Assembly: GCA_003054695.1 (NCBI GenBank)
Contig: QAZA01000045.1
Span: forward strand, 434,001-498,000
DNA length: 64,000 nt
Direction of reading: 5' to 3'
Source: Verrucomicrobia bacterium LW23
GTDB lineage: Bacteria > Verrucomicrobiota > Verrucomicrobiia > Methylacidiphilales > UBA1321
Shown here: piece after piece, positions 1-64,000 of the stretch
Position numbering within the stretch: position 1 is the first letter of the stretch
Layout of the letters: each line of letters starts with the position of its first letter
Program-made: the position numbers and the translations under genes
The notes under the pieces: model-generated
The model's database searches: none
The model's input: the letters and a program-made list of their open reading frames with translations, nothing else
Told to the model about the DNA's origin: nothing

Positions 1-56
1 TTGCCCCAGGAGCTCGGTTACTGGCACGCCGTGTACATGCGGTACCGGCGCTGGCT
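1..56 (+). pseudogene. Remnant of an IS5-type (DUF4096) transposase, cut by the window edge
   Basis: Frame 1 reads LPQELGYWHAVYMRYRRW. This resembles the helix-turn-helix end of the small DUF4096 proteins of IS5-group elements (pattern PxxxGxWxxVYxRxxRW). After the final Trp the family pattern stops and the frame runs to a stop at 121-123 with unrelated residues, so the piece looks truncated or frameshifted. The left part lies outside the window. It abuts the 3' end of the GYF-domain gene on the other strand. The call rests on one short motif. Confidence 0.4.
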
Positions 57-105
57 TCCACCTCGTCTGCGCTTTTATCGCGGTCAAGGGATTCGTGAAC
101 GCTAC

Positions 106-840
106 CTAACGCTTGAGCTTTAACCCGCCATCGCCACCGCTGTCGTCGTCGGTGCCGGAGCTGGTGCTGCTGCCTTTGTCGGACTTGAGTTTGAACCCGC
201 CGCTCCCGCTGTTGTTATTGTAGCCGCCTCCCCCGCCGCCGCCCTGCAGGTCGATGGACTTGCCGTTAACGCGCAGGATGAGTTTGGTGTACGTGTAGTT
301 CTCGCCATCTGCCTGATGCTGAACGACATCGATAGTGCCCGAGCCTTTGGAGCCCTTGATGTCGAACGTGGCCGTAAAGGTGTCATTATCGAGATTGCTT
401 TTGCTGGGGAACGAGTAGGTGATGTCGGAGCCCAGCTCGCGTTGCGCATCGGGCAGCGTCCTCACGTGATCCACCACCGACTTGGTGCGGCCGTCCAGCA
501 ATGCGTAGCCCGCGTAGAAGAGTCCGCCGCAACTCGCCATCATTACCGCCATGCCGGCGCCGATAACCGCCAGGCAGCCCAGGCCCAGAAGCCAGGGCCA
601 CCAGCCGCAGCCGCCACCGCCGCTGCGGTGGGGGATGGGGCCGCCGGGCTGTGCGTCGTAGGCGCCAACCGTGCCGCCGGGGAAGAGGTGGGCGCGGTAG
701 GGCTTCCAATCCTGCGTTCCCTCTTCCAGCACGTTGATGTCGCTGTGGATAAGGCCGCGCTTGTGCATGTCCACCAGCGCCTCGTAGGGCACGGGTCCTG
801 CGGCCTGTCCCTGGCTGTCCTGATAGTAGTACTTTTTCAT
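106..840 (-). CDS. GYF_2-domain membrane protein with Coa1-like C-terminal domain
   Basis: A 244-residue protein of unknown exact role. Residues 1-50 (MKKYYYQDSQGQAAGPVPYE...) form a GYF_2 domain, a putative peptide-binding module that often caps bacterial membrane proteins. A Gly/Cys/Trp-rich linker and one or two membrane segments follow (about 75-105). Next comes a Coa1/Tim21-like alpha/beta domain (about 110-200; GTIDVVQHQADG...LILRVNGKSIDL). The tail is Gly/Asn/Ser-rich and carries two LKLK motifs. The frame continues upstream, but ATG at 840 gives the natural start of the GYF domain. A sorting or assembly role at the membrane is only inferred from the domains. Confidence 0.75.
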   Translation of the reverse strand: MKKYYYQDSQGQAAGPVPYEALVDMHKRGLIHSDINVLEEGTQDWKPYRAHLFPGGTVGAYDAQPGGPIPHRSGGGGCGWWPWLLGLGCLAVIGAGMAVMMASCGGLFYAGYALLDGRTKSVVDHVRTLPDAQRELGSDITYSFPSKSNLDNDTFTATFDIKGSKGSGTIDVVQHQADGENYTYTKLILRVNGKSIDLQGGGGGGGYNNNSGSGGFKLKSDKGSSTSSGTDDDSGGDGGLKLKR

Positions 841-1110
841 GGCGTTACGCACTACTGTACGTGTGATTGTTAACGGTGGAAAGCAGGAAGCAACGTGAAG
901 TACACGTTCAAGTGCAATCGCCCGGCCTGGAAGCCATGGAATCCCGGCCGCTGCGCAATGTGATTGACTTTTGCTGCCGCCAACGCGATAAATGCTACCA
1001 TAGCATGAATAGTGCGCCTGGCTCTGTGTCAGCGAGCGAGGCCTGTCCGCAGCGGCGCATCGCCCCTTCTCCTCTCCCTTCTCTCCCCATCCCCCCAAGG
1101 AGTTTGCCTT

Positions 1111-2040
1111 ATGGACCAGCTCTCCGGCATGTTTGACGGCGTGCTGCAGCCCGTGCTGCGGCTGGGCATGATCGCCATTGCCCTGATCCTGGGCTTCTGG
1201 GTCGGTATCCAGCTGGTAGGGCTGGACGGCGTCGCCGACCTTAAGCTGGATAAAACGCTGGGCGAGGCCCTGGGCCGCCACGATCCGGCCGAGCTGGGCA
1301 AGGACGTGCAGATTATCGTGGCCTCCTTCCCACAGTTTTGGCTGGCGTGGATCACCTCCGTCTGGCGCTTTCCGTTTGCGATCGTCATCATCTGGCTGGT
1401 TTTTCGCGTTGTGGTGGCGGAGAGCGGCGCGCTGCAGCTGGCCTCCGTTATGCTGGCTGTGCAGGCGGCCGGCACGTACGCTGTGGTGGGCGTTGGCACC
1501 GGCAAGTCGGTCGCCGTCCTGATGGTGCTGTTTGTCGGCACGCTGACCTGGCAGCTATGGAGCTGGTGGCGTGAAACGCACTGGGTGGAAGCGCTGGACG
1601 GCCCCGCCTACGTAGCCAGGGAGCAACGCGAAGCCGCCGAGGAGGGCGCAACGCGGCGCTCCGCACGGGCGGGCGCCAGGCACCCCACCGCCGCGGACGC
1701 CTCGCTGGAAGACGCTTATCAGCAAGCCCTTGCAGGGCAGACCGGCGATGATGCCGCGGAAGCCGACCCGTACGCGGCAGAAACCGCGCGCGAGCTGGAA
1801 GGGTATCACGAAGCCCCGCAGGACGAAACCGCCGCCGCCATCGCCGCGCTCTATGCCGACGACTCCGCGGGAAGGGCCGATGCCCGGCAGGAAATCCCCG
1901 GCGAAACCGAGGAAGAACGCTACGACCGCCTGCGCATGGCCCGCGAAGCCCAGGAGGCCGAAACCCGCGCCCGCCTGCTGGCCCAGCGCAAAGGTCACGG
2001 CCATGGCCCGGCGGCGGGCAAAGGGAAGGGGCGCCGGTAG
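1111..2040 (+). CDS. Four-helix membrane protein of unknown function
   Basis: A 309-residue protein I do not recognise. The start is well supported: AAGGAG at 1097-1102 sits eight bases before ATG 1111, one of the few clear Shine-Dalgarno sequences in the window. Hydrophobic segments lie at about residues 19-38, 74-100, 105-125 and 132-150. The second half (about 155-309) is soluble, charged and rich in Ala, Glu and Arg, and ends in a basic Lys/Gly/Arg tail. It is divergent from the GYF gene and convergent with the cysteine desulfurase gene, so it is probably a single transcription unit. Confidence 0.7.
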   Translation: MDQLSGMFDGVLQPVLRLGMIAIALILGFWVGIQLVGLDGVADLKLDKTLGEALGRHDPAELGKDVQIIVASFPQFWLAWITSVWRFPFAIVIIWLVFRVVVAESGALQLASVMLAVQAAGTYAVVGVGTGKSVAVLMVLFVGTLTWQLWSWWRETHWVEALDGPAYVAREQREAAEEGATRRSARAGARHPTAADASLEDAYQQALAGQTGDDAAEADPYAAETARELEGYHEAPQDETAAAIAALYADDSAGRADARQEIPGETEEERYDRLRMAREAQEAETRARLLAQRKGHGHGPAAGKGKGRR

Positions 2041-2076
2041 GGGGGCTGCCGGTCCAGCGCGGGGCATGGCGCAGTG

Positions 2077-3324
2077 TCACGCACCGGCGCCGGCCAGGCG
2101 CCGGGCACGGAGCTTGTCGCGCACGGAGCGCTGGTGCAGGGCGACGCGGGCGGTGCGGCGGGCGATGTCGCGGATGGCTTCCTCCGTCAGGTCGCTGCCA
2201 AGGCTGAAGCGGACGGTGGCGGAATCCTCCGTGGCGGGCACGCCCATGGCCTCCAGCACGTGCGAGTGCCGGACGGAGCCGACAAGGCAGGCGGACCCGC
2301 TGGAGACGGCCAGGCCGGCCAGGTCCATACCAATAAGCAGCTCCTCGCTGTTTAGCCCTAAGAAGCTGATGTTGAGCGTGTTGGAGATGCGCTCCGTGGG
2401 ATGCCCGTTGCGGCGCAACGCCGTCGGGGCCGCGCCGGAGGCAGGGGCTGCGGAAAGCAGCGTGGAGAGCTCCTTCCAGAGGAGCTCCACCAGGGCAAAG
2501 CGGTGCCCCTCGCGCTCGCGCCAGGCGTTGGGCGTGGCGCCCAGGCTGCGGACGGCGGCCTCGGCGAGGCCGACGATGGCGGCGGTATTCTCGGTGCCGG
2601 GGCGGCGTTCGTTTTCGTGGCTGCCGCCTTCCATCAGGCGCCGCACGGGCAGTCCGGCCTTTACCCACAGGAGGCCAGCGCCGGTGGGGCCGCCAAACTT
2701 GTGGGCGGTGAGGCTGAGGGCGGAGAGGTTCCAGTCCCGCCACGCAAGTGGCTCCTTGCCAGCGGTTTGCACAACGTCGCTGTGAAACGGCACGCCGCGT
2801 TCAGCGCACAGGCGGCCCAGCTCCGCCATCGGCTGGCGCACGCCCGTCTCGTTATTGGCGGACATGATGGAGACCAGTGCGGTATCGGGCCTCAGCACGG
2901 CGGCGAGGCGTTCGGGGTCGATGCGGCCTTGCGTATCTGTTTGCAGCGCATCGACATGGAAGCCGTGCTGGGTGGCCAGGGCCATGCAGCTTTCGCGCAC
3001 GGCGGCGTGCTCCGTGGTGCAGGTAACCACGTGGCGGGCGCGGCCGGCCTCGGCGGCGGCGCGGGCCAGGCCGGCGATGGCGAGGTTGCAGCTTTCGGTT
3101 CCACCGCTTGTAAATACAAGCTGCGATGCGCCCACACCCAGCCACTGGGCCAGTTTGTCGCGCGCCTCATCTATCGCGCCGCGCGAGCGGCGGCCCTCCG
3201 TGTGGAGGCTGCTGGGGTTGCCCAGCACCGGCCCGCGCAGCCACGGCTCCATCGCCGCAAACACCGCGGGTTCCAGCGGCGTCGTGGCGTTGTGGTCGAG
3301 GTAGTAGCGGGCAGGTTTGTCCAT
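2077..3324 (-). CDS. Cysteine desulfurase (NifS/IscS class)
   Basis: A 415-residue PLP enzyme, full length for the family, that converts cysteine to alanine and passes persulfide sulfur to Fe-S clusters, thiolated tRNA or cofactors. The N-terminus has the family hallmark YLDHNATTPL. FTSGGTESCNLAI is the PLP phosphate-binding region, LTAHKFGGPTGAG carries the Schiff-base lysine, and SSGSACLVGSVRHSHVL carries the catalytic cysteine on its mobile loop. No IscU, SufE or SufB homologue is adjacent, so the sulfur acceptor is not visible from context. It is cytosolic, with no signal peptide. The start at 3324 agrees with the family N-terminus. A generic name is used because IscS, SufS and NifS cannot be separated here. 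Confidence 0.93.
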   Translation of the reverse strand: MDKPARYYLDHNATTPLEPAVFAAMEPWLRGPVLGNPSSLHTEGRRSRGAIDEARDKLAQWLGVGASQLVFTSGGTESCNLAIAGLARAAAEAGRARHVVTCTTEHAAVRESCMALATQHGFHVDALQTDTQGRIDPERLAAVLRPDTALVSIMSANNETGVRQPMAELGRLCAERGVPFHSDVVQTAGKEPLAWRDWNLSALSLTAHKFGGPTGAGLLWVKAGLPVRRLMEGGSHENERRPGTENTAAIVGLAEAAVRSLGATPNAWREREGHRFALVELLWKELSTLLSAAPASGAAPTALRRNGHPTERISNTLNISFLGLNSEELLIGMDLAGLAVSSGSACLVGSVRHSHVLEAMGVPATEDSATVRFSLGSDLTEEAIRDIARRTARVALHQRSVRDKLRARRLAGAGA

Positions 3325-3361
3325 GGCGAGGGGATGCGCCGAGAGCGCAGTCTCACGTTAT

Positions 3362-3395
3362 AACCCAGGGTTGCTGTCCGCCGCAACCCCGGGTT
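3362..3395. terminator. Hairpin between terC-like gene and cysteine desulfurase gene
   Basis: Arms 3362-3374 (AACCCAGGGTTGC) and 3383-3395 (GCAACCCCGGGTT) pair over 13 bases with one mismatch and an 8-base loop. The hairpin lies just past the stop of the TerC-type gene and upstream of the desulfurase start, so it may separate the two units. No T-run follows on either strand, so a factor-independent terminator is not proven. The arm motif resembles the CCCAGGGTT arms of the large repeat at 55.7-56.0 kb, so it could instead be a small relative of that family. Confidence 0.5.
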
Positions 3396-3408
3396 CCGTC
3401 GACTGCGC

Positions 3409-4476
3409 TTAGTGTCCGCTTAATGTAGGCTCATCCGGAGCAGGCGGCGCCTTCCTTAACAGCGAAGCGATAATGGAGACGGCCAGCACCACTATGATGA
3501 ATGTGAGTGAGTATACCGGCTTGATATGAAAGTAGCCGTGCGACAACATCTTTAAGCCCACAAACATCAGGATAACGCCAAGGCCAACCTTCAGATAATG
3601 GAAGCTGACCATAGCGCCGGCCAGCAGGAAGTAGAGCGAACGCAAACCAAGAATGGCGCCAACGTTGGACGTATAGATAATAAAGGCGTCCTGCGTAAAG
3701 CCAAAGATGGCCGGGATCGAATCGACCGCAAAGATAAGGTCAGTAAACTCCACCACAATAAGCACAAGCGCCAGCGGCGTAAACACGCGCCTTGCGGGCA
3801 TGGCCGGGATCGTCCTGAAGGCCGGTTTTGCCACGGTGGCGGTGGAGCCGGAGGCCGCCGCGGGCTCGGCATCCTCAATCGGCACCTGGCGCTCGGGTGT
3901 GGCGGGCAGCATGACGGTAAAGCGCTCGCCATGGTACTTGTCCGTAAAGGGAAGGAGTTTGCGGGAGATGCGAACAATCCACGTGTTTTGCATGTCGGGA
4001 TGTGCATCCTTTGCGAAGATCATCTTGAAGCCAACGTAGAGAAGGAAGGCGCCGAAGACATAAAGGATCCAGCCGTACTGCTTGATGGCAGCCGCGCCGA
4101 TACAGATCATGATGCCGCGCAGAACAAGCGCGCCTAAAATACCCCAGAAGAGGACGCGATGCTGTTGCTCTCGCGGCACCTGAAACGCGGTGAAGATAAG
4201 GACAAAGATAAAGATGTTATCGATACTCAGTGAGTACTCAACAAGATAACATGTAAAGAACTCGATACCTTTATCGTGCCCGTAGATGTACCAGATACCG
4301 GCGCCGAAAATAACCGAGAGTGAGACCCAGAAGATAGTCCAGCCCAGGGCTTCGCCGGATTTAACGATGTGCCCTTTTTTGTGGGCGAGCAGGTCAAAGC
4401 CGAGCAGGGCAAGTACTACGGCATTGAAGATGATCCAGAACCAGATATTCGTTTCAATAGCGGGGGTCGCAGGCAT
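3409..4476 (-). CDS. TerC/Alx-family integral membrane protein
   Basis: A 355-residue polytopic membrane protein of the TerC family. Members have been linked to manganese export, metallation of secreted enzymes and tellurium resistance. The two family signatures are present: EYSLSIDNIFIFVLIF near residue 80 and VEFTDLIFAVDSIPAIFGFTQ near 245. Their Asp/Glu residues lie inside membrane helices and are thought to bind metal. About eight hydrophobic segments are visible. The loop between the two halves (about 185-225) has an Ala/Ser/Thr/Pro-rich insert. Start ATG 4476 gives the typical Alx-like N-terminus (IWFWIIFNAVVLALLGFDLL). Manganese is the likeliest substrate by family; nothing in the sequence fixes it. 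Confidence 0.88.
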   Translation of the reverse strand: MPATPAIETNIWFWIIFNAVVLALLGFDLLAHKKGHIVKSGEALGWTIFWVSLSVIFGAGIWYIYGHDKGIEFFTCYLVEYSLSIDNIFIFVLIFTAFQVPREQQHRVLFWGILGALVLRGIMICIGAAAIKQYGWILYVFGAFLLYVGFKMIFAKDAHPDMQNTWIVRISRKLLPFTDKYHGERFTVMLPATPERQVPIEDAEPAAASGSTATVAKPAFRTIPAMPARRVFTPLALVLIVVEFTDLIFAVDSIPAIFGFTQDAFIIYTSNVGAILGLRSLYFLLAGAMVSFHYLKVGLGVILMFVGLKMLSHGYFHIKPVYSLTFIIVVLAVSIIASLLRKAPPAPDEPTLSGH

Positions 4477-4601
4477 AGACGTTTGGAGGCCAACAACTTA
4501 GAATATATTACGCAATCCATCGCACAGGGTTGACCGCAATTTTCCATAAAGATGATGGGCCGCGTGGACTATACGCGTAATTTCCCGCTTTGCAATGGAA
4601 A

Positions 4602-4620
4602 GTGCGCAATTATTGCGCAC
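4602..4620. promoter_or_regulatory. Perfect 9-1-9 palindrome upstream of the TerC-type gene
   Basis: GTGCGCAATTATTGCGCAC is a perfect dyad of 9+1+9 bases. It lies in the 268-base spacer between the stop of the cupin-linked membrane gene (4745) and the start of the TerC-type gene (4476). It is about 125 bases upstream of the latter. Shape and size fit a dimeric repressor operator, but no matching regulator is in the window. No T-run follows, so a terminator is less likely. Confidence 0.4.
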
Positions 4621-4744
4621 CTGCTGCTAACTGGTTGCGCTGCAATGCTATAGAGACGCGTTGTCGCAAAGAAATCGACGCATTTCGCCCGCTCATTTGT
4701 GCGTGGAATGCCCGCGATCTCGTGCCTGCGTCGCTACTTCATAT

Positions 4745-5428
4745 CTACTTTGTACCTGCTTTGGCACGCGCCTCCGCGGCCGCTCTGGCTTTGGCCTCTT
4801 CCGCAGCGGCTTCGGGGAAGACGGGGGTAAGGACCACAGTCATGGTGGTATCGCGCGGCAGGCCCAGGTCCTCCGCAAAGGGGTACTCGCACTTAAAGCG
4901 CAGGCCCTGGCCGTCCACGGGGGTGAAGTGCAGGGTGCTGTAGTTATGCAAGTTGATGATAAAGAACGCGGTAAGGGCCCCTGGGTCGATGTTGTACGCG
5001 CGCATCAGCAGCGGCATGTAAAGCTTTTCAGGTTCGCCGGCCGATGTGGTGAACGACGCCACGTAGTAGAGCCTGCCGCAAACTTTGGCCGGCAGCGCCT
5101 GCTTCAGCTCCTTTTCCAGGGCCTCGCGCTTGGTTGCATCCGCTTGTATATCAGCGTATTGCGTAAAGTGGCTTTTGAAGCCGAACGCGTGCCCGGGCGC
5201 GTTGTCGATCTTCGTCTGATCCGGCCCGTAAAATGCGCTGCGCTCCACCAGGTGGGTGGCGGTGGAGATGGCGTAATAGAGGACGGAGAAGAAAAGCAGC
5301 GGAAACAGAACGACGATGGCGATGACCGGAAAGTAGCGCGTCGGGGCCGCACTCGCCGACGCCCCGGCCGCGGGCTCCGGTGCCGGCGTTGCAGGCGGGG
5401 GCGCTGCTGATTTCACCGCCACGCTCAT
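4745..5428 (-). CDS. Single-pass membrane protein, coupled to the upstream cupin gene
   Basis: A 227-residue protein I cannot assign. A Pro/Ala-rich N-terminus (1-30) precedes one strong membrane helix (about 32-57, YFPVIAIVVLFPLLFFSVLYYA). A larger soluble part follows, probably periplasmic, and the C-terminus is Ala/Glu-rich and coiled-coil-like. The ATG at 5428 overlaps the TGA of the cupin gene by four bases (ATGA), which indicates translational coupling and fixes this start over longer in-frame options. Whatever it does is therefore probably linked to the cupin protein. Confidence 0.7.
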   Translation of the reverse strand: MSVAVKSAAPPPATPAPEPAAGASASAAPTRYFPVIAIVVLFPLLFFSVLYYAISTATHLVERSAFYGPDQTKIDNAPGHAFGFKSHFTQYADIQADATKREALEKELKQALPAKVCGRLYYVASFTTSAGEPEKLYMPLLMRAYNIDPGALTAFFIINLHNYSTLHFTPVDGQGLRFKCEYPFAEDLGLPRDTTMTVVLTPVFPEAAAEEAKARAAAEARAKAGTK

Positions 5429-5997
5429 GTACGGATAAACCCGTCCACCGCAGGGTTTTGCCGCAGGCGCGCCTCCACGGCTTCGGTCGGGCGCGTGGGC
5501 CGGTCGCGGTCGTGGTTTACCATGCACAGGAAGCCGAGGTGCTCGCCCTGGTTCGCGCGGAACTGGTGCCAGGTGGCGGTGGGTATGTAGATAACATCGT
5601 GCAACGCAAGGTCATACACCGTCTCGCCCACCAGGCACTGGCCGCGGCCGCGCAGGATGATGACGCTGTGGATGTGCTGGTGCACCTCCAGCGTGGAGTG
5701 GCCGCCGGGCTCGATCTCGAAGTAGCGCAGCTCGCAGCCCAGCCCCTGGCCGGGGCACAGCAGCTGGCGCGTGATGCTTTTAAAGTGGGTGCCGCCGTCC
5801 TCCTTGTAGACGAGCACGGGCAACTCGTCCCAGCGGTAGCCATCCTGCGCGCGGATGTGGATGCGCGGCGGCTGCTGCTCCCCAGCGGCGTGGCCGTGGC
5901 CATGCGCGGCTGTGGGTGCCGGGGTGGCTGCAGGGGCTTGGGCGGCGGGTGCGGTAGCGGCGGCGGCTGAGGACATGGTGGCATTAGCTTTCCCCAT
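5425..5997 (-). CDS. Cupin-fold protein
   Basis: A 190-residue single-domain cupin with a 45-residue Ala/Pro/His-rich leader. The barrel spans about residues 60-170. Motif 1 is EPGGHSTLEVHQHIHSVIIL (three metal-type histidines, with Ile where Glu is common). Motif 2 is DVIYIPTATWHQFRA, holding the fourth histidine. Cupins of this type bind a divalent metal and may be enzymes, sugar-binding proteins or sensors; the substrate cannot be told. Start ATG 5997 was chosen; ATG 5976, seven codons inside, is as plausible. It forms a two-gene operon with the membrane protein whose start overlaps its stop. Confidence 0.8.
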   Translation of the reverse strand: MGKANATMSSAAAATAPAAQAPAATPAPTAAHGHGHAAGEQQPPRIHIRAQDGYRWDELPVLVYKEDGGTHFKSITRQLLCPGQGLGCELRYFEIEPGGHSTLEVHQHIHSVIILRGRGQCLVGETVYDLALHDVIYIPTATWHQFRANQGEHLGFLCMVNHDRDRPTRPTEAVEARLRQNPAVDGFIRT

Positions 5998-6049
5998 CTT
6001 GCGCCGCGTTTCAACTACGGAATTTGTGGGGTGGTTGGAAACGAAGGAG

Positions 6050-6193
6050 GGGGGATTGAACCACCGATTGCACGGATTCGAATTGGTCTTACACGGAGGG
6101 AGTCCCGATTTCAGAGAGAAGGAGCAGCCGCACCGCCCCGATCCGTCTCCCCTTCCGTGTGATCTGTGAAATCCGTGGTTCAATCCTTCCCCC
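6050..6193. repeat. Inverted repeat of ACGGAT-word type in the 5998-6464 spacer
   Basis: The left arm (about 6050-6100, starting GGGGGGATTGAACCACCGAT) and right arm (about 6150-6193, ending ATCCTTCCCCCC) are imperfect reverse complements. They are built of words such as ACCACGGATT and CACACGGA, repeated every 9-10 bases. The left arm carries a 13-base interruption, CGAATTGGTCTTA (6079-6091), which is the core of a second dispersed repeat found at 30740 and 55584. Apart from this hairpin I see no gene in the 467-base spacer. It must also hold the divergent promoters of the cupin operon and the lyase gene. Confidence 0.75.
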
Positions 6194-6464
6194 CGTCGCA
6201 CCGCGGTAAAGATGGTATTGCCATAATCGTCGCGAGGTCTGCATTTCTGCTTGCTATCGGGGCGCTATCGATTAGTGTGGCGTTTGTCGGCTGATTCAAT
6301 CGTGTGCATCTCGGTGCGCGCGGCTTCCCTTTCCTTCGACTTGCCCCTTCTCCGCAAGCTTGCTATTGCGCTTAATGCCGTATTTGCTGTTCGCTCTATC
6401 ACAGCTGTGATGGAGCGACGTGCACGTACCGCCCCTCCACAGCCCTCCCTTAACCGATTCGCTT

Positions 6465-9400
6465 ATGTTCTTCTCCCGTAAGTTGTTGCCCTTGCTGGCC
6501 TGCCTTATCTCCAGCGTGTTGCTGACACAGCCGCCCGCTGCTCGCGCAGAGGATCCTCTTTTCGACGCCGCCCAGAGCAACCTGGGCGCTACGGCCCGCG
6601 GCTCCGTGGCCAAGTTCAACCGCGACTGGCCGGCCTCCAGGGCGCTTGTCCCCGGCAAAAAGGGCGGCACCATCTTCAGCCCGTTTGAGGGCGGCACCAT
6701 TGATGTGCGGCTGGTGATGCCGGTGGAGATTCGCGCGGTGGAGATTACCGGCCTGGACTACGGCAACACGCGCCAGGTCAACGGCGTGGATATCTTTATC
6801 GACGGCAAGAAGATCAAGCATGTGGAACTGCCCGATACCCCCGGCAAGCCCGCGCGCTTTGATGTCCCCGCCACCACCGGTCAGTACGTGCGCCTCGTCG
6901 CCACCGGCGGCCACCCCAACCGGGTGGACAAGAACGGCAAGCAGGGGCCGGACTGGGGCGGTTTTCGTAAGATTTCCGTGCTGTCGCCCACCAACCTGGA
7001 GGAAAAGCTGAAGCCGGTGGACAACTACGTCATCAACACGTCGCCGGACTTTATCGCGCCCAGCACGCAGTCCAAAGTAGCCCCGCAAATCCAGGTCAAC
7101 GGCCAGCCCCGCACCGCCACGGGCCACCCCCGCACCATGTGGGATAAGGAGGACATTGCGCACTTTAAGGCGATGCTGAAGACCAGCCCCGAGCTGGCCA
7201 AACAGTACGAGGCGCTCAAGAAATCCATGGACGAGCTCTTGCTCCGGCCGATCGAAGTCCCGCAGCCCGTCAAGGGCGACGACGGCGAGTGGACGCACCT
7301 GCCGGAGAAGCAGGTGGGCCGCGTGCATAACGAGATGTCGCTGCACATCAGCAACCTGGGCACCATCTACGCGCTTAGCGGCGAGGAAAAGTATGCGGAC
7401 TACGCCAAGCGCATCCTCATCGCCTACGCGGACGTGTTTGACAAGTACGCGCCCGGCAACCGCCCCGGCTTCAAGCACGATGCGGGCAAGCTGTTCGACC
7501 AGCGCCTGAGCGACTCCACGTGGCTCATCCCCGTGGCGCGCGGCTACGATCTGATCTACAACTCGCCCGGCATTACGGAGTCCGAGCGCGCGCATATTCA
7601 GGACGGCCTGCTGAAGGCATCCGCCAAGTTCATTATGGCCAACGGCTCCGTCATGCGCGCGCCGACCAACTGGTCGGCCATCTGCACCACGGCGGTGCTG
7701 ATCACCGGCTACGCCACGGACGACATGGAGATGGTCAACACGGCGCTCTACGGCATCAAGGGCACCAAGGAGAAGCCGACCGGCGGCGTCATGCTCCATT
7801 TTTCGGAGAAGGCGATCAACCCGGACGGCCTGTGGGCGGAGGGCGCCATCGGCTACCAGTTTATGGCCATGCAGGCCGTGGTGGCGGACGCGGAAATCCT
7901 GTGGCGCAACGGTATGGATATGTACCGCTACCGCGACGGCGCGCTGAAAAAGCTGTTCGATTCCCCCATCGCCTATTCGTTCCCCGACCTCAAGACGCCC
8001 TCCGTGCATGACTCCGGCAGCACCGACATCGTCGGCCGCGAGAGCTACCTGTACGAATATGGCTACCTGCGCTATCGCGATCCCCGCTACCTGCTTATCC
8101 TCAACAACCCCAGCGTAACCACGCGGCTGGACACGCGCTTTCAGCAGTTTCCCATCTCCGTACTGTACGACCGCAAGCGCGACGAGGAAGTGCCGCCTAT
8201 CGAGTGGCTGAGCGAGAACTTTAACGATGTAGGCTTTGGAATTATCCGCAACACCTCCCCGCTGGGCACCACCAGTGTGCTGCTGGATTACGGGCCCGAT
8301 CGCTCCCACGGGCACCCGGACAAGATGAACATTGACGTGTGGACCAGCAAAACGGGCCGGCTGATTCCCGACCCCGGCATGGTGTGGTACGAGCTGCCGC
8401 TGTACAAGGGCTGGTACTATAACTCCGTAGCGCACAACACCTTAACGGTGGATGAGCAAAACCAGCTGGACAGCGACGGGCAGCTGCTGGTCTACGGTTT
8501 CTCCGACACCATGGCCATGCAGCGCGCCCACGCGCTGAAGGCGGCGCCTGGCGTTACGATGGATCGCGCCGTGTTCCTCACGCCGGAGTACATTGCGGAT
8601 ATCTTTGGCGGCTTTGCCCGCCTGCCACGCAAGATGGATCTCTCCTGGCACGTGCGCGGCACCTTCTCCAGCGATTTGCCGCTGAAGGAGATGACCCTTC
8701 CCGAGCCGCGCGAGCCCGGCTACTCCGAGCTGGCCAACGTTACCGGCGCCACCACGCGCACGGGGTACACCGCCTCGTTTGAGATCAACAAGGTGCCCGT
8801 GCGCCTGGTCGCCGCGCCCAGCGGCACGCAGGAGACGGAGGTGATCACCGGCGACGGCTGGTACAGCCGCGAGCGCCCGCGCACCGTGCTGCAGCGCCGC
8901 CAGGTGAATCAGACCGTTTATGGCAACGCGGTGGATCTTTCCTTCGCGCCGGAGGGCTTCGTCAAATCCACCGCGTTGGAGGGCTCGCTGGACGCCGGCT
9001 TTGCCGCGCTGACGGTGGTGACAGCCCGCGGCACCGACGTCTGCCTGGCCTCCTACCGCCCCGGCACCTACAAGGCCGGCGGCATGGAAACCGATGCGCT
9101 GCAAGCCTTTGCGCGCCGCGATGGCAAGGACGTGACGGCGCTCTTTCTGGGCGGCGGTAAATCGCTGCGCGTGGATGACTCCGCCATCGAGCTCGCTACG
9201 CCGGGCCTTGTCTCGCTGGAAAAGGTGGACACCGGCGCGTACATCCTCACCAATCAATCCCCGGCCAGGAACGAAGTGACGCTGACCTTTGCGCCCCTCA
9301 AAGGCATGCAGCTGTTTCATGTGGACAGCACCGGCAAGCGCCTCGGCGCGCCCGTCAAGGCCAGCGCCACCATCGCCATGGATCCCGGGCAGAAGTTCGA

Positions 9401-10058
9401 GTTTGCCCCCGCCGGCGTGGAGAGCGTGTACGAGACCCGCAGCGCCATGCTTCGCAAGCGCCAGGCCGAGCAGGAGGCCGCCATGAAGGCCGAGCGCGAC
9501 GCCGCCGCCGCCCGCTCCAAAGCGCGCGACGCGGACGCCGCGACGAAGGCCGTGCCGACTGGCACCTTTATCCTGGTACAGGCGGAGGCATTTACGAGCG
9601 AAGGCGAAGGCAAGATCAACGTGACGGAAGGCAAAACCGGCCACCTCGGCAAGTCGCTCTCCGGCTGGAACGCCGAGGGCCACTTTATGGAGTGGGAGGT
9701 AACCGCCCCGAAGGAGGGCTACTACAACATCTCCATTACCTACTGCACGGAGCCCAACAACGCTGAGCGGGAGATCCGCGTGAACGGCGAGGTGCAGGAG
9801 CCCTACGCCCCGTTCCTGCTGCCCGCCACCGGCGGCTACAGCAACGGCAACGACGACTGGAAGCTCTTCACCGCCCTCGACCCGATCACCAAAAAGCCGC
9901 TGCTGGTCAAGCTGAAGGAAGGCAAAAACACCCTGCGCCTCACCAACGGCAACGGCCTCTCCGCCAACCTCGACTACATCGTCATCACCAGCCCCGACAA
10001 AACCCCCACGCGCGAGGAAGCCGCCAAAGCCGCCGCCGCGCAGCCGGCCGCGCCCTAG
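6465..10058 (+). CDS. Secreted heparinase II/III-like polysaccharide lyase with C-terminal carbohydrate-binding module
   Basis: A 1197-residue exported protein. Residues 1-28 are a signal peptide (MFFSRKLLPLLACLISSVLL...ARA). A discoidin-like beta domain follows (about 60-165). An alginate-lyase/heparinase-type helical domain covers about 230-560 (repeated NWSAICTTA, GLWAEGAIGYQF). The heparinase II/III beta-sandwich domain starts near 590 (SHGHPDKMNIDVW near 613, NSVAHNTLTVD near 656). A charged coiled coil lies at about 990-1025 and a CBM6/35-like module at about 1034-1176 (FILVQAEAFTSEGEGKI...NLDYIVITS). The family cleaves acidic polysaccharides by beta-elimination; the real substrate is unknown. 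A GTG start at 6420 would bury the signal peptide. A strong terminator follows, so it is a single gene. Confidence 0.85.
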   Translation: MFFSRKLLPLLACLISSVLLTQPPAARAEDPLFDAAQSNLGATARGSVAKFNRDWPASRALVPGKKGGTIFSPFEGGTIDVRLVMPVEIRAVEITGLDYGNTRQVNGVDIFIDGKKIKHVELPDTPGKPARFDVPATTGQYVRLVATGGHPNRVDKNGKQGPDWGGFRKISVLSPTNLEEKLKPVDNYVINTSPDFIAPSTQSKVAPQIQVNGQPRTATGHPRTMWDKEDIAHFKAMLKTSPELAKQYEALKKSMDELLLRPIEVPQPVKGDDGEWTHLPEKQVGRVHNEMSLHISNLGTIYALSGEEKYADYAKRILIAYADVFDKYAPGNRPGFKHDAGKLFDQRLSDSTWLIPVARGYDLIYNSPGITESERAHIQDGLLKASAKFIMANGSVMRAPTNWSAICTTAVLITGYATDDMEMVNTALYGIKGTKEKPTGGVMLHFSEKAINPDGLWAEGAIGYQFMAMQAVVADAEILWRNGMDMYRYRDGALKKLFDSPIAYSFPDLKTPSVHDSGSTDIVGRESYLYEYGYLRYRDPRYLLILNNPSVTTRLDTRFQQFPISVLYDRKRDEEVPPIEWLSENFNDVGFGIIRNTSPLGTTSVLLDYGPDRSHGHPDKMNIDVWTSKTGRLIPDPGMVWYELPLYKGWYYNSVAHNTLTVDEQNQLDSDGQLLVYGFSDTMAMQRAHALKAAPGVTMDRAVFLTPEYIADIFGGFARLPRKMDLSWHVRGTFSSDLPLKEMTLPEPREPGYSELANVTGATTRTGYTASFEINKVPVRLVAAPSGTQETEVITGDGWYSRERPRTVLQRRQVNQTVYGNAVDLSFAPEGFVKSTALEGSLDAGFAALTVVTARGTDVCLASYRPGTYKAGGMETDALQAFARRDGKDVTALFLGGGKSLRVDDSAIELATPGLVSLEKVDTGAYILTNQSPARNEVTLTFAPLKGMQLFHVDSTGKRLGAPVKASATIAMDPGQKFEFAPAGVESVYETRSAMLRKRQAEQEAAMKAERDAAAARSKARDADAATKAVPTGTFILVQAEAFTSEGEGKINVTEGKTGHLGKSLSGWNAEGHFMEWEVTAPKEGYYNISITYCTEPNNAEREIRVNGEVQEPYAPFLLPATGGYSNGNDDWKLFTALDPITKKPLLVKLKEGKNTLRLTNGNGLSANLDYIVITSPDKTPTREEAAKAAAAQPAAP

Positions 10059-10088
10059 CAGTCGGCACGGGCAAAAGGGAAAGTTAAG

Positions 10089-10122
10089 AGCCCGGCTCCG
10101 CGATCCGCGGGGCCGGGCTTTT
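10089..10122 (+). terminator. Rho-independent terminator of the lyase gene
   Basis: The arm AGCCCGGC (10089-10096) pairs perfectly with GCCGGGCT (10112-10119). The stem extends inward through CCGCG/CGCGG (10098-10102 with 10106-10110) to a 3-base loop, and TTTT follows at 10119-10122. This is the clearest intrinsic terminator in the window, 30 bases past the stop of the gene ending at 10058. Confidence 0.92.
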
Positions 10123-10276
10123 CCACTTTAGACACCCAGGTCTGACACGGCGCTGTGGCTCAAGGTCATCGCGTACAAAGTCTGGATATTCCAGGCTGTA
10201 CTTTTATCGCATTTGCGCAAAAGTAAGCTGAGCGCTCCACTTGCGCCCGCTGCACACTTCTCCTTTCCTGCTTCGA

Positions 10277-10489
10277 ATGAGCACTGATCCCGACGACGAC
10301 ATGCATGTGGCTGGCGCTGTGCTCATCTTTGTGTTGCTGGTGCTGATTGGCGCGCTTGTGGGGGCCACGCTGTATCGCATGGCTAACCATGGGCGCGTGC
10401 GTCGGCCTGCGCATCTAGTGCCCCAGGCGGAGATGCAGCAGAAGGAAGAGCTGATGCGACAGCAGGAAACGCGCGCCGCCCGCAACTAG
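10277..10489 (+). CDS. Small single-pass membrane protein
   Basis: A 70-residue protein: a short acidic N-terminus (MSTDPDDD), one membrane helix (about 9-33, VAGAVLIFVLLVLIGALVGATL), then a basic, Gln/Glu/Arg-rich tail likely to be helical. It sits 46 bases before the DUF58 gene on the same strand and may be co-transcribed. The leader before ATG 10277 is pyrimidine-rich (TTCTCCTTTCCTGCTTC) and has no Shine-Dalgarno sequence. No family recognised. The hydrophobic pattern and placement support a real gene. Confidence 0.6.
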   Translation: MSTDPDDDMHVAGAVLIFVLLVLIGALVGATLYRMANHGRVRRPAHLVPQAEMQQKEELMRQQETRAARN

Positions 10490-10535
10490 CATCGTAGCGT
10501 CGACCCCACGACCCCACCCCCACTACCCGCCGAGC

Positions 10536-11513
10536 ATGAGCACCTCCCCCAACGCCGTGGTACAGGGCACCTCGCTCCTGGAGCCGGACGTTGTGGCGCG
10601 GCTGATGCGGGCCGGATTTCAGGCGCGGCAGCCCATGTCCGGCAATATGTCCGGCAGCCACCGCAGCCCCCACAAAGGCAGCAGCGTGGAGTTTGCCGAA
10701 TATCGCAAGTACGTGCAGGGCGACGACATACGCATGCTGGATTGGCGCGTGTATGCCCGCACGGACCGCTTTTACATGAAGGAGTTTGAGGCCGATACCA
10801 ACCTGCGCGCCTTCTTCGTCCTCGATGCCTCCGCCTCCATGAACTACGCGGGCGCGGCTGTCTCCGCTTCCGGCGCCGCCCCTTTTGGCGGGGCGGGGGA
10901 GCATGCGCCCGGCGGCCCGCGCAGCAAGGTGGCGCTGGCCCGGCGCCTTGTTGCCACCATGGCGTATCTTCTTGTCAAGCAAGGAGATGCAGCGGGGCTT
11001 TCGTGCGCGAGCGACAAGATGGTGGTGGAGATCCCCGCGCGCCGCAATCCCTCGCACCTCAGCACGCTCTTTCAGCAGCTGGAGGGCCTGCGCGCCGCCG
11101 GCACCACGGAGCTCCCGGCCGTCCTGCACACGCTGGCGGAGAAAATGCCGCGCCGCTCCCTGGTCGTCATCACGTCCGACCTGTTTTGCGATGCCGAAGC
11201 CTTTGCCGACGCGCTGCGCCACCTGCGCCATCGCAACAACGACGTCATCGTCTTCCACACGCTCGATCGCACGGAAATAGATTTTCCCTTCACCGGGCCC
11301 ATCCGCTTCCTGGACCTGGAGAGCCCCTTTACCCTTCTTGCCGAGCCAGAAATCATTCGCGATCAATACCTTACCGCCTGCCGCGAGCACCTGGCCGCGA
11401 TCCGCCACGCCTGCGACACCACCCGCACCGAGTACCGCCAGGTTCTCACCGACGAGCCGTACGAGAACGCCCTGGCCTCCACCTTTCTCGATCGCATTCG
11501 CGGCAAGCGCTAA
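10536..11513 (+). CDS. DUF58 protein (von Willebrand A-like fold)
   Basis: A 325-residue cytosolic DUF58 protein. The family signature VEFAEYRKYVQGDDIRMLDW lies at about 50-70, followed by a vWA-like domain whose MIDAS motif DASAS starts at Asp97. In other bacteria DUF58 genes sit with MoxR AAA ATPases and vWA or transglutaminase genes and are thought to act in metal or cofactor insertion or envelope functions. Here no MoxR gene is adjacent, which is unusual. A Gly/Ala/Ser insert (about 107-127) interrupts the vWA region. The stop codon overlaps that of the convergent kinase gene, so there is no room for a terminator between them. Confidence 0.88.
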   Translation: MSTSPNAVVQGTSLLEPDVVARLMRAGFQARQPMSGNMSGSHRSPHKGSSVEFAEYRKYVQGDDIRMLDWRVYARTDRFYMKEFEADTNLRAFFVLDASASMNYAGAAVSASGAAPFGGAGEHAPGGPRSKVALARRLVATMAYLLVKQGDAAGLSCASDKMVVEIPARRNPSHLSTLFQQLEGLRAAGTTELPAVLHTLAEKMPRRSLVVITSDLFCDAEAFADALRHLRHRNNDVIVFHTLDRTEIDFPFTGPIRFLDLESPFTLLAEPEIIRDQYLTACREHLAAIRHACDTTRTEYRQVLTDEPYENALASTFLDRIRGKR

Positions 11514-13897
11514 AGCGCGGCGGGTGTGCCCGGCGGCAGGGCGCGCAGCGTCAGGCACGCGCGGGCGCCCTTGCCGGGGAGGTTGCGGATGCGCAGGACG
11601 GCGCCGTGCAAGTCCGCGATGGTGCGGGCGACAGAGAGGCCAAGGCCGGTGCCGTGCGAGGTGGGTTTGGTGGTGTAAAACGGGTCGAAGATGCGCCCCA
11701 GCACTTCCGGCGCAATGCCTGGGCCGGAGTCGTCGATCTCCACCACAATAAGGTGGTCGCCCACGCGGAAGCAGCCCGTCTCCGCCGCGCCCACGTTGTC
11801 GCCCAGGCTGTTCAGCACCGTCTCCCGCACCGTCACCGTCAGCAAATGCTTGCCGGGAATTTTCGCGCCCGGGGAGGGGAGCGGCACGGCCGGGGACGCC
11901 TGCCCGAGGGCGGAGGAGGGCGCTGGATCCAAAGGCACCAGTCCGGCGCTTTCCCCCTGCCTGCTTGCGGCGGGGTCCGCCTCCGGGAGCCCGGGCGTGC
12001 GGGCCACGGGCATTGCCCCGGCGGCGGTGGCGGCGCGCATGCGGTCCGCGTCGGTAAGGGTGGATCTGCCTGGAGGCGGCGGGGCAAAAGAGGCCCGCCT
12101 GGGCTGGGGCGCGGGCGAAGCAGAAGTAACGGGAGCAGAGGGGGTTGCAGCTGGCGGGATGGCCGCGGGCGAGCCGACCGGGTCCATCGCGTCCGCCGCG
12201 TTCATCAGCAGGTTCAGGAGCAACTGGCTGAGCTTCTGAGCATCGCCCAGCACGGGTGGCAGCGCCAGGCCGATGTTTTCCTGCACGCGAATCTGCCGGG
12301 TGGCGAAGGTGTGCCGCATCAGCCGCAGCGCGTCGCGCACCACGCCGTCCATCTCCACGCGGTCCATCGGGTGCCCTCCTGTGCCGGGCCGGCTGAAGTC
12401 GAGCAGCTCGTGCACGACTTGCTGCGCGCGGTCCACCGCCTTCTGCATCTGGTCGATAACCGCGACAATGGTGGCCGGCGGACACGGTCGCCCGGAGCCG
12501 GGCGACCACCCCACCGACGAATGATGCCGCGCCGGCCCCGCCGGCTGAATCCCGCCACCGCCACCCGCCGCCCCCGGCGCGCGGCCAATGCCCGCCTGCC
12601 CCTGCCCCGCGGCGGAGATGCTGGCGCTGGCGGAGCGCAGGTAGCCCAGCCCCATGCTCAGCACGCCCAGGGGATTCTTCACCTCGTGCGCCACGCCGGC
12701 CGCCAGGCGGCCCACGGTCTGCATCTTCTCGGCCTCGCCCAGATGTTGCTGGGCGGCAAGCAGTTGCGAGTGCGTCTCCTCCAGCCGCGCCAGTGCGGAT
12801 TCCAGCTCGCGCTCGTGCCGCGCCAGCTCCTCGTTGGCCCGCCGCAGGTCGGCCTCCACGTTTTTGATGTGCGTGATATCGCGCGAGATACCGAATGTGC
12901 CGACGATGGCGCCGGTGCGATCGCGCAGCGGCATTTTGGTGGTGGAGACCCACATCACGCGTCCGCCATGCGTCGTCTCCTTCTCCACCACGCCCACCAG
13001 TGGCTCGCCGGTTTCCACAATGCGCTTTTCGTCCTCCAGCGCGGTGGCGGCGTGCTCCTGCGTAAACAGGTCGGCGTCGGTTTTGCCCAGCAGTTCCTCC
13101 GCCGCGGATACTTGCGCCAGCCGGGCCATCGCGGCATTGACGCGCAAAAAGCGGCTCTCGCGGTCCTTAAAGTAGATGCGATCGGGCATCGAAAGGAGCA
13201 GGCTGTGCAGGTAATAGTTCTCCATCGCGGCATCGGGCCCACTGGAGGGGGAGGCGGCAGGTGTGGTGGAGGCGGGGGCGGGATCGGGCGTGGCCGGGGC
13301 CGGCGAGGCGGGCGGCGCATCCTGGCCGGGCAACGGGCGGTTGAGCAGGATCATCCGGTCGATCTGCCGGGCCAGGTCGGTGCGTTGCTCGCGCACGTGC
13401 CGCAGCAGGGAGTGGCGCTCCAGCGACATCCGCACGGAGCGGCGCAGGGTCTCCTGGTTAATGCGGCCTTTTTTGAGGTAATCCTGCACGCCGGCGCGCA
13501 GGGCCTGGATGGCGCTTTCCTCGCTGCTTTCGCCCGTAAGTATCACTACCGCAAAGGGAAAGAGCCCCATGTCATCGCGGTGCATCTGCAAAAAATCAAA
13601 GCCCGTGCCGTCGGGCAGGCCGATGTCGAGCAGCACCACATCGGGCGCGTGGATGCGACACTGCGCACTAGCCTCCGCCACGCTTGCGGCCTCGAGAAAC
13701 CGGTATTGCTGCATCACGTCGCGCTCCAGAAAAGCGCGCAGCAGGGCGCGTATCGGCGCCATGTCGTCCACAATCAGGATATCCGCCACGGAGAGCTCGC
13801 GCGGCCCGCCCGACTCTCCAGCCGGCGCGCCGGCCAGGGGCGCCGCCATGGCGTGAGCATCGGTACAACCCTGTGGAGTGGAAGGAGTTGCTGTCAT
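11510..13897 (-). CDS. Receiver-PAS-histidine kinase (inverted hybrid sensor kinase)
   Basis: A 795-residue cytosolic signalling protein with no membrane segments. It has a receiver domain at about 38-155 (ILIVDDM; phospho-acceptor Asp91 in VVLLDIGLPDG). An Ala/Pro-rich linker leads to a PAS domain (about 235-365; PDRIYFKDRESRFLRVNAAM...GISRDIT) and a coiled coil. The HisKA H-box follows with His404 in AGVAHEVKNPLG, then an HATPase (N-box LLLNLLMNAADAM, G-boxes DDSGPGIAPEVLGRIFDPFYTTKP, GTGLGLSVA). Two long Ala/Pro/Gly-rich inserts interrupt it: one in HisKA after the H-box, one of about 125 residues between N-box and G-box. Starts at ATG 13960 or TTG 13966 are possible. Divergent from the GAF kinase gene. 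Confidence 0.88.
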   Translation of the reverse strand: MTATPSTPQGCTDAHAMAAPLAGAPAGESGGPRELSVADILIVDDMAPIRALLRAFLERDVMQQYRFLEAASVAEASAQCRIHAPDVVLLDIGLPDGTGFDFLQMHRDDMGLFPFAVVILTGESSEESAIQALRAGVQDYLKKGRINQETLRRSVRMSLERHSLLRHVREQRTDLARQIDRMILLNRPLPGQDAPPASPAPATPDPAPASTTPAASPSSGPDAAMENYYLHSLLLSMPDRIYFKDRESRFLRVNAAMARLAQVSAAEELLGKTDADLFTQEHAATALEDEKRIVETGEPLVGVVEKETTHGGRVMWVSTTKMPLRDRTGAIVGTFGISRDITHIKNVEADLRRANEELARHERELESALARLEETHSQLLAAQQHLGEAEKMQTVGRLAAGVAHEVKNPLGVLSMGLGYLRSASASISAAGQGQAGIGRAPGAAGGGGGIQPAGPARHHSSVGWSPGSGRPCPPATIVAVIDQMQKAVDRAQQVVHELLDFSRPGTGGHPMDRVEMDGVVRDALRLMRHTFATRQIRVQENIGLALPPVLGDAQKLSQLLLNLLMNAADAMDPVGSPAAIPPAATPSAPVTSASPAPQPRRASFAPPPPGRSTLTDADRMRAATAAGAMPVARTPGLPEADPAASRQGESAGLVPLDPAPSSALGQASPAVPLPSPGAKIPGKHLLTVTVRETVLNSLGDNVGAAETGCFRVGDHLIVVEIDDSGPGIAPEVLGRIFDPFYTTKPTSHGTGLGLSVARTIADLHGAVLRIRNLPGKGARACLTLRALPPGTPAAL

Positions 13898-14112
13898 AAA
13901 CAAGAACCGGCGCAGGCAGCGGGTCGCACGACGGGCCGCGAGCGCCCGACGAATCGACATGCACAACGTTAAGCTTTACATTATGCGCATAAGCAGCTTG
14001 CCGAGAAGAAATATTTCGTCACTAACATGAGTCTGTCAAGTGGCAGCACGCCGGTGCCGGATGCGGTTGAGGTGCGGCCCCATCCCTCAACAAGCATCCG
14101 GGTTAACTGATG

Positions 14113-14126
14113 TGCAAAGTTTTGCA
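14113..14126. promoter_or_regulatory. TGCAAA-N2-TTTGCA dyad upstream of the GAF kinase gene
   Basis: TGCAAAGTTTTGCA is a perfect 6-2-6 dyad 40 bases before the start of the GAF histidine kinase. It lies in the 268-base spacer shared with the divergent receiver-kinase gene. The same spacer holds TATGCGCATA near 13982. Both could be operators, but either could arise by chance; no regulator is assigned. Confidence 0.3.
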
Positions 14127-14165
14127 TTGGCGTTGCCGTCATTGAATTTTTCCGCGAAAGGTCGT

Positions 14166-16265
14166 ATGAATAACCAAGTCGTCGCGCCATCAGCGACGCG
14201 CCCCGCCTCCATGCCCCGCAAATCCGCCTCCCCCGCCGCAACGGCCCCACGCGCCCGGCCCGGGGATCTGCCACCTCCTCCGCCTCCGCCCACTGCCAAA
14301 ACCGCACCTGCCGCCAGGGCGCCCGCCACCCATGGCCACGGGGCCGATCGCCGGGGCCGCAAACATGCCGCGCGGGGCGGGCTTCCCGTCGCTGCGGGCG
14401 GCGGCTCGCCCCTGGTGCTGGACGCCCTGTCGCCCCACCCCGCCGCGCCGTTTTTGCGCAACCTTGCGGCGGAGCGCCGGGAAGATCGCGCGGGGTCCCC
14501 CATCTTTGAGCGCCGCGGCAAGCTGCCGGGGCCGGAGCGCGGGCCGGGCGTCCTTTTCCCCGGCCTCTCGATGCCGGAGCTGCGCTGGCTGCTGGATCCG
14601 CAGCGCGCCATCCGCCACATTCTGCGCACGGCGGTGCGCATTACCGGGGCGCGCAGCGGCTCGTTTGTGGTGGTCAACCCCAACACGGGGTTGCTGGAGA
14701 TTGAGGACTCCTATGGCCTTAACCGCCGTGTACGCAAGGTGTTACTGCGCATGGGCGAGGGCGTGACCGGCTGGGTGGCGCTGACGGCGCGCCCGCAGCG
14801 CATCGGCGACGTGAGGAAGGAGCCCCGGTACGTCTCCGTAAGCCCGCGCGTGCTGTCCGAAATGGCGGTGCCGATTGAAATCCATGGCCAGGTGGCCGCG
14901 GTCATCAATGTGGATCACACCACCGTGGACGCGTTCAGCGCCGAGCACGAGGCGTTGCTGGTCTCCCTGGCCGACGAGGCGAGCGAGTGGCTGCGGCAGG
15001 CGTGGGAGATTGAGCATTTGAAGGCGCAATCCCTTCTCTCGCAGTCCCTTGTCAATACGGGCAAGATGATTTCCTCGCAGCAAAGCCTTACCGCCACGCT
15101 GGAGGCCGTAACGCTGCAGGCCAACAAGCTGATGAAAACGCGCGTGTGCAGCGTTATGCTCCTCAGCCCCGACGACAAGGAGCTGATTTTGCGCGCATCT
15201 AACGGAGCCAGTGTCAGTTACGTCAACAAGCCCAACCTCAAGCTGTCGGAGTCCGTGCTCGGCGTGGTCGTCACCCACTGCAAGCCGCTGGCGGTGCTGG
15301 ACGTGCAGAGCCACGAAGGCTATCAGCACCTGGAAGTCGCTAAGGCCGAAGGACTTCGCTCGCTGCTGGCCGTGCCGATTATCTTTAACGAGACCGTCCT
15401 GGGCGTTCTCTCCGTTTACACCACCAAGGAGGTACACCGCTTCTCCAACGGCGAGATCAAAGCGCTGGAGACGCTGGCGGACCTCACGGCCATCGCCATC
15501 GAGCGCGGGACGGACCTGACCTACGTGGTGGAGACGGAAGAAAAACTGCGCGCCAGCGAGCGCCTCTCCGCCCTGGGCCTGCTGGCGGCGGAAATCGCGC
15601 ACGAGATCCGCAACCCGTTGTGCGTCATGCAGATGCTCTTTCACGCGCTGGCCGAGGCCGTGCCGATGGACCCCGTCTCCCGCCGCGATGCGGACATCAT
15701 TGCACAAAAGATGAAGCACCTGAACCGCATTGTGGACCAGGTGCTCAACTTCGCGCGCTCGTCGGAGCCCGCCAAGGAGCTGATCTCCGCGCCCGACCTG
15801 CTGGAGGATATCGGCCTGCTCATCCGCCACAAGCTGGCCCAGGAGCAGATTGAGATGCGCGTGCAGGTGGCGCCAGAGACGCCGGCCTTCCGCGCCGACC
15901 GCTCGCAGGTGGAGCAAGTGCTTCTGAATCTGATACTTAACGGCATGGAGGCTATGCCCGGAGGCGGCATCCTGCGACTGAGCGCCACCCCGGAGTTCCT
16001 GGACGACGTGCCCTGCGTCATGCTCAGCATCCGCGACAACGGCCACGGCATGACCGAGCGCCAGGTGGAGCACCTCTTCGCCCCGTTCCTCACCACCAAG
16101 CAAAAAGGCACCGGCATCGGCCTGGCCATGGTCCTCAAAATTGTGGAGAACCACCAGGGCAAAGTCCTCGTCGACTCCAGGCCCGGCCGCGGCACCGTCT
16201 TTCGCGTCTACTTCCCCGCCGAGACGCAGCCCCTCTCGCTGGTGCCGCCGGCTGCAAAGGGGTAG
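14166..16265 (+). CDS. Double-GAF sensor histidine kinase
   Basis: A 699-residue cytosolic kinase. The N-terminal 140 residues are low complexity (Pro/Ala/Arg/Gly). Two GAF domains follow: about 155-290 (RHILRTAVRITGARSGSFVV...) and 305-450 (LQANKLMKTRVCSVMLLSP...VLGVLSVYT). GAF domains bind small ligands such as cyclic nucleotides or haem. HisKA has phospho-acceptor His479 in LAAEIAHEIRNPLCV. HATPase motifs are LLNLILNGMEAM, IRDNGHGM, LFAPFLTTK and GTGIGLAM. The overall HisKA/HATPase style is NtrB-like. Start ATG 14166 has GAAAGG five bases upstream, so it is preferred over earlier in-frame codons. No response regulator is adjacent; the divergent receiver-kinase is the only candidate partner here. 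Confidence 0.9.
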   Translation: MNNQVVAPSATRPASMPRKSASPAATAPRARPGDLPPPPPPPTAKTAPAARAPATHGHGADRRGRKHAARGGLPVAAGGGSPLVLDALSPHPAAPFLRNLAAERREDRAGSPIFERRGKLPGPERGPGVLFPGLSMPELRWLLDPQRAIRHILRTAVRITGARSGSFVVVNPNTGLLEIEDSYGLNRRVRKVLLRMGEGVTGWVALTARPQRIGDVRKEPRYVSVSPRVLSEMAVPIEIHGQVAAVINVDHTTVDAFSAEHEALLVSLADEASEWLRQAWEIEHLKAQSLLSQSLVNTGKMISSQQSLTATLEAVTLQANKLMKTRVCSVMLLSPDDKELILRASNGASVSYVNKPNLKLSESVLGVVVTHCKPLAVLDVQSHEGYQHLEVAKAEGLRSLLAVPIIFNETVLGVLSVYTTKEVHRFSNGEIKALETLADLTAIAIERGTDLTYVVETEEKLRASERLSALGLLAAEIAHEIRNPLCVMQMLFHALAEAVPMDPVSRRDADIIAQKMKHLNRIVDQVLNFARSSEPAKELISAPDLLEDIGLLIRHKLAQEQIEMRVQVAPETPAFRADRSQVEQVLLNLILNGMEAMPGGGILRLSATPEFLDDVPCVMLSIRDNGHGMTERQVEHLFAPFLTTKQKGTGIGLAMVLKIVENHQGKVLVDSRPGRGTVFRVYFPAETQPLSLVPPAAKG

Positions 16266-16303
16266 ATCCCGACCGGATCCGGAGCCGCAATTGAGGTGGG
16301 ACG

Positions 16304-17164
16304 CTAACTGCGGCAGCAGCTGTCGTTGCTTTCCCCAGCCGCGACGGGTTCGGGCGTGGCGGTTTCGGCCTTGGGGGCTGCGGCGGCTGAGGAGCAGCAT
16401 TTGCGTTCGGCGGCTTCGGCTTCGTACTGGTCGTGGCGGCGCACCCAGCTCATGATGGTGCGCTCGTTGCGGCCTTTGGGGGTCATGTCCAGGATGTTGT
16501 TGGCGCCGAGCAGGATATCGCCGCCGCGGGCGTAGGTGCTGTAGGTGTGGAAGATGGCGCCGGTGCCGTCCTTGTAAAAGACGCTCATGCCGGGCAGTTC
16601 CGTCATGCCGCCAAACTCGGCTTCGCTCAGCGGCTCGAAGTTGTAGACGGCTTTGCCGGCGGCTACCTGGTCGGCGGTGAAGGAGGCGTTGTAGTCGTAG
16701 TTAAAATCGCTGTCGGCGGAGGAGTACCAGGGAAAGTGCCAGCCCATGCGCTTTTTGTAGGCGCTCAGCTTGGCCAGCGGGGCGCGGGAGACGGCGACGA
16801 CGCTGACGTCGTGGTGTTTGAGGTGGAGGTTGGGGCCGTCGAAGTGGTCGGCGATGAAGGAGCAGCCGTCGCAGCCTTCGCTCCAGTCCGGGGCAAACAT
16901 AAAGTGGTAGACAAAGAGCTGGCTGTTGCCGGCAAACAGGTCCGAGAGGGTAAGCGCAGCGTTCTCCGGCCCGGCAAAGCGGTAAGGCTTGGTAACGCGC
17001 ACCCAGGGCAGCGCGCGGCGGGCTTCGGCGATGGCGTCCATGCGGTCGGTCAGCTCTTTTTCCTGTTTCAGCAGGGCGCGGCGGGCCGTCAGCCATTCGT
17101 CGCGGGAGACGACGGGGTGCTGGGTCAGGCGCTCGGTTTGTTCCTGCAGGGTTTCCATTTTCAT
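16304..17164 (-). CDS. DUF899 thioredoxin-like protein with a cysteine-pair tail
   Basis: A 286-residue DUF899 family protein (thioredoxin-like fold). The N-terminus VVSRDEWLTARRALLKQEKE, the central YHFMFAPDWSEGCDGCSF with a CxxC pair, and VSRAPLAKLSAYKKRMGW are family marks. Function in the family is poorly known; a redox role is assumed. Unusual here is the last 35 residues: an Ala/Pro/Glu linker framed by two vicinal cysteine pairs (ERKCCSS near 254 and NDSCCRS at the end), suggestive of metal or thiol chemistry. Start ATG 17164 fits the family. It is convergent with the GAF kinase and followed upstream by a long repeat-rich spacer. Confidence 0.85.
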   Translation of the reverse strand: MKMETLQEQTERLTQHPVVSRDEWLTARRALLKQEKELTDRMDAIAEARRALPWVRVTKPYRFAGPENAALTLSDLFAGNSQLFVYHFMFAPDWSEGCDGCSFIADHFDGPNLHLKHHDVSVVAVSRAPLAKLSAYKKRMGWHFPWYSSADSDFNYDYNASFTADQVAAGKAVYNFEPLSEAEFGGMTELPGMSVFYKDGTGAIFHTYSTYARGGDILLGANNILDMTPKGRNERTIMSWVRRHDQYEAEAAERKCCSSAAAAPKAETATPEPVAAGESNDSCCRS

Positions 17165-17392
17165 GCGGGTGATGGAGGTAAATGTTATGTTGAGATAGGG
17201 GCGCCGGCCGGTCGCCGCCGCTTACGAGGGTTGATTTATCGAGCAGTGAAGGACAGGGATGTGCCCCGCCCTCTAATATACGACGAACGGCGCCGCTCGC
17301 ACGGGACAGCCGCGTTCAAGAAATTTGACGGGGGCCTTCGACGCCACCCATGTTGACTCTGGAGTCAGGGCAATGCCTGCTCCTCTTTTCCT

Positions 17393-17540
17393 CCCGTTGC
17401 GTACGTTGCGTTATCTGCCCGTTGCGACCGTTGCGTGAAAATCCGCTCCACGGATCGCTACGCCCCGTGGCAAGGCAAAGTCCCTGACAGATTTTCACGC
17501 AACGGTCGCAACGGGCAGATAACGCAACGTACGCAACGGG
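17393..17540. repeat. Perfect 50-base inverted repeat of CGTTGCG words
   Basis: Arms 17393-17442 and 17491-17540 are exact reverse complements over 50 bases with a 48-base loop. The left arm begins CCCGTTGCGTACGTTGCG and is made of the word CGTTGCG recurring at about 8-13 bases. It lies in the 734-base gene-free spacer 17165-17898. RNA from either strand would fold into a very long hairpin. It could stop transcription from both sides, but no flanking gene reads into it: the DUF899 gene and the binding-protein gene both point away. Confidence 0.9.
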
Positions 17541-17656
17541 GGAAGGGGACATGGCCGGGAAGGCCTGTTCGCAAGGTTTAATCTCTCATCCTGGTCCTCA
17601 ACAGGGACGGAAGGATCGCCAGGGATGGCATGTCGACATTTCCGCCGCATCCCCTT

Positions 17657-17741
17657 GGCGAAACTTTCCGTCCTTGGCGATATTATCTGCCTTGGATTTA
17701 CGGACCTCCAGATAACATCGCCAAGGGCGGAAAGTTTCGCC
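17657..17741. repeat. 33-base inverted repeat of CTTGGCGAT words
   Basis: Arms 17657-17689 and 17709-17741 are reverse complements with two mismatches around a 19-base loop. The word CTTTCCGTCCTTGGCG in the left arm recurs at 42236-42251, so this is a dispersed family. An isolated relative (GGACGGAAGGATCGCCAGGG) lies near 17607. The mismatches in opposite arms keep the stem intact, which suggests the hairpin has been stable or is recent. Confidence 0.85.
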
Positions 17742-17898
17742 GAGAGCCTCTAAGCAGAGGATAAAGGGGGAGGAGGCCAAATGTCGACGGCCTCCAAGAA
17801 TCTCAGACTGTGCCTTTGTTCCCACCTTTCAATTTTTGGCGATGGAGTCGGTGCGGGTTGCGGGTGGGGCGCAATCCTGCTACAAACGCAGGCACGTT

Positions 17899-20800
17899 AT
17901 GTCCGACGCGCTTCGTCCGCTACTTCTTGGCCTGGGCCTTATTGCCCTGGTATCCGGGCTTCTGCTGTATGGAGATTTGCCCAATCGCAATCGCCACCTG
18001 GCGCGGCCCAAGGCCGTGGCCACGTCGCCCACGCCCACGGCCACGCAAACGCAAGCGCCCACCGTGTCCCCGCAGACGGAGCCTATACCCGTGGCGCTGA
18101 TGCAGGCCGTCGCCACGCCCCTGATGGACGACGCGCTGCGCGGCCTGGTGCGGGCGCTGGATGAGCGGGGCTACCGCGATGGCGGGCGCATCCGTTTCTC
18201 CCGCTTTAATGCGGATGGCAGTGCGGACACGGCCAACAGCATCGGCACCATGATGGTCGGCGGCTCCTACAAGCTGCTGCTGACGTTTACCACCACCAGC
18301 ATGCAGGTGCTTTACCGCACCAACCGGCAAACGCAATTGCCGCATGTGTTTGGCGTGGTGTCCGATCCCTCCGCCAGCAATGTGGGGGTAAAGAAGCTGC
18401 CGGCCAGCGGGGCGGACAAGCCCGCGTGGATGGCCGGCCTGGGCAGCATGCAGCCGGTGGAGGCTATCTTTCGCGCAGCCAAAAAGCTGAATCCCGATCT
18501 GAAGTCGGTAGGGGTGGTGTGGAACAACGCGGAGATTAACTCCGAGCTTACCGTGCTGGTGGCCCGCAAAATCTGCGCGGAGCTGGGCATTACGCTGGTG
18601 GAGGCCACCGTGCAGGGCACCTCCGAGGTCGGCCAGGCGGCGGACTCCCTGGCGGCGCGGTCCGTCCAGGCCATTTGGACGGGCGGCGACGCCCTGGTGG
18701 CCAGCGCCATGCCGGCGCTGACGTCCAGCGCGGCGCGCAACGGCATCCCCGTTTTCTCCAACGTCTCCGGCAACGCGTTCCAGGGCAGCATGTTTGATTT
18801 GGGCGCCGACTTTGAGGAGGTAGGCTACGCCATGGGCCAGGTGGCGGCCGACGTGCTGGACGGCAAAAGCACGGCGGACATGACCATCAAAAACTACATG
18901 CCGGAGCGCATCATCATCAATTACAAGGCATGGGCGGCCATCCGCGACCGGGACGCCTGGAAATTCCCCGACGACTTCGTCAAGAGCGCCTCCATCGTCA
19001 TCCGCGAGGACGGCACGCGCGAGGACCGCAAGGTGGCCGCCAAGGGGCCCGCCCTGCCCGCTATCCAGAAGCCCGCGCCCTCCGCCGCCACCACCGCCCC
19101 CGTGCAGCCGCGCGAGACGGAAGCGGCGCGCGTTGCCCGGCTGCGCCCCGCCAAACCGCCCGGCGCGCCCCTTGCGCAAAAGTGGAAGCTGAAAGTGGTG
19201 ACGCTGGTGGAGGCCCCGTCGATCGACCAGACCTACCAGGGCATGCTGCAAGGCCTGAAGGACGCAGGCCTGGTGGAAGGGCGCGATTACGAGGTGAGCC
19301 TGGCCAGCGCGCAGGGCGATATGTCCACGCTCAGCAATCTTATCGATGTAGCGCAGCAGCAAGGGGATATGGTGATGACCATCACCACCCCGGCCTTGCA
19401 GACAGCGCTGCAGCGCGTTACCACCAAGCCGGTCATTTTTGCGCTGGCGCTGGACCCCCTGCTTGTGGGCGACAAAGGCACGCACACGCAGCATCGGGAA
19501 AACGTGGCGGGCATCTACGACCGCAGCCCGTTTGAGGCAATGGTGAAGCTGCTGAAAGAGCTGAAGCCCGGCCTGAAGAAGGTGGGCACCCTGTTTGCGC
19601 CAGGCGAGGTTAACTCCCTCAACTTCCGCGAGGAGTTTGGCAAGGCCGCGCAGAGCGGCGGGCTGGAGCTTGTCGTCGAGCCCTCCACCGCGCCGAACGA
19701 GGTGCCGCTTGCCGCCACCACACTGCTGGGCAAAGGCCCGGAGTTTGTGGTGCAGATTAACGACAACCTGCACGACGCCACCTTTGCGGCCATTGCCAAT
19801 GCCGCCAGGCGGGAGAGCAAGCCGCTGATGTCCTTTGCGACGGGCTTTATCAAAGCCGGCGCTGTGCTGTCGCTGGCCAACGACCACTTTCAGGCCGGCT
19901 GGGACGCCTCGCAACTGGCCGCCCGTGTGATGCGCGGCGAAAGCCCGGCGTCGATGCCCTACGTCGGTGTCTCCAACACGCTGCTGGCCATCAATCTCAA
20001 CACCGCAAAGGAGGTGGGGCTGTCCATCCCGGCGGAGATCCTGGCGCGCGCCGATGAGGTGGTGGGGGATGTGCCGGCCGCGGCCACAACCGCTCCCGCT
20101 CCCGCGCCTGCCCCGGCAACAACGTCCGCACCGCCTGCCGCCGATTCGGCGCCCCTCAAAACCGGGCCGCCCACTCTCGGCCCCGGCGGTCGGCCCTGGC
20201 GCATTTTCATCATGAATTACAACGACACCCTCCCGGCCGAGGAGACCACCCACGGCTTTGTGGAAGGCATGAAGAAGGCCGGCTGGGAGGAAGGCAAGCA
20301 CTTTACCTGGCGCATGGCCAGCGGCCACGGCGATCTCGCCACAGTAGCCGCGCTGGTGGACCAGGCCATCAAGGAGGACTCGGACCTCATCGTCCCCATC
20401 TCCACACCTTCACTGCAAACCGCCCTCAAAAAGTGGCCGGAGAACCTCCCCATCGTCTTCGGCTATATCGGCAACCCGATGTACGCCGGCGCCGGCAAAA
20501 GCTATACGGACCACAAGCCCAACGTCACCGGCCTCTCCTCCGTCTCCGCGTTTAAGGAGATGTGCGCCGTGCTGAACGAGCATTTCCCCCACATCAAACG
20601 CATCGGCACCCTCTTTACGCCGGGCGAGATCAACAGCGTCTACTACGCCGACGAGCTGGAGGCCGCCGGCAAACAGTACGGCATTCACGTGGAGCGCGTG
20701 GGCGTGAACGCGGCGCAGGAGATTGTGGACGGCACCAACATCCTGTGCTCGCGCGGGATCGACGCCATTGTGCAGATTTCGGACAACCTCATCAGCGCCG

Positions 20801-21096
20801 GCTTCAAGGGCGTGGCCAAAGCGGCCAAAGTCAACAAGATGCCGATCTTCAGCTTCCAGAGCGGCCAGGTGAAGGACGGCGCCGTGCTGGCCTACTCGCG
20901 CGATTTCCACGACGGCGGCGTTGAGATGGCGGCCATCGCCACCCGCATCCTCTCCGGCACCTCCCCGGCCGATATCCCCTTCGCCAACATCCGCCGCACC
21001 CGCGTTATCATCGACCTCAAAAACGCCGCCGAAGAAGGCATCACCATCCCCGAAGCCCTGCTGCGTAAAGCCGACGAAGTACGCAACAAGCCCTGA
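17899..21096 (+). CDS. Three fused ABC-type substrate-binding domains (PF04392 class)
   Basis: A 1065-residue protein. The N-terminus has one hydrophobic segment (about 7-27, LLLGLGLIALVSGLLLYGD), either an anchor or an uncleaved signal, then a Pro/Thr linker. Three tandem periplasmic-binding domains follow, at about 65-370, 431-728 and 765-1065, separated by Ala/Pro linkers. Each shows the family pattern: GxxxGLxxAG, a TTxxLQTAL or TTSMQVL segment, a KxVGTLFxPGEVNS-like strand (KKVGTLFAPGEVNS in domain 2, KRIGTLFTPGEINS in domain 3), and a C-terminal LNTAKEVGLSIPAEIL type end. Single-domain relatives deliver solutes, often aromatic amino acids, to ABC permeases; none is adjacent. Domain 1 is the most diverged. 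ATG 17899 is preferred because it places the hydrophobic segment at the N-terminus. Confidence 0.85.
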   Translation: MSDALRPLLLGLGLIALVSGLLLYGDLPNRNRHLARPKAVATSPTPTATQTQAPTVSPQTEPIPVALMQAVATPLMDDALRGLVRALDERGYRDGGRIRFSRFNADGSADTANSIGTMMVGGSYKLLLTFTTTSMQVLYRTNRQTQLPHVFGVVSDPSASNVGVKKLPASGADKPAWMAGLGSMQPVEAIFRAAKKLNPDLKSVGVVWNNAEINSELTVLVARKICAELGITLVEATVQGTSEVGQAADSLAARSVQAIWTGGDALVASAMPALTSSAARNGIPVFSNVSGNAFQGSMFDLGADFEEVGYAMGQVAADVLDGKSTADMTIKNYMPERIIINYKAWAAIRDRDAWKFPDDFVKSASIVIREDGTREDRKVAAKGPALPAIQKPAPSAATTAPVQPRETEAARVARLRPAKPPGAPLAQKWKLKVVTLVEAPSIDQTYQGMLQGLKDAGLVEGRDYEVSLASAQGDMSTLSNLIDVAQQQGDMVMTITTPALQTALQRVTTKPVIFALALDPLLVGDKGTHTQHRENVAGIYDRSPFEAMVKLLKELKPGLKKVGTLFAPGEVNSLNFREEFGKAAQSGGLELVVEPSTAPNEVPLAATTLLGKGPEFVVQINDNLHDATFAAIANAARRESKPLMSFATGFIKAGAVLSLANDHFQAGWDASQLAARVMRGESPASMPYVGVSNTLLAINLNTAKEVGLSIPAEILARADEVVGDVPAAATTAPAPAPAPATTSAPPAADSAPLKTGPPTLGPGGRPWRIFIMNYNDTLPAEETTHGFVEGMKKAGWEEGKHFTWRMASGHGDLATVAALVDQAIKEDSDLIVPISTPSLQTALKKWPENLPIVFGYIGNPMYAGAGKSYTDHKPNVTGLSSVSAFKEMCAVLNEHFPHIKRIGTLFTPGEINSVYYADELEAAGKQYGIHVERVGVNAAQEIVDGTNILCSRGIDAIVQISDNLISAGFKGVAKAAKVNKMPIFSFQSGQVKDGAVLAYSRDFHDGGVEMAAIATRILSGTSPADIPFANIRRTRVIIDLKNAAEEGITIPEALLRKADEVRNKP

Positions 21097-21120
21097 GAAC
21101 AGCCGCTGCCGTTCTCAGGG
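21091..21120. terminator. Hairpin between convergent binding-protein and ppdK genes
   Basis: CCCTGAGAAC (21091-21100) and GTTCTCAGGG (21111-21120) form a perfect 10-base stem with a 10-base loop. The TGA stop of the binding-protein gene is inside the left arm. No T-run follows, so it may act as a two-way attenuator or RNA end protector rather than a classical terminator. Confidence 0.6.
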
Positions 21121-21143
21121 CCGGGCGCGGATGGAGCCTCCCT

Positions 21144-24100
21144 TTACTTCTTCCCCAGCGCGGCCTGGGCGGCGGCCAGCCTTGCTATGGGGACGCGGAA
21201 GGGGGAGCAGCTGACGTAGTCCAGCCCCAGGGCGTGGCAGAATTTCACGGACTTTGGCTCGCCGCCGTGCTCGCCGCAGATGCCGATCTTCATGCCGTGG
21301 CGCACGCGGCGGCCTTTTTCCACGGCCATGCGCATCAGCTCGCCCACGCCTTCCTGGTCGATGGTGGCGAATGGGTTGTTGCCGGTAATCTCCTGCTCCT
21401 GGTACTCGGGCAGGAAGCTTCCCGAGTCGTCGCGGCTCATGCCCAGCGCGGTTTGCGTCAGGTCGTTGGTGCCGAAGCTGAAGAACTCGGCGGTGGCGGC
21501 GATCTTGTCGGCTGTCAGGCAGGCGCGGGGGATCTCGATCATCGTGCCTACCGTGTAGTCCAGCGTCTCCTTGCCTTCGTGCTCGTTCCAATCCTGCATC
21601 ACCTGGTCGGCCGTTTCGCGCACCAGGCGGGCCTGCATCTCCAGCTCTTTGGGGAAGCCGACCAGGGGGATCATGATCTCCGGCCGCACGGTAACGCCCT
21701 CGGCCTGCACCTCCAGCGCCGCCTCAAAGATGGCGCGCGCCTGCATGGCGGAAATCTCCGGGAAGGTGATGCCCAGGCGGCACCCTCGGTGGCCCAGCAT
21801 GGGGTTAAACTCGTGCAGCGCGGCCACCCGCCTGGCGACGGCCTTCTTCGTCATACCCAGCTTGTGGGCCAGCTCGGCCTGCTGCTCGGCGGTCTGGGGC
21901 AGAAACTCGTGCAGGGGCGGATCGAGCAGGCGGATGGTGGCGGGCAGGCCGTCCAGCGCGCGGAAAATGCCCGCAAAGTCCTGCCGCTGAACGGGTAGGA
22001 GCTTGGCCAGCGCGGCCTCGCGGGCCTCCCGCGTCTCGGCCAGAATCATCTCGCGCATGGCGTCGATACGGTTCTCGCTAAAGAACATGTGCTCCGTGCG
22101 ACACAGCCCCACGCCTTCGGCGCCGAACGCCACGGCGTTCTCCACCTGGCCGGGCTGGTCCGCGTTGGTGCGGATGCCCAGGGTGCGGACGCGGTCGGCC
22201 CACTCCATCAGCCGCGCGTAGTTGCGGTACACGGGGCTGTCGCCGGGAAGCAGCGTTTTCTCCAGCAGCACCTGGATGATCTCCGAGGGGGCGGTCTTCA
22301 GCTCGCCGTCAAACACCTCGCCGCTGGTGCCGTCGATGCTGAGGTAGTCGCCCTTGTGCCATGTTTTTTTACCGACGGTAAGGGTGCCGTGCTCGTAGTC
22401 CACGTGCAGGGCGGATGCGCCGCAGACGCACACTTTGCCCATCTGCCGGGCCACCAGTGCCGCGTGGCTGGAGACACCGCCGCGCGCCGTCAGAATGCCC
22501 TCCGCCGCCAGCATGCCGCGGATATCCTCCGGGCTGGTTTCCACCCGCACCAGCAGGACTTTTTCGCCGTGTCCGGCCACTTTGGCGGCCTCGTTGGCGT
22601 TAAAGTAGATGCGGCCGGTCGCAGCGCCTGGACCTGCAGGCAAGCCGGTGGCGAGAACCTTTGCGTTCTTGCGGGCGGCGCGATCAAACACGGGGGTGAG
22701 GAGCTGATCAAGCTGTTCTGCGGGAACACGTTGCACGGCCTCCTGCCAGGTTATAAGCTTTTCGTCCACCATCTCCACCGCAATGCGCACGGCGGCCACG
22801 CCGGTGCGTTTTCCGTTGCGCGTTTGCAGCATGTAAAGCTTTCCATTCTCGATGGTAAACTCAAAGTCCTGCATCTCGCGAAAATGCCCTTCCAGCTTCT
22901 TGCGCACCTCTTCCAGCTCGCGATGCACGGCGGGCATCGCCTCGGCCATCTTCTCGACAGACACCGGGGTGCGCACGCCGGCCACCACGTCCTCGCCCTG
23001 CGCGTTGATGAGGTACTCCCCGTAAAAGCGCTTCTCGCCCGTGGCGGGGTCGCGCGTAAAGGCGACGCCGGAGCCGCTGTCGTCGCCGGTGTTGCCGAAC
23101 ACCATCGCCTGCACGTTAACGGCCGTGCCCCACTCGGCGGGGATGCCGTATTTGTGGCGGTAAACGATGGCGCGCTCGTTGTTCCAGCTGCCAAACACGG
23201 CGCCGATAGCGCCCCACAACTGCTCCATAGCGTTGGTGGGGAAGGACTTGCCCGTGCGCTCCTTAACCAGCGCCTTAAAGCGGAGGACCAGCTCCTTCAG
23301 CGCCGCGGCGTCCAGCTCGGTGTCGGAGACGTCGGCTTCGGGATCGTTGGCGTAGCGATCGCGGAAAAGCTCCCTCTTCAGGCCGTGGATGACGGCTTCG
23401 AAGGGCTCGTCGTCCTCGCCGGGGCGCTTTTGCACACCCATGACGACGTCGCCGTACATCTGGATAAAGCGCCGGTAGCAATCCCACGCAAACCGCTCGT
23501 TGTGCGAGAGGCGGGCGAGGGCAAGCACAGTGTCGTCGTTAAGGCCGAGGTTCAGGATCGTGTCCATCATGCCCGGCATGCTGTCGCGCGCGCCGGAGCG
23601 TACGGCGACGAGAAGCGGGGCGGAGTTGCGCATGGCGGCCTTGCCGGCGGTGGCCTGGGCCGAGCCCGCGTCGCCGACGCTCTCTTCGTCGCCAAACCTT
23701 TTGCCCAGGAGCTTCTCCAACCGCGCCATGGCGGCAAGGATTTGCGGCTTGAGCTGCGGCGGGTACTGCTGCCCGTGCTCGTAAAACCAGGTGCATACCT
23801 CGGTGGTGATGGTGAAACCGGGGGGCACGGGCAGGCCGATACGTGTCATCTCCGCCAGGCCAGCGCCTTTGCCGCCCAGCAACGGCTTCATGTCGCCGCG
23901 GCCGTCGGCTTTGCCCTCGCCAAAAAAGTAGACGTAGCGATCCTTGTCGGGCGTGCCGGAATCGGCATCCAGCGCGGCATCGGCGGGCACCGTTGTGTGC
24001 GCGGTGCCGGGCGGAACCACCCGGCCCGCGCGCGAGCCGCGCGCCTTGCGGGGCGTGGCCGGGGGGCGTGTGCCGCGCGCCGTGCTGCCCGGGCTGGGGA

Positions 24101-24542
24101 GGGCGGGCGCTGCGGTATCGCCCGTGCCCGCGCTGCCGCCGCCCAGCGGCTTGATGGAGCGCCCGGAGCCAAGCCCAAGCCCGCTGCCGGCGCCCAGCGT
24201 GCCGCCGGAATCCGTGCCTAGCCCGGAGTCGGTGCCCATGCCGGGATGCTTCTTGTTGCTTCTGCCGCCGCCGCCACTGCTGCCGGAGCTGCCTCCTCCT
24301 CCACGGGTACCTCCCGGCGTGCGCCCGGGCACTTTCCCCCCTCCGCCAATGGCCGCGGGCTGCGCGCCGGCCGTTGGGGATCCCATGCCGCCGCCTCCAG
24401 GGCTTGCGCCTTTGCCGCCTCCCTTACGCGGGGCGTGCGCCGGGGCGGGCTGCCGCTGCGGCGAATGTTGTGCCGGCTTATCATCGCTCTTGGTCGGGGC
24501 GGCCGAGGGCTTGGCGGATGAGGTGTGAGCTTTTTTGGCCAT
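21144..24542 (-). CDS. ppdK: Pyruvate, phosphate dikinase with a long low-complexity N-terminal extension
   Basis: A 1132-residue protein. From about residue 200 it is a complete PPDK, which interconverts pyruvate + ATP + Pi and PEP + AMP + PPi. Visible motifs: nucleotide domain [25 protein letters not shown], phospho-histidine His693 in [15 protein letters not shown] (Ser-Ser where many members have Thr-Ser), PEP signature [10 protein letters not shown], and C-terminal [16 protein letters not shown] and VSCSPFRVP with the catalytic cysteine. Residues 1-199 are extra: Lys/Pro/Ala, then Gly/Ser-rich (runs of [23 protein letters not shown]). The frame is open throughout and has no later start near the core, so the extension is probably translated. 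Cytosolic. The divergent spacer 24543-25017 holds its promoter. Confidence 0.93.
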
Positions 24543-25017
24543 AACAATGCAAGGGCTGGGGGTTAGGTGGGTGGATGTCGGGTCGTTACATAAGCGTAGG
24601 CAAGGTGGGATATGTAAGGGCTCGGGTTAAGGAGTAAGGGTAGCGTGAACCGAGGGGACAGGGTGGGGGAAAGGGAAGACGGAGAACGCCACGCGGGGAT
24701 GCGCGGCGTATAATACGGGCGCCGCAACCCTGCGCGGCGTTATGCGGTGTTATGCGGCGTTTAGCGCGACAACAACAACGCCAAAGTGGGAAGCGGCGAG
24801 CGGGGAGGTTGCGCCCTTCCCGCATCGCAGGCTGTTTAATAACATAGACCCAATTCCCACCTTCGCCACCGGAAGATTCAGCTTCCCTGCCGCCGGGCGG
24901 GATGAAATAAAGGGGGCCGCCCTGCCTCCGGCCATCCACTCGCGCGGAGGCGAGGCGAGATTCCGTACCCACACGCTCGCCCTGCGCTCTGCGCCTTACG
25001 CCTTCCACCCCACCCCC
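24543..25017. other. 475-base spacer between divergent genes
   Basis: No gene recognised. The left half is purine-rich (GGGTGGGGGAAAGGGAAGAC). A TATAAT hexamer lies at 24709-24714, followed by a run of short CGGCGTTATGCGG repeats (about 24735-24765). No good -35 box is spaced with it, so the promoter is only possible. In-frame codons continue upstream of the gene at 25018 through part of this spacer without family-like sequence. Confidence 0.4.
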
Positions 25018-25455
25018 ATGCCCAGCCCCGTCCCTGCCCCTTCGGAAACCCTGCTGCATTCGCCCGGCATCTGGCCTGTCGCCGCGGCGGGCTGCGTGCT
25101 TGTGGGGGCGGGGATAGTGGCGCTGCTCATCAGCCGGCGCGGGCAGATGCTCACCGCGTATGTGATCCTGGCGCTCACCCCGGCCATCCTGGGCCTGCGC
25201 GCCGCTCTCATCGGCATGATCCACGAGCAAATGACGCGCCCCGGCCTCCCCGGCGGCGCCCTGCCCGGCCGCGGCGCCGCCCTGCCGGATGACTTCGGCG
25301 CCCGCCTGCTGCACAGCCCAGCCGTGTGGGTCGGCGTCGCCTTTACCGTAACGTGCTGGGCCATCGCCTTCCGCTGGCGCCGGCTCCTCGCCGCCCGCCG
25401 CCCCACCCCCGCCGAAATCGCCGCCGCCAACGCCCCGGTGGATCGCGCTTCGTAG
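25018..25455 (+). CDS. Three-helix membrane protein of unknown function
   Basis: A 145-residue protein with hydrophobic segments at about 17-37, 45-65 and 100-122, ending in a basic, Arg/Ala-rich tail. The phrase LLHSP(G/A)(I/V)W occurs twice, just before helix 1 and helix 3, suggesting an old internal duplication. It lies about 290 bases upstream of tolB on the same strand, so a link with the Tol system is possible but unproven. The leader before ATG 25018 is C-rich (CCTTCCACCCCACCCCC), without Shine-Dalgarno. No family recognised. Confidence 0.6.
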   Translation: MPSPVPAPSETLLHSPGIWPVAAAGCVLVGAGIVALLISRRGQMLTAYVILALTPAILGLRAALIGMIHEQMTRPGLPGGALPGRGAALPDDFGARLLHSPAVWVGVAFTVTCWAIAFRWRRLLAARRPTPAEIAAANAPVDRAS

Positions 25456-25746
25456 CGCGGCGTTGTAAGAAATCCCCGGCCGGCTGCGAATCTCCCCGCA
25501 TGGCTTTTTCTGACATCTCCCGCCGACGGACAATCCCTGCTACCGGCAATGTGCCGGTTGCAAGCGGGGCGGGATTGAGGCATTATCCAGGTGACTCCCT
25601 CTGAATCTCCCTTTGGGGCGATGGCGATAGTGGCGACGGCGGCGACGGAGCAGGCATTTTGTCCTTTGCATCCGGCTGGCAGCCTCTACAAACAAACGCT
25701 TTCGGCCCGATACCTGCACCTGCACCCGACGCCTCTCACCAGCTCC

Positions 25747-27096
25747 ATGCAACCACCCTGCCGCATTGATTTGCCGGAAATGCTCCGGCGTGCGTCGCCG
25801 GCGGACATGCTGCGTGTTGTGATTGCAGGCATTGCCACTGTGGCGATGCTTGTCGCCCTGCTCCTCCTGATGGCAGCCGTGGCATTCCCCGCCCGTGCCC
25901 AGCAGGAGATCCCCACCGCCCCTGTCGCAGCACCGGCCGCACCCGCCGCTGAGGAGCCCACGCCTTCCCCGTCCGGCACCCCCGCCTCGGCCGGTGCGCC
26001 GGGCGAGACGATCCAGGTGACCGGCGCGGCCAAGGTCAGCGTGGGCATCACCCCCATTACCGGGCCGGATGGCGCCGGCGCCACAAGCGTGTTGCAGGCG
26101 GATCTACGGCGCTCGCAGCTGATTGAGCCGGTGCCGGCGCCCGCCAAGTATGTGGCCACCGCGCAGGTCTCCGGCTCCGGCCTCAGCGGCAAGCTGGTGG
26201 ATACAGCCACGCAGCGCGTGCTTGTCAACAAAAGCTACGCGGGCACGTGGCGCGAGGCGGTGCACCAATTTGCGGACGACATCACCTTTGCCACCACCGG
26301 CGTGCCCGGCTTTGCCAGCAGCAAAATCGCGTTTGTCTCCAACAGCACCGGCAGCAAGGAGCTGTATATCATGGACATCGACGGACAGAACGTGCGGCAG
26401 CTTACGTCGGACAACACCATCAGCAGCGGCCCGGCATGGAGCCGCGATAACTCGATGCTGGCCTACACGTCGTACAAAAGTGGTTACCCGGATGTCTACA
26501 TCATCCGCCTGGCCAGCGGCCAGCGCAGCCGCGTGGCGTATTTCCCCGGTATCAACTCCGGTGCCGCTTTCTCGCCGGATGGCACGAGGCTGGCCCTTAC
26601 GCTCTCCAAGGACGGCAACCCGGAGCTCTACATCATGTCCGCCGCCGGCGGCGGCAACCCCGTGCGGCTTACCCGCACGCGCGGCGCGGAGACGAGCCCG
26701 AGCTGGTCCCCCACGGGCGACCGCATTGTGTACTGCAGCGACGACCGCGGCAGTCCGCAACTGTTTATCACGACCACCACGGCCGGCGGCACACCGGAGA
26801 AACTGACGCTCAACTCCACCTTTACCACGGAGCCCGACTGGTCGCCGGACGGCAGGAAAATCACCTACACGCTGCGTTCCGGCGGCGTATTCCAGATCGG
26901 CGTGTACGACGTGGCGTCGCGCACCTCCGCGCAGGCCACCACCGGCGGCGGGCAGGACAGCACCTGGGCGCGCGACTCGCGCCACGTCGTGTACACCAAC
27001 AACGGCCAGGTGTTCCTGCTGGACACAGTGACGCGCCAATCCACCCTTATCCGCGGCGACCTGAAAGGCTGCGGGGAGGTTGCCATCTCCAAATAG
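25747..27096 (+). CDS. tolB: TolB-type periplasmic beta-propeller protein
   Basis: A 449-residue exported protein. The hydrophobic segment (about 22-50, VVIAGIATVAMLVALLLLM...ARA) is the signal peptide. A Pro/Ala linker follows, then the TolB N-terminal domain (about 85-190), and a six-bladed propeller (about 195-449) with blade signatures SSKIAFVSNSTGSKELYIMD, SGPAWSRDNSMLAYTS, SGAAFSPDGTRLALTLS, TSPSWSPTGDRIVYCSD and TEPDWSPDGRKITYTL. TolB binds Pal and supports outer-membrane constriction at division. The pal gene starts seven bases after its stop, so the pair is an operon. TolQ/R-like genes are 26 kb away and no TolA is seen. The start is uncertain: ATG 25747 or ATG 25780. Confidence 0.9.
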   Translation: MQPPCRIDLPEMLRRASPADMLRVVIAGIATVAMLVALLLLMAAVAFPARAQQEIPTAPVAAPAAPAAEEPTPSPSGTPASAGAPGETIQVTGAAKVSVGITPITGPDGAGATSVLQADLRRSQLIEPVPAPAKYVATAQVSGSGLSGKLVDTATQRVLVNKSYAGTWREAVHQFADDITFATTGVPGFASSKIAFVSNSTGSKELYIMDIDGQNVRQLTSDNTISSGPAWSRDNSMLAYTSYKSGYPDVYIIRLASGQRSRVAYFPGINSGAAFSPDGTRLALTLSKDGNPELYIMSAAGGGNPVRLTRTRGAETSPSWSPTGDRIVYCSDDRGSPQLFITTTTAGGTPEKLTLNSTFTTEPDWSPDGRKITYTLRSGGVFQIGVYDVASRTSAQATTGGGQDSTWARDSRHVVYTNNGQVFLLDTVTRQSTLIRGDLKGCGEVAISK

Positions 27097-27103
27097 GACT
27101 GCC

Positions 27104-27757
27104 ATGCAAGCGCCCACCCATCACCCCAGGCTCCCCGCCCCGCCGCCGCAGCATCACGCCGCGCCCGGTCAGGCGTTGCCGTCGCGCCCGCCGGTACCGA
27201 TGGCGGCCGCGCCGTCCCGCTGCGGCGGCAGCAGCGCGGGACTTCTGGCCCTGGTGGCGCTGCTCAGCCTCGTCTTTCTGGCCGCCTGCGCAACGCCCCA
27301 AAAGAAGGGCAACCTGCAGGACGACATGCTGGTACCCATGCCCGCGCGGCTGGACATCAACCCCGATACCGACATCGACTACGGCATCCTGCGCGGCGAG
27401 ACCGTCTACTTTGCCTTCGACAGCTCCATCATCCAGGCCTCCGAACGCGGCAAACTGGCGCGCGTGCTGGAGTGGATGCAGGCCAACCCACGCCGCCCCC
27501 TCTTCCTGGCCGGCCACGCCGACAAACGCGGCACGCCCGAGTACAACCGCGGCCTGGCCGAACGCCGCGCCCAGGCCGTGCGCATGTACCTCATCGGCCT
27601 CGGCGCCGAGGGCGAGCTGCTCCACACCATCTCCTACGGCGAAGAACGCCCCGCCGCCCAGGGCGACAGCGAGCAGGACTTCGCCCTCAACCGCCGCGTA
27701 GAAGTAGGCGTGGTGCGCGAAGGCGCCGTGCAGCGCCAGGGCCAGCCGCGCAGCTAG
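27104..27757 (+). CDS. pal: Peptidoglycan-associated lipoprotein Pal
   Basis: A 217-residue OmpA-like lipoprotein that tethers the outer membrane to peptidoglycan. The lipobox is LAAC within ALLSLVFLAACATPQ. The OmpA domain (about 95-207) shows VYFAFDSSII, the peptidoglycan-binding region GHADKRGTPEYNRGLAERRAQAV, and the closing NRRVEV. ATG 27104 is seven bases after the tolB stop, with AGGA nearby. The inner ATG 27200 would give a more normal lipoprotein signal (MAAAPSRCGG...) and may be the true start, since 32 residues before the signal sequence would be unusual. Operon with tolB. Confidence 0.9.
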   Translation: MQAPTHHPRLPAPPPQHHAAPGQALPSRPPVPMAAAPSRCGGSSAGLLALVALLSLVFLAACATPQKKGNLQDDMLVPMPARLDINPDTDIDYGILRGETVYFAFDSSIIQASERGKLARVLEWMQANPRRPLFLAGHADKRGTPEYNRGLAERRAQAVRMYLIGLGAEGELLHTISYGEERPAAQGDSEQDFALNRRVEVGVVREGAVQRQGQPRS

Positions 27758-27873
27758 TGTTGAGGCCCAAAAGATGCGCCATTATTGTTGACGCTCAGCT
27801 TAAGCGGCGCCCATCAACAGTTTGACTCCCCTGCGGATTGTCATGGCGCGCTGTTAATGCGAGGATCGGCCCC

Positions 27874-30732
27874 ATGGCTTTTCCCACGATTTACCGCCGG
27901 GCGTGCCGTGCCGCCGCCCTGGCCATGGCCGCTGTCCTTTACACGGCCGGCATCCCCGCCCCGGCGCGCGCGGCGGAGAAATTCCCCAGGGTGGAGCGCG
28001 ACGCGGTGCTGGCGGAGCAGAAGGCCCGCGACGCGGAGTGGCGCGAGAAGATCGGGGCGGCAGGCAAAACGCACATCCTGTTTACCGAGGCGGAGTGGCC
28101 GCAGGTGATTGCCGAGGTGGCGCAGGTGGAGCCGGAGCACCCGTTCCGCCGCTACGTGGACGAAGCGCTGGGCAAGCTGCTGGAGAAGCCGGTGCCCGTT
28201 TACGCGACGCCGGAGGAGATCTCCGAGCGCACCAAACTCTCCCTGTACAGCGCGAAGGAGGAGCTGTGGCAACGTGCTGTGGGCGAGGATCTTGTGACGT
28301 TGAGCCTGGTGCTGAAGCTGGGCATTGCCGGCAGCGACGAGCGCACCGCGCAGTGCCGCGCGCGCCTGCACGATCTTGTGATGGCGGCGTGCTCCTGGCC
28401 CACGTGGGGGCGCGGCAATTCGTCCATCCCCGACAACGCGGATCTGGCGTGCGGGCATCTTTCCATTGGCATAAGCTATGCGTATAACCTTCATCCGCAG
28501 GCGTTTAGCGATGCGGAGCGTGAGAAGATCCGCAACGCGATGCGCGAGAAGGTAAAGGGCACGCTCTCCGGCCTGTATGGCGCTGCCTACTGGGCTACCG
28601 GCTACCAGGATAACCACCTGCAGGTGGACGTGGCCGGGCTGGGGCTGGCCGGCGCGGCGTTCTACACCGAGATTCCCGAGGCGCCGGAGTGGCTGGCGGC
28701 GGCCAAACTGGCGCACGCCAATATTGCCCGCTTTTCGCAAACGGACGGCAGCTCGGACGAGGGCATCCCCTACTGGAGCTACGCGCGCTGGGCCACGGTG
28801 CACTACATCGAAGGCACGCGCCCCGTCACCGGCGCCGACGCGATGTACAAGGAGGCGTTTATGCGCAACGCCATCAGCTGGCGCCTGTACAGCAGCACGT
28901 GCGGTTTCGGCGGCACCCTGCCCTGGGGCGATGCGCCGGCCAAGGACTACTACGGCCCCCACTTTATCCTGCAACGCGTGGGCACCGTTTGCGAGGACCC
29001 CACCGGGCTGTGGCTGACCCTGGCGCTGCCGTTCCGTCCGCAGGGTGGAAGCGATGTGCCGACGCTGTCGCTTGTATTTGGGCGCCAGGACTTTATGGGC
29101 AAGGGCAAAGCCGCCCTGGCGCGCTATGCGCCGACGGCCGGCGATAAGGCGAAAGCCCGGGACGCGGACAAGGCCTCCGACAAGCCGGGCGCAACCGCGC
29201 AGGCCGGCGGGGCCTTCACCCCCGGGCTGGACGCGCACTTTGCGGTGAACGACAGCGTAACGACGCGCAGCGGCTGGGCGGCGGACGACTACATCCTGGC
29301 GATGAAATCCGGCTTTACCAACCGCAATCACTCCCACCTGGACGCCGGGGCGCTGGCCTTTGCGTACGGCTCGCGGTGGTCGCTGCGGGCGCCCGGCTAC
29401 GGCAAGGGCGCCGGGCAGCACGAGTACTGGGACAGCTCGCGCATGCGGTGGGTCTACTTCTCCAACGCCACGGAGTCCCACACCGCCCTGCTCATCAACG
29501 GCAAGAATCAGCGGCACGACGGCAAGGCGCGGGGTACGGTGGATCAGTTTTTGACAGCGCCCGCATGGGCCTGGGCGTCGGCGGATCTCACCAGCGCATA
29601 TTACGACGCCAAGTCTGTGCGCCGCAGCCTGTTGCATCGCCGTGGGGACTACGCGCTGGTCTTCGACACCGTGACGGCGACCTCGCCCGGCAAGTATGGC
29701 TACCCCAGGGCGGCGGCGCTGATCAAAGCCGGCAGGCCGCTGCCGGCGGACGACCGGCCGGCCTCCGGGGAAGGCGCTGCCCCGCAAGAAGATGTTACAG
29801 TGGAGTGGCTGGCGCAGACAGGCGAAAACATGGAGGTGGTGGGCGGGCCGGGACTGATTGCGGACGAGAAGTTGCTGATCCCGCAAGCGCAGTCAAAGGA
29901 TGAGGCCCGCCCGTGGCAGAAGAACCTCACCTCCGCGCGCATCCCCGGCGGCGGCGACGCACGCAACCGCGAGTTGCTGGTGACGCCGCTCCTGCCCTCC
30001 AGCGCTACGTTCGTCAAGCGGGAGCCCACGGCGGAGCGTATCGACCTGCCCAGGGAGGCGATCCGAACCTACGGGTTCCTCACCGCCGGCAAACCCGGCG
30101 AGGCCATCCACACGATAGTGATGCTGGAGCCCCGCCCCGCGCCTGCCCCTGCGCCGGCAACCGCTGCCCCCGCGCCGCGCCTGCAGGCCAGCTGCATCCC
30201 CACCTCCACGAAGGAGAAGGGCGACAATCTGCAGCTCGTCACCGTGGCCGGGGATGGCTGGATCGATCGCATTGTCGTGCCGACGACCGCCATGGATACG
30301 CTGAGCCTGCCGATCCGGAAGGGCGACGGCACCGCGCTGCCCGGCTATCGCACCACAACCTTTCTGGCCAAAGCGCAACTTATTGCCGTGCGGGACGTTG
30401 CGGTGCCTGACACTGGCCAGCCCGCGGAGGTCTTCAGCTCCGAGTCCACCCTGGCCGTGCAGGCCACGGAGTTCACGCTGGGCGACCTCCGATACAAGGG
30501 CCCGGCCGTCTGCGTGGCGATCGACCGCATCGGCAAGCGCACCTGGCTCCTCCACGCCGACACCGACCTGCGCGCCGGCTTCACCCCGCCTGAGGGCACC
30601 GCGTTGCATGAGATCCCCAACCCCACGCCCGCCCCCGGCGCCGGCCCCCGCTACATCATCTCCGCCTCCCCCCGCGATGCCGCGCTGGCCGAGGCAAGAA
30701 AGTGGGAACAAGCCCAGCGCTTGCGGCGGTAG
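27874..30732 (+). CDS. Secreted heparinase II/III-like protein
   Basis: A 952-residue exported protein, the second heparinase-like enzyme of the window. The signal peptide is 1-33 (ALAMAAVLYTAGIPAPARA). A helical alginate-lyase-type domain spans about 80-400 (WATGYQDNHLQVDVAGLGLAG, DEGIPYWSYARW). The beta-sandwich begins near 450 with NRNHSHLDAGALAFAYGSRW (His-Ser-His near 484) and ESHTALLINGKNQRHDG. Family members are beta-eliminating lyases of acidic glycans. Low-complexity inserts occur near 420-445 (Lys/Asp/Ala), 615-640 and 755-770 (APAPAPATAAPAP). The upstream GAGG and ATG 27874 favour this start over TTG 27838. It shares fold class but little sequence with the 1197-residue lyase, so they are not recent copies. 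Confidence 0.82.
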   Translation: MAFPTIYRRACRAAALAMAAVLYTAGIPAPARAAEKFPRVERDAVLAEQKARDAEWREKIGAAGKTHILFTEAEWPQVIAEVAQVEPEHPFRRYVDEALGKLLEKPVPVYATPEEISERTKLSLYSAKEELWQRAVGEDLVTLSLVLKLGIAGSDERTAQCRARLHDLVMAACSWPTWGRGNSSIPDNADLACGHLSIGISYAYNLHPQAFSDAEREKIRNAMREKVKGTLSGLYGAAYWATGYQDNHLQVDVAGLGLAGAAFYTEIPEAPEWLAAAKLAHANIARFSQTDGSSDEGIPYWSYARWATVHYIEGTRPVTGADAMYKEAFMRNAISWRLYSSTCGFGGTLPWGDAPAKDYYGPHFILQRVGTVCEDPTGLWLTLALPFRPQGGSDVPTLSLVFGRQDFMGKGKAALARYAPTAGDKAKARDADKASDKPGATAQAGGAFTPGLDAHFAVNDSVTTRSGWAADDYILAMKSGFTNRNHSHLDAGALAFAYGSRWSLRAPGYGKGAGQHEYWDSSRMRWVYFSNATESHTALLINGKNQRHDGKARGTVDQFLTAPAWAWASADLTSAYYDAKSVRRSLLHRRGDYALVFDTVTATSPGKYGYPRAAALIKAGRPLPADDRPASGEGAAPQEDVTVEWLAQTGENMEVVGGPGLIADEKLLIPQAQSKDEARPWQKNLTSARIPGGGDARNRELLVTPLLPSSATFVKREPTAERIDLPREAIRTYGFLTAGKPGEAIHTIVMLEPRPAPAPAPATAAPAPRLQASCIPTSTKEKGDNLQLVTVAGDGWIDRIVVPTTAMDTLSLPIRKGDGTALPGYRTTTFLAKAQLIAVRDVAVPDTGQPAEVFSSESTLAVQATEFTLGDLRYKGPAVCVAIDRIGKRTWLLHADTDLRAGFTPPEGTALHEIPNPTPAPGAGPRYIISASPRDAALAEARKWEQAQRLRR

Positions 30733-30739
30733 AAGGCTC

Positions 30740-30775
30740 TAAGACCAATTCGCACAGTTATTTGCGAATTGGTCT
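30740..30775. repeat. GACCAATTCGCA hairpin, dispersed repeat
   Basis: AGACCAATTCGCA (30742-30754) pairs perfectly with TGCGAATTGGTCT (30763-30775) around an 8-base loop. It sits between two convergent genes, and its right arm overlaps the stop of the YkgJ-type gene. The 24 bases 30740-30763 occur again, inverted and identical, at 55584-55607. A 13-base core is at 6079-6091 and a diverged copy is at 62330-62353. It may serve as a two-way terminator although no T-run is present. Confidence 0.8.
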
Positions 30776-31157
30776 AACCTGCCGTGCCGGAGTCGAAGCG
30801 GGGGTCGTTGGCGGGCAGGCGCAGTTCGCGGGCGTGGCAGATGTCGCGCCAGCCGGTAAAGTTCCACGTGTTGGGGAAGCCGGCGCACTGGCGGGGTTTG
30901 ACGGCCTGGATGGCGCAGTCGTTGCCTTCCAGAAAAATGCACTCGTGGTTAGGGCGGGAGATGATGCCCAGGGCCTGGCGGCTGGGGAGCAGCTCCATGT
31001 AGCGCTGGATGAAGTCGTGCACCGACATTCCCAGGTAAGCCGCAATGCGCTCGGCCTCGCCATCGCCCAGGCGCACAAAGCCAGGCCAGCGGCAGCACGC
31101 GGTGCAGCGCTCGCACTGGTAGTAGGTGCGCTCGGGCGGGGCGGGGGTGGATGTCAT
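30774..31157 (-). CDS. YkgJ-family cysteine-cluster protein
   Basis: A 127-residue cytosolic protein of the YkgJ/UPF0153 family, which carries a zinc- or iron-chelating cysteine cluster. Conserved cysteines: CERCTACCRW near residues 15-22, HECIFLEGNDCAI near 73-82, and RQCAGFPNTW near 88-97, the typical CxxCxxCC...C...C...C pattern. Function in the family is not settled. The stop codon falls in the right arm of the dispersed hairpin. The next gene upstream is 29 bases away on the same strand, so the two may be co-transcribed. Confidence 0.88.
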   Translation of the reverse strand: MTSTPAPPERTYYQCERCTACCRWPGFVRLGDGEAERIAAYLGMSVHDFIQRYMELLPSRQALGIISRPNHECIFLEGNDCAIQAVKPRQCAGFPNTWNFTGWRDICHARELRLPANDPRFDSGTAG

Positions 31158-31186
31158 GTCTTGGGGCGGGGAGAGGGCTTACCTGG

Positions 31187-31711
31187 TTACTTGCCCGATT
31201 GCTTCTGGCGGCGGTCCCTCTCCTCTTTCTCCAGGCGAATGCTCACTTCCTCGTGTTCTTCGTCCAGGGGGTTGCAGACCACGACGTAAGTTACAGGCGC
31301 GTGCATCAGGCTGTCATCGTCCTCGGCGGAGGGGTTATCGGTGCCTACTTCCAGGCCATGGCAGGGGGATAAGAAGACATCGTCCTCCAGGTAAGTTTCG
31401 GGGTCAAGGCGCTCAAGCAGGTCTCCGGCATCCCCCATGCGGAGGTTGAGCAGGCGGCTGCCGAAAATAGCCGGGCTGGCGGGGGCGCGCAGGGTGATGG
31501 ACATGAGGGTGGCTTTTTCCTCGTCTCCATCGTCGTCTTCCATGTACTCGAGGCGGATGCCGTCCTTCTCGCTGATGTCGGCCGGTATGATCATCATGCC
31601 AAGCTTGGTGCTGCAATCGGTTAGCGATGGCAGGATGGCGCGGCATTCCGCGCGGGACATCCCAAGCATGAATCCGGCAACGCCGATGTGTGGGGTGATT
31701 TCGTGTTGCAT
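31187..31711 (-). CDS. Acidic protein of unknown function
   Basis: A 174-residue soluble protein I do not recognise. It opens with MQHEITPHIGVAGFMLGMSRAEC. It has acidic stretches (EYMEDDDGDEEKA, SAEDDDSL) and ends in a charged Glu/Arg/Lys helix. ATG 31711 is the first plausible start; frame upstream of it translates the divergent zinc-binding-protein gene and is not coding. It is probably an operon with the YkgJ-type gene 29 bases downstream. There is no signal peptide or membrane segment. Confidence 0.65.
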   Translation of the reverse strand: MQHEITPHIGVAGFMLGMSRAECRAILPSLTDCSTKLGMMIIPADISEKDGIRLEYMEDDDGDEEKATLMSITLRAPASPAIFGSRLLNLRMGDAGDLLERLDPETYLEDDVFLSPCHGLEVGTDNPSAEDDDSLMHAPVTYVVVCNPLDEEHEEVSIRLEKEERDRRQKQSGK

Positions 31712-31803
31712 GGGATGGTAGCCTAGCGCCACGGGGCCGCAAATGCACGCGGGATTTGACCGGTCCCGGCGAAAGGGGGCCGTGAGGAGGGAGTGTTTTG
31801 CAG

Positions 31804-31820
31804 ATGCAATTATCTTGCAT
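31804..31820. promoter_or_regulatory. ATGCAA-N5-TTGCAT dyad before the zinc-binding protein gene
   Basis: A perfect 6-5-6 dyad lies 29 bases upstream of the ATG of the ZnuA-type gene, where a metal-responsive repressor such as Zur would be expected to bind. The sequence does not match the classical Zur or Fur boxes I know, so the link is by position only. The spacer is shared with the divergent gene that starts at 31711. Confidence 0.4.
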
Positions 31821-31849
31821 GTGGCGGGCCGCGACGCTAGAGTTGATTC

Positions 31850-32836
31850 ATGCACGCTCCTCGTCCCGCCTCCCCGTTGCTCCTGCTTTCGCGCGCCGCT
31901 CTCGTCTCCGCGCTGGTTGTTGCGCTTGCCACATTCGTCTCCCCCCTGCTGGCTCAGGAGTCGGCGCCGGCCACCCCTGCAGGGGCGCCCGGCAAGCTGC
32001 GGGTCGTCTCGCTCTCGCCCGTGCTTACCGATTTTGCGAAGGAGATTGGCGGCGACAAGGTCGATGTTGTCGGGCTGGTAAAGCCGGGTGTGGATCCGCA
32101 CACGTACGACCCGACGCCGGCCGATGCGCAGCAGGTCAGTAGCACGCAGGTGGTGCTCATCAGCGGCAAGGGGCTGGAGGGCTACCTCACCAAGTTTCGG
32201 CAGGCTGCAGGCGGCAAGGCCACGTGGGTGGATGTCGGCGCGGCGCTCCCCTCTCTTGAGGCGCCGGAGCACGACCATGATCACGACGACGATCACGATC
32301 ACCACCATCACCACCACGGGGCTGATCCGCACTGGTGGCACAGCGTGGCCAACGCCAAACTCGCGGTGGGGGTTATACGCGAGGCGTTTGCCGCGGCGGC
32401 GCCGGCCGACAAGGAGTACTTTGCCGGGCGCGCGGCGGAGTACCTGGAGAAGCTGGACGCGATGGACAAGGAGATTAAGGTGGCGCTGGCTGACCTGCCG
32501 CGCGACGCCCGCAAGCTGGTGACGAGCCACGACGCTTTTCAGTACTTTGCCAAGGAGCGTGGCTTTACGATCATTGCCATTTCCGGCATCAGCACGCGCG
32601 ATCAGCCGTCGTCCAAAAAGATCGTGAAGATCATTAACCAGATTCGCGCCGACAAGGTAAAGGCGGTGTTTTACGAAAGTGTGGAGAACCCGAAGGTGAT
32701 CGCTGAGATCACCAAGGAAACGGGCGCAAAAGTCGGCGGCAGCCTGGTGGCCGACGGCCTGGGCGAAGGCGCCGCCTCCACCTACATCGGCATGATGAAA
32801 GCGAACGCTACGACGATTGTGCAGGGGCTGAAGTAA
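31850..32836 (+). CDS. Zinc/manganese ABC transporter substrate-binding protein (ZnuA/TroA class)
   Basis: A 328-residue cluster A-I metal-binding protein. Signal peptide 1-36. Metal ligands expected by family: His in DPHTYDPTPAD (near 82), His in GADPHWWHS (near 161), His in SHDAFQYFA (near 224), and the acidic residue in FYESVENPKVI (near 284). A His/Asp-rich loop from residue 141 (HDHDHDDDHDHHHHHHG) is typical of zinc-specific members and is thought to collect zinc. No permease or ATPase gene is adjacent on either side, so it is an orphan here. A candidate operator lies just upstream. Zinc is preferred over manganese because of the loop. Confidence 0.9.
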   Translation: MHAPRPASPLLLLSRAALVSALVVALATFVSPLLAQESAPATPAGAPGKLRVVSLSPVLTDFAKEIGGDKVDVVGLVKPGVDPHTYDPTPADAQQVSSTQVVLISGKGLEGYLTKFRQAAGGKATWVDVGAALPSLEAPEHDHDHDDDHDHHHHHHGADPHWWHSVANAKLAVGVIREAFAAAAPADKEYFAGRAAEYLEKLDAMDKEIKVALADLPRDARKLVTSHDAFQYFAKERGFTIIAISGISTRDQPSSKKIVKIINQIRADKVKAVFYESVENPKVIAEITKETGAKVGGSLVADGLGEGAASTYIGMMKANATTIVQGLK

Positions 32837-33021
32837 CAGCGCTGCTGCGGGAATGCGTCGCGGCGATACGGCGATTCGGAGACAGAGCGACAAAGCGCGC
32901 CGCCACAAAAAAATGCGCGCCATGGGGGGCGGGGAGGATGTAGAGTGGACGCAGCCGCAGCGTGCCGCAGCCTGCCACCCGCGCCGCGCCTGCCGCGCGT
33001 GCTTCGCGTCATCCCTTCGCC

Positions 33022-33399
33022 ATGACAGCCCCGGACCCGGACTCCGCTCCCGCCCCAGTTCCTTTATCGCCGCCGCCCCCGCCGCCGCCGCGCCGCGTGG
33101 TGTTGCCGGCGGGGCGCGATCTGAATCTACTGCAGCGGCTGGTGATGCTGGTGGTGCGGGCGTACCGCCTTGTGTTTACGCCCATCAAGGCCATGCTGGG
33201 GATGGGCCAGGGCGTGTGCCGCTACACGCCCACCTGCTCGCGCTACATGGAGGAGGCCGTCTGCCTTCACGGCTTCTTTCGCGGCAGCTGGCTGGGCGTC
33301 AAGCGCATCTGCCGCTGCGCACCCTGGGGCGGCTACGGGTACGATCCCGTCCCTCTGCCTCCGCGCGGCCGGGCCGGCAGCAAGAGTGACGCCTCGTGA
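33022..33399 (+). CDS. yidD: YidD membrane protein insertion efficiency factor
   Basis: A 125-residue protein with the UPF0161/YidD core at about 38-110. The core has an amphipathic [21 protein letters not shown], then [15 protein letters not shown] and [21 protein letters not shown], with the family's conserved cysteines. YidD helps YidC insert inner-membrane proteins. The first 35 residues are Pro/Ala-rich with a run of prolines, longer than usual. Here it is detached from the usual rnpA-yidC neighbours. ATG 33022 is the closest start to the core; an earlier ATG at 32962 is less likely. Confidence 0.9.
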
Positions 33400-33635
33400 A
33401 GCCTGGTTACGCCTGGTCACCTGGTCACCAGGACGGCAGGTTTGAGAGGGGATTGGGAGTGTCAGCGCCTGTGCGCCATTGCCTTTTTTGCGTTACAGGC
33501 TTTCCTTTGACAGAAATTGGATGCAAACTGCGAGGGTTGGTGTATCCCTGAAGTTGGGTTGCCGATGCGATGCGGCACATTGTAGCACCAGGGGCTATCG
33601 ACGGTAGTACCTTTACCAGCATTCCACGGGGGAAT

Positions 33636-36272
33636 ATGATCCACTCACCAATTCGGGCCGCCTTTACCTCCTTTGCCGCTCTGGCAGGCTTTGCGCTAGT
33701 CTTTGGCTCGCAGCGCGTTGCGCTTCGCTTTCTTCAGGCATTTGCCACCGTTGCCGTGGTTTCCGCGCAGGTGTCCGCCAGTGCGTCCGGCCCTGCCAAG
33801 GCTCCCACGTCGAAGTCGGACTCCGGCTCGGCGGAGTCGCAGCGGGCCGTGGAGGCGCTGGCCGACAGGTTGCGCGGCGAGCTGGTGCCGCGCACCGGGA
33901 TGGAGGAGCTTATTGCCACCAGGGGCGTGGATTTCACCATCGCCGTGGTGGACGAAAACGGCAAGCCGGTGCGCTATGCGGATGTTACCCTCGCCTCCAC
34001 CTCCGGCCGCAGCACGGACGGGCTGGAGACGGACGAAGAGGGCAAGCTGACCGGCCGCGTGTGGCCCGGCGCCGTTAAGGTAACGGCAACCGGCACCGGC
34101 CGGCCCGCCGTGCAGGCGGCGTTTCCCGACGGGTTTCCCGCGGGCAAGGCGACCATTGTGCTTCCCAAGGGCAAGCCGTATGGCATCCGCGTGGTGGACG
34201 AGGCGGGCAATCCGGTGCCGGGCGCGGAGCTGACCGTCCGAGCCGCGGACTACAGCTATAGCGTCGCCCTGCGCAGCGGCGACGACGGCTGGGCCACCAT
34301 CTCCCACGCCCCGCGCGGCGACGGCTTTAAGGTGGAGATCGCCTCCAACGGACACTTGCCGCGCACCCTGGGCCTGTCGCTCGAGGGCGACAAGCTGCCG
34401 CTGCCCGTGGTGCTGAAATCCGCCCCGCCGCTGCTGTTGCGTGTGGTGGAGAAGGGCACCGGCACACCGCTGCCGGGCATCGCCGTTACGTTCAACGAGG
34501 CCGAGCCCAGCAACGGTTTTGTGAAACCGCCGTGGACGGAAGCCGCGCTGCGCACCAACGATAAGGGCGAGGCGACCCTCGGCGGGCTGGAGCCGGGCCG
34601 TACCTACTCGCTAAAGCTGCGCGGCGAGCGCTTTGCCGGCAAGGTCGATCTGGTGCTGACCCCGGCGATGACAACTGTGGCGGAGATCAGCCCGCGCCTG
34701 CCCCTCACGCTGGTCATCACCAACCTGCCGCCGCAAAAGGAGAACACGCTGGTGGTGCGGATTGAGGTGGACAGCGACATCCGCACGGTACGCCTGCCCG
34801 TGGCGGACGGGCGCGTGGAGGCGGAGATTCCGAACGGGTATGTGAAGGACGACGACGTCCAGCTGCGCTTTGCCGGGGTTTCGCATACCGAGTCCTCCCT
34901 GACCCCCGAAAAGGCCCGGATTGTGCTCAACTACCTGCCGCTGCGCCAGGAGGCCGCCACCCGCGAGAAAGACGCTTCCTCGCGCACTTCGCCATCCGGC
35001 GAAAGCAAGGACCTGGTGCCCGTAACCTACCACATCAAAACGAAAGGCGGCGAAGCCCCGCCCGAAGGCACGCTGACGCTCCTGTGGTTTCGAAAGAGCG
35101 AGGCCGGCGGCAGGCTTTCCGGCTATGGGCAATACTCCAGTGCGGAGCTGAAAAACGGCGTGGCGGTATTTCACCTGCCCGCCGGTGCCATGGCCCAACT
35201 TTACGATAACGATACCCGCCTCATCGGCGCAAAGCTGGATGCCAGCCACGGCAGCGACAGCAACCATTATTTCCCTGTCCAGGAGCCCGTAGAGAAGTAC
35301 CTTGTGGCAAACCCCACCGGCAACCTGCGCGTGCGTGTGGTGGAAGCCGACGGAACGCCCGTGCAGGGCGCACACGTCATCGCACAAGGGCGGCCCATGG
35401 CAAAGAAGCCACCCACCGGTAGCGGCGGCGGAGAGCAGCAGCAAGAGGACGAAGATGACGACGGGACCGGCGTCGAAAGCCTGAAGGAAAGTATCGGCTC
35501 CCACCTCTCCGACGGCATTGCGGTGGATACCCGCATCATCCGGGTCCTTGCCGGCAAAGGCCTGCGCTTCGCGATGGTGGAGACCTCCCTGGACATTACG
35601 CGCACCAACCGCCTGCAGGAGATTACCGTCAAGCTGCCGCCGGCGCGCAAGGGCGTTATCCGCGTGGTGGACGAGGCGGGGAAGCCGCTGGCGGGCATAG
35701 GGGTCTCCTTTACGGTAAGGGCCGGCAACGTGCATGTCGACATGAACAGCCTGGTCGATCAGCACACCAATCTTAACGGCGAGATCCCCGTGGAGCTCAG
35801 CGCCGACCCGAAGGCAAGCGCCGCCGTGCACGTTACGGCCATCGCCCAAAGCCACCTCCATGTGACGAATGTCACAGAGCTTGGGTTTGATGACAAAGGC
35901 GTGGCGCTCATCAGGCTCACAAAGGGGCGCCGTTTCTTCGGCCGCATCATCAACTACACCGGGCCCCAGGATCTGGAGAACTACGTCGGCATTACCGTCA
36001 TGCCGCTGGCTGCGGATACGGATCACGAAGATGGCATGGACACCTTTGGCGGCTCGGTGCAGATCTCCGATACCGGCCGGTTCGAGATCAACAACGCGCC
36101 ACCCAAATCGCGCCTGCTGGTGCAGGCAGGGGGCCGGGAAGTGCGCTTTATTGAAGGCAACGCCGAGGGCACGCCCGAGGACAAGGAGATAGTGATTGAG
36201 CTTGTCGACAAGAAAGCATCCCGCTCCACCGACAGCGACGAGCCCAACCTGAACAAGCTGCGCGCGCGCTGA
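33636..36272 (+). CDS. Large secreted multi-domain Ig-like protein, first of a tandem pair
   Basis: An 878-residue exported protein of unknown function. The N-terminus is hydrophobic to about residue 50 (signal peptide, unusually long). It then holds at least five beta-sandwich modules of the carboxypeptidase-regulatory/CnaB type. Each opens with a phrase like IRVVDEAGxPxxG: FTIAVVDENGKPV near 108, YGIRVVDEAGNPV near 184, LLLRVVEKGTGTPL near 268, LRVRVVEADGTPV near 564 and GVIRVVDEAGKPL near 673. Linkers near 440-465 and 590-615 are charged and low complexity. GGGGGA just before ATG 33636 supports the start. A paralogue follows after 35 bases in the same order. Adhesion, polymer binding or matrix building are possible; no catalytic motif seen. 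Confidence 0.8.
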   Translation: MIHSPIRAAFTSFAALAGFALVFGSQRVALRFLQAFATVAVVSAQVSASASGPAKAPTSKSDSGSAESQRAVEALADRLRGELVPRTGMEELIATRGVDFTIAVVDENGKPVRYADVTLASTSGRSTDGLETDEEGKLTGRVWPGAVKVTATGTGRPAVQAAFPDGFPAGKATIVLPKGKPYGIRVVDEAGNPVPGAELTVRAADYSYSVALRSGDDGWATISHAPRGDGFKVEIASNGHLPRTLGLSLEGDKLPLPVVLKSAPPLLLRVVEKGTGTPLPGIAVTFNEAEPSNGFVKPPWTEAALRTNDKGEATLGGLEPGRTYSLKLRGERFAGKVDLVLTPAMTTVAEISPRLPLTLVITNLPPQKENTLVVRIEVDSDIRTVRLPVADGRVEAEIPNGYVKDDDVQLRFAGVSHTESSLTPEKARIVLNYLPLRQEAATREKDASSRTSPSGESKDLVPVTYHIKTKGGEAPPEGTLTLLWFRKSEAGGRLSGYGQYSSAELKNGVAVFHLPAGAMAQLYDNDTRLIGAKLDASHGSDSNHYFPVQEPVEKYLVANPTGNLRVRVVEADGTPVQGAHVIAQGRPMAKKPPTGSGGGEQQQEDEDDDGTGVESLKESIGSHLSDGIAVDTRIIRVLAGKGLRFAMVETSLDITRTNRLQEITVKLPPARKGVIRVVDEAGKPLAGIGVSFTVRAGNVHVDMNSLVDQHTNLNGEIPVELSADPKASAAVHVTAIAQSHLHVTNVTELGFDDKGVALIRLTKGRRFFGRIINYTGPQDLENYVGITVMPLAADTDHEDGMDTFGGSVQISDTGRFEINNAPPKSRLLVQAGGREVRFIEGNAEGTPEDKEIVIELVDKKASRSTDSDEPNLNKLRAR

Positions 36273-36307
36273 TAGTCTCGCCCCCCCTCTTATCTCTCTC
36301 CACCGTA

Positions 36308-38890
36308 ATGATATACACCCGCTTTCCCGTCCTGACGCTGCTTCTGCTCCTTGCCGGCGCCTCCGCCTGCCTGGCGGCGGATACCAACGCGCCGGCTGTC
36401 GCCGCCCCCGCCTCCACCGGCACGCCCGACCCGGCCGCGCGCGTGGAGTACATTACGGCGATGACGGCGCCCTACCTGCAGGAGAGCAAGTACAAGCTTA
36501 CCGACGAGGAGCTGACCAAATACTGCAAGCCCTTTACCCTTAACGTGATAAACGAGGCCGGCAAGCCCGTGGCCGGCGCCGAGGTGCGGATGTTCGACGC
36601 CATACGCCCCACGTGGAGCCAGGACTACCAGACAGGCGACGACGGCGTCCTCTCCCACCGCGTCTGGCCCGGCCCGGTGCGCTTTATCATATGGGGCAGC
36701 GGCTACCCCGCACAGGTGGTCATGTACGACACCGGCGTGCCCGACGGCAAAGCCACCATCACCCTCTCCCGCGGCCGCGCCTACCGCGTGCGGTGCGTGG
36801 ACGCCGCCACCCAGGCGCCCGTGCCCGACGCCACCGTGGAGCTTCGCATGGACGACGTCTCCAGCTACGCCCTCATCTCCATTACCAACAAGGAGGGCTG
36901 GGCCACCTTCTCCCACATCAGCGACTCCGCCCCGATGGAGATGACCGTGTGGGAGCGCGACAGCGTTACCGTCAGGCAATCCCACCTGCGGCTTGACGGC
37001 CCGGAACTGGCCCAGCCCGTGCAACTGCGCCGCGTCAAGCCCCTGCGCGTTACAGTAACGGAAGCCGGCACGGGCAAACCGGTGCCCGGCCTGGAGCTTA
37101 GCCTCTACAACACCACCCCGTCCTTCGGCTTTCACAGGCCAGACTGGACGGCCTCGCCCGTGGTAACCAACGCGCAGGGCGAAGCCGATGCGCGAGGGCT
37201 GGAGCCGGGCCGCGTGTACAAGATCCAGGCCAGGGGCAAGTCCTTCGACGGCGAAGTGCGCGTGCTGCTGGATGAATCCCGCCCGACGGCGCGCCTGGAG
37301 GTCCGGCGCAAAATCCCCGTTACCCTGCGCGTCATTAACATCCCCCCTCAGCCGGAGAACCAGCTCAAAGTCTCCTACATGGAGTACGCGGGCAGCAGCG
37401 GCAGCGGCAACACCCACACGTTTGCGGTGAAGGACGGCAAGGTGGAGTTCAAGAAAATGTGCGACCACGGCGCGCGAGTTACCCTTACCTGCGGCGAATA
37501 TGTTGTGGAGCTTGCCAGTGCGGTAACGGAAAGCGTCCTGGAGATGGACTACAAGGGGCTCGCTGACAGCGTCCCGAAGCCCGTCAGGCTCACCGTCCGC
37601 CTACAGCCGCCGGCCGGCGAGGCCCCGCCGCAAGGGGAGCTTACCGTGGGCTGGAGCCGGCAAAGCAAGGCAGATAAGAAAGAGAAATCGAAGCTCAAGC
37701 AATCGGGCTCGGAGAAGGTGGAGATTCGCGACGGCGTAGCTGTGGCGGAGGTTCCGGCCAACACGTCCGCCTATGTGCGCGGCGAAAAAATGTACGGCGG
37801 CTACCTCAAGGACCCGAACAGCCGCAACATCAGCCTGGAGGGCGAGGCCAAAACGATAACGCTGCCGGTTCTGCCCGGCGGCGCCATCCGCGCGCAGGTG
37901 CTGACCCACGAAGGCCGGCTCGCGGTGGGCGCCCGGGCGTACGCGCGCAATATCAACATGGGCTCCGGCGAGGGGGACGTGCCGCTCAACTCGACGGGCG
38001 GCAACTCTAGCAAGCCCGTCCTGCCGTCCACCTGGCACGCCTCCCCCACAGTCCCCTTTGACGCGGAGGACACCTACACCCTGCGCGCGCGCCAGGGCTT
38101 CCTTTACGTGGTGGATAAGCAGCGCTTTGCCATTACGGAGGCCAACTACCTGCACCAGGCGCGCCTTACCCTGCCCCAGCCGCGCATGCGCACCATCCGC
38201 GTGGTGGATACCGACGGCAAGCCGGTGCCGGAGCTGACGATGACGTCCCAGGTCAAGTGCTCGCTGTTCCCGTCCGTCTCCATGTACGACTGGGTGACGG
38301 ACGGCAAAGGCGAGATCCACCTGCCGATGAACCCCAGCGACGAAGAGGCCGACGCCTTCCAGATCACCCTGGCCCCTCGCGAATCCCTGATATGGCAGCC
38401 GCTGAAGCAGCCGGTCAGGTTCAACAAGGCGGGCGTCGCCACGGTTACCGTCCGGCCGGGCGTCCGCATCTTTGGCCGCGTTGTCGATACCACGCGCGGC
38501 AAACTCGCTGCCTCACAGGACCTGAGCCTTCAATGGGGAGCCAAACTCCCGGCCCCCGGTGCCCCCGCCCGCAAAGCCGCCGGCGGCGAGGACGACGACG
38601 AGGACGACGATAACGATGCCGGCACCGTCAGCGTCAACGGCTACGCCCCTGTGGACAGCGAAGGCCACTTTGCGATCTCCTGCGTCCCCAACGCCAAACT
38701 CACCCTCTCGTTCAGCAACCTGCCGGACAAGACCGAAACGGTCTTCCTTACCGGCAGCAGCGAGCAGTACACGCCCAACGGCAAAGAGCTTATCATCGAG
38801 ATCCGCGACCGAAAGCCCGCCAAAGGCGCAGCCGACCAGGACGCCCGCGCCACGCCCCGCCCTGCGCCCTCCCTGGCCGTGCATCCGTAG
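36308..38890 (+). CDS. Large secreted multi-domain Ig-like protein, second of a tandem pair
   Basis: An 860-residue exported protein homologous to the preceding gene over its whole length. The signal peptide is MIYTRFPVLTLLLLLAGASACLA; Cys21 could be a lipidation site, but the box is poor. Modules match the first protein one by one: FTLNVINEAGKPV near 78, YRVRCVDAATQAPV near 158, LRVTVTEAGTGKPV near 244, IRAQVLTHEGRLA near 525 and RTIRVVDTDGKPV near 630. LEPGRVYKIQARGKSFDGEV equals LEPGRTYSLKLRGERFAGKV of the neighbour. An Asp/Glu-rich stretch (EDDDEDDDNDAG) lies near 760. The leader is pyrimidine-rich without Shine-Dalgarno, so translation may follow from the upstream gene. Confidence 0.8.
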   Translation: MIYTRFPVLTLLLLLAGASACLAADTNAPAVAAPASTGTPDPAARVEYITAMTAPYLQESKYKLTDEELTKYCKPFTLNVINEAGKPVAGAEVRMFDAIRPTWSQDYQTGDDGVLSHRVWPGPVRFIIWGSGYPAQVVMYDTGVPDGKATITLSRGRAYRVRCVDAATQAPVPDATVELRMDDVSSYALISITNKEGWATFSHISDSAPMEMTVWERDSVTVRQSHLRLDGPELAQPVQLRRVKPLRVTVTEAGTGKPVPGLELSLYNTTPSFGFHRPDWTASPVVTNAQGEADARGLEPGRVYKIQARGKSFDGEVRVLLDESRPTARLEVRRKIPVTLRVINIPPQPENQLKVSYMEYAGSSGSGNTHTFAVKDGKVEFKKMCDHGARVTLTCGEYVVELASAVTESVLEMDYKGLADSVPKPVRLTVRLQPPAGEAPPQGELTVGWSRQSKADKKEKSKLKQSGSEKVEIRDGVAVAEVPANTSAYVRGEKMYGGYLKDPNSRNISLEGEAKTITLPVLPGGAIRAQVLTHEGRLAVGARAYARNINMGSGEGDVPLNSTGGNSSKPVLPSTWHASPTVPFDAEDTYTLRARQGFLYVVDKQRFAITEANYLHQARLTLPQPRMRTIRVVDTDGKPVPELTMTSQVKCSLFPSVSMYDWVTDGKGEIHLPMNPSDEEADAFQITLAPRESLIWQPLKQPVRFNKAGVATVTVRPGVRIFGRVVDTTRGKLAASQDLSLQWGAKLPAPGAPARKAAGGEDDDEDDDNDAGTVSVNGYAPVDSEGHFAISCVPNAKLTLSFSNLPDKTETVFLTGSSEQYTPNGKELIIEIRDRKPAKGAADQDARATPRPAPSLAVHP

Positions 38891-38926
38891 ACGCCCTGGC
38901 CCGGCAGCGGGCGCAGCCGGCCCGCC

Positions 38927-40450
38927 TTACCACTCCGGCAGCTTCTTGTCCCACCAGGGTGGATCCTGGGAGAGGAGGAACGCGTCGGGATCGTCTGGAA
39001 GGGAGCGGTGCGGGTACTGGCGCCACTGGTCGCCGTCCAGCGCGGCGGCGGCCTGGCCCTGCGCGGCCGCCCATTGCAGGCACGCGGTGCGCATGGGGGC
39101 CAGGGCGGGGTGGCCGGGGTGGCGCGAAGCGAGGTTGATGTGCTCGCGGGGATCTTCGGCCAGGTCGAAGAGGAACTCCTTGCCGTCCGGCGCGCTGTAG
39201 CCGTACTTCCAGCGCTTATCCACCGCCATGTATAAACCGTTGGGGCCGTGGTTGTACTGCGAGTAGACGCGATCACCGCCGGCTTCGCCGTTGCCGCGCC
39301 CCGTCTCCAGCAGCGTGCGCAGGCTTACGCCGTCAAACGCGTCCGCCTCGCATTCGATTCCCGCGGCGTGCATAAAGGTGGGCGCCAGGTCCACCAGGCT
39401 GGCCGGGCGGCTGCAGCGGGTGCCGGCGTGCGCGCCGCCGGGCCAGCGCGCCAGCAGGGGCACGCGCGAGGATACCTCGTGGATGCCGCGCTTGCCAAAG
39501 CAGCCGTAGTCGCCCAGGTACTCGCCGTGGTCCGCGGCGAGGAGAACGAGCGTGTTGTCCAGCTGCCCGGTTAGCTCCAGCTTGTGGAGGATACGGCCCA
39601 CCTGCGCATCAATAAAACTGATGCACGCATAGTAATAGGCGCGGATGCAGCGGATGAGATTGAGATCCAGCCCGCGGTCGCGGTACTTATAGCGGTTTTG
39701 AAAGCGGTTGATGTAGGCCAGCGCGTCGTCGTAGCCGGCGGGCAGATCGGGCAGCGGCATCTGCGGCGCGCGGTACAGCTTGTGCCAGGGGATGGGAGGC
39801 GCAAACGGCGGGTGCGGGTGCACAAAGCTGGCGTACAGGTACCAGGGCTCCGCGTCGCCGGGGCGCCCCGCCGCTTCGTCCAGAAAGGCCACGGATTCAT
39901 CGCCCACCCAGCGCGTGGGGTGGTACGCCTCGGGCATCGCGCTGGGCTGAGGCACGTAGTACATGTCGCCTCGCACGCCGTGGGGCTCCAGCACGGCGCC
40001 CCAGCCTTTTTCCATCAGCCAGCGCGCGTAGTCGTCGCTTTCGCGGCTTTCGGGGATTTCCTCCTGCGATCGGCGGCTGTGGAAGCCTCTCAACGCCAGG
40101 CAGTTGGGCGTAAAGTGGCACTTGCCGACGCCGTGTGTGCGATAGCCGGCGGCGGCGAGCCGGCTCATCAGCGTGGGCATATTGTCCGGGCCCATCCCCT
40201 GGCCGTTGGAGTGGCAGCCGGTGCGGCCGGGATAGCGCCCGGTAATCATGGCGCAGCGCGCCGGCACGCACTCGGGCGAGGGCGAGTAGGCGCGCTCGAA
40301 CGCCGTGCCCTCGCGCACCAGACGGTCCATATGCGGTGTGCGGATGATGGGGTTGCCGAGGGCGGCGATGGTGTCGAAGCGCTGTTGATCGGTAAAGAGA
40401 TGCAGGATGTTGGGGCGGGGACAGGGACGGGAGGGGTCTGCGGCGTTCAT
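38927..40450 (-). CDS. Formylglycine-dependent sulfatase, no signal peptide
   Basis: A 507-residue type I sulfatase. PNILHLFTDQQRFDTIAALGNPIIRTPHMDRL is the N-terminal metal-binding part, with an Asp/Gln pair. Cys61 in ECVPARCAMITGRYPGRTG is the residue converted to formylglycine (CxPxR form). LLAADHGEYLGDYG and KRGIHEVSSRVPLLARWPG carry later metal and sulfate residues. Likely substrates are sulfated sugars. ATG 40450 is chosen over TTG 40462. No signal peptide is visible, so it would act in the cytosol or leave by an unseen route. No maturase (FGE or anSME) is in the window. It is convergent with the Ig-like pair. Confidence 0.9.
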   Translation of the reverse strand: MNAADPSRPCPRPNILHLFTDQQRFDTIAALGNPIIRTPHMDRLVREGTAFERAYSPSPECVPARCAMITGRYPGRTGCHSNGQGMGPDNMPTLMSRLAAAGYRTHGVGKCHFTPNCLALRGFHSRRSQEEIPESRESDDYARWLMEKGWGAVLEPHGVRGDMYYVPQPSAMPEAYHPTRWVGDESVAFLDEAAGRPGDAEPWYLYASFVHPHPPFAPPIPWHKLYRAPQMPLPDLPAGYDDALAYINRFQNRYKYRDRGLDLNLIRCIRAYYYACISFIDAQVGRILHKLELTGQLDNTLVLLAADHGEYLGDYGCFGKRGIHEVSSRVPLLARWPGGAHAGTRCSRPASLVDLAPTFMHAAGIECEADAFDGVSLRTLLETGRGNGEAGGDRVYSQYNHGPNGLYMAVDKRWKYGYSAPDGKEFLFDLAEDPREHINLASRHPGHPALAPMRTACLQWAAAQGQAAAALDGDQWRQYPHRSLPDDPDAFLLSQDPPWWDKKLPEW

Positions 40451-40711
40451 CCTGCCATTCAAAATGGCGGCAATGGCGATAGCGATTCAAGCAATTTATT
40501 CGTGAAACCCAGTTTATTAGCAGATTTCCCCCAGGCGCAGCCCCTTTGTTGGGCGGACGTATTGACGCGCAGCGTGAGGCGGGCTTAAGTTGAGGGGATA
40601 GCGCGCGCGTCCCCAGGCACGCGGCGCGCCCTGCCTCCGGCTCCTGCACGCCTGTATCTTTCCCTCCCCCCGCTTTTTCGCCTCCGCTTCCGCAGCGCGC
40701 GCCTTACCGTC

Positions 40712-42043
40712 GTGTTCGATAAAATCCTGCATCTTTCCAGTCCCAAGGCCAAGCCGACCCGCCGGGCTGTGCCGCCGCCCATCCCCGCCATCCACCCCTC
40801 GGCCGCCGCCCGGGCCGAGCCCGCGCCGGACGAGGTGAAGGAGAAAGCGCCGGAAAGCATCGCGGCCGAGCCGGTTGTTGCAGAAACGGCCGCCGGGGAA
40901 ACCGCCCGGCGCCATGTGGAAATGGAGCGCGCAAGCCAGGCACCCGCGGAGCCCGCAGCGCGAGAGGAGATGCAGCCCGGGGAAGCCGACGCGAGCAGCC
41001 CTTCCGCCGAAATGGGAGCCGAAGCCGAGTCGGGCCCCGCCCCAGGCGAGAACGAGTTCGAGATCAAGAGCAAGGGCGAGGACGAGAGCGAGCCCGCCAC
41101 CGCCCACTCCGAACCCACCGCCGCGCCGCCCGAGGAGCAGGAACCCATGGCAACAGATGAGCCCAGGCCCGCGCCACGGGACGACAACGACCACAGCGAC
41201 GAGAGCGACGCCCTGCCGGAGCCCGGCGCCGAGCACGCCGCTGCGGCCTCCGCAACTGCCGTGGAGGATGAGCCGGAACCCGAGCACCAGGCCGATCCCG
41301 AGCTTCAGTCCGCGCTTAACGAGCTGGACGAGGCGCCCGCGGAGCACCAGGCGCCGCATCCACCCGCGTCGGCCAATCCGCTGCATGCCGCGCCTGTGCC
41401 GCACGCCTCCGCAGGGCCGCATGCCGCGCCGCACGCGCCTTCCCGACGTGGCGCCCGGCCGCATCCCCCGCAGCCTCAGCCGCACAGCGGCGCCGATCCC
41501 ACTTTTCGCCCCGAAGAATCCAGCAGCAGCAGCGACGACGACGACACCACCGCCACCCCTTCCATGAACGACAAGCGCATTACCCTGCAGCCCTCCGAGA
41601 CTTATCGCCCTGCGGCGCCCGGCGCGCGGGCCGCATCCAGCCCCGCCGACGCCTTTGGCAACAGCGCGGAGCACGCCATCCTTAGCGCCGATACGGAGTT
41701 TCGCGGCGCCCTCGCCTTCTCCGGCAGCCTGGAGATGAACGGCCGCATCGAAGGCACCATTGACAGCGAGGACGGCACGCTTACCGTGGGCGAAGAAGCC
41801 CTGGTGAAGGGCGAGATCCGCGTGCACAACGCCATCGTCTACGGCAAGGTGCAGGGCAACATCACCGCCGGCGGCCGCATTGAGCTGCGTGGCCCCGCCC
41901 AGGTGTACGGCGATTTGCGCGCGCTGCGCATCGTGATTGAAGACGGCGTCGTGTTCGTCGGCCGCTCCGACGTGCTGCGCGAAGCCGAAAACCGCGCCGA
42001 CTTTACCCAGATTTTCCAACGCCTGGCCGCCCCGCGCGAGTAA
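40712..42043 (+). CDS. Bactofilin with a long acidic N-terminal region
   Basis: A 443-residue protein whose last 120 residues (about 320-430) are a bactofilin domain, a right-handed beta-helix that polymerises without nucleotide: FRGALAFSGSLEMNGRIEGT, LTVGEEALVKGEIRVHNAIVYGKVQG and RIELRGPAQVYGDLRALRI. Residues 1-320 are disordered-looking, rich in Glu, Ala, Pro and Asp, and end in a SSSSSDDDD stretch, where most bactofilins have only short tails. The start is GTG 40712 (MFDKILHLSS), preceded by no Shine-Dalgarno. A scaffold role in cell shape or envelope organisation is expected from the family. Divergent from the sulfatase gene. Confidence 0.9.
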   Translation: MFDKILHLSSPKAKPTRRAVPPPIPAIHPSAAARAEPAPDEVKEKAPESIAAEPVVAETAAGETARRHVEMERASQAPAEPAAREEMQPGEADASSPSAEMGAEAESGPAPGENEFEIKSKGEDESEPATAHSEPTAAPPEEQEPMATDEPRPAPRDDNDHSDESDALPEPGAEHAAAASATAVEDEPEPEHQADPELQSALNELDEAPAEHQAPHPPASANPLHAAPVPHASAGPHAAPHAPSRRGARPHPPQPQPHSGADPTFRPEESSSSSDDDDTTATPSMNDKRITLQPSETYRPAAPGARAASSPADAFGNSAEHAILSADTEFRGALAFSGSLEMNGRIEGTIDSEDGTLTVGEEALVKGEIRVHNAIVYGKVQGNITAGGRIELRGPAQVYGDLRALRIVIEDGVVFVGRSDVLREAENRADFTQIFQRLAAPRE

Positions 42044-42192
42044 ACCGCGCGCCGGGGAGCGGCGGCGGCGCGGACATTGCGGCATTGCTGTCCCGGTGCG
42101 CGCCGCTATAGGCAGTAGCCAAAGCGTGCCACCGAGGGTATCAATTTGATTGCAGTTGCGTAGCGACAGGAGAAGGAGAAGCGGGTATTAGA

Positions 42193-42251
42193 GGCTGTCG
42201 ACATTCTCATTATTCCTCTCCTCAATCTTGGCGATCTTTCCGTCCTTGGCG
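42193..42251. repeat. Fragments of two dispersed repeat families
   Basis: GGCTGTCGACATTC (42193-42206) is found identically at 49568-49581, and CTTGGCGATCTTTCCGTCCTTGGCG-type words (42227-42251) match the left arm of the hairpin at 17657. The 682-base spacer 42044-42725 holds only these, the dyad at 42384, and AT-rich sequence (about 42385-42470) which may be promoter DNA. Open frame upstream of the kinase-like gene here does not look like protein. Confidence 0.65.
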
Positions 42252-42383
42252 TTAAAACTCCCCTCGCCTTGGCTGGGGTACAGGAGCGGGGTTTTCCCCG
42301 CTACTGGGGTGAGGGAAGAGAATGGCTGCCTCCAGGGGCTGATGTGAAGTGAAGCGTTAGTGTCGTGCTGCGTTGCGGAAAAT

Positions 42384-42406
42384 CGGGTTGTAAAAGTTTT
42401 TACCCG
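42384..42406. promoter_or_regulatory. AT-rich dyad in the leader of the pseudokinase gene
   Basis: The arms CGGGT and ACCCG enclose GTAAAA...TTTTAC, giving a near-perfect 23-base dyad (one bulged T) in an otherwise AT-rich patch 320 bases upstream of the gene. It could be an operator or a leader RNA hairpin. No regulator identified. Confidence 0.35.
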
Positions 42407-42725
42407 TAAAAAGGTAGAAATTTTTGCGAGGAGTATTGCATTTTTATGGAACATCCATATAAATATGGCGGGGCGGGGAATCCGACGGGAATCGCAGCAT
42501 AACACTTTTGAGGTGACACGCGCGAAAGCGCGTTGCCTGGCCGCGCACCTTAACGTGTTGAAAGCCAAAATCTTAGCGCCAGGCGCCGGCGCCACGGATC
42601 GCCCCCAATCACCGCCCTCGCCTCCCCCATACCTTCGCATCGCTCCCTTGCCCGCCGCCCCACTCCTCGCGTCGCCTGGCGCCCATGCTCGCCCCACTTC
42701 CTTAACGCCCAACCCTTTTCCCTCC

Positions 42726-45359
42726 ATGGCCGGCCTCCCTCCCATCGCACCCTCTCGCTACGAGTGGGCGGACCTTCCTCTGGGCGTCAGCATTACGGGC
42801 GCCGTGCACCCGGGGCGGGAGATTGGCAAGAGCGACACCACGCGGGCCGTCAAGGTGCTCAAAGCCGGCGCCTGGCAGCGCGATTTGCTGCACCAGACGC
42901 TGGCCCGCATGGCCGACGCCCCGGCGCACGCCGGCATCTCCCGCGTGCTGGACATGCAGCTGGACCGCGAACCGAGCTTTCTTGTCGGCGAGTGGTGGGG
43001 CACCGCGGAGGCCGGCCGCCATCGCCCGCGCAGCCTGGCCGCCATGCGCAAGTCCCTGCGCCGCAGGGAGATTCCGCGCCTGTTGCTGGAGCTTGCCGAC
43101 GCGCTTGCCCACCTTCATCGGCACGGCATTTTCCACGGCGCCGTCAAGCCCACCAACATTTTGCTGACGCCGGATCACCACGTCAAACTGACCGACGTAG
43201 GCGTGCTGCCCACCGGCGCCGTGCGTAGCGTGCCGCTGGCCACGGAGCCCTTTTTCTCCCCGCCCGAGCAGTGGCGCAACCCCACCGCGTGGGACGACGG
43301 CCGCGGTCAGCTGTGGGATGTGTATAGCTTTGGCGCCGTGGCGTTTATGCTCCTGGCGGATCGCCTGCCGCGCCTGCACAACCTGGCCGCCACCCTGGTG
43401 CGCGGCGGCAGCGCGATGGACGACTCGAGCCGGCCGGCCGCCACCGATCGCCGCATCTTTACGCCCGAGCGCGTTGCGGAGCTGCTGGAGCAGGTCACCA
43501 CGATCGCCTGGCCCGCCCGCACCAGCGTGGACCCCGCATGGCGCAGCGCCATCACCGCCTGCCTGCAAATTGACCCGGACGCCCGCCCGCGCGACATGAG
43601 CGAGGTGTGCCGCATGATCGCCAGCGGCCATCGCGAGCAGCGCCGGACGACCGTGCGCGGCTTTTCCACCGCGCTGATGACCCTCTCCGCCGCCGCCGCC
43701 GTGGCCGCGCTGGGCGGCTGGGGCACGTGGATGTGGTACAACAGCCTGCAGGAAATGGCGCAGCTGCAGAAGGAAGTTGCCGCGCCTTTGGCGGAGTCCG
43801 CCCCCGCGCAGGAGCAGCAGGCGCGGCAGGACAAGATCAAGAAGTATCTTGCCTCGCGCTCCACGGATCTCCCTGCCATTCAAGCCCTTGCACGCACGCA
43901 ACTGATTCTGGATCAGGAGGCCGACCTGGCCGAAACGCTGAAGCTGTGGACGGCGCTGGAACCCAATCGCTCCGTTGCGTGGTACGATATTACCGGCGAC
44001 GCCGCCCGCAAGCGCCGCGATATGCGCCCCGCCCTGGAGGCCTACGAGCGCGGCTATGCCATCGCCGGCAACACGCCGCGCGGGCAGGAGCTGCTGGAGG
44101 AGATTGAACGCCTGCACATTGCCGGCGGCGAGTACCGCAGCGCCGCCGAAGCCGTCACCCGCATGCTGGCCGCCGAGGACACCACCGCGCTGCGCATCCG
44201 CCGAGCCCGCCTGTACCTGCTGGCCAACAGCTGGCGCGAGGGCTATGCCGACCTGGAGACGGTGCGCAAGCGCGATCCCAACGCGGCGCTGCTCCGGCCC
44301 ATGGCGCCGTACCTGACCACATTTGGCACGCTGATCAAAGCCCTGGAAGAGGCGGACCGCGCCGTGCTTCAGCACCCCAACGAGGCCGCGCCCCACGCCC
44401 AGCGCGCCGCGCTGCTGATGCTGTGCGGGCAAATGCCGGCCGCGCGCGCCAGCGCCGGTCGCGCCCTGGAGATTATCCCCGCCTCGCTGGGCGCCCGGCC
44501 GGCGTACGCGGCGCCGGAAGCCGCTCTGCCGCAAGTGGTTATCGGCCTTACGCACATGGCCATGCAGCAGCATCCGGAGCTGGTGAGCTTTTCGCATCCA
44601 CTAAGCACCAACGGCTCGCTGGGCATGGCGGGCCCCGCCCCCGTCGCGGCGCCCGCCGGCAGTCCGCCCCCGGAAATCCTTGCGGTGGAGCAACTTCCCT
44701 CTTCCGAGGCGTTGACGGAGCTGGGCGTGCTGGACGAAGCCGTGCGCACCCGGCCGGGCGCCGAGTCGCTGGCCAAACGCGCCGCGGCCCTCAACCGCAT
44801 CGGCCAGTACAATCTGGCCCTGGCGGACGCCAAAGCTGCCGTGGCCAGCGACAAACGGCATATCGCCGCCCAGCTGCAACTCGTCATTGCGCTGGACCAG
44901 CTGGACCGCGCCAAGGAGGCGCTGAGCACCATTGTGGCGCTGAGCGAGCGCAGCCCCAAAGACGCCCAGATTTGGGAGTGGCGCGCCCGCACGGAAAAGC
45001 TGCTGGGCCGCATTACGCTGGGCCTGGAAAGTGTCCGCAAAGCGCTGGACCTGGCGCCCGGCGACGAACCGCCGGCCGCGCTTGTGCAGCTCCAGCAGGA
45101 GCTCAAAGCCATGGCGCCCTCCACGTCCGCACCGGCAGGGGACGCCCCGCAAACGCGCAGCTCCGCCCCCATCCGCGCCGACCGTCAGCGCGCCGCCGAT
45201 CGCGGCCCGGAGCGCAACAGCACCGGCGCGGGCGATCGCCAGGACCGCACGGAACGCCCGACGGAGCGCATCCGCACCCGCCCTGCACCCGCTCCGTCTG
45301 CGCCCACAAGCACAGCCGCCCGGCGCGAGTCCGCCCCACGTTCCGTGCCGCAGCCGTAA
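42726..45359 (+). CDS. Membrane-anchored pseudokinase with TPR-like region
   Basis: An 877-residue protein with a eukaryotic-type Ser/Thr kinase fold at about 14-300 that looks inactive. The glycine loop is unrecognisable. The beta-3 lysine remains (Lys43 in TRAVKVL). The catalytic loop reads HGAVKPTN, so the catalytic Asp is Ala139, and DFG is DVG (Asp157). The C-lobe is normal (PPEQW, DVYSFGAVAFMLL, DARPRDMSEVCRMI). One membrane helix (about 314-338) separates it from a large helical region with TPR-like repeats (about 375-800; KTLWTALEPN-type helices, ARTEKLLGRITLGLESVRKA). The tail is Pro/Ser/Arg-rich. The domain order suggests a cytosolic pseudokinase and a periplasmic TPR scaffold. ATG 42726 begins the domain. 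Confidence 0.85.
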   Translation: MAGLPPIAPSRYEWADLPLGVSITGAVHPGREIGKSDTTRAVKVLKAGAWQRDLLHQTLARMADAPAHAGISRVLDMQLDREPSFLVGEWWGTAEAGRHRPRSLAAMRKSLRRREIPRLLLELADALAHLHRHGIFHGAVKPTNILLTPDHHVKLTDVGVLPTGAVRSVPLATEPFFSPPEQWRNPTAWDDGRGQLWDVYSFGAVAFMLLADRLPRLHNLAATLVRGGSAMDDSSRPAATDRRIFTPERVAELLEQVTTIAWPARTSVDPAWRSAITACLQIDPDARPRDMSEVCRMIASGHREQRRTTVRGFSTALMTLSAAAAVAALGGWGTWMWYNSLQEMAQLQKEVAAPLAESAPAQEQQARQDKIKKYLASRSTDLPAIQALARTQLILDQEADLAETLKLWTALEPNRSVAWYDITGDAARKRRDMRPALEAYERGYAIAGNTPRGQELLEEIERLHIAGGEYRSAAEAVTRMLAAEDTTALRIRRARLYLLANSWREGYADLETVRKRDPNAALLRPMAPYLTTFGTLIKALEEADRAVLQHPNEAAPHAQRAALLMLCGQMPAARASAGRALEIIPASLGARPAYAAPEAALPQVVIGLTHMAMQQHPELVSFSHPLSTNGSLGMAGPAPVAAPAGSPPPEILAVEQLPSSEALTELGVLDEAVRTRPGAESLAKRAAALNRIGQYNLALADAKAAVASDKRHIAAQLQLVIALDQLDRAKEALSTIVALSERSPKDAQIWEWRARTEKLLGRITLGLESVRKALDLAPGDEPPAALVQLQQELKAMAPSTSAPAGDAPQTRSSAPIRADRQRAADRGPERNSTGAGDRQDRTERPTERIRTRPAPAPSAPTSTAARRESAPRSVPQP

Positions 45360-45378
45360 GACTTTGGTTTAGTGCGAT

Positions 45379-46974
45379 TTACAGCAGAGGATGGGAACTG
45401 GACGCCGCCATGCCGGCGCCGTAGATTTCTTCGGGGATCTCCAGCTCCATGCTTTTGAAGACGGCGTGGAGGCGGGGGACGACGCCGCGCGCGTGCAGGA
45501 CGGCGGGGGCGCCGGCTTCCACCTGCTCGCAGCGGAAAATGTCGCGCAGAATAACGGCGCCGGTGTCGTCAATGCCTTGCACTTCGGCAATGCGCGTGAG
45601 GCGGTGCGTGCCGTCGCGCAGGCGGCTGACGTGAAGCACAAGTTGCACAGCCTCAGCAATTTGCCGCCGCACCACGTGGGCGGGCATCGCGGCTTCGGTG
45701 CCGGCGCTCAGCAGCATCGTCTCCAGGCGCGCCACGGCGGCGACGGGGCTGGCGGCGTTGAGCGCCGTGATGATGCCCGGGCCGCCGCTGGCCATGGCGC
45801 GGATGATCTCGGCCGCCTCGACTCCGCGGCATTCGCCGACGACGATGCGGTCCGGGCACATGCCGCCAATGCTGTTGAGCAGCTCGCGCGCGGCGGTGAG
45901 GCGGCCCTGGGTTTCCAGACGCACCACGTGGGGCTGCGGCAGGTTAAGCTCCGCAATATCCTCAATGGCCACAATGCGCTGGCTGCGGCTGATAAATCCG
46001 CATAACGCGTTGAGCATGACCGTTTTGCCGCTGCCGGGGCCGCCGCAGATGACGATGTTGGCGCCGACATCCATGGCGCCTTGCAAAAACAGGGCGCCTT
46101 CCATGCTAAGTGTCTGGGATCCAACAAGATCCTGCATCGACATACCCGTTGCCCCCGCCTTGCGGATGGTAACGCAAGGGCCGGGACCGGCAGGCGCGCC
46201 GCCAAGCCCGGCAATGCCCGAGCGGGAGGCGCTGTGGAGTGGCGGCGGCGGGGCGGAGGCGGACGTCGCCGCGCCTGCTGCCCCCGGCCCGGGGGCGCCG
46301 GTAAAGAGCGGTGTATCGACCACGTGAATGCGGGTGCCGTCGGGCAGGCGCACATCCACCACCGGCGCGGCGCCATTGTTGGCAAAGCTTTCGCGCAGGC
46401 GGCGGCCGGCTTTCAGCAGCATGCGGTCCAGGATCTGGCGCAGGCTGTCGGCGTTGACGAACCGGTTGGCGATGGGCGAGACGGAGCCGTCGCGGCGGCG
46501 CACAAAAATGTGGTCGCAGCCGTTGATCATGATTTCCGTCACGTCCGCGTCGTGCATCACGCTCTCCAGGGGGCCATAGCCCACCATGTCGTTGATGATC
46601 TCGATGAGCAGCGAGCGGCGAAGGTCGCGATCGGGCAGGGCCTCGCTTACTTTTTCGTCGATGGCGATCTCAATAGCGGCGCGCAGCTTTTCCTCGTTGC
46701 CGGGCAGAAGAAAGGCCGGATCGAGAATTTGGAGCAGGTAGGGGATGACCTGCCGTTTGAACTTCAGGATAAACTCCACCGCTTCGTCGCGGGCGGCCTC
46801 GCCCTCCGCCGCCATGGGCAGGCTGACGCGGCCGGCGCCCGGGGAGGAGAACCGCTGGGTTGGCGGCGCGGGTACGGACGCGGGGGGCGGAGGGACGGTG
46901 GCGGAGCGGGACATAGGGGGTGTTCTCGGTGGAGATTTCTGCGACAGCGACGCGATGTTGTCCTGCATAAGCAT
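45379..46974 (-). CDS. CpaF/TadA-type secretion ATPase, stand-alone
   Basis: A 531-residue type II/IV secretion ATPase of the CpaF group, which powers Flp/Tad pili. The N-terminal domain spans about 65-200 (EIINDMVGYGPLESVMHDADVTEIMINGCDHIFVRR). Walker A GGPGSGKT lies near 311-318, the Asp box VAIEDIAELNLPQPHVVRLET near 335, and Walker B PDRIVVGECRG near 370. The usual TTIHANSP segment reads ITALNAASP, so the conserved histidine is lost. A 40-residue Ala/Pro/Ser/Gly insert (about 240-280) splits the N-terminal and RecA-like domains. No other tad genes are nearby. The start is uncertain: ATG 46974, 46968 or 46914. Confidence 0.85.
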   Translation of the reverse strand: MLMQDNIASLSQKSPPRTPPMSRSATVPPPPASVPAPPTQRFSSPGAGRVSLPMAAEGEAARDEAVEFILKFKRQVIPYLLQILDPAFLLPGNEEKLRAAIEIAIDEKVSEALPDRDLRRSLLIEIINDMVGYGPLESVMHDADVTEIMINGCDHIFVRRRDGSVSPIANRFVNADSLRQILDRMLLKAGRRLRESFANNGAAPVVDVRLPDGTRIHVVDTPLFTGAPGPGAAGAATSASAPPPPLHSASRSGIAGLGGAPAGPGPCVTIRKAGATGMSMQDLVGSQTLSMEGALFLQGAMDVGANIVICGGPGSGKTVMLNALCGFISRSQRIVAIEDIAELNLPQPHVVRLETQGRLTAARELLNSIGGMCPDRIVVGECRGVEAAEIIRAMASGGPGIITALNAASPVAAVARLETMLLSAGTEAAMPAHVVRRQIAEAVQLVLHVSRLRDGTHRLTRIAEVQGIDDTGAVILRDIFRCEQVEAGAPAVLHARGVVPRLHAVFKSMELEIPEEIYGAGMAASSSHPLL

Positions 46975-47141
46975 CAGGTGCCTAACGGGATGCGCATACT
47001 TTAGCCGCGCGGCCTCATGCGGGGTGTCGAAGATTAATGTCACTTTACATCTTATGGCGCTTGGACGCAATATTTTCCCCAACGTAAATTGCGGGAAAAC
47101 TGCCTCGGCACCGCGGATGCTGCGCGTTCTCGCCCTCTCAT

Positions 47142-47384
47142 CTACTTCCGTCGCGATATCACGCCGCGCACAACCATCCACACCAAAAAACCCACCAGGA
47201 AGATGTTGACGCCGAAGAAGATAAAGGCGATGAGCGGCGTTACGGTGGACTGGTACAGCCACGCCCCCCATCCCAGCCTAGCCAGCGACTCCCGAAACCA
47301 CAGCTGCCACCCCAGCACAAACGCGATAAACGCCGTAAGCACAGCGTTTTCCGGAGATTTCAACAGATGCAGCAACTTCCTCAT
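47142..47384 (-). CDS. Small two-helix membrane protein
   Basis: An 80-residue protein with two hydrophobic segments (about 14-33 and 48-72, VTPLIAFIFFGVNIFLVGFLVWMVV) and a basic C-terminus (RGVISRRK). It opens with MRKLLHLLKSPENAVLTAF. ATG 47453 would add 23 residues of doubtful quality. No family recognised. It lies on the same strand as, and between, the lipase gene and the CpaF-type ATPase gene. Confidence 0.6.
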   Translation of the reverse strand: MRKLLHLLKSPENAVLTAFIAFVLGWQLWFRESLARLGWGAWLYQSTVTPLIAFIFFGVNIFLVGFLVWMVVRGVISRRK

Positions 47385-47494
47385 CGCAGATGCATCGTAG
47401 GTGAGGCCGGGCGTTCTGTCATTCTCCGAAACTATCCCCTTCTGTACTTGCATCCTGTGGGTTTGGGGGCGGGGCGGTGTGGCTGAATCTTTCC

Positions 47495-49270
47495 CTACCG
47501 CGCAGCCCCGGCCTTTTCTGCGGGCGGCAAGGCGGGGCCGGCGGCGCTCAGTTGGGCCAGCTCGCGGCGCAGCCAGGTGAGGAATTGCGGGGAATTCATC
47601 TGCGCGCCGTGGGGGACTTTGTCGAGCCACACAATCTGCGGCGAGTCGGCGGGCAGGTCTTCGATGGCGCTTTCCACCGTGACGGTTTCGTCGCCGTCGG
47701 CGCCTTCTTCGTAGGTGTAGCGGGCGGTGGTGAGGGGGCCCAGGCCCTCGCTGGTAACGCCGGTGGGGGTGCGCAGGCCGCGCGTTACCACAACGCTGAG
47801 CCGCGGCGCCTGGCCGGGGCGGGTGAGGAGCTGGCTGCTGTAGGCCAGGGTACCCAGTTGCAGGCGCCACTCGCGCACTTTGGCCAGGATGTCCTGCAGG
47901 TTGGGCATCATTGGGTCCTGGCAAAACTCCCAGGCGGCGGGCTCGGTCGGCTCGTCGCCGGTGCGGAACCGGGCGCGGTAGGGGGTAAGGTACTCGCGGC
48001 GTTCCTCGTCGGCCGTGGGCCAGAAGGGTGCCCAGGTGCCTAGCGTGAGCAGGTCGTCGGCGGAGACGCGGGTGGTGGCGCCCTGGTCGTCGATGCGGAT
48101 CCACCGCGGGTCGCGCAGCGGCAACAGCTCGTACAGGCTGGGGCGGGTGATGGCGACCAGCTTGCTGACGGCCGGGGTTATCTCGTTGGGCAGCAGTTTT
48201 AGCAGATTGCTGGGCCATGTCAGCTCGCTCTCGCGCAGGCCTCCGGGGCCGACAAGCAGGGTTTTGAGCGCCTTGACGCTGCCGAGGTTGGGCGTGCCCA
48301 CCAGCACGGCGCGCTCAATGCGATCCCCAAAGCGCGGCTGCTGGCCCAGCATGGTGCGCACCACCAGCCCGCCCATGCTGTGCGCCACAAGCACAAAGCG
48401 CACCGTGTCGGGGTCCGCCCCCGTGGCGCGCGCGTAGGTGGCGGCGTAGGATTGCAGCGCGATGTAGAGGTGCGGGGCGGTGCCGGTGGCGATGTCCTGC
48501 CGCCAGTCGTAGGAGAAGATAAAGAAGTCCTTACCCAGGGTGTAGGGGGTAAAGGCAGGGGCGGCGCTGCGCTCGGCCCTGTCGCCCCGCGCTGCGCGTG
48601 GGACGGGCGCCGGGGAGGAAGTGGTGGTGGCGGACGCGCCGGCGCCGATCCGCTGCGACGGCCGGGAGGTGCCGGGGCGACGCGGTGCCTCGCCTGCATC
48701 CGCACCTGCGGCGCCCTGGCCGTCGCCTTGCGGCGCCGGGTGGCGATGCTCCGCGGCACTGCCTTTACCCTCGCGCGCGCCTTTCCTTTTGCTTGTACCG
48801 CCGCGGGCGGGGGATGCCTCGCGCGGCGCGGCGGGCTCCGCCGGGGCAGGGCTTGTCAGTGCGGCGACAAACGTGTCGTAGATATCCAGCGGGCCGGCCT
48901 TGAGCATGGGGCGTGCCACCAGCTGGTTGGGCATACGCAGCGCGTAGTAGTACTCCTTTTTGCGGATGGCATCCAGCGTGCCCCACACGCACGGGCCGTC
49001 CGGGCCGTCCTTGCCGTCGGGGCGTGCCAGCGCGGGGTCGTGCAGCTTGCTGCCTTCGTACGCGGGGATAAAGACGACGACGTGCGGGTGCGCCGGGTAA
49101 TCCTGCGCCCGCACTTTACTTTTGTTCCAGAGAAGGAGGGAAAGGACCACGGCAGGGAGGAAGATCAGGTAAGGGATGTGCGCGCGCCCTCGCCATCCCC
49201 GCGCCCGGGCGATGTGGCGCGCCGGGACGGTTCCGGAGGCTGAAAGTAAAGAAAAGCGAGGCGCAGGCAT
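47495..49270 (-). CDS. LCAT-like alpha/beta-hydrolase (lipase/acyltransferase)
   Basis: A 591-residue hydrolase. A basic N-terminus and one hydrophobic segment (about 32-48, YLIFLPAVVLSLLLW) form a signal or anchor. VVVFIPAYEGSKLHDP starts the fold. FIFSYDWRQDI is the LCAT-family (PF02450) strand, and VLVAHSMGGLVVRTML holds the nucleophile Ser in AHSMGG. Later PHGAQMNSPQF gives a candidate catalytic His (HG). Between residues 140 and 245 a 100-residue Ala/Pro/Arg/Gly insert, strongly basic in part, separates the first strand from the core. The family transfers or hydrolyses acyl groups of phospholipids or sterols; the target here is unknown, possibly envelope lipids. ATG 49270 is preferred to the earlier in-frame ATG. 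Confidence 0.8.
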   Translation of the reverse strand: MPAPRFSLLSASGTVPARHIARARGWRGRAHIPYLIFLPAVVLSLLLWNKSKVRAQDYPAHPHVVVFIPAYEGSKLHDPALARPDGKDGPDGPCVWGTLDAIRKKEYYYALRMPNQLVARPMLKAGPLDIYDTFVAALTSPAPAEPAAPREASPARGGTSKRKGAREGKGSAAEHRHPAPQGDGQGAAGADAGEAPRRPGTSRPSQRIGAGASATTTSSPAPVPRAARGDRAERSAAPAFTPYTLGKDFFIFSYDWRQDIATGTAPHLYIALQSYAATYARATGADPDTVRFVLVAHSMGGLVVRTMLGQQPRFGDRIERAVLVGTPNLGSVKALKTLLVGPGGLRESELTWPSNLLKLLPNEITPAVSKLVAITRPSLYELLPLRDPRWIRIDDQGATTRVSADDLLTLGTWAPFWPTADEERREYLTPYRARFRTGDEPTEPAAWEFCQDPMMPNLQDILAKVREWRLQLGTLAYSSQLLTRPGQAPRLSVVVTRGLRTPTGVTSEGLGPLTTARYTYEEGADGDETVTVESAIEDLPADSPQIVWLDKVPHGAQMNSPQFLTWLRRELAQLSAAGPALPPAEKAGAAR

Positions 49271-49618
49271 GGGCAACGGCCAGGCATTATAGCCCGCCGG
49301 CCGGCAAATGCACTCACACAATGCTGCGTGCAGGCCTGCGTTCGTGGCGGAGCTGTCCATACACCCGCGCCGGCTTTATCCGTAGCCAGCGGGAGCGGCT
49401 TTCACCAGCACGTAACCGCGCGCGAGAGGCCACCTCTTGCCATGGCGCCGTTGGCGCCTCGGAGCGGTTGAGCTGTGTACACCCGCGCTCATTCCGTCTC
49501 GCCTTCAGGCTGTGCCTGAATCGCGTGTTCTTTTCGCCGCGGGCTTCGTTGCCATTCGGTCACGGATGGCTGTCGACATTCGCACTCGAATCGCACGCGA
49601 TCTCTTCATCCGCTCCAT

Positions 49619-49698
49619 CCCCTCCGTGCTATCCGTGTTATCCGTGGTTAAATCTCAGTTTAAAAGGGGAGTTGTTAACCACGGAACACACGGAGGGG
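49619..49698. repeat. Inverted repeat of ATCCGTG words in the 49271-49736 spacer
   Basis: CCCCTCCGTG...TCCGTGGTTAA (49619-49651) and TTAACCACGG...CACGGAGGGG (49675-49698) are reverse complements; the left arm has an extra 9-base unit. It is the same word family as at 6050, 52977 and 62485. The 14-base GGCTGTCGACATTC occurs at 49568. It lies 3' of the ClpP gene, whose transcripts would read into it. Otherwise the 466-base spacer shows nothing I recognise. Confidence 0.8.
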
Positions 49699-49736
49699 AG
49701 AAGGGGATGTTTTCCACCGTGGACGAACGTCGACTC

Positions 49737-50372
49737 TTAGTCCAGCTCCACGGAGTTCATCACAATGTGGTTGACGAGCCCGTAGTCGCGGGCTTCGACG
49801 GCGCTCATCCAGAAGTTGCGGTCCGTGTCCTTCTCAATGCGGCTGAGGGGCTGGCCGGTTTCGCGGGCAAACAGCTCGTTCAGGCGCTGGCGCATTTTGA
49901 GGATTTCCTGCGCTTCGATACTGATATCGGTGGCCTGGCCGCCGACGCCGCCGCTGGGCTGGTGCAACATAAAGCGGGTGTTGGGCAGGCAGTAGCGAAG
50001 GTCGCGCGGGGTGGCGACGAAAATGAGGGCGCCGGCGCTGGCTACCCAGCCGGTCCCGATCACTTTGACCCGCGGCTTCACAAAGCGAATCATGTCGTGG
50101 ATGGTATCGCCCGATTCCACGTGGCCGCCGGGGCTGTTGATGTAAAGCTTGATGTCGTCGTCCGACTCCTGCGCCAGAAGCAGCAGCTTGGCGGTAACCT
50201 CTTGCGCCACTTTCTGGTTAATCTCACCGAAAAGGAGGATGGTGCGCCCTTTGAGCAGCAGCTTTTCGCCGAGCGGGCCGGGGCCCTTGTCCTGCTCCTT
50301 CTCGCGCTTTTCCTCCTGCTCTTCCTTTTCGTCTTCGTCTTCGTCCTCGTTTTTGTAGCGGAAGCTGGTCAT
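49737..50372 (-). CDS. clpP: ClpP-family protease subunit with an altered catalytic triad
   Basis: A 211-residue ClpP homologue. Catalytic Ser112 (GWVASAGAL) and His137 (RFMLHQPSGG) are in place, but the third residue is Asn186: the segment reads IEKDTDRNFWMSA where E. coli has IERDTERDRFLSA. The fold is otherwise complete (LYINSPGGHVESGDTIHDMI, QATDISIEAQEILKMRQRLNELF). The N-terminal 30 residues are an unusual charged tail (NEDEDEDEKEEQEEKREKEQ) instead of a propeptide. No clpX, clpA or tig gene is adjacent, so it is probably an accessory paralogue. ATG 50372 is preferred to GTG 50384. A lowered or modified activity is inferred, not shown. Confidence 0.9.
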   Translation of the reverse strand: MTSFRYKNEDEDEDEKEEQEEKREKEQDKGPGPLGEKLLLKGRTILLFGEINQKVAQEVTAKLLLLAQESDDDIKLYINSPGGHVESGDTIHDMIRFVKPRVKVIGTGWVASAGALIFVATPRDLRYCLPNTRFMLHQPSGGVGGQATDISIEAQEILKMRQRLNELFARETGQPLSRIEKDTDRNFWMSAVEARDYGLVNHIVMNSVELD

Positions 50373-50554
50373 AGAGAAGGTCACAATAAGCTCTGCGGCC
50401 GGTTAAGCAAGCCCGCACCATGGGGTTAGATAAAGATTGTGCACTTGCGGGCCTAAGGGCGGCGATGCCGGGCCGAACTGTCCGGCAGGCGCACCCGGAT
50501 TGGGGAAGGGCCCTTCATTATTGTTGACTCTAACGTTGCATACGCAACGCGGCG

Positions 50555-50728
50555 TTACAGGACAGGGCGGGCGACGGCGGTGACGGTGGCCTTGACCGGG
50601 GGCTTGATCGCGCTGCCGCGGCTAAGGGTGTAGATGTCGCGCAGGTAGGCGGCGAGCATCAGGGTAAAAAGCATGGCAACGCCCCCCACGCAGAGTGAGA
50701 AGAGCATACGCTGGATTCCGGGTTTCAT
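50555..50728 (-). CDS. Small membrane protein, hypothetical
   Basis: A 57-residue protein with one hydrophobic helix (about 8-31, MLFSLCVGGVAMLFTLMLAAYL), then DIYTLSRGS and a Lys/Val-rich tail. ATG 50728 starts at MKPGIQRML; upstream in-frame codons exist but look non-coding. AT-rich DNA at 50816-50880 could be its promoter. It ends next to a short hairpin (GTTGC...GCAAC near 50534-50550). No family recognised. Confidence 0.45.
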   Translation of the reverse strand: MKPGIQRMLFSLCVGGVAMLFTLMLAAYLRDIYTLSRGSAIKPPVKATVTAVARPVL

Positions 50729-50960
50729 GGAGGTACAACAAAGGCAAAGGGTTGGGATTGGACCAGGGGGTGGGAACCCGTACGGCTGGGACTCTTTATT
50801 AGAGATCGACATCAACCGCTCAAAATGAATAGCACGATATCTTTATTCTTTTCAATGAATAAAACCCACAATCAATAATATCCCTGCTATCAACGTGTTG
50901 CGCAACCCGATATTGTGCCGCAATTGATGCTCTTGGCGCAGACGCTGCAACGTTGCCGCT

Positions 50961-52208
50961 TTAAGCGTAGCGGTATTCCCGCGCATCCATTTTGGCGGGG
51001 GAGACGAAACGGCCCAGGCCCTCATACGCCAGACCCAGGGCCAGCAGGGAGATGGGCCAGCCCAGGTACCACGGCATAAAGTGGTAGAAGCCGGCCACGA
51101 TGATGTTGCATAAGGACAACGGCAGCAAGAACTTCCAGCAGAACGACATGAGCTGATCCGACCGCAGGCGCGGCATGGAGCCGCGGATCCAGATCATCAG
51201 CGCAATCATCAGCAGCAGCTTGAGGAAGAACCACACAAAGCCGGGGATGAGCAGCGCCTCCGCCGCGCCGGGGGCGTCGGCCGCCATCCACCACGGGCGG
51301 ATGTTGGGGCCGCTCCACCCGCCGAGGAATAGCGTGATGGCTAAGCCGCTGAGGGCGAACGCGTTAATGTACTCCGCCATAAAGAACAGCGCGTACTTGA
51401 AGCCGCTGTACTCGGTTAGGTGCCCGGCGACGATCTCCGAGTCGGCCTCGGGCAGGTCGAACGGTGCGCGGTTGCACTCCGCCAGGCTGGCGATAAACAG
51501 CAGGAAAAAGCCGCAAAAGCCCCAGGGCGTCCACACATTCCAGCCCAGCACGCCGCCCAGCGCCTGGCGCCACACGCTGTCGCTGTGCATCCACTCGGCA
51601 ATCTGCTGGGACTCCACAATGCGGGTGGTGGCGAGGGACCCGGCCAGCATGACGGCGGGCACGGCGGCGAGGACCAGGGGAAGCTCGTAGCTCACCATTT
51701 GCGCCAGGGAGCGCATGCCACCCAGCAACGCGAACTTGTTGCGCGTGGACCACCCGGCCAGGAAGACGCCGAGCGTGCCGAGCCCGCCAATGGCGAAGAA
51801 GAGGACCACGGCGGTATCCACCGGCGCCACTATCATGTTGCGGCCAAAGGGGATAAGCGCCAGCACCACCAGCGCGGGCAGCAGCACCAGCACGGGCGCC
51901 AGGCGCATGAGAAAGGGATCGGCCGCCCGCGGCAGGATGGCCTCCTTGGTCAGCATTTTCAGGCCGTCCGCCAGTGGCTGAAGCAGGCCCAGCGGGCCGG
52001 CGCGGTTGGGGCCGATGCGCCCCTGCAGACGCGCCAGCCCCTTGCGCTCCAGCCAGGTGGTGAGTGCAAAGATGGCCGGGAAGACGACGACCAGCGGCAC
52101 GATGGCGATCAGCATCCCCGCCGGCACGGCCGCCCAGCCGGGCAGGTACGTCTCCGCCCCATGCGCCAGGTAGCGGCCGAGGGTGACGAGCGCCTGATCG
52201 GGATTCAT
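50961..52208 (-). CDS. nuoH: NADH-quinone oxidoreductase subunit H
   Basis: A 415-residue polytopic subunit at the quinone-binding junction of complex I. Family signatures: ERKGLARLQGRIGPNRAGPLGLLQPLADGLKM near 53, STRNKFALLGGMRSLAQMVSYELP near 155, PFDLPEADSEIVAGHLTEYSGFKYALFFMAEY near 245, and a C-terminal IRGSMPRLRSDQLM. About eight membrane helices. No other nuo gene is next to it, so complex I genes are scattered or this is an extra copy. It lies 53 bases after an unknown 188-residue gene on the same strand and may be co-transcribed with it. Confidence 0.95.
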   Translation of the reverse strand: MNPDQALVTLGRYLAHGAETYLPGWAAVPAGMLIAIVPLVVVFPAIFALTTWLERKGLARLQGRIGPNRAGPLGLLQPLADGLKMLTKEAILPRAADPFLMRLAPVLVLLPALVVLALIPFGRNMIVAPVDTAVVLFFAIGGLGTLGVFLAGWSTRNKFALLGGMRSLAQMVSYELPLVLAAVPAVMLAGSLATTRIVESQQIAEWMHSDSVWRQALGGVLGWNVWTPWGFCGFFLLFIASLAECNRAPFDLPEADSEIVAGHLTEYSGFKYALFFMAEYINAFALSGLAITLFLGGWSGPNIRPWWMAADAPGAAEALLIPGFVWFFLKLLLMIALMIWIRGSMPRLRSDQLMSFCWKFLLPLSLCNIIVAGFYHFMPWYLGWPISLLALGLAYEGLGRFVSPAKMDAREYRYA

Positions 52209-52261
52209 GGCGGGGTGTGGAGCGGTGGAGGTGGCGCCGCTGCGCCGGATGGGTGAGCTGG

Positions 52262-52828
52262 TTAGCTGGCGGGCGCGGGCTCGGCGGCGGGGGCCGTGGC
52301 GCCTAGCAGGCCGGGCATGCCTTCGGGCACGGGCGCGTTTTGCAGCGTCTCGTTCTCGTTAATCAGCCGGTTGAGTTCCGGCCAGTGGGTCTCGTCGATC
52401 TCGTTAAAGGTAACGAGGTAGAGTTTGACGAGCCACGGGTCGTATTTCTCCAGCAGTTTGGCAATGCCTTCGCTGAGTTTGGCGGCGTCGGGCACGAAGG
52501 GGAAGTTGTCGGCGCAGCCTTTGCCGTTGTGCGGGATGCCCAGGGTATCGAGCCACAGCACCAGCATGTCCACCTGCTTCTCCACCAGCCAGTTGCTGAG
52601 GAGGTTGAAGGTAAGGGCCTCCATCTGCGGGTAGGCAAAGATTTTGGCGAAAAAGGCGTGGCGCTGGATCTTGGGCATCTCCATCACCTTGCCGCGGCGC
52701 ATGGCCATGCGGGGCACGGCCACCTCCAGCGCGGTGTTGTACAGGCGCTTGTTGGTGGTCTGCGCGGTGATGCAGATATCGTTGGCGAGGGCGGCGGGCA
52801 TTTCGCCCCAGAAGGTATACGTTGGCAT
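52262..52828 (-). CDS. Soluble protein of unknown function upstream of nuoH
   Basis: A 188-residue soluble protein I do not recognise. It opens with MPTYTFWGEMPAALANDICI, is helical in the middle (RHAFFAKIFAYPQMEALTFNLLSNWLVEKQVDMLVLWLDTLGI) and ends in an Ala/Pro tail. The 53-base gap to nuoH and shared strand suggest an operon. No signal peptide or cofactor motif seen. The start is set at the first ATG (52828) that is not inside the repeat-rich spacer. Confidence 0.7.
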   Translation of the reverse strand: MPTYTFWGEMPAALANDICITAQTTNKRLYNTALEVAVPRMAMRRGKVMEMPKIQRHAFFAKIFAYPQMEALTFNLLSNWLVEKQVDMLVLWLDTLGIPHNGKGCADNFPFVPDAAKLSEGIAKLLEKYDPWLVKLYLVTFNEIDETHWPELNRLINENETLQNAPVPEGMPGLLGATAPAAEPAPAS

Positions 52829-52976
52829 AGAAGTCAGTCTGTCGTCGTCGAGTCGGTCAATCCATGGAGAGTCGGGCGGAAGTGACGGGACCTCCATTTC
52901 CCATCTTTAGCGTACAACCGCGTGACATGCGAGTCAAAATGCGGGCTGGGGACACGAGAAGGGGAAAAGGGGGAGT

Positions 52977-53396
52977 ATTTAACCACGAATAACACGAATG
53001 ACACGCATAGTGCGGAGGGGAGGAATGGGGGAATTTGAACAAAATCCCGTCTTTCCCCCCTTCGCGCCCTTTGCGTCCTTCGCGCCCCTTGCGCGAAACC
53101 GGGAAACGTAGTTACAAACTCTCAGGTGAAGCAGGACGGATGGGGCGTTTCGCGCAAAGTGCGCTAAGGACGCAAAGATCGCGAAGGGGGGAGGGGTTCT
53201 ACAGAATGTAATTTGCGCTTGGGGAAAACAATTAAAACAAACCTTCTCTTCCTCCCCCCTTCGCGAACTTTGCGTCCTTGCGTCCTTTGCGCGAAAAACC
53301 CAATCGCGCTGGCTCACTTTTCAACCCAGGATTTCCCAACCTGTTGCCTCCTCCCCATTCTTCCCCTCCGCACTATTCGTGTTATTCGTGGTTAAA
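52977..53396. repeat. Nested inverted-repeat block, outer ACGAAT words and inner TTGCGTCC words
   Basis: Outer arms about 52977-53030 and 53353-53396 are reverse complements built on TTAACCACGAATAACACGAAT; one arm has an extra 9-base unit (GACACGCAT), showing growth or loss by unit. Inside lie three copies of a second word family (TTTGCGTCCTT...GCGCGAAA): 53055-53098 and 53252-53296 in one orientation, 53148-53191 reversed. Any pair can form a long hairpin. It occupies most of the 581-base spacer 52829-53409, between the ExbD-type gene and the unknown gene before nuoH, both on the minus strand. Confidence 0.85.
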
Positions 53397-53409
53397 CACT
53401 CCCCATCCC

Positions 53410-54006
53410 CTATCCCCGCTGGGTGGCGAGGATGACGCCGAGTTCGTGGGCGATGGCGGCGTTGCTGATTTTCATCACCAGATCCCACGGCACGGATTTA
53501 TCCGCGCGTACGACGATGCTGGTGGAGCCGCGTTGCTGTTTGGGCAGTTTGGCGAAGGCGGCGTCCAGCTCCTCCAGGGTCATCAGGTGGTCGTTGAAGA
53601 ATATCGCCTCGCGCAGCGCCGGGGCGGCGGTGGCGACCGGGCCGGCGCTTGCGTTGGCGCCCGCGGCCGGGCTGGCGCCAGAGCCCGGGCTCGCCCCCGT
53701 GCTGCGGGCCGCTCCCGCGTCCGGAATCATCTGCACCGTCACGATATAGCGATTGGACTGCGCGCCGGTGCCGAAAATACTGCGCGGCGGATCGATGGAG
53801 ATGCCGGGCTGCAGGGTAAAGGCGCTGCTGAGTACAAAAAACAGCAGCAGCAGCAGCACCACATTCACCAGCGACGTGGCCAGAATCATGCCGCCCAGGT
53901 TGTACGAGGGGCGAAACGGCTCCAGCCCGCGCCTCAGCACCATGGTGCCGGCGGCGGCAGCGGGGGTGCCGGCGGCCGGGGTTTCGTGCGCTTGCGGAGT
54001 CGTCAT
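53410..54006 (-). CDS. ExbD/TolR-type proton-channel subunit
   Basis: A 198-residue ExbD/TolR family protein. One membrane helix (about 40-62, GGMILATSLVNVVLLLLLFFVLSSAF) with an Asn (SLVNVVL) at the position where the family normally has the proton-carrying Asp. The periplasmic domain follows (SISIDPP-like GISIDPPRS, LEELDAAFAKLPKQQ, IVVRADKSVPWDLVMKISNAA). A Ser/Ala/Gly/Pro insert lies at about 98-120. It is last of three genes transcribed together (secreted protein, ExbB type, ExbD type). It could serve as TolR for the Tol-Pal system or drive another envelope machine; the Asn makes proton use uncertain. Confidence 0.88.
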   Translation of the reverse strand: MTTPQAHETPAAGTPAAAAGTMVLRRGLEPFRPSYNLGGMILATSLVNVVLLLLLFFVLSSAFTLQPGISIDPPRSIFGTGAQSNRYIVTVQMIPDAGAARSTGASPGSGASPAAGANASAGPVATAAPALREAIFFNDHLMTLEELDAAFAKLPKQQRGSTSIVVRADKSVPWDLVMKISNAAIAHELGVILATQRG

Positions 54007-54094
54007 GACGGGCAAACCAGGTGGGTGAGTGCGTGCGGGCCGACGGGCGCGCTCCAGGCGCACTTTAAGGCGCGGGTTAAGGCGCGGGCGCGAT

Positions 54095-54844
54095 TCAGGC
54101 GGGCTTGTTGCGGGCGATGCGCGTGGACTCCTGCGGCGGCATCTGGATGATGTCGCGCGCGGGCGGCTCCAGCAACGCGTGGATGGTTTCGATACCGGCG
54201 CGCTCCATGTCCTGGATCATGGAGTTGGCGCGGCTGACCAGGTAGTTGTACGCCACAAAGCTGGGGATGGAGAGCGCGAGCGCGGCGCCCGTCGTTACCA
54301 GCGCCATCCATACGCCGGAGGCAATCTCCGCCACCGGCAGCGCGCCGGCCGTGCTGGTGCTGATGTGGATAAACGTCTCCACCATGCCGTACACAGTGCC
54401 CAGCAGGCCCAGCAGCGGGGTGATGGACGCGATGGTAGCCAGGATGGACAGGTTCGCCTCCAGGCGCGGCACCTGCAGCTGGCCAATCTCGCGCACAATC
54501 TCGCGCAGCTGATCGGGCGGCAGGTGGCGGTGGGCAATGGCGGTTTGCACCACCAGGGCCACGGGCAGGCCGTTGCCGTCGTCGCAGCGCTCCAGCGCCT
54601 CGCGGTACTGCTCGCGCTTGAGCAGATTCTTGATGCCGGCCAGGAACTCGCCGACCGACAGGTAGGTGCGGTGAAAGTAAACGATGCGCTCAAAAAACAC
54701 CGCCATGGCGATAAAACTGCACATGTAGATGGGCCACATCAGCAGCCCGCCCTTTTGCATGATGTCGAACAGACCGACCGTTTCGGGCAGCGTGGGCGCA
54801 GGCGCCTGCGCCAGTAAGTTCCAGGCATCGGGAGTCATAAGCAT
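54095..54844 (-). CDS. ExbB/TolQ/MotA-type proton-channel subunit
   Basis: A 249-residue inner-membrane protein. The N-terminal helix (about 27-48, GGLLMWPIYMCSFIAMAVFFERI) is typical; the cytoplasmic domain contains EREAL-type helices. Then come two channel helices: SILATIASITPLLGLLGTVYGMVETF near 130 and VWMALVTTGAALALSIPSFVAYNYL near 178. These hold the Thr/Pro/Gly-rich face of the family. Its ATG overlaps the stop of the preceding secreted-protein gene by one base (TGATG), so they are translationally coupled. With the ExbD-type protein it forms the force-generating pair of the operon. Confidence 0.9.
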   Translation of the reverse strand: MLMTPDAWNLLAQAPAPTLPETVGLFDIMQKGGLLMWPIYMCSFIAMAVFFERIVYFHRTYLSVGEFLAGIKNLLKREQYREALERCDDGNGLPVALVVQTAIAHRHLPPDQLREIVREIGQLQVPRLEANLSILATIASITPLLGLLGTVYGMVETFIHISTSTAGALPVAEIASGVWMALVTTGAALALSIPSFVAYNYLVSRANSMIQDMERAGIETIHALLEPPARDIIQMPPQESTRIARNKPA

Positions 54845-55422
54845 CACCACACAAAGGATTTCTGTTCGCCCACCACAACGCCGTTGCGGATGATGCTGAG
54901 CCTGTAGGAGGTCACCGGTCCATACGTTCGGTACGTGGCGCCCACCACGGCAAAGATGCTGCGCGTGGTGCCCTGCACGTCGGGCTGGTCGATGGTGATG
55001 GTGCGGACCTGGGCCTTGCTTTTGACCTGGCGGTACTCAAAGCGGCAGGTAAAGTCGGCGCGCTCGCCCTTGTTGCTCCAGCTAAAGACGAAGATGTTGC
55101 CGTTGCGCTGGTCCTGCTGCTCGCCGGTAACGGCGCCAAAGTTCCAGTACTGGCGCTCAAAGTTCATCGATTCGCTTTTGCCCAAGCGCACATTGGGGTC
55201 GTTATTTACCATGTGCACTTTGCTCACCTTGATGCGGGGATCGAGGCGGGTGGGGGCGGAAAAATCGTTAAGGCGCTTGCGGCCGGGGTCCGGCTGCGGG
55301 ACGTTGCTGAGATCCACCGGGCTGGCCTTGCGCACCTCCTGAGCGGATGCGGTGATGGCCAGGCCGTGGGGCAGCGTCCAGCACAGGACAAAAAGGAGTG
55401 CCGCCAGGAAGTAGTGATGCAT
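54844..55422 (-). CDS. Exported protein heading the ExbB/ExbD operon
   Basis: A 192-residue protein I do not recognise. Signal peptide 1-28 (MHHYFLAALLFVLCWTLPHGLAITASA). The mature part is beta-rich: TRLDPRIKVSKVHMVNNDPN, FERQYWNFGAVTGEQQDQRNGNIFVFSWSN, FTCRFEYRQVKSKAQVRTI and SYRLSIIRNGVVVGEQKSFVW. This suggests one Ig-like or lipocalin-type domain. Stop/start overlap (TGATG) with the ExbB-type gene argues it is a working partner of that motor, perhaps a periplasmic load or sensor. The start is the first ATG of a good signal sequence. Confidence 0.75.
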   Translation of the reverse strand: MHHYFLAALLFVLCWTLPHGLAITASAQEVRKASPVDLSNVPQPDPGRKRLNDFSAPTRLDPRIKVSKVHMVNNDPNVRLGKSESMNFERQYWNFGAVTGEQQDQRNGNIFVFSWSNKGERADFTCRFEYRQVKSKAQVRTITIDQPDVQGTTRSIFAVVGATYRTYGPVTSYRLSIIRNGVVVGEQKSFVW

Positions 55423-55583
55423 TACGACTCCGTTATTACACTTTAGTGGAGCAAGCTGTCAACCCGCCTGCGAGGCAATGAGGCCCCATATACACCCTTA
55501 TACATCAGTTTTTATCCCGGCGAAAGTAAAAAGCGCCGGCCAGGACTCAGGAATCAGCCCAAAATCAGCTCCGCATAAAGAGC

Positions 55584-55607
55584 AAATAACTGTGCGAATT
55601 GGTCTTA
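55584..55607 (-). repeat. Second copy of the GACCAATTCGCA repeat
   Basis: These 24 bases are the exact reverse complement of 30740-30763. Only one arm is present, so no hairpin forms here. It lies in the gene-free stretch 55423-56012, left of the large nested palindrome. Confidence 0.85.
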
Positions 55608-55711
55608 CTCGTACTGCGCAGCCCAGCCCTACTGTCTCCGGCGGAAGCCTTGGGCGTAAACATTCCTTTCTGAGAATCTCGAAGAGTTCCATCGCCCAGT
55701 GCAGTTACACT

Positions 55712-55998
55712 AATATGGTATGGACAAGGTTTTCAGACAACCTCAACGAGGTTGTATAACCTAGTCCAGGGTTCCCCGAACAAAGTGAGGGAACCCTGGG
55801 AATGCACAGGCATCCGAACAACCCCAACGCGGGTTGTATCCCTTTGCGCAAGAGCGGGATACGACCCACGTTGGGGTCGTGGTTCTCTCGCCACTTTTCC
55901 CAGGGTTCCCTCGCATTACTCGGGGAACCCTGGGCTAGGATATACAACCTCTTTGAGGTTGCCTGAACGCCCGAAACCTCTTTGCATATACCATACCT
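55712..55998. repeat. Large nested palindrome with CCAGGGTTCCC arms
   Basis: A 287-base block with at least three layers. Outer: ATATGGTATGG...ACAACCTCAACGAGGTTGTATA pairs with TATACAACCTCTTTGAGGTT...CATATACCATAC. Middle: CCAGGGTTCCCC...GGGAACCCTGGG at 55766-55800 is itself a hairpin and is repeated as another hairpin at 55909-55934. Centre: ACAACCCCAACGCGGGTTGTAT and a reversed copy ACCCACGTTGGGGTCGT. Open frames across it are products of symmetry, not genes. It fills much of the 590-base spacer before the DUF4178 gene. Confidence 0.85.
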
Positions 55999-56012
55999 GC
56001 AATCAAACCGCA

Positions 56013-56672
56013 CTACCGCGTGGCCCAGCCCTCAAACTCGCGCGTAAAGCTGAACTTGAACTGCTCGTAGTCCAGGTACTCGCCCACATAGGCGCGCGCC
56101 CCTTCGTCGGTGTACTCCAGCGAGGCGAAGGCGCGGCCGGTGTTGCCCTGGGTGGCGGTGGTGCCTACCAGGTCGATGGAGAGCTTTTCCTCGTTGTACG
56201 GTGGCTTGAAGGGCAGCTCTCCCTCCACCGCCGTGCATGTGCTGGTTTTAATGTCGTCCACGTGAAACGATTGTCCATAGAGGTGCAGCACCACGCCGGG
56301 CCTGAGCGCGGAGGGATGCGGCGGCGCCTCCTTGAGCTCCAGGGGAAAGCTGATCATGTAAAAGCCTTGCGCCTCCGCCAGCCAGCCGTGCCGGCCGTCG
56401 GCCATCAGCGCAAACCACTCGCTCCAGTGGCCGGCGGACCACGTCTGCGTCATGCGCCCGGCCAGGGTAAACGGGGTGCCTCGGTAATCGCCCTGCGTGC
56501 CCAGTTGCAGCGGGCTCATATCCTCGGGCAGGAAGGCCTTTGTGCCGATGAGCTCCAGATTCAAGTCGTTGCGCACCACCATGCTGCGGCAGTAGGGACA
56601 CACCCCGAACACACTTACCGCGCTTTGAAACGGCACCGGCGCGCCGCAGGATGGGCAGGGTATTTCTTTCAT
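56013..56672 (-). CDS. DUF4178 zinc-ribbon protein
   Basis: A 219-residue cytosolic protein. The N-terminus is a zinc ribbon (CPSCGAPVPFQSAVSVFGVCPYC, two CxxC knuckles). The DUF4178 beta-domain follows (about 50-190; GTPFTLAGRMTQTWSAGHWSEWFALMADGRHGWLAEAQGFY). DUF4178 genes are often found next to PspA-like or polyamine and spore-related membrane genes; none is seen here. ATG 56672 places the ribbon at the start, with GTAGG upstream. The function of the family is not established. Confidence 0.82.
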   Translation of the reverse strand: MKEIPCPSCGAPVPFQSAVSVFGVCPYCRSMVVRNDLNLELIGTKAFLPEDMSPLQLGTQGDYRGTPFTLAGRMTQTWSAGHWSEWFALMADGRHGWLAEAQGFYMISFPLELKEAPPHPSALRPGVVLHLYGQSFHVDDIKTSTCTAVEGELPFKPPYNEEKLSIDLVGTTATQGNTGRAFASLEYTDEGARAYVGEYLDYEQFKFSFTREFEGWATR

Positions 56673-56765
56673 GGCAGACCTACAAGTTACGCACACCGCC
56701 GTGCCAATGCGAGCAAAACCGGGATGCGTGTTGCATCGCGGCGCGCCCCTTTCTAAGCTGGCGAT

Positions 56766-57404
56766 ATGGCCGACGCGTCCGCTCCCCCTACGCCGCTGCT
56801 CTCACCTGCCCTGGCCGCCTCGGCGGCGCGGATAGCGGCGCTGCGGGCCAGGCGCCGCGTGTGGTTCTGGGCGGTAATCCTCTCCGGCGTGGCCTCCCTG
56901 GTGCTGCTGATCGGTACTTTTGCGCTCTCGCTCCACCATTTCCGCGCCGCCATGGCGGTGTTGCCGGACGACGGCGCCGTGGATGCGGCCCTGCCCTCGC
57001 AGCCGCCCCGGTTCTCCGCGGACGTGCTGCGCTCCCACACCGGCGCGGCGGTGGGCACACTGGGCACAGGGCTCTCGCTCTTTGTCGTGGGCACGATCGT
57101 CTTTCTGTGTGCCGTCTCCTGCTACATCAGCACCCGCGCGCAGATCATCGAGGCCGAAAAGAACGCGCTGAACGCTGAAAACCTTGCAGCCGAGCTGGTT
57201 ACCGAAGCCGACATTGCGCGCGAGGCCGCTGCCGACGAAGCCATCGCCCGCCAGCTCGGCCTCGGCCCCTACGCCGCGCAGATCCCCGTAAACCCGCCGC
57301 CCGCCGCCGATGCCGCGCGCTTCCAGGCCATCCTGGAGGGGAAGTCCGACAGCGCCGCCGAGGGTGCTACGCCTCCCGCGCCGCCGCCGGCAGACGCGCC
57401 GTAG
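56766..57404 (+). CDS. Two-helix membrane protein of unknown function
   Basis: A 212-residue protein with hydrophobic helices at about 32-56 (VWFWAVILSGVASLVLLIGTFALSL) and 98-121 (TLGTGLSLFVVGTIVFLCAVSCYI). An Ala/Glu-rich coiled coil (about 123-160) and a Pro/Ala tail follow. Its 3' end overlaps the convergent ketopantoate reductase gene by 38 bases. It is divergent from the DUF4178 gene, with a spacer of 93 bases. No family recognised. Confidence 0.7.
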   Translation: MADASAPPTPLLSPALAASAARIAALRARRRVWFWAVILSGVASLVLLIGTFALSLHHFRAAMAVLPDDGAVDAALPSQPPRFSADVLRSHTGAAVGTLGTGLSLFVVGTIVFLCAVSCYISTRAQIIEAEKNALNAENLAAELVTEADIAREAAADEAIARQLGLGPYAAQIPVNPPPAADAARFQAILEGKSDSAAEGATPPAPPPADAP

Positions 57405-58377
57405 CGGCGGGGGATGCGGTGTCCGGCGTTGCAGCCGGGGCGGAAGCGGCAGCGCCGGCGCGGGCGGAGGTGATCTTTTTGAGCAGGTAGTACAGCATCT
57501 CCAGCCGCGGCACGGGCACGCCCATGTTGCGGCCAATGCGGCAGGGCTCGCCCCAAATCGCCTCCACTTCCACGGGGCGGCCGGCGTCGAAATCGATGAG
57601 GCTGCTGGGGCGGTAGGGGCCCATCACGCGCGTTTTCTCCAGCATTTCTTCCTGAAAGGAGGTATCGATGCGGTAGCCCAGGCCGGCGGCGACCATGCGC
57701 ACCTCTTCCATCAGCGTGGCGGCCAGGGAGCGCAGGCCGGGGTCGAGCAAAATCTGATGCACGTCCACGGAGCCGGCCACGATGCTGAGGCCGTTGAACG
57801 GCACGTTCCACACCTGCTTGCGCCAGCGGGCCTCGCGCAGGCTGTTGACGACCACGATGTGCAGCCCGGCAGCCGTGGCGGCCTGGGCAAACGTGTGGGT
57901 GCGCGGCTGCGGCAGGCGCCCGTACTCGCCCAGGTGAATGCTGCCGTGGCCAAAGTTCTCCACCACAGCCGGCCCGGTGCGGTTAAGGCACACAAAGCAC
58001 AGGCCGCCCATCACGCGCTCCTGGCCAAACAAGCCGGCCAGGTGCTCCTCGTTGCCCAGGCCGTTTTGCAGGGTAAGCAGCGAGGTGTTGCGTTGAAGCA
58101 GCGGCGGCACAATATCGCGCAACGCCGCGTTGCTGGTGGATTTAACCGCGACGATAACCCAGTCCACCGGCCCTATGTCCTTGGCGTAGCGGTAGATGCG
58201 CGGCGAGGCCAGGTGCTGGACATCCCTCCCGTTAACGACGCGGATGCCATTGGTCTGCGCCGCCTCGTAGTCGGACCGCAGCAAAAAATGCACGTCCTCG
58301 CCCGCCAGCGCCAGCCGGGCTCCGTAATACAAACCGATAGCTCCACTGCCGACAACGGCGATGCGTCCGATACCCAT
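57367..58377 (-). CDS. 2-dehydropantoate 2-reductase family protein
   Basis: A 336-residue NADPH-dependent reductase of the ApbA/PanE family, which makes pantoate for coenzyme A. The Rossmann motif is IAVVGSGAIGLYYGARLALAG. VIVAVKSTSN and LLTLQNGLGNEEHLAGLFG are the usual cofactor and substrate loops, and RWRKQVWNVPFNGLSIVAG carries the catalytic-type lysine. The C-terminal 25 residues are an Ala/Pro tail beyond the usual length. Many paralogues act on other 2-oxo acids, so no panE name is given. Its tail overlaps the convergent membrane-protein gene. Confidence 0.9.
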   Translation of the reverse strand: MGIGRIAVVGSGAIGLYYGARLALAGEDVHFLLRSDYEAAQTNGIRVVNGRDVQHLASPRIYRYAKDIGPVDWVIVAVKSTSNAALRDIVPPLLQRNTSLLTLQNGLGNEEHLAGLFGQERVMGGLCFVCLNRTGPAVVENFGHGSIHLGEYGRLPQPRTHTFAQAATAAGLHIVVVNSLREARWRKQVWNVPFNGLSIVAGSVDVHQILLDPGLRSLAATLMEEVRMVAAGLGYRIDTSFQEEMLEKTRVMGPYRPSSLIDFDAGRPVEVEAIWGEPCRIGRNMGVPVPRLEMLYYLLKKITSARAGAAASAPAATPDTASPAATARLPAAAREA

Positions 58378-58488
58378 GTGGCCAGTGTAGCCGAAAGCGC
58401 GGCAAAGCGCTACTGCGTGAGGAAAACTTTGTTGCTGCGGCTCGCGCTTATCCGCGCGCTCATCCGGCCGTGGGGCGCGCCGGCAGCG

Positions 58489-60507
58489 CTAACGATTTGC
58501 ACCGGAGCTCTTTGCATTGACCGCGGCGGGCTGATAGTTCACCAGCACCACTCGCGATCCGGCGGTGCCCAGCACGTGCGGCGCCTTGCGAGTCACGCTC
58601 AGCGTTTTGCGCCAAAAGTCCTGCCGGCTTTGCTCCACAATCAAAAACACGCGCTTATTCGAGACCCAGTGGGGCAGCAGCGTACCGGTGTTGAGGTACA
58701 GCTCCGCGCCCTGACCCAGCACGCGCGTGGCAAAGTCGTTATGCGGCAAGGCGTTCACCCAGTGCACGCGGTGGTTGAGGTAGAAGAGCAGGCTGCTGCC
58801 GACATTCTGCTCGCTCTCGCACGCCACGAGGGCGTCGGCCGGCACCGGCGCGGCCTGGTTGATCATGCGGGACTGCTCGGCCAGCGAGAAGTTGGGGCTC
58901 ATGATGGCAAAGCCGCATGTGGCGAGGGAAAGCATCACGCCCATCACCAGCGTAATGGCCGTAAAGGCCGGCGTAAGGTGTTGGCGCCACGCAAAATACA
59001 TCGCCGCGCCGCCGCCCAGCAGCATGGCGGCGCCCGCGCCGATCATCAGCGGGATAAAGCTCTCCCAGGCGCCCGTGGGCAGGCCGGCCAGCGCGTTGGC
59101 AAACGTGTCGCGATTGGCTGTATCCGCCACCGCGGCGCCCTCCGGCGAGGGCGCGAAGGAGTGGCCGAAGCCCAGCGCCAGCACCAGCAAGGCCACGCCC
59201 GCGATGCCGAGAATGGCGCCCGGCGTAAACGTAAACCACCTGGACACACGCACTTCGCCCGTCCACGGCCAGGCCAGAAACAGTGCGACGGCGCCCCAGC
59301 AGCTCATCGCATAATAATCCTGCACCTTGGAGAAGCTGAGCGAGATAAACGTCAGGGCCACCCACACCGTAAGTGTCCGCGCCACAAAGAGATCCAGCGG
59401 CCACGGGGCATTCGCGGCGGCGGCGCGGGCGGAGGCGGGCGCGTCAGTAAGCGCTTTCCGGGCCTCGGTGCGGCGGCGCCACCAGATCAGAAGCGCCGCC
59501 GGAGCGGCCAGCACCCAGGGGCTCCAGAAGATGAGGTGCTGCAGATAAAAGGCGAGGAAGCTGACGCCGCGGGTGGTGCTGGGGTAGCGGCTGTTGGTGG
59601 CGTGTCCAAACTGTTCATTCAGAAAGTGATCGCGCACAAATCCGGGCAGTTTGGCCTCCAGCGCCACGTACCAGGGCACCACAATCAGCAGAAAGATGCC
59701 GACACCGGCCAGCGTAAAGAAGGGCCGGTAAAAGCGCCGCGCCTGCGGCCATAACACCATGGATATCAGCACGATACCCATCGGATAAAGCGCGCCGTGC
59801 AAGCCTTTGGACATCGAACCCAGCGCCATGCACGCCCAGGCGCCCAGGAACCAGCGGCCCGCGGTCGGCGCCAGGTCGGGATCGGCGTTGGCCTGCCAGG
59901 CGCGGATAAAACAGTAGACGGCGAGACTCAGGAACGTCGCCAGAAAAGGCTCGGGCTGAACGAGATGCGTAAAGACAAAAGTGCCGAGCATGGAGGCCAG
60001 CACGGCCGCGGACATCACCCCGTGCCGCACCCCGCGCAACGCGGTGCCAATGAGAAAAGTGGCCCAGATCCAGGCCGCCGTGGCCAGCGCGTTGGGCATG
60101 CGCACGGCAAACTCGTTAACGCCAAATACCGACGTGGAGACGAGCATGGCCCAGTAGGTCAGGATCGGCTTCTGGATGCGGGGCAGGCCGTTGTTGGTGG
60201 GCACCAGCCACTCGCCCTGCTGCTGCATCTCGCGCACAGCGCCGGCGTAGAGGCCCTCGTTGTCATCGTAAATAACAGGGGCTACGCCGTTTGCGACGTA
60301 AAAAATCGCCGCCAGCGCGAACACAAGCGCGCCCACCGCCGGGACGCTCCAGCCCTGAAACCACGCCGGTCCGCACCGTTCCGCCGTGGCGGCTCCGGTG
60401 GGGGCTAAGCTGGTGCCGTCGTTGGGTTTGCGGCGGCTGATCGCCGATTTCCCGGCCCGTTGGGGCAAGGCGGCGTCTTCAAAGGCGGGCGAGGCGGAAG
60501 CTGACAT
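58489..60507 (-). CDS. GT39/ArnT-like membrane glycosyltransferase
   Basis: A 672-residue polytopic membrane protein of the GT-C fold (PMT/ArnT group), which uses polyprenyl-phosphate sugars to modify lipids or proteins in the periplasm. A low-complexity start (1-50) precedes the first helix. The first periplasmic loop VIYDDNEGLYAGAVREMQQQGEWLVP carries the acidic metal or catalytic residues, followed by PRIQKPILTYW as in ArnT-like proteins. About eleven more helices follow and a soluble C-terminal domain (about 560-672). It is probably involved in lipid A or cell-surface glycan modification. GTG 60510 precedes ATG 60507. Confidence 0.87.
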   Translation of the reverse strand: MSASASPAFEDAALPQRAGKSAISRRKPNDGTSLAPTGAATAERCGPAWFQGWSVPAVGALVFALAAIFYVANGVAPVIYDDNEGLYAGAVREMQQQGEWLVPTNNGLPRIQKPILTYWAMLVSTSVFGVNEFAVRMPNALATAAWIWATFLIGTALRGVRHGVMSAAVLASMLGTFVFTHLVQPEPFLATFLSLAVYCFIRAWQANADPDLAPTAGRWFLGAWACMALGSMSKGLHGALYPMGIVLISMVLWPQARRFYRPFFTLAGVGIFLLIVVPWYVALEAKLPGFVRDHFLNEQFGHATNSRYPSTTRGVSFLAFYLQHLIFWSPWVLAAPAALLIWWRRRTEARKALTDAPASARAAAANAPWPLDLFVARTLTVWVALTFISLSFSKVQDYYAMSCWGAVALFLAWPWTGEVRVSRWFTFTPGAILGIAGVALLVLALGFGHSFAPSPEGAAVADTANRDTFANALAGLPTGAWESFIPLMIGAGAAMLLGGGAAMYFAWRQHLTPAFTAITLVMGVMLSLATCGFAIMSPNFSLAEQSRMINQAAPVPADALVACESEQNVGSSLLFYLNHRVHWVNALPHNDFATRVLGQGAELYLNTGTLLPHWVSNKRVFLIVEQSRQDFWRKTLSVTRKAPHVLGTAGSRVVLVNYQPAAVNAKSSGANR

Positions 60508-60620
60508 CACCCGTGCACTTTGGGGAGATCGCCACAGGAATCAAGTTCCAAGGTGAGATTGGCAAGGAAATCTGGCAACGAGCCGCCGGCACACATGTGT
60601 GCCCCAAAGCTTCCCATCCG

Positions 60621-60848
60621 TCAGCTGGCCGGCGGCGGCTGCTGCCCATTGGTCGCTTCCTCGCCGGGATTGAGCGCGGCAACGACCATGAGGTTGGCGC
60701 CCACGACAATCATGGAGATGCGGATACCCCAGCCCACTTCGGGGCCCCAGTTATCCACCCACATCATGATAATAAACTCGCGCTCAAGAAAATTGAGCAG
60801 GATGGAGCCAATGCCGAATATAAGGAGTGCGGAGCCCAGAGAAGACAT
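60621..60848 (-). CDS. Small membrane protein, hypothetical
   Basis: A 75-residue protein with two hydrophobic stretches (about 3-28, LGSALLIFGIGSILLNFLEREFIIMM, and 40-57, ISMIVVGANLMVVAAL) and a Pro/Gln tail. It is on the same strand as the GT39 gene, 113 bases upstream of it. No family recognised; the hydrophobic pattern and codon use look coding. Confidence 0.55.
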   Translation of the reverse strand: MSSLGSALLIFGIGSILLNFLEREFIIMMWVDNWGPEVGWGIRISMIVVGANLMVVAALNPGEEATNGQQPPPAS

Positions 60849-61165
60849 AGTGAGGAGCAGGTTGAAGTTGCCGGAAAGCAAAGGGTGCCGTCAAACGTCG
60901 GCAATTCGCGACGGGCGAATCGCGCGTGTGACATCGTATAGTGGATCTCCCGACTGTAAAGAAGATACGGCTTCAATTTTAAAGCAAGTTATTTGCCAGA
61001 CAAAGGGACTGCTCCATGGTTTTAACACATGCGTGATGCATGCGAGTGACGCCTGCTTCCGATTTCCGTCAACGCCTGGATTCGTCGGCAATACACACAT
61101 TTGCAGTCTGACTTTGACTTAACCCCCGTGCGTCGCGGGGTATATTCTTATCCCTATACCCAATC
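60849..61165. other. 317-base spacer between divergent genes
   Basis: No gene seen. A GC-rich hairpin (CCCCGTGCGTCGCGGGG, about 61123-61140) followed by TATATTCTTAT sits just before the GH5 gene. It may be a leader hairpin. TTGACT at 61114 is 21 bases from TATATT, too far for a normal promoter. No dispersed repeat was found here, unlike most spacers of this length. Confidence 0.4.
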
Positions 61166-62266
61166 ATGAGTGAGATCCAATCGACGGGGCTGAGCGTGGC
61201 GCCCAAGGTCTGGCACGGCGTTAACCTGGGCAACTGGCTTATTCTGGAGAAATGGATGGCGCCCGGCGTCTTTGCCGGTGCGCCGGAGGCGGGCGACGAA
61301 TACTCGCTGAGCCTGGCCCTGGGGTCCGCCGCGGAGGCTCACCTGCGCCGGCACCGCGACACCTACATCACGGAGGCCGACTTTCGCTGGCTGCGCGACT
61401 ACGGGGTTGACGCGGTGCGCATCCCCTTTGGCTACTGGATGGCCGCCGAGCCGGGCGAGGTGGAGGCGCCGTACGTGGGCGGTATCGAGTACCTGGACCG
61501 CGCGCTGGACTGGTGCCGCGCGTATGGCATCGCCGGTGTGCTGGACCTGCACGGCGCGCCCGGCCACCAGAGCGGCGAGCACCACTCCGGCCGCAGCCGC
61601 TTTTTCCAGTGGCACCGGGACGCCGCGTACCGCGCCCGCACGGTGGACCTGCTGGAGCGCCTGGCCGAGCGCTATCGCGACCACGCCGGCATGGCCGCCA
61701 TCTCGTGCCTGAACGAGCCGCACGCGGAGGTGCCCTCCTCCATGCTGCTGGAGTTTTACCACGAGGCCGCACAGCGCATCCGCAAGCACCTGGCCCCCTC
61801 GCGCGCCGCGGTGATTATCGAGGCGCACCCGCACTTTCGCATGGCGGAGATTCACGGCAGGCTGCAGGCGTGGGGCTGCGAGAATGTGATGACGGATGTG
61901 CATCCGTATCAATCGTACTACGAGGTATTTAACCGCCTGGACGTGCACGAGCACCTGGCCTACCCAATGACGGGCAGCTACCCGCGCTTTCGGGAGTTCT
62001 CCATGGCCGGCCCGCTGGTTGTCGGCGAGTGGTCGCTGACGATGGGCAACGGCCGCCTGCGCGGGCTGCCGGAGCACGAGCGCGACCTGGCCCTGCGCGC
62101 GTTTGCCGCCAGCCAGCTCGCTCTCTTCGAGTTCACCACCGCCGGCTGGTTTTACTGGAGCTACAAGAACGAGACGCAACCGATCTGGTCCTTCCGCCAT
62201 TGCGTGGAGCGCGGGTGGTTCCCCGCCCGCCTGGCCAGCCGGGCGCTGAGCGTGAGCGCAGGGTAG
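61166..62266 (+). CDS. Glycoside hydrolase family 5, exo-beta-1,3-glucanase type, no signal peptide
   Basis: A 366-residue GH5 enzyme resembling fungal-type exo-1,3-glucanases. HGVNLGNWLILEKWM is the characteristic start. WLRDYGVDAVRIPFGYWM, CLNEPH (acid/base Glu of NEP) and VVGEWSLT (nucleophile Glu) are intact, and WFYWSYKNE closes the barrel. Family members cleave beta-1,3-, 1,4- or 1,6-glucans with retention. The fold begins at residue 15 with no export signal, so it should act in the cytosol on short imported sugars. No transporter gene is adjacent. No Shine-Dalgarno sequence before ATG 61166. Confidence 0.9.
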   Translation: MSEIQSTGLSVAPKVWHGVNLGNWLILEKWMAPGVFAGAPEAGDEYSLSLALGSAAEAHLRRHRDTYITEADFRWLRDYGVDAVRIPFGYWMAAEPGEVEAPYVGGIEYLDRALDWCRAYGIAGVLDLHGAPGHQSGEHHSGRSRFFQWHRDAAYRARTVDLLERLAERYRDHAGMAAISCLNEPHAEVPSSMLLEFYHEAAQRIRKHLAPSRAAVIIEAHPHFRMAEIHGRLQAWGCENVMTDVHPYQSYYEVFNRLDVHEHLAYPMTGSYPRFREFSMAGPLVVGEWSLTMGNGRLRGLPEHERDLALRAFAASQLALFEFTTAGWFYWSYKNETQPIWSFRHCVERGWFPARLASRALSVSAG

Positions 62267-62329
62267 ACGGAGTTTCCGTCAGGGTGCAGACAGATCAAAC
62301 TGTTCTGAATCACCAACGGCGCGACAGTT

Positions 62330-62504
62330 TAAGACCAATGAGCAGAGTTAAATCCCGGGTGCTTTTGAGTTCGTGCTGCGTTGGACCTACGGTCGAGCAT
62401 CCATGCGGATGCACTCCCTCCGGCCCGCCTTGCTCGCATCTCAAAATCCCCCCCCCCGGGATTTGCACGCCAGGATCTCTCCATCCCCTCCGTGCAATCC
62501 GTGC
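62330..62504. repeat. Single arms of two dispersed repeats in the GH5-hpnE spacer
   Basis: 62330-62353 is a diverged copy (about 18 of 24 positions) of the repeat at 30740. 62485-62504 (CCCCTCCGTGCAATCCGTGC) is one arm of the ATCCGTG-word family; its partner arm is absent. Between them is a homopolymer-like C-run (CCCCCCCCCCGGG near 62450). It lies between convergent genes GH5 and hpnE. Confidence 0.65.
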
Positions 62505-62520
62505 TTCCAGGTCGCCTCCC

Positions 62521-64000
62521 TCAGAAGACCGGCGCGGCGTCCACCGCCGCCGCGGCGCGGTTGCCGCTGACGACGGCGCCCTCGATGGTGGCGGGGAGGC
62601 CGGTGTTGGTCCAGTCTCCGGCCAGCCACAGGTTGGGCCACGGCGTGGCGGGGTTGGGGCGCAGCTTCTCCGCGGCGGGGGTGGCGGAGAACGTGGCGCT
62701 TTTGGCTTTGTAGAGGAGGCGGTGCAGCACCTGGGCCTGGGCGGCTGCGGGGAGAAAGCGGCGCAGCTCGCGGATGGCGATCTCCTCAATCTCGGCCGAC
62801 GACGTTTGGGCCAGCACGTCCGCGCCGCTGACAACCAGGGTGTAGACGTGGTGCGGCTTATCTGCAAAGCCGCTGCGGCCGCCGCCGGTGCCCGCGGGTG
62901 CGGCCGGTGTGGGGCCCTGGATGTGGTCGCGCGAGAAGACCCAGTGCAGCGGTGAGTCCAGGAAGCCCATAAAGGGGCGATCCAGCACGGGGCGGTCCAG
63001 CCACAGGTGCACGCTGACGATCGGCGATTCACCCAGCGCCAGGCAGGCGTCGGCCAGCGGCTGGGCCTCGGGGGCAAAGGCGGAGCGGTCCAGCACCTGG
63101 GCGCCGGCGGGTGCGGCAAAGCCGGGGGCGCCTTCGGCGGCGGGGTCGGGGATGAGTTCGGGTTGTGCAGGGGCGCTTTCTGCCGTGCCGGCCGCCTTGG
63201 GCAGGATTTGCCGCAGGGCGTTCCACGGCAGGGCGCTGACGATGTGGTCCGCTGTCAGGCGCCGGCCGTCCATCAGCGCCACGGCGGCGATGCGTCCGCG
63301 GCCCGCCACCAGGCCGGTAACCCGTTGCTGGCGAAGGATTTGCGCGCCGCCGCACATGCGCAGCAGGCGCTCGGCTTCCACCTCCAACAGGGAGCTGAGG
63401 CCGACTTTGCTGATCAGAATCCTGGCATCGCGCCCGCTGCCCAACAGGGCCTGCTTAATCACCACGGCCAGCAGCTTGGCCGAGGCGACGGCGGCCGTCT
63501 CGTTGATGGCGGAGATACAAAGCGGCTCCCACAGGGCGCGTATGGCGTTGTCCGTTTGGCCGCAGCGCTTGAGCCATTGCAGGGCGGTCTCGTCGTCGCC
63601 GGGCATTTCGCCGGCGCGCAGGCGCAGGGTCAGGCGGCCGGCAGCCAGGCGATCGGCCCAGTTCAGCTCGCCAAAGCCGATCATCGCGCCCAGCAGGCCC
63701 AGGGAGCCGGGGAGCAGGCGCGGCGCGGTAAGGCTGGTGGTGCCCTTGTCGCTGGCGTACGGCACGTCGAGCGTCGGCGGCTCCAGCAGTTTGTGCTCTA
63801 CGGAAAGCGCCTCCAGGAGCGCAAGCGTCTCGTGGTAGCAGCCCATCAGGATGTGCTGGCCGTTGTCAACCTCCAGACCGGTTTTGGCGTCCGTAAAGCT
63901 TTGCGCGCGGCCACCCAGCAGGGAGCGGCTCTCCAGCACGGTTACGTTGTGGCCGCGGCGCGCCAGCTCTACCGCGGTGGCGATGCCCGCGAAGCCGGCG
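62521..64000 (-). CDS. hpnE: Hydroxysqualene dehydroxylase HpnE, 5' end beyond the window
   Basis: At least 493 residues of an FAD-dependent amine-oxidase/desaturase; the start lies past 64000. The visible N-terminus AGFAGIATAVELARRGHNV follows the FAD-binding GxGxxG region. LESRSLLGGRAQSF and VDNGQHILMGCYHETLALL are marks of HpnE. HpnE, with HpnC and HpnD, forms squalene from farnesyl diphosphate for hopanoids; hpnC and hpnD may lie past the right edge. WLAGDWTNTGLPATIEGAVVSGNRAA is the C-terminal FAD motif. Two low-complexity inserts (Pro/Ala/Glu near LPKAAGTAESAPAQ and Gly/Ala/Pro near GPTPAAPAGTGGG) are unusual. Confidence 0.85.
   Translation of the reverse strand, partial: AGFAGIATAVELARRGHNVTVLESRSLLGGRAQSFTDAKTGLEVDNGQHILMGCYHETLALLEALSVEHKLLEPPTLDVPYASDKGTTSLTAPRLLPGSLGLLGAMIGFGELNWADRLAAGRLTLRLRAGEMPGDDETALQWLKRCGQTDNAIRALWEPLCISAINETAAVASAKLLAVVIKQALLGSGRDARILISKVGLSSLLEVEAERLLRMCGGAQILRQQRVTGLVAGRGRIAAVALMDGRRLTADHIVSALPWNALRQILPKAAGTAESAPAQPELIPDPAAEGAPGFAAPAGAQVLDRSAFAPEAQPLADACLALGESPIVSVHLWLDRPVLDRPFMGFLDSPLHWVFSRDHIQGPTPAAPAGTGGGRSGFADKPHHVYTLVVSGADVLAQTSSAEIEEIAIRELRRFLPAAAQAQVLHRLLYKAKSATFSATPAAEKLRPNPATPWPNLWLAGDWTNTGLPATIEGAVVSGNRAAAAVDAAPVF

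Follow-up and report, generated by a model that had tools for sequence, protein, structure and literature searches.

Free-standing counterparts of M56 receptor ectodomains may be encoded by a tandem gene pair in a verrucomicrobial genome

Introduction

Two adjacent genes in Verrucomicrobia bacterium LW23 encode large proteins built of successive beta-sandwich modules. What are these proteins related to, and what might they do? The genes lie in a 64,000-nucleotide stretch of contig QAZA01000045.1 (positions 434,001 to 498,000), here called the window; all coordinates without another prefix are window positions. We consider it roughly an even bet (probability about 0.5) that the pair, together with an unlinked paralogue, are exported, non-enzymatic, free-standing counterparts of one subclass of M56 receptor ectodomains.

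Results

The pair consists of two closely spaced genes on one strand. Gene A (33636..36272, + strand) and gene B (36308..38890, + strand) are open reading frames of 878 and 860 amino acids, respectively. Each is predicted to encode a putatively exported, eight-module TTR-like array protein, on the basis of Pfam matches to CarboxypepD_reg and, for gene B, a structural model. If translation began instead at the in-frame ATG at 33570, the gene A product would have 900 amino acids. The first-pass annotation had the lengths and the 35-base spacing right, although it called the proteins giant; at 860-880 amino acids they are large, not giant. No terminator-like site was found on the + strand of the 35-base gap (36273..36307, +), and co-transcription of the two genes is plausible.

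The neighbouring genes named earlier, encoding ZnuA, YidD, and a sulfatase, are also as described, with yidD directly upstream of the pair and the sulfatase gene on the opposite strand. The ZnuA-type zinc-binding protein (31850-32836, +) carries a His-rich stretch, and no transporter ATPase or permease gene was seen among the neighbours examined. Elsewhere in the window, a 1086 amino acid open reading frame (17836-21096, +) contains three stretches of ABC_sub_bind (PF04392) and apparently represents a fused multi-copy substrate-binding protein; a GAF-GAF histidine kinase is encoded near it (14040-16265). A bactofilin whose long N-terminal part is of low complexity (40712-42043, +) precedes a Ser/Thr kinase containing TPR repeats (42360-45359, +). 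An 814 amino acid open reading frame (57310-59754, +) has no Pfam match at 1e-5.

Both proteins begin with hydrophobic segments that resemble export signals, in keeping with the secretion proposed for them. Read from the sequence, gene A has a putative N-terminal export signal spanning about residues 1-50, with no cysteine (33636..33785, +), while gene B has a putative signal peptide (36308..36379, +). From these segments, we infer putative export of both products. The gene B sequence LAGASA-C21 also fits a lipobox, and the product could be a lipoprotein. Direct reading of the C-termini of both proteins found no LPXTG sorting signal.

Gene A and gene B are paralogues with the same module order. 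BLASTP gives a single collinear alignment (E 1e-73, 29% identity, 812 amino acids). We cut gene A into eight blocks (m1-m8), placed each in gene B, and compared the scores with those of 100 shuffles. For all eight blocks, the in-order position in gene B was the best place, and seven scored above the best of the 100 shuffles; the other, m6, scored 64 vs 71. When the blocks of gene B were permuted, the true score was 713, against a maximum of 448 among 300 permutations. The common order reported in the first-pass annotation is thus borne out and was understated, as it extends over eight modules rather than five.

All blocks are on the + strand. Block m1 (residues 96-178, 33921..34169) finds its best match at gene B residues 76-155, in order. 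Blocks m2 (residues 178-262, 34167..34421), m5 (residues 455-556, the ‘GEAPPxG’ block, 34998..35303), m7 (residues 668-765, 35637..35930), and m8 (residues 764-862, 35925..36221) each have an in-order match in gene B, as does m6 (residues 556-668, 35301..35639), which contains an acidic insert, at the score below the best shuffle given above. Block m3 (residues 262-352, 34419..34691) and block m4 (residues 352-455, the ‘NLPPQxEN’ block, 34689..35000) have in-order matches in both gene B and a third paralogue. The motif LEPGRxYxxxxRGxxFxGxV, previously noted in both proteins, is indeed found in each; in gene A it falls in m3.

The third full-length paralogue (869 amino acids) is encoded on another contig of the window's genome (L005:5368-7977). 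It is a single gene, standing between a gene for an M50-like membrane protease and a LacI-like gene (neighbours read from sequence). It forms one clade with gene A and gene B (support 100/100). The collinear full-length paralogy of the pair and the presence of this third copy support the earlier proposal of whole-gene duplication followed by divergence, and the pair itself is best read as the product of a tandem duplication. Neither a homologous copy nor an adjacent pair was found in 11 genomes of the same family or 61 of the same order. Plasmid records yielded nothing, and short peptide patterns scanned twice against public genome contigs found no relative, which is weak negative evidence, the patterns being drawn from 2-3 sequences. 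Profile searches across 384 genomes of the class, with two candidates scored per genome, matched only proteins of about 1000-1200 amino acids.

The modules are of a widespread beta-sandwich type. Pfam places CarboxypepD_reg (PF13620) at several positions in both proteins; gene A (80 bits, three stretches) and gene B (62.7 bits) pass the curated cut-off of 32.3, while the third paralogue (29.5 bits) falls under it. Weaker, overlapping matches in the pair are to Big_1, SpaA, and macroglobulin domains. Big_1 reaches 56.9 bits in gene A (cut-off 34.9) but is overlapped by better CarboxypepD_reg matches. Blocks m4 and m5 belong to no Pfam family. Pfam detects no enzyme domain in either protein, as the first reading had it. 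A sequence search of solved structures returned no match, and NCBIfam returned a sub-threshold match only.

Structural modelling was informative for gene B. The gene A model, built from three sequences, has a pLDDT of 39.5, while gene B residues 70-640 (modules 1-6), modelled from 13 sequences, have a mean pLDDT of 84; the pTM of 0.57 leaves the relative placement of domains uncertain. Whole-model Foldseek comparisons have low TM-scores owing to domain orientation, and fold calls therefore rest on single domains. Module 1 (residues 72-160, 36521..36787, +) is TTR-like, matching 9hfj with a VIA-align Z of 11.7 (rmsd 2.0, 80 aligned). Module 2 (residues 156-243, 36773..37036, +) is likewise TTR-like and matches 5aq0_A, the transthyretin-like domain of carboxypeptidase D (Z 11.2, rmsd 1.7, 78 aligned). 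Module 3 (residues 244-335, 37037..37312, +) is a similar beta sandwich, matching 3e8v (Z 10.7, rmsd 3.1, 82 aligned) and the pilus backbone 4uzg (Z 8.9). The top structures for these three modules are TTR/CNA-B-like, and the models indicate a TTR-like fold. The term Ig-like used previously is therefore loose, as modules 1-3 appear to be beta sandwiches of the CarboxypepD_reg/CNA-B type rather than classical Ig.

The array is homologous to one kind of M56 receptor ectodomain. In BlaR1, sensing of a ligand falls to the outer domain and destruction of BlaI to the inner M56 protease (PMC7593790). Those relatives of the whole array that we checked in the class are BlaR1-type M56 proteases, in which the array forms the C-terminal, extracytoplasmic part; by Pfam they combine M56 with CarboxypepD_reg. 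A gene for a BlaI-type repressor lies directly upstream in 8/10 of these receptors (four by Pfam, four read from sequence). Aligned by hhalign, the three proteins of the window's genome match ten M56 ectodomains with Prob 100 and E 1.1e-41 over 698 columns, at 17-21% identity to the receptors. The in-register score is 343, against 121 for the best out-of-register alignment. The third paralogue alone, as a single-sequence profile, gives a partial match of 519 columns. The ectodomain profile finds no match in M56 proteins that have a different C-terminal part, so the likeness is to one specific ectodomain. One M56 receptor gene (L018, G106:C121, about 5880) has a single in-frame TGA within the ectodomain, which points either to a disrupted gene or to an error in sequencing. 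In the literature searched, we found no paper on M56 receptors with such ectodomains.

Could this likeness arise only from a common module? The proteins would then be ordinary secreted TTR/CNA-B arrays, serving as a surface stalk or adhesin. CarboxypepD_reg and CNA-B-like modules are common, and pilins and adhesins are numerous among the structural matches of modules 1-3. Moreover, blocks m1 and m7 fit another ectodomain module better than their in-order partner, the in-order place of m7 being only second-best. Against this, the collinearity is full length, includes m4-m6, and far exceeds that of other arrays: for the four further CarboxypepD_reg arrays compared, alignments of 237-268 columns score 105-135. 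It also exceeds every block permutation, with 0/300 as high as the observed 338 (best permuted 287, median 161). Blocks m2, m3, m5, and m6 have in-order counterparts in the ectodomain, while m4 matches weakly, yet in order, and m8 weakly. Both m5, whose match is position-specific, and m6 lie outside the repeated CarboxypepD_reg matches, and their single or far best place is the in-order one. The permutation result argues largely against the homology part of the ordinary-array explanation, which we regard as unlikely overall. End-to-end homology of gene A, gene B, and the third paralogue to this ectodomain subclass is well supported by the sequence comparisons.

In other genomes of the class, CarboxypepD_reg arrays also occur as C-terminal fusions to sigma-70-type factors (L021:332-3787, by Pfam; L046:2464-5388, read from sequence). 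We rejected such fusions as the closest relatives of the pair since their matches are short or scattered. A short helix with an ‘ERI’ motif, shared with the receptors, in which it follows the last membrane segment, was rejected as a trace of descent, as this segment alone is not significant. The tree parts the proteins of the window's genome from the receptors and, being unrooted, carries no direction of descent.

The receptor half was not detected. The N-terminal membrane bundle with the M56 HExxH protease is missing from the pair: Pfam M56 has no match in gene A or gene B. Neither an M56 protease gene nor a BlaI (PF03965) gene was detected in the window's genome, which is 95.4% complete, while the identical search finds M56 genes in several genomes of the same family. 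The remaining few per cent could still hold an M56 gene.

Discussion

We favor the view that the pair and the third paralogue are free-standing relatives of a receptor's outer part. Their products would be periplasmic or cell-surface proteins of rod-like shape that bind or act as scaffolds, using an ectodomain-type ligand- or envelope-binding surface without signalling through BlaI. As nothing but an outer part is retained in the window's proteins, the pair most likely binds or scaffolds something in the envelope, independently of that signalling route. Tandem duplication would have given rise to the two genes, and each copy probably works alone. Such proteins might descend from a receptor whose protease half was lost, or the ectodomain might instead have been acquired by the receptors; either is compatible with our results.

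A more specific version, which we consider improbable, is that lineages without M56 and BlaI keep, duplicate, and secrete the ligand-binding half as soluble binders or decoys, the pair being a specialised two-ligand form. Also improbable is that the free ectodomains are signalling accessories that present a ligand to another membrane sensor or sigma factor, or withhold it. This would fit the homology to receptor ectodomains and the fusion of similar arrays to sigma factors in other genomes, but no receptor or regulator gene adjoins the pair among its neighbours, and neither M56 nor BlaI was found in the genome. Improbable too, and not supported by our comparisons, is an obligate heteromer, or two-component surface structure, along the lines of the heteromeric pair envisaged in the first-pass annotation: the genes are adjacent on one strand with no terminator-like site between them and are alike in length and module order, but tandem duplication alone explains their adjacency, conserved pairing is not demonstrable with no such pair in the other genomes searched, and the relatives, which that annotation had in advance set against a paired function if single and unlinked, are just that, the third paralogue standing by itself and the distant relatives being single receptor genes paired with BlaI.

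Free-standing ectodomains would also be of practical use. For M56 receptors beyond BlaR1/MecR1, we know of no ligand of the outer domain. Soluble, exported versions of such a domain could be expressed without the membrane parts, which would make receptor sensing directly testable. Furthermore, the case shows that module order, rather than domain content, can distinguish large CarboxypepD_reg arrays from one another.

Comparison with known systems places the pair closest to one group of receptors. Proteins with CarboxypepD_reg (PF13620) or CNA-B (SpaA, PF17802) domains, pilin shafts, and adhesins have the TTR-like beta-sandwich module in common with the pair. Unlike sortase-anchored CNA-B pilins and adhesins, the pair has no C-terminal LPXTG, and Pfam assigns no family to its m4 and m5. 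The sensor of staphylococcal BlaR1/MecR1 is a class-D beta-lactamase-like domain (PMC7593790). The likeness of these classical receptors to the window's proteins is one of general plan only, namely, a receptor with an outer sensor part; their sensor is not a TTR-like array, whereas the window's proteins are TTR-like arrays with no M56 part. M56 receptors with CarboxypepD_reg ectodomains (P0004, L017:2866-6291, and relatives) have an extracytoplasmic part that is homologous from end to end, with the same module order. In contrast to these receptors, the pair has no membrane bundle, M56 protease, or BlaI neighbour and carries a putative signal peptide instead, and the window's genome holds three free-standing copies.
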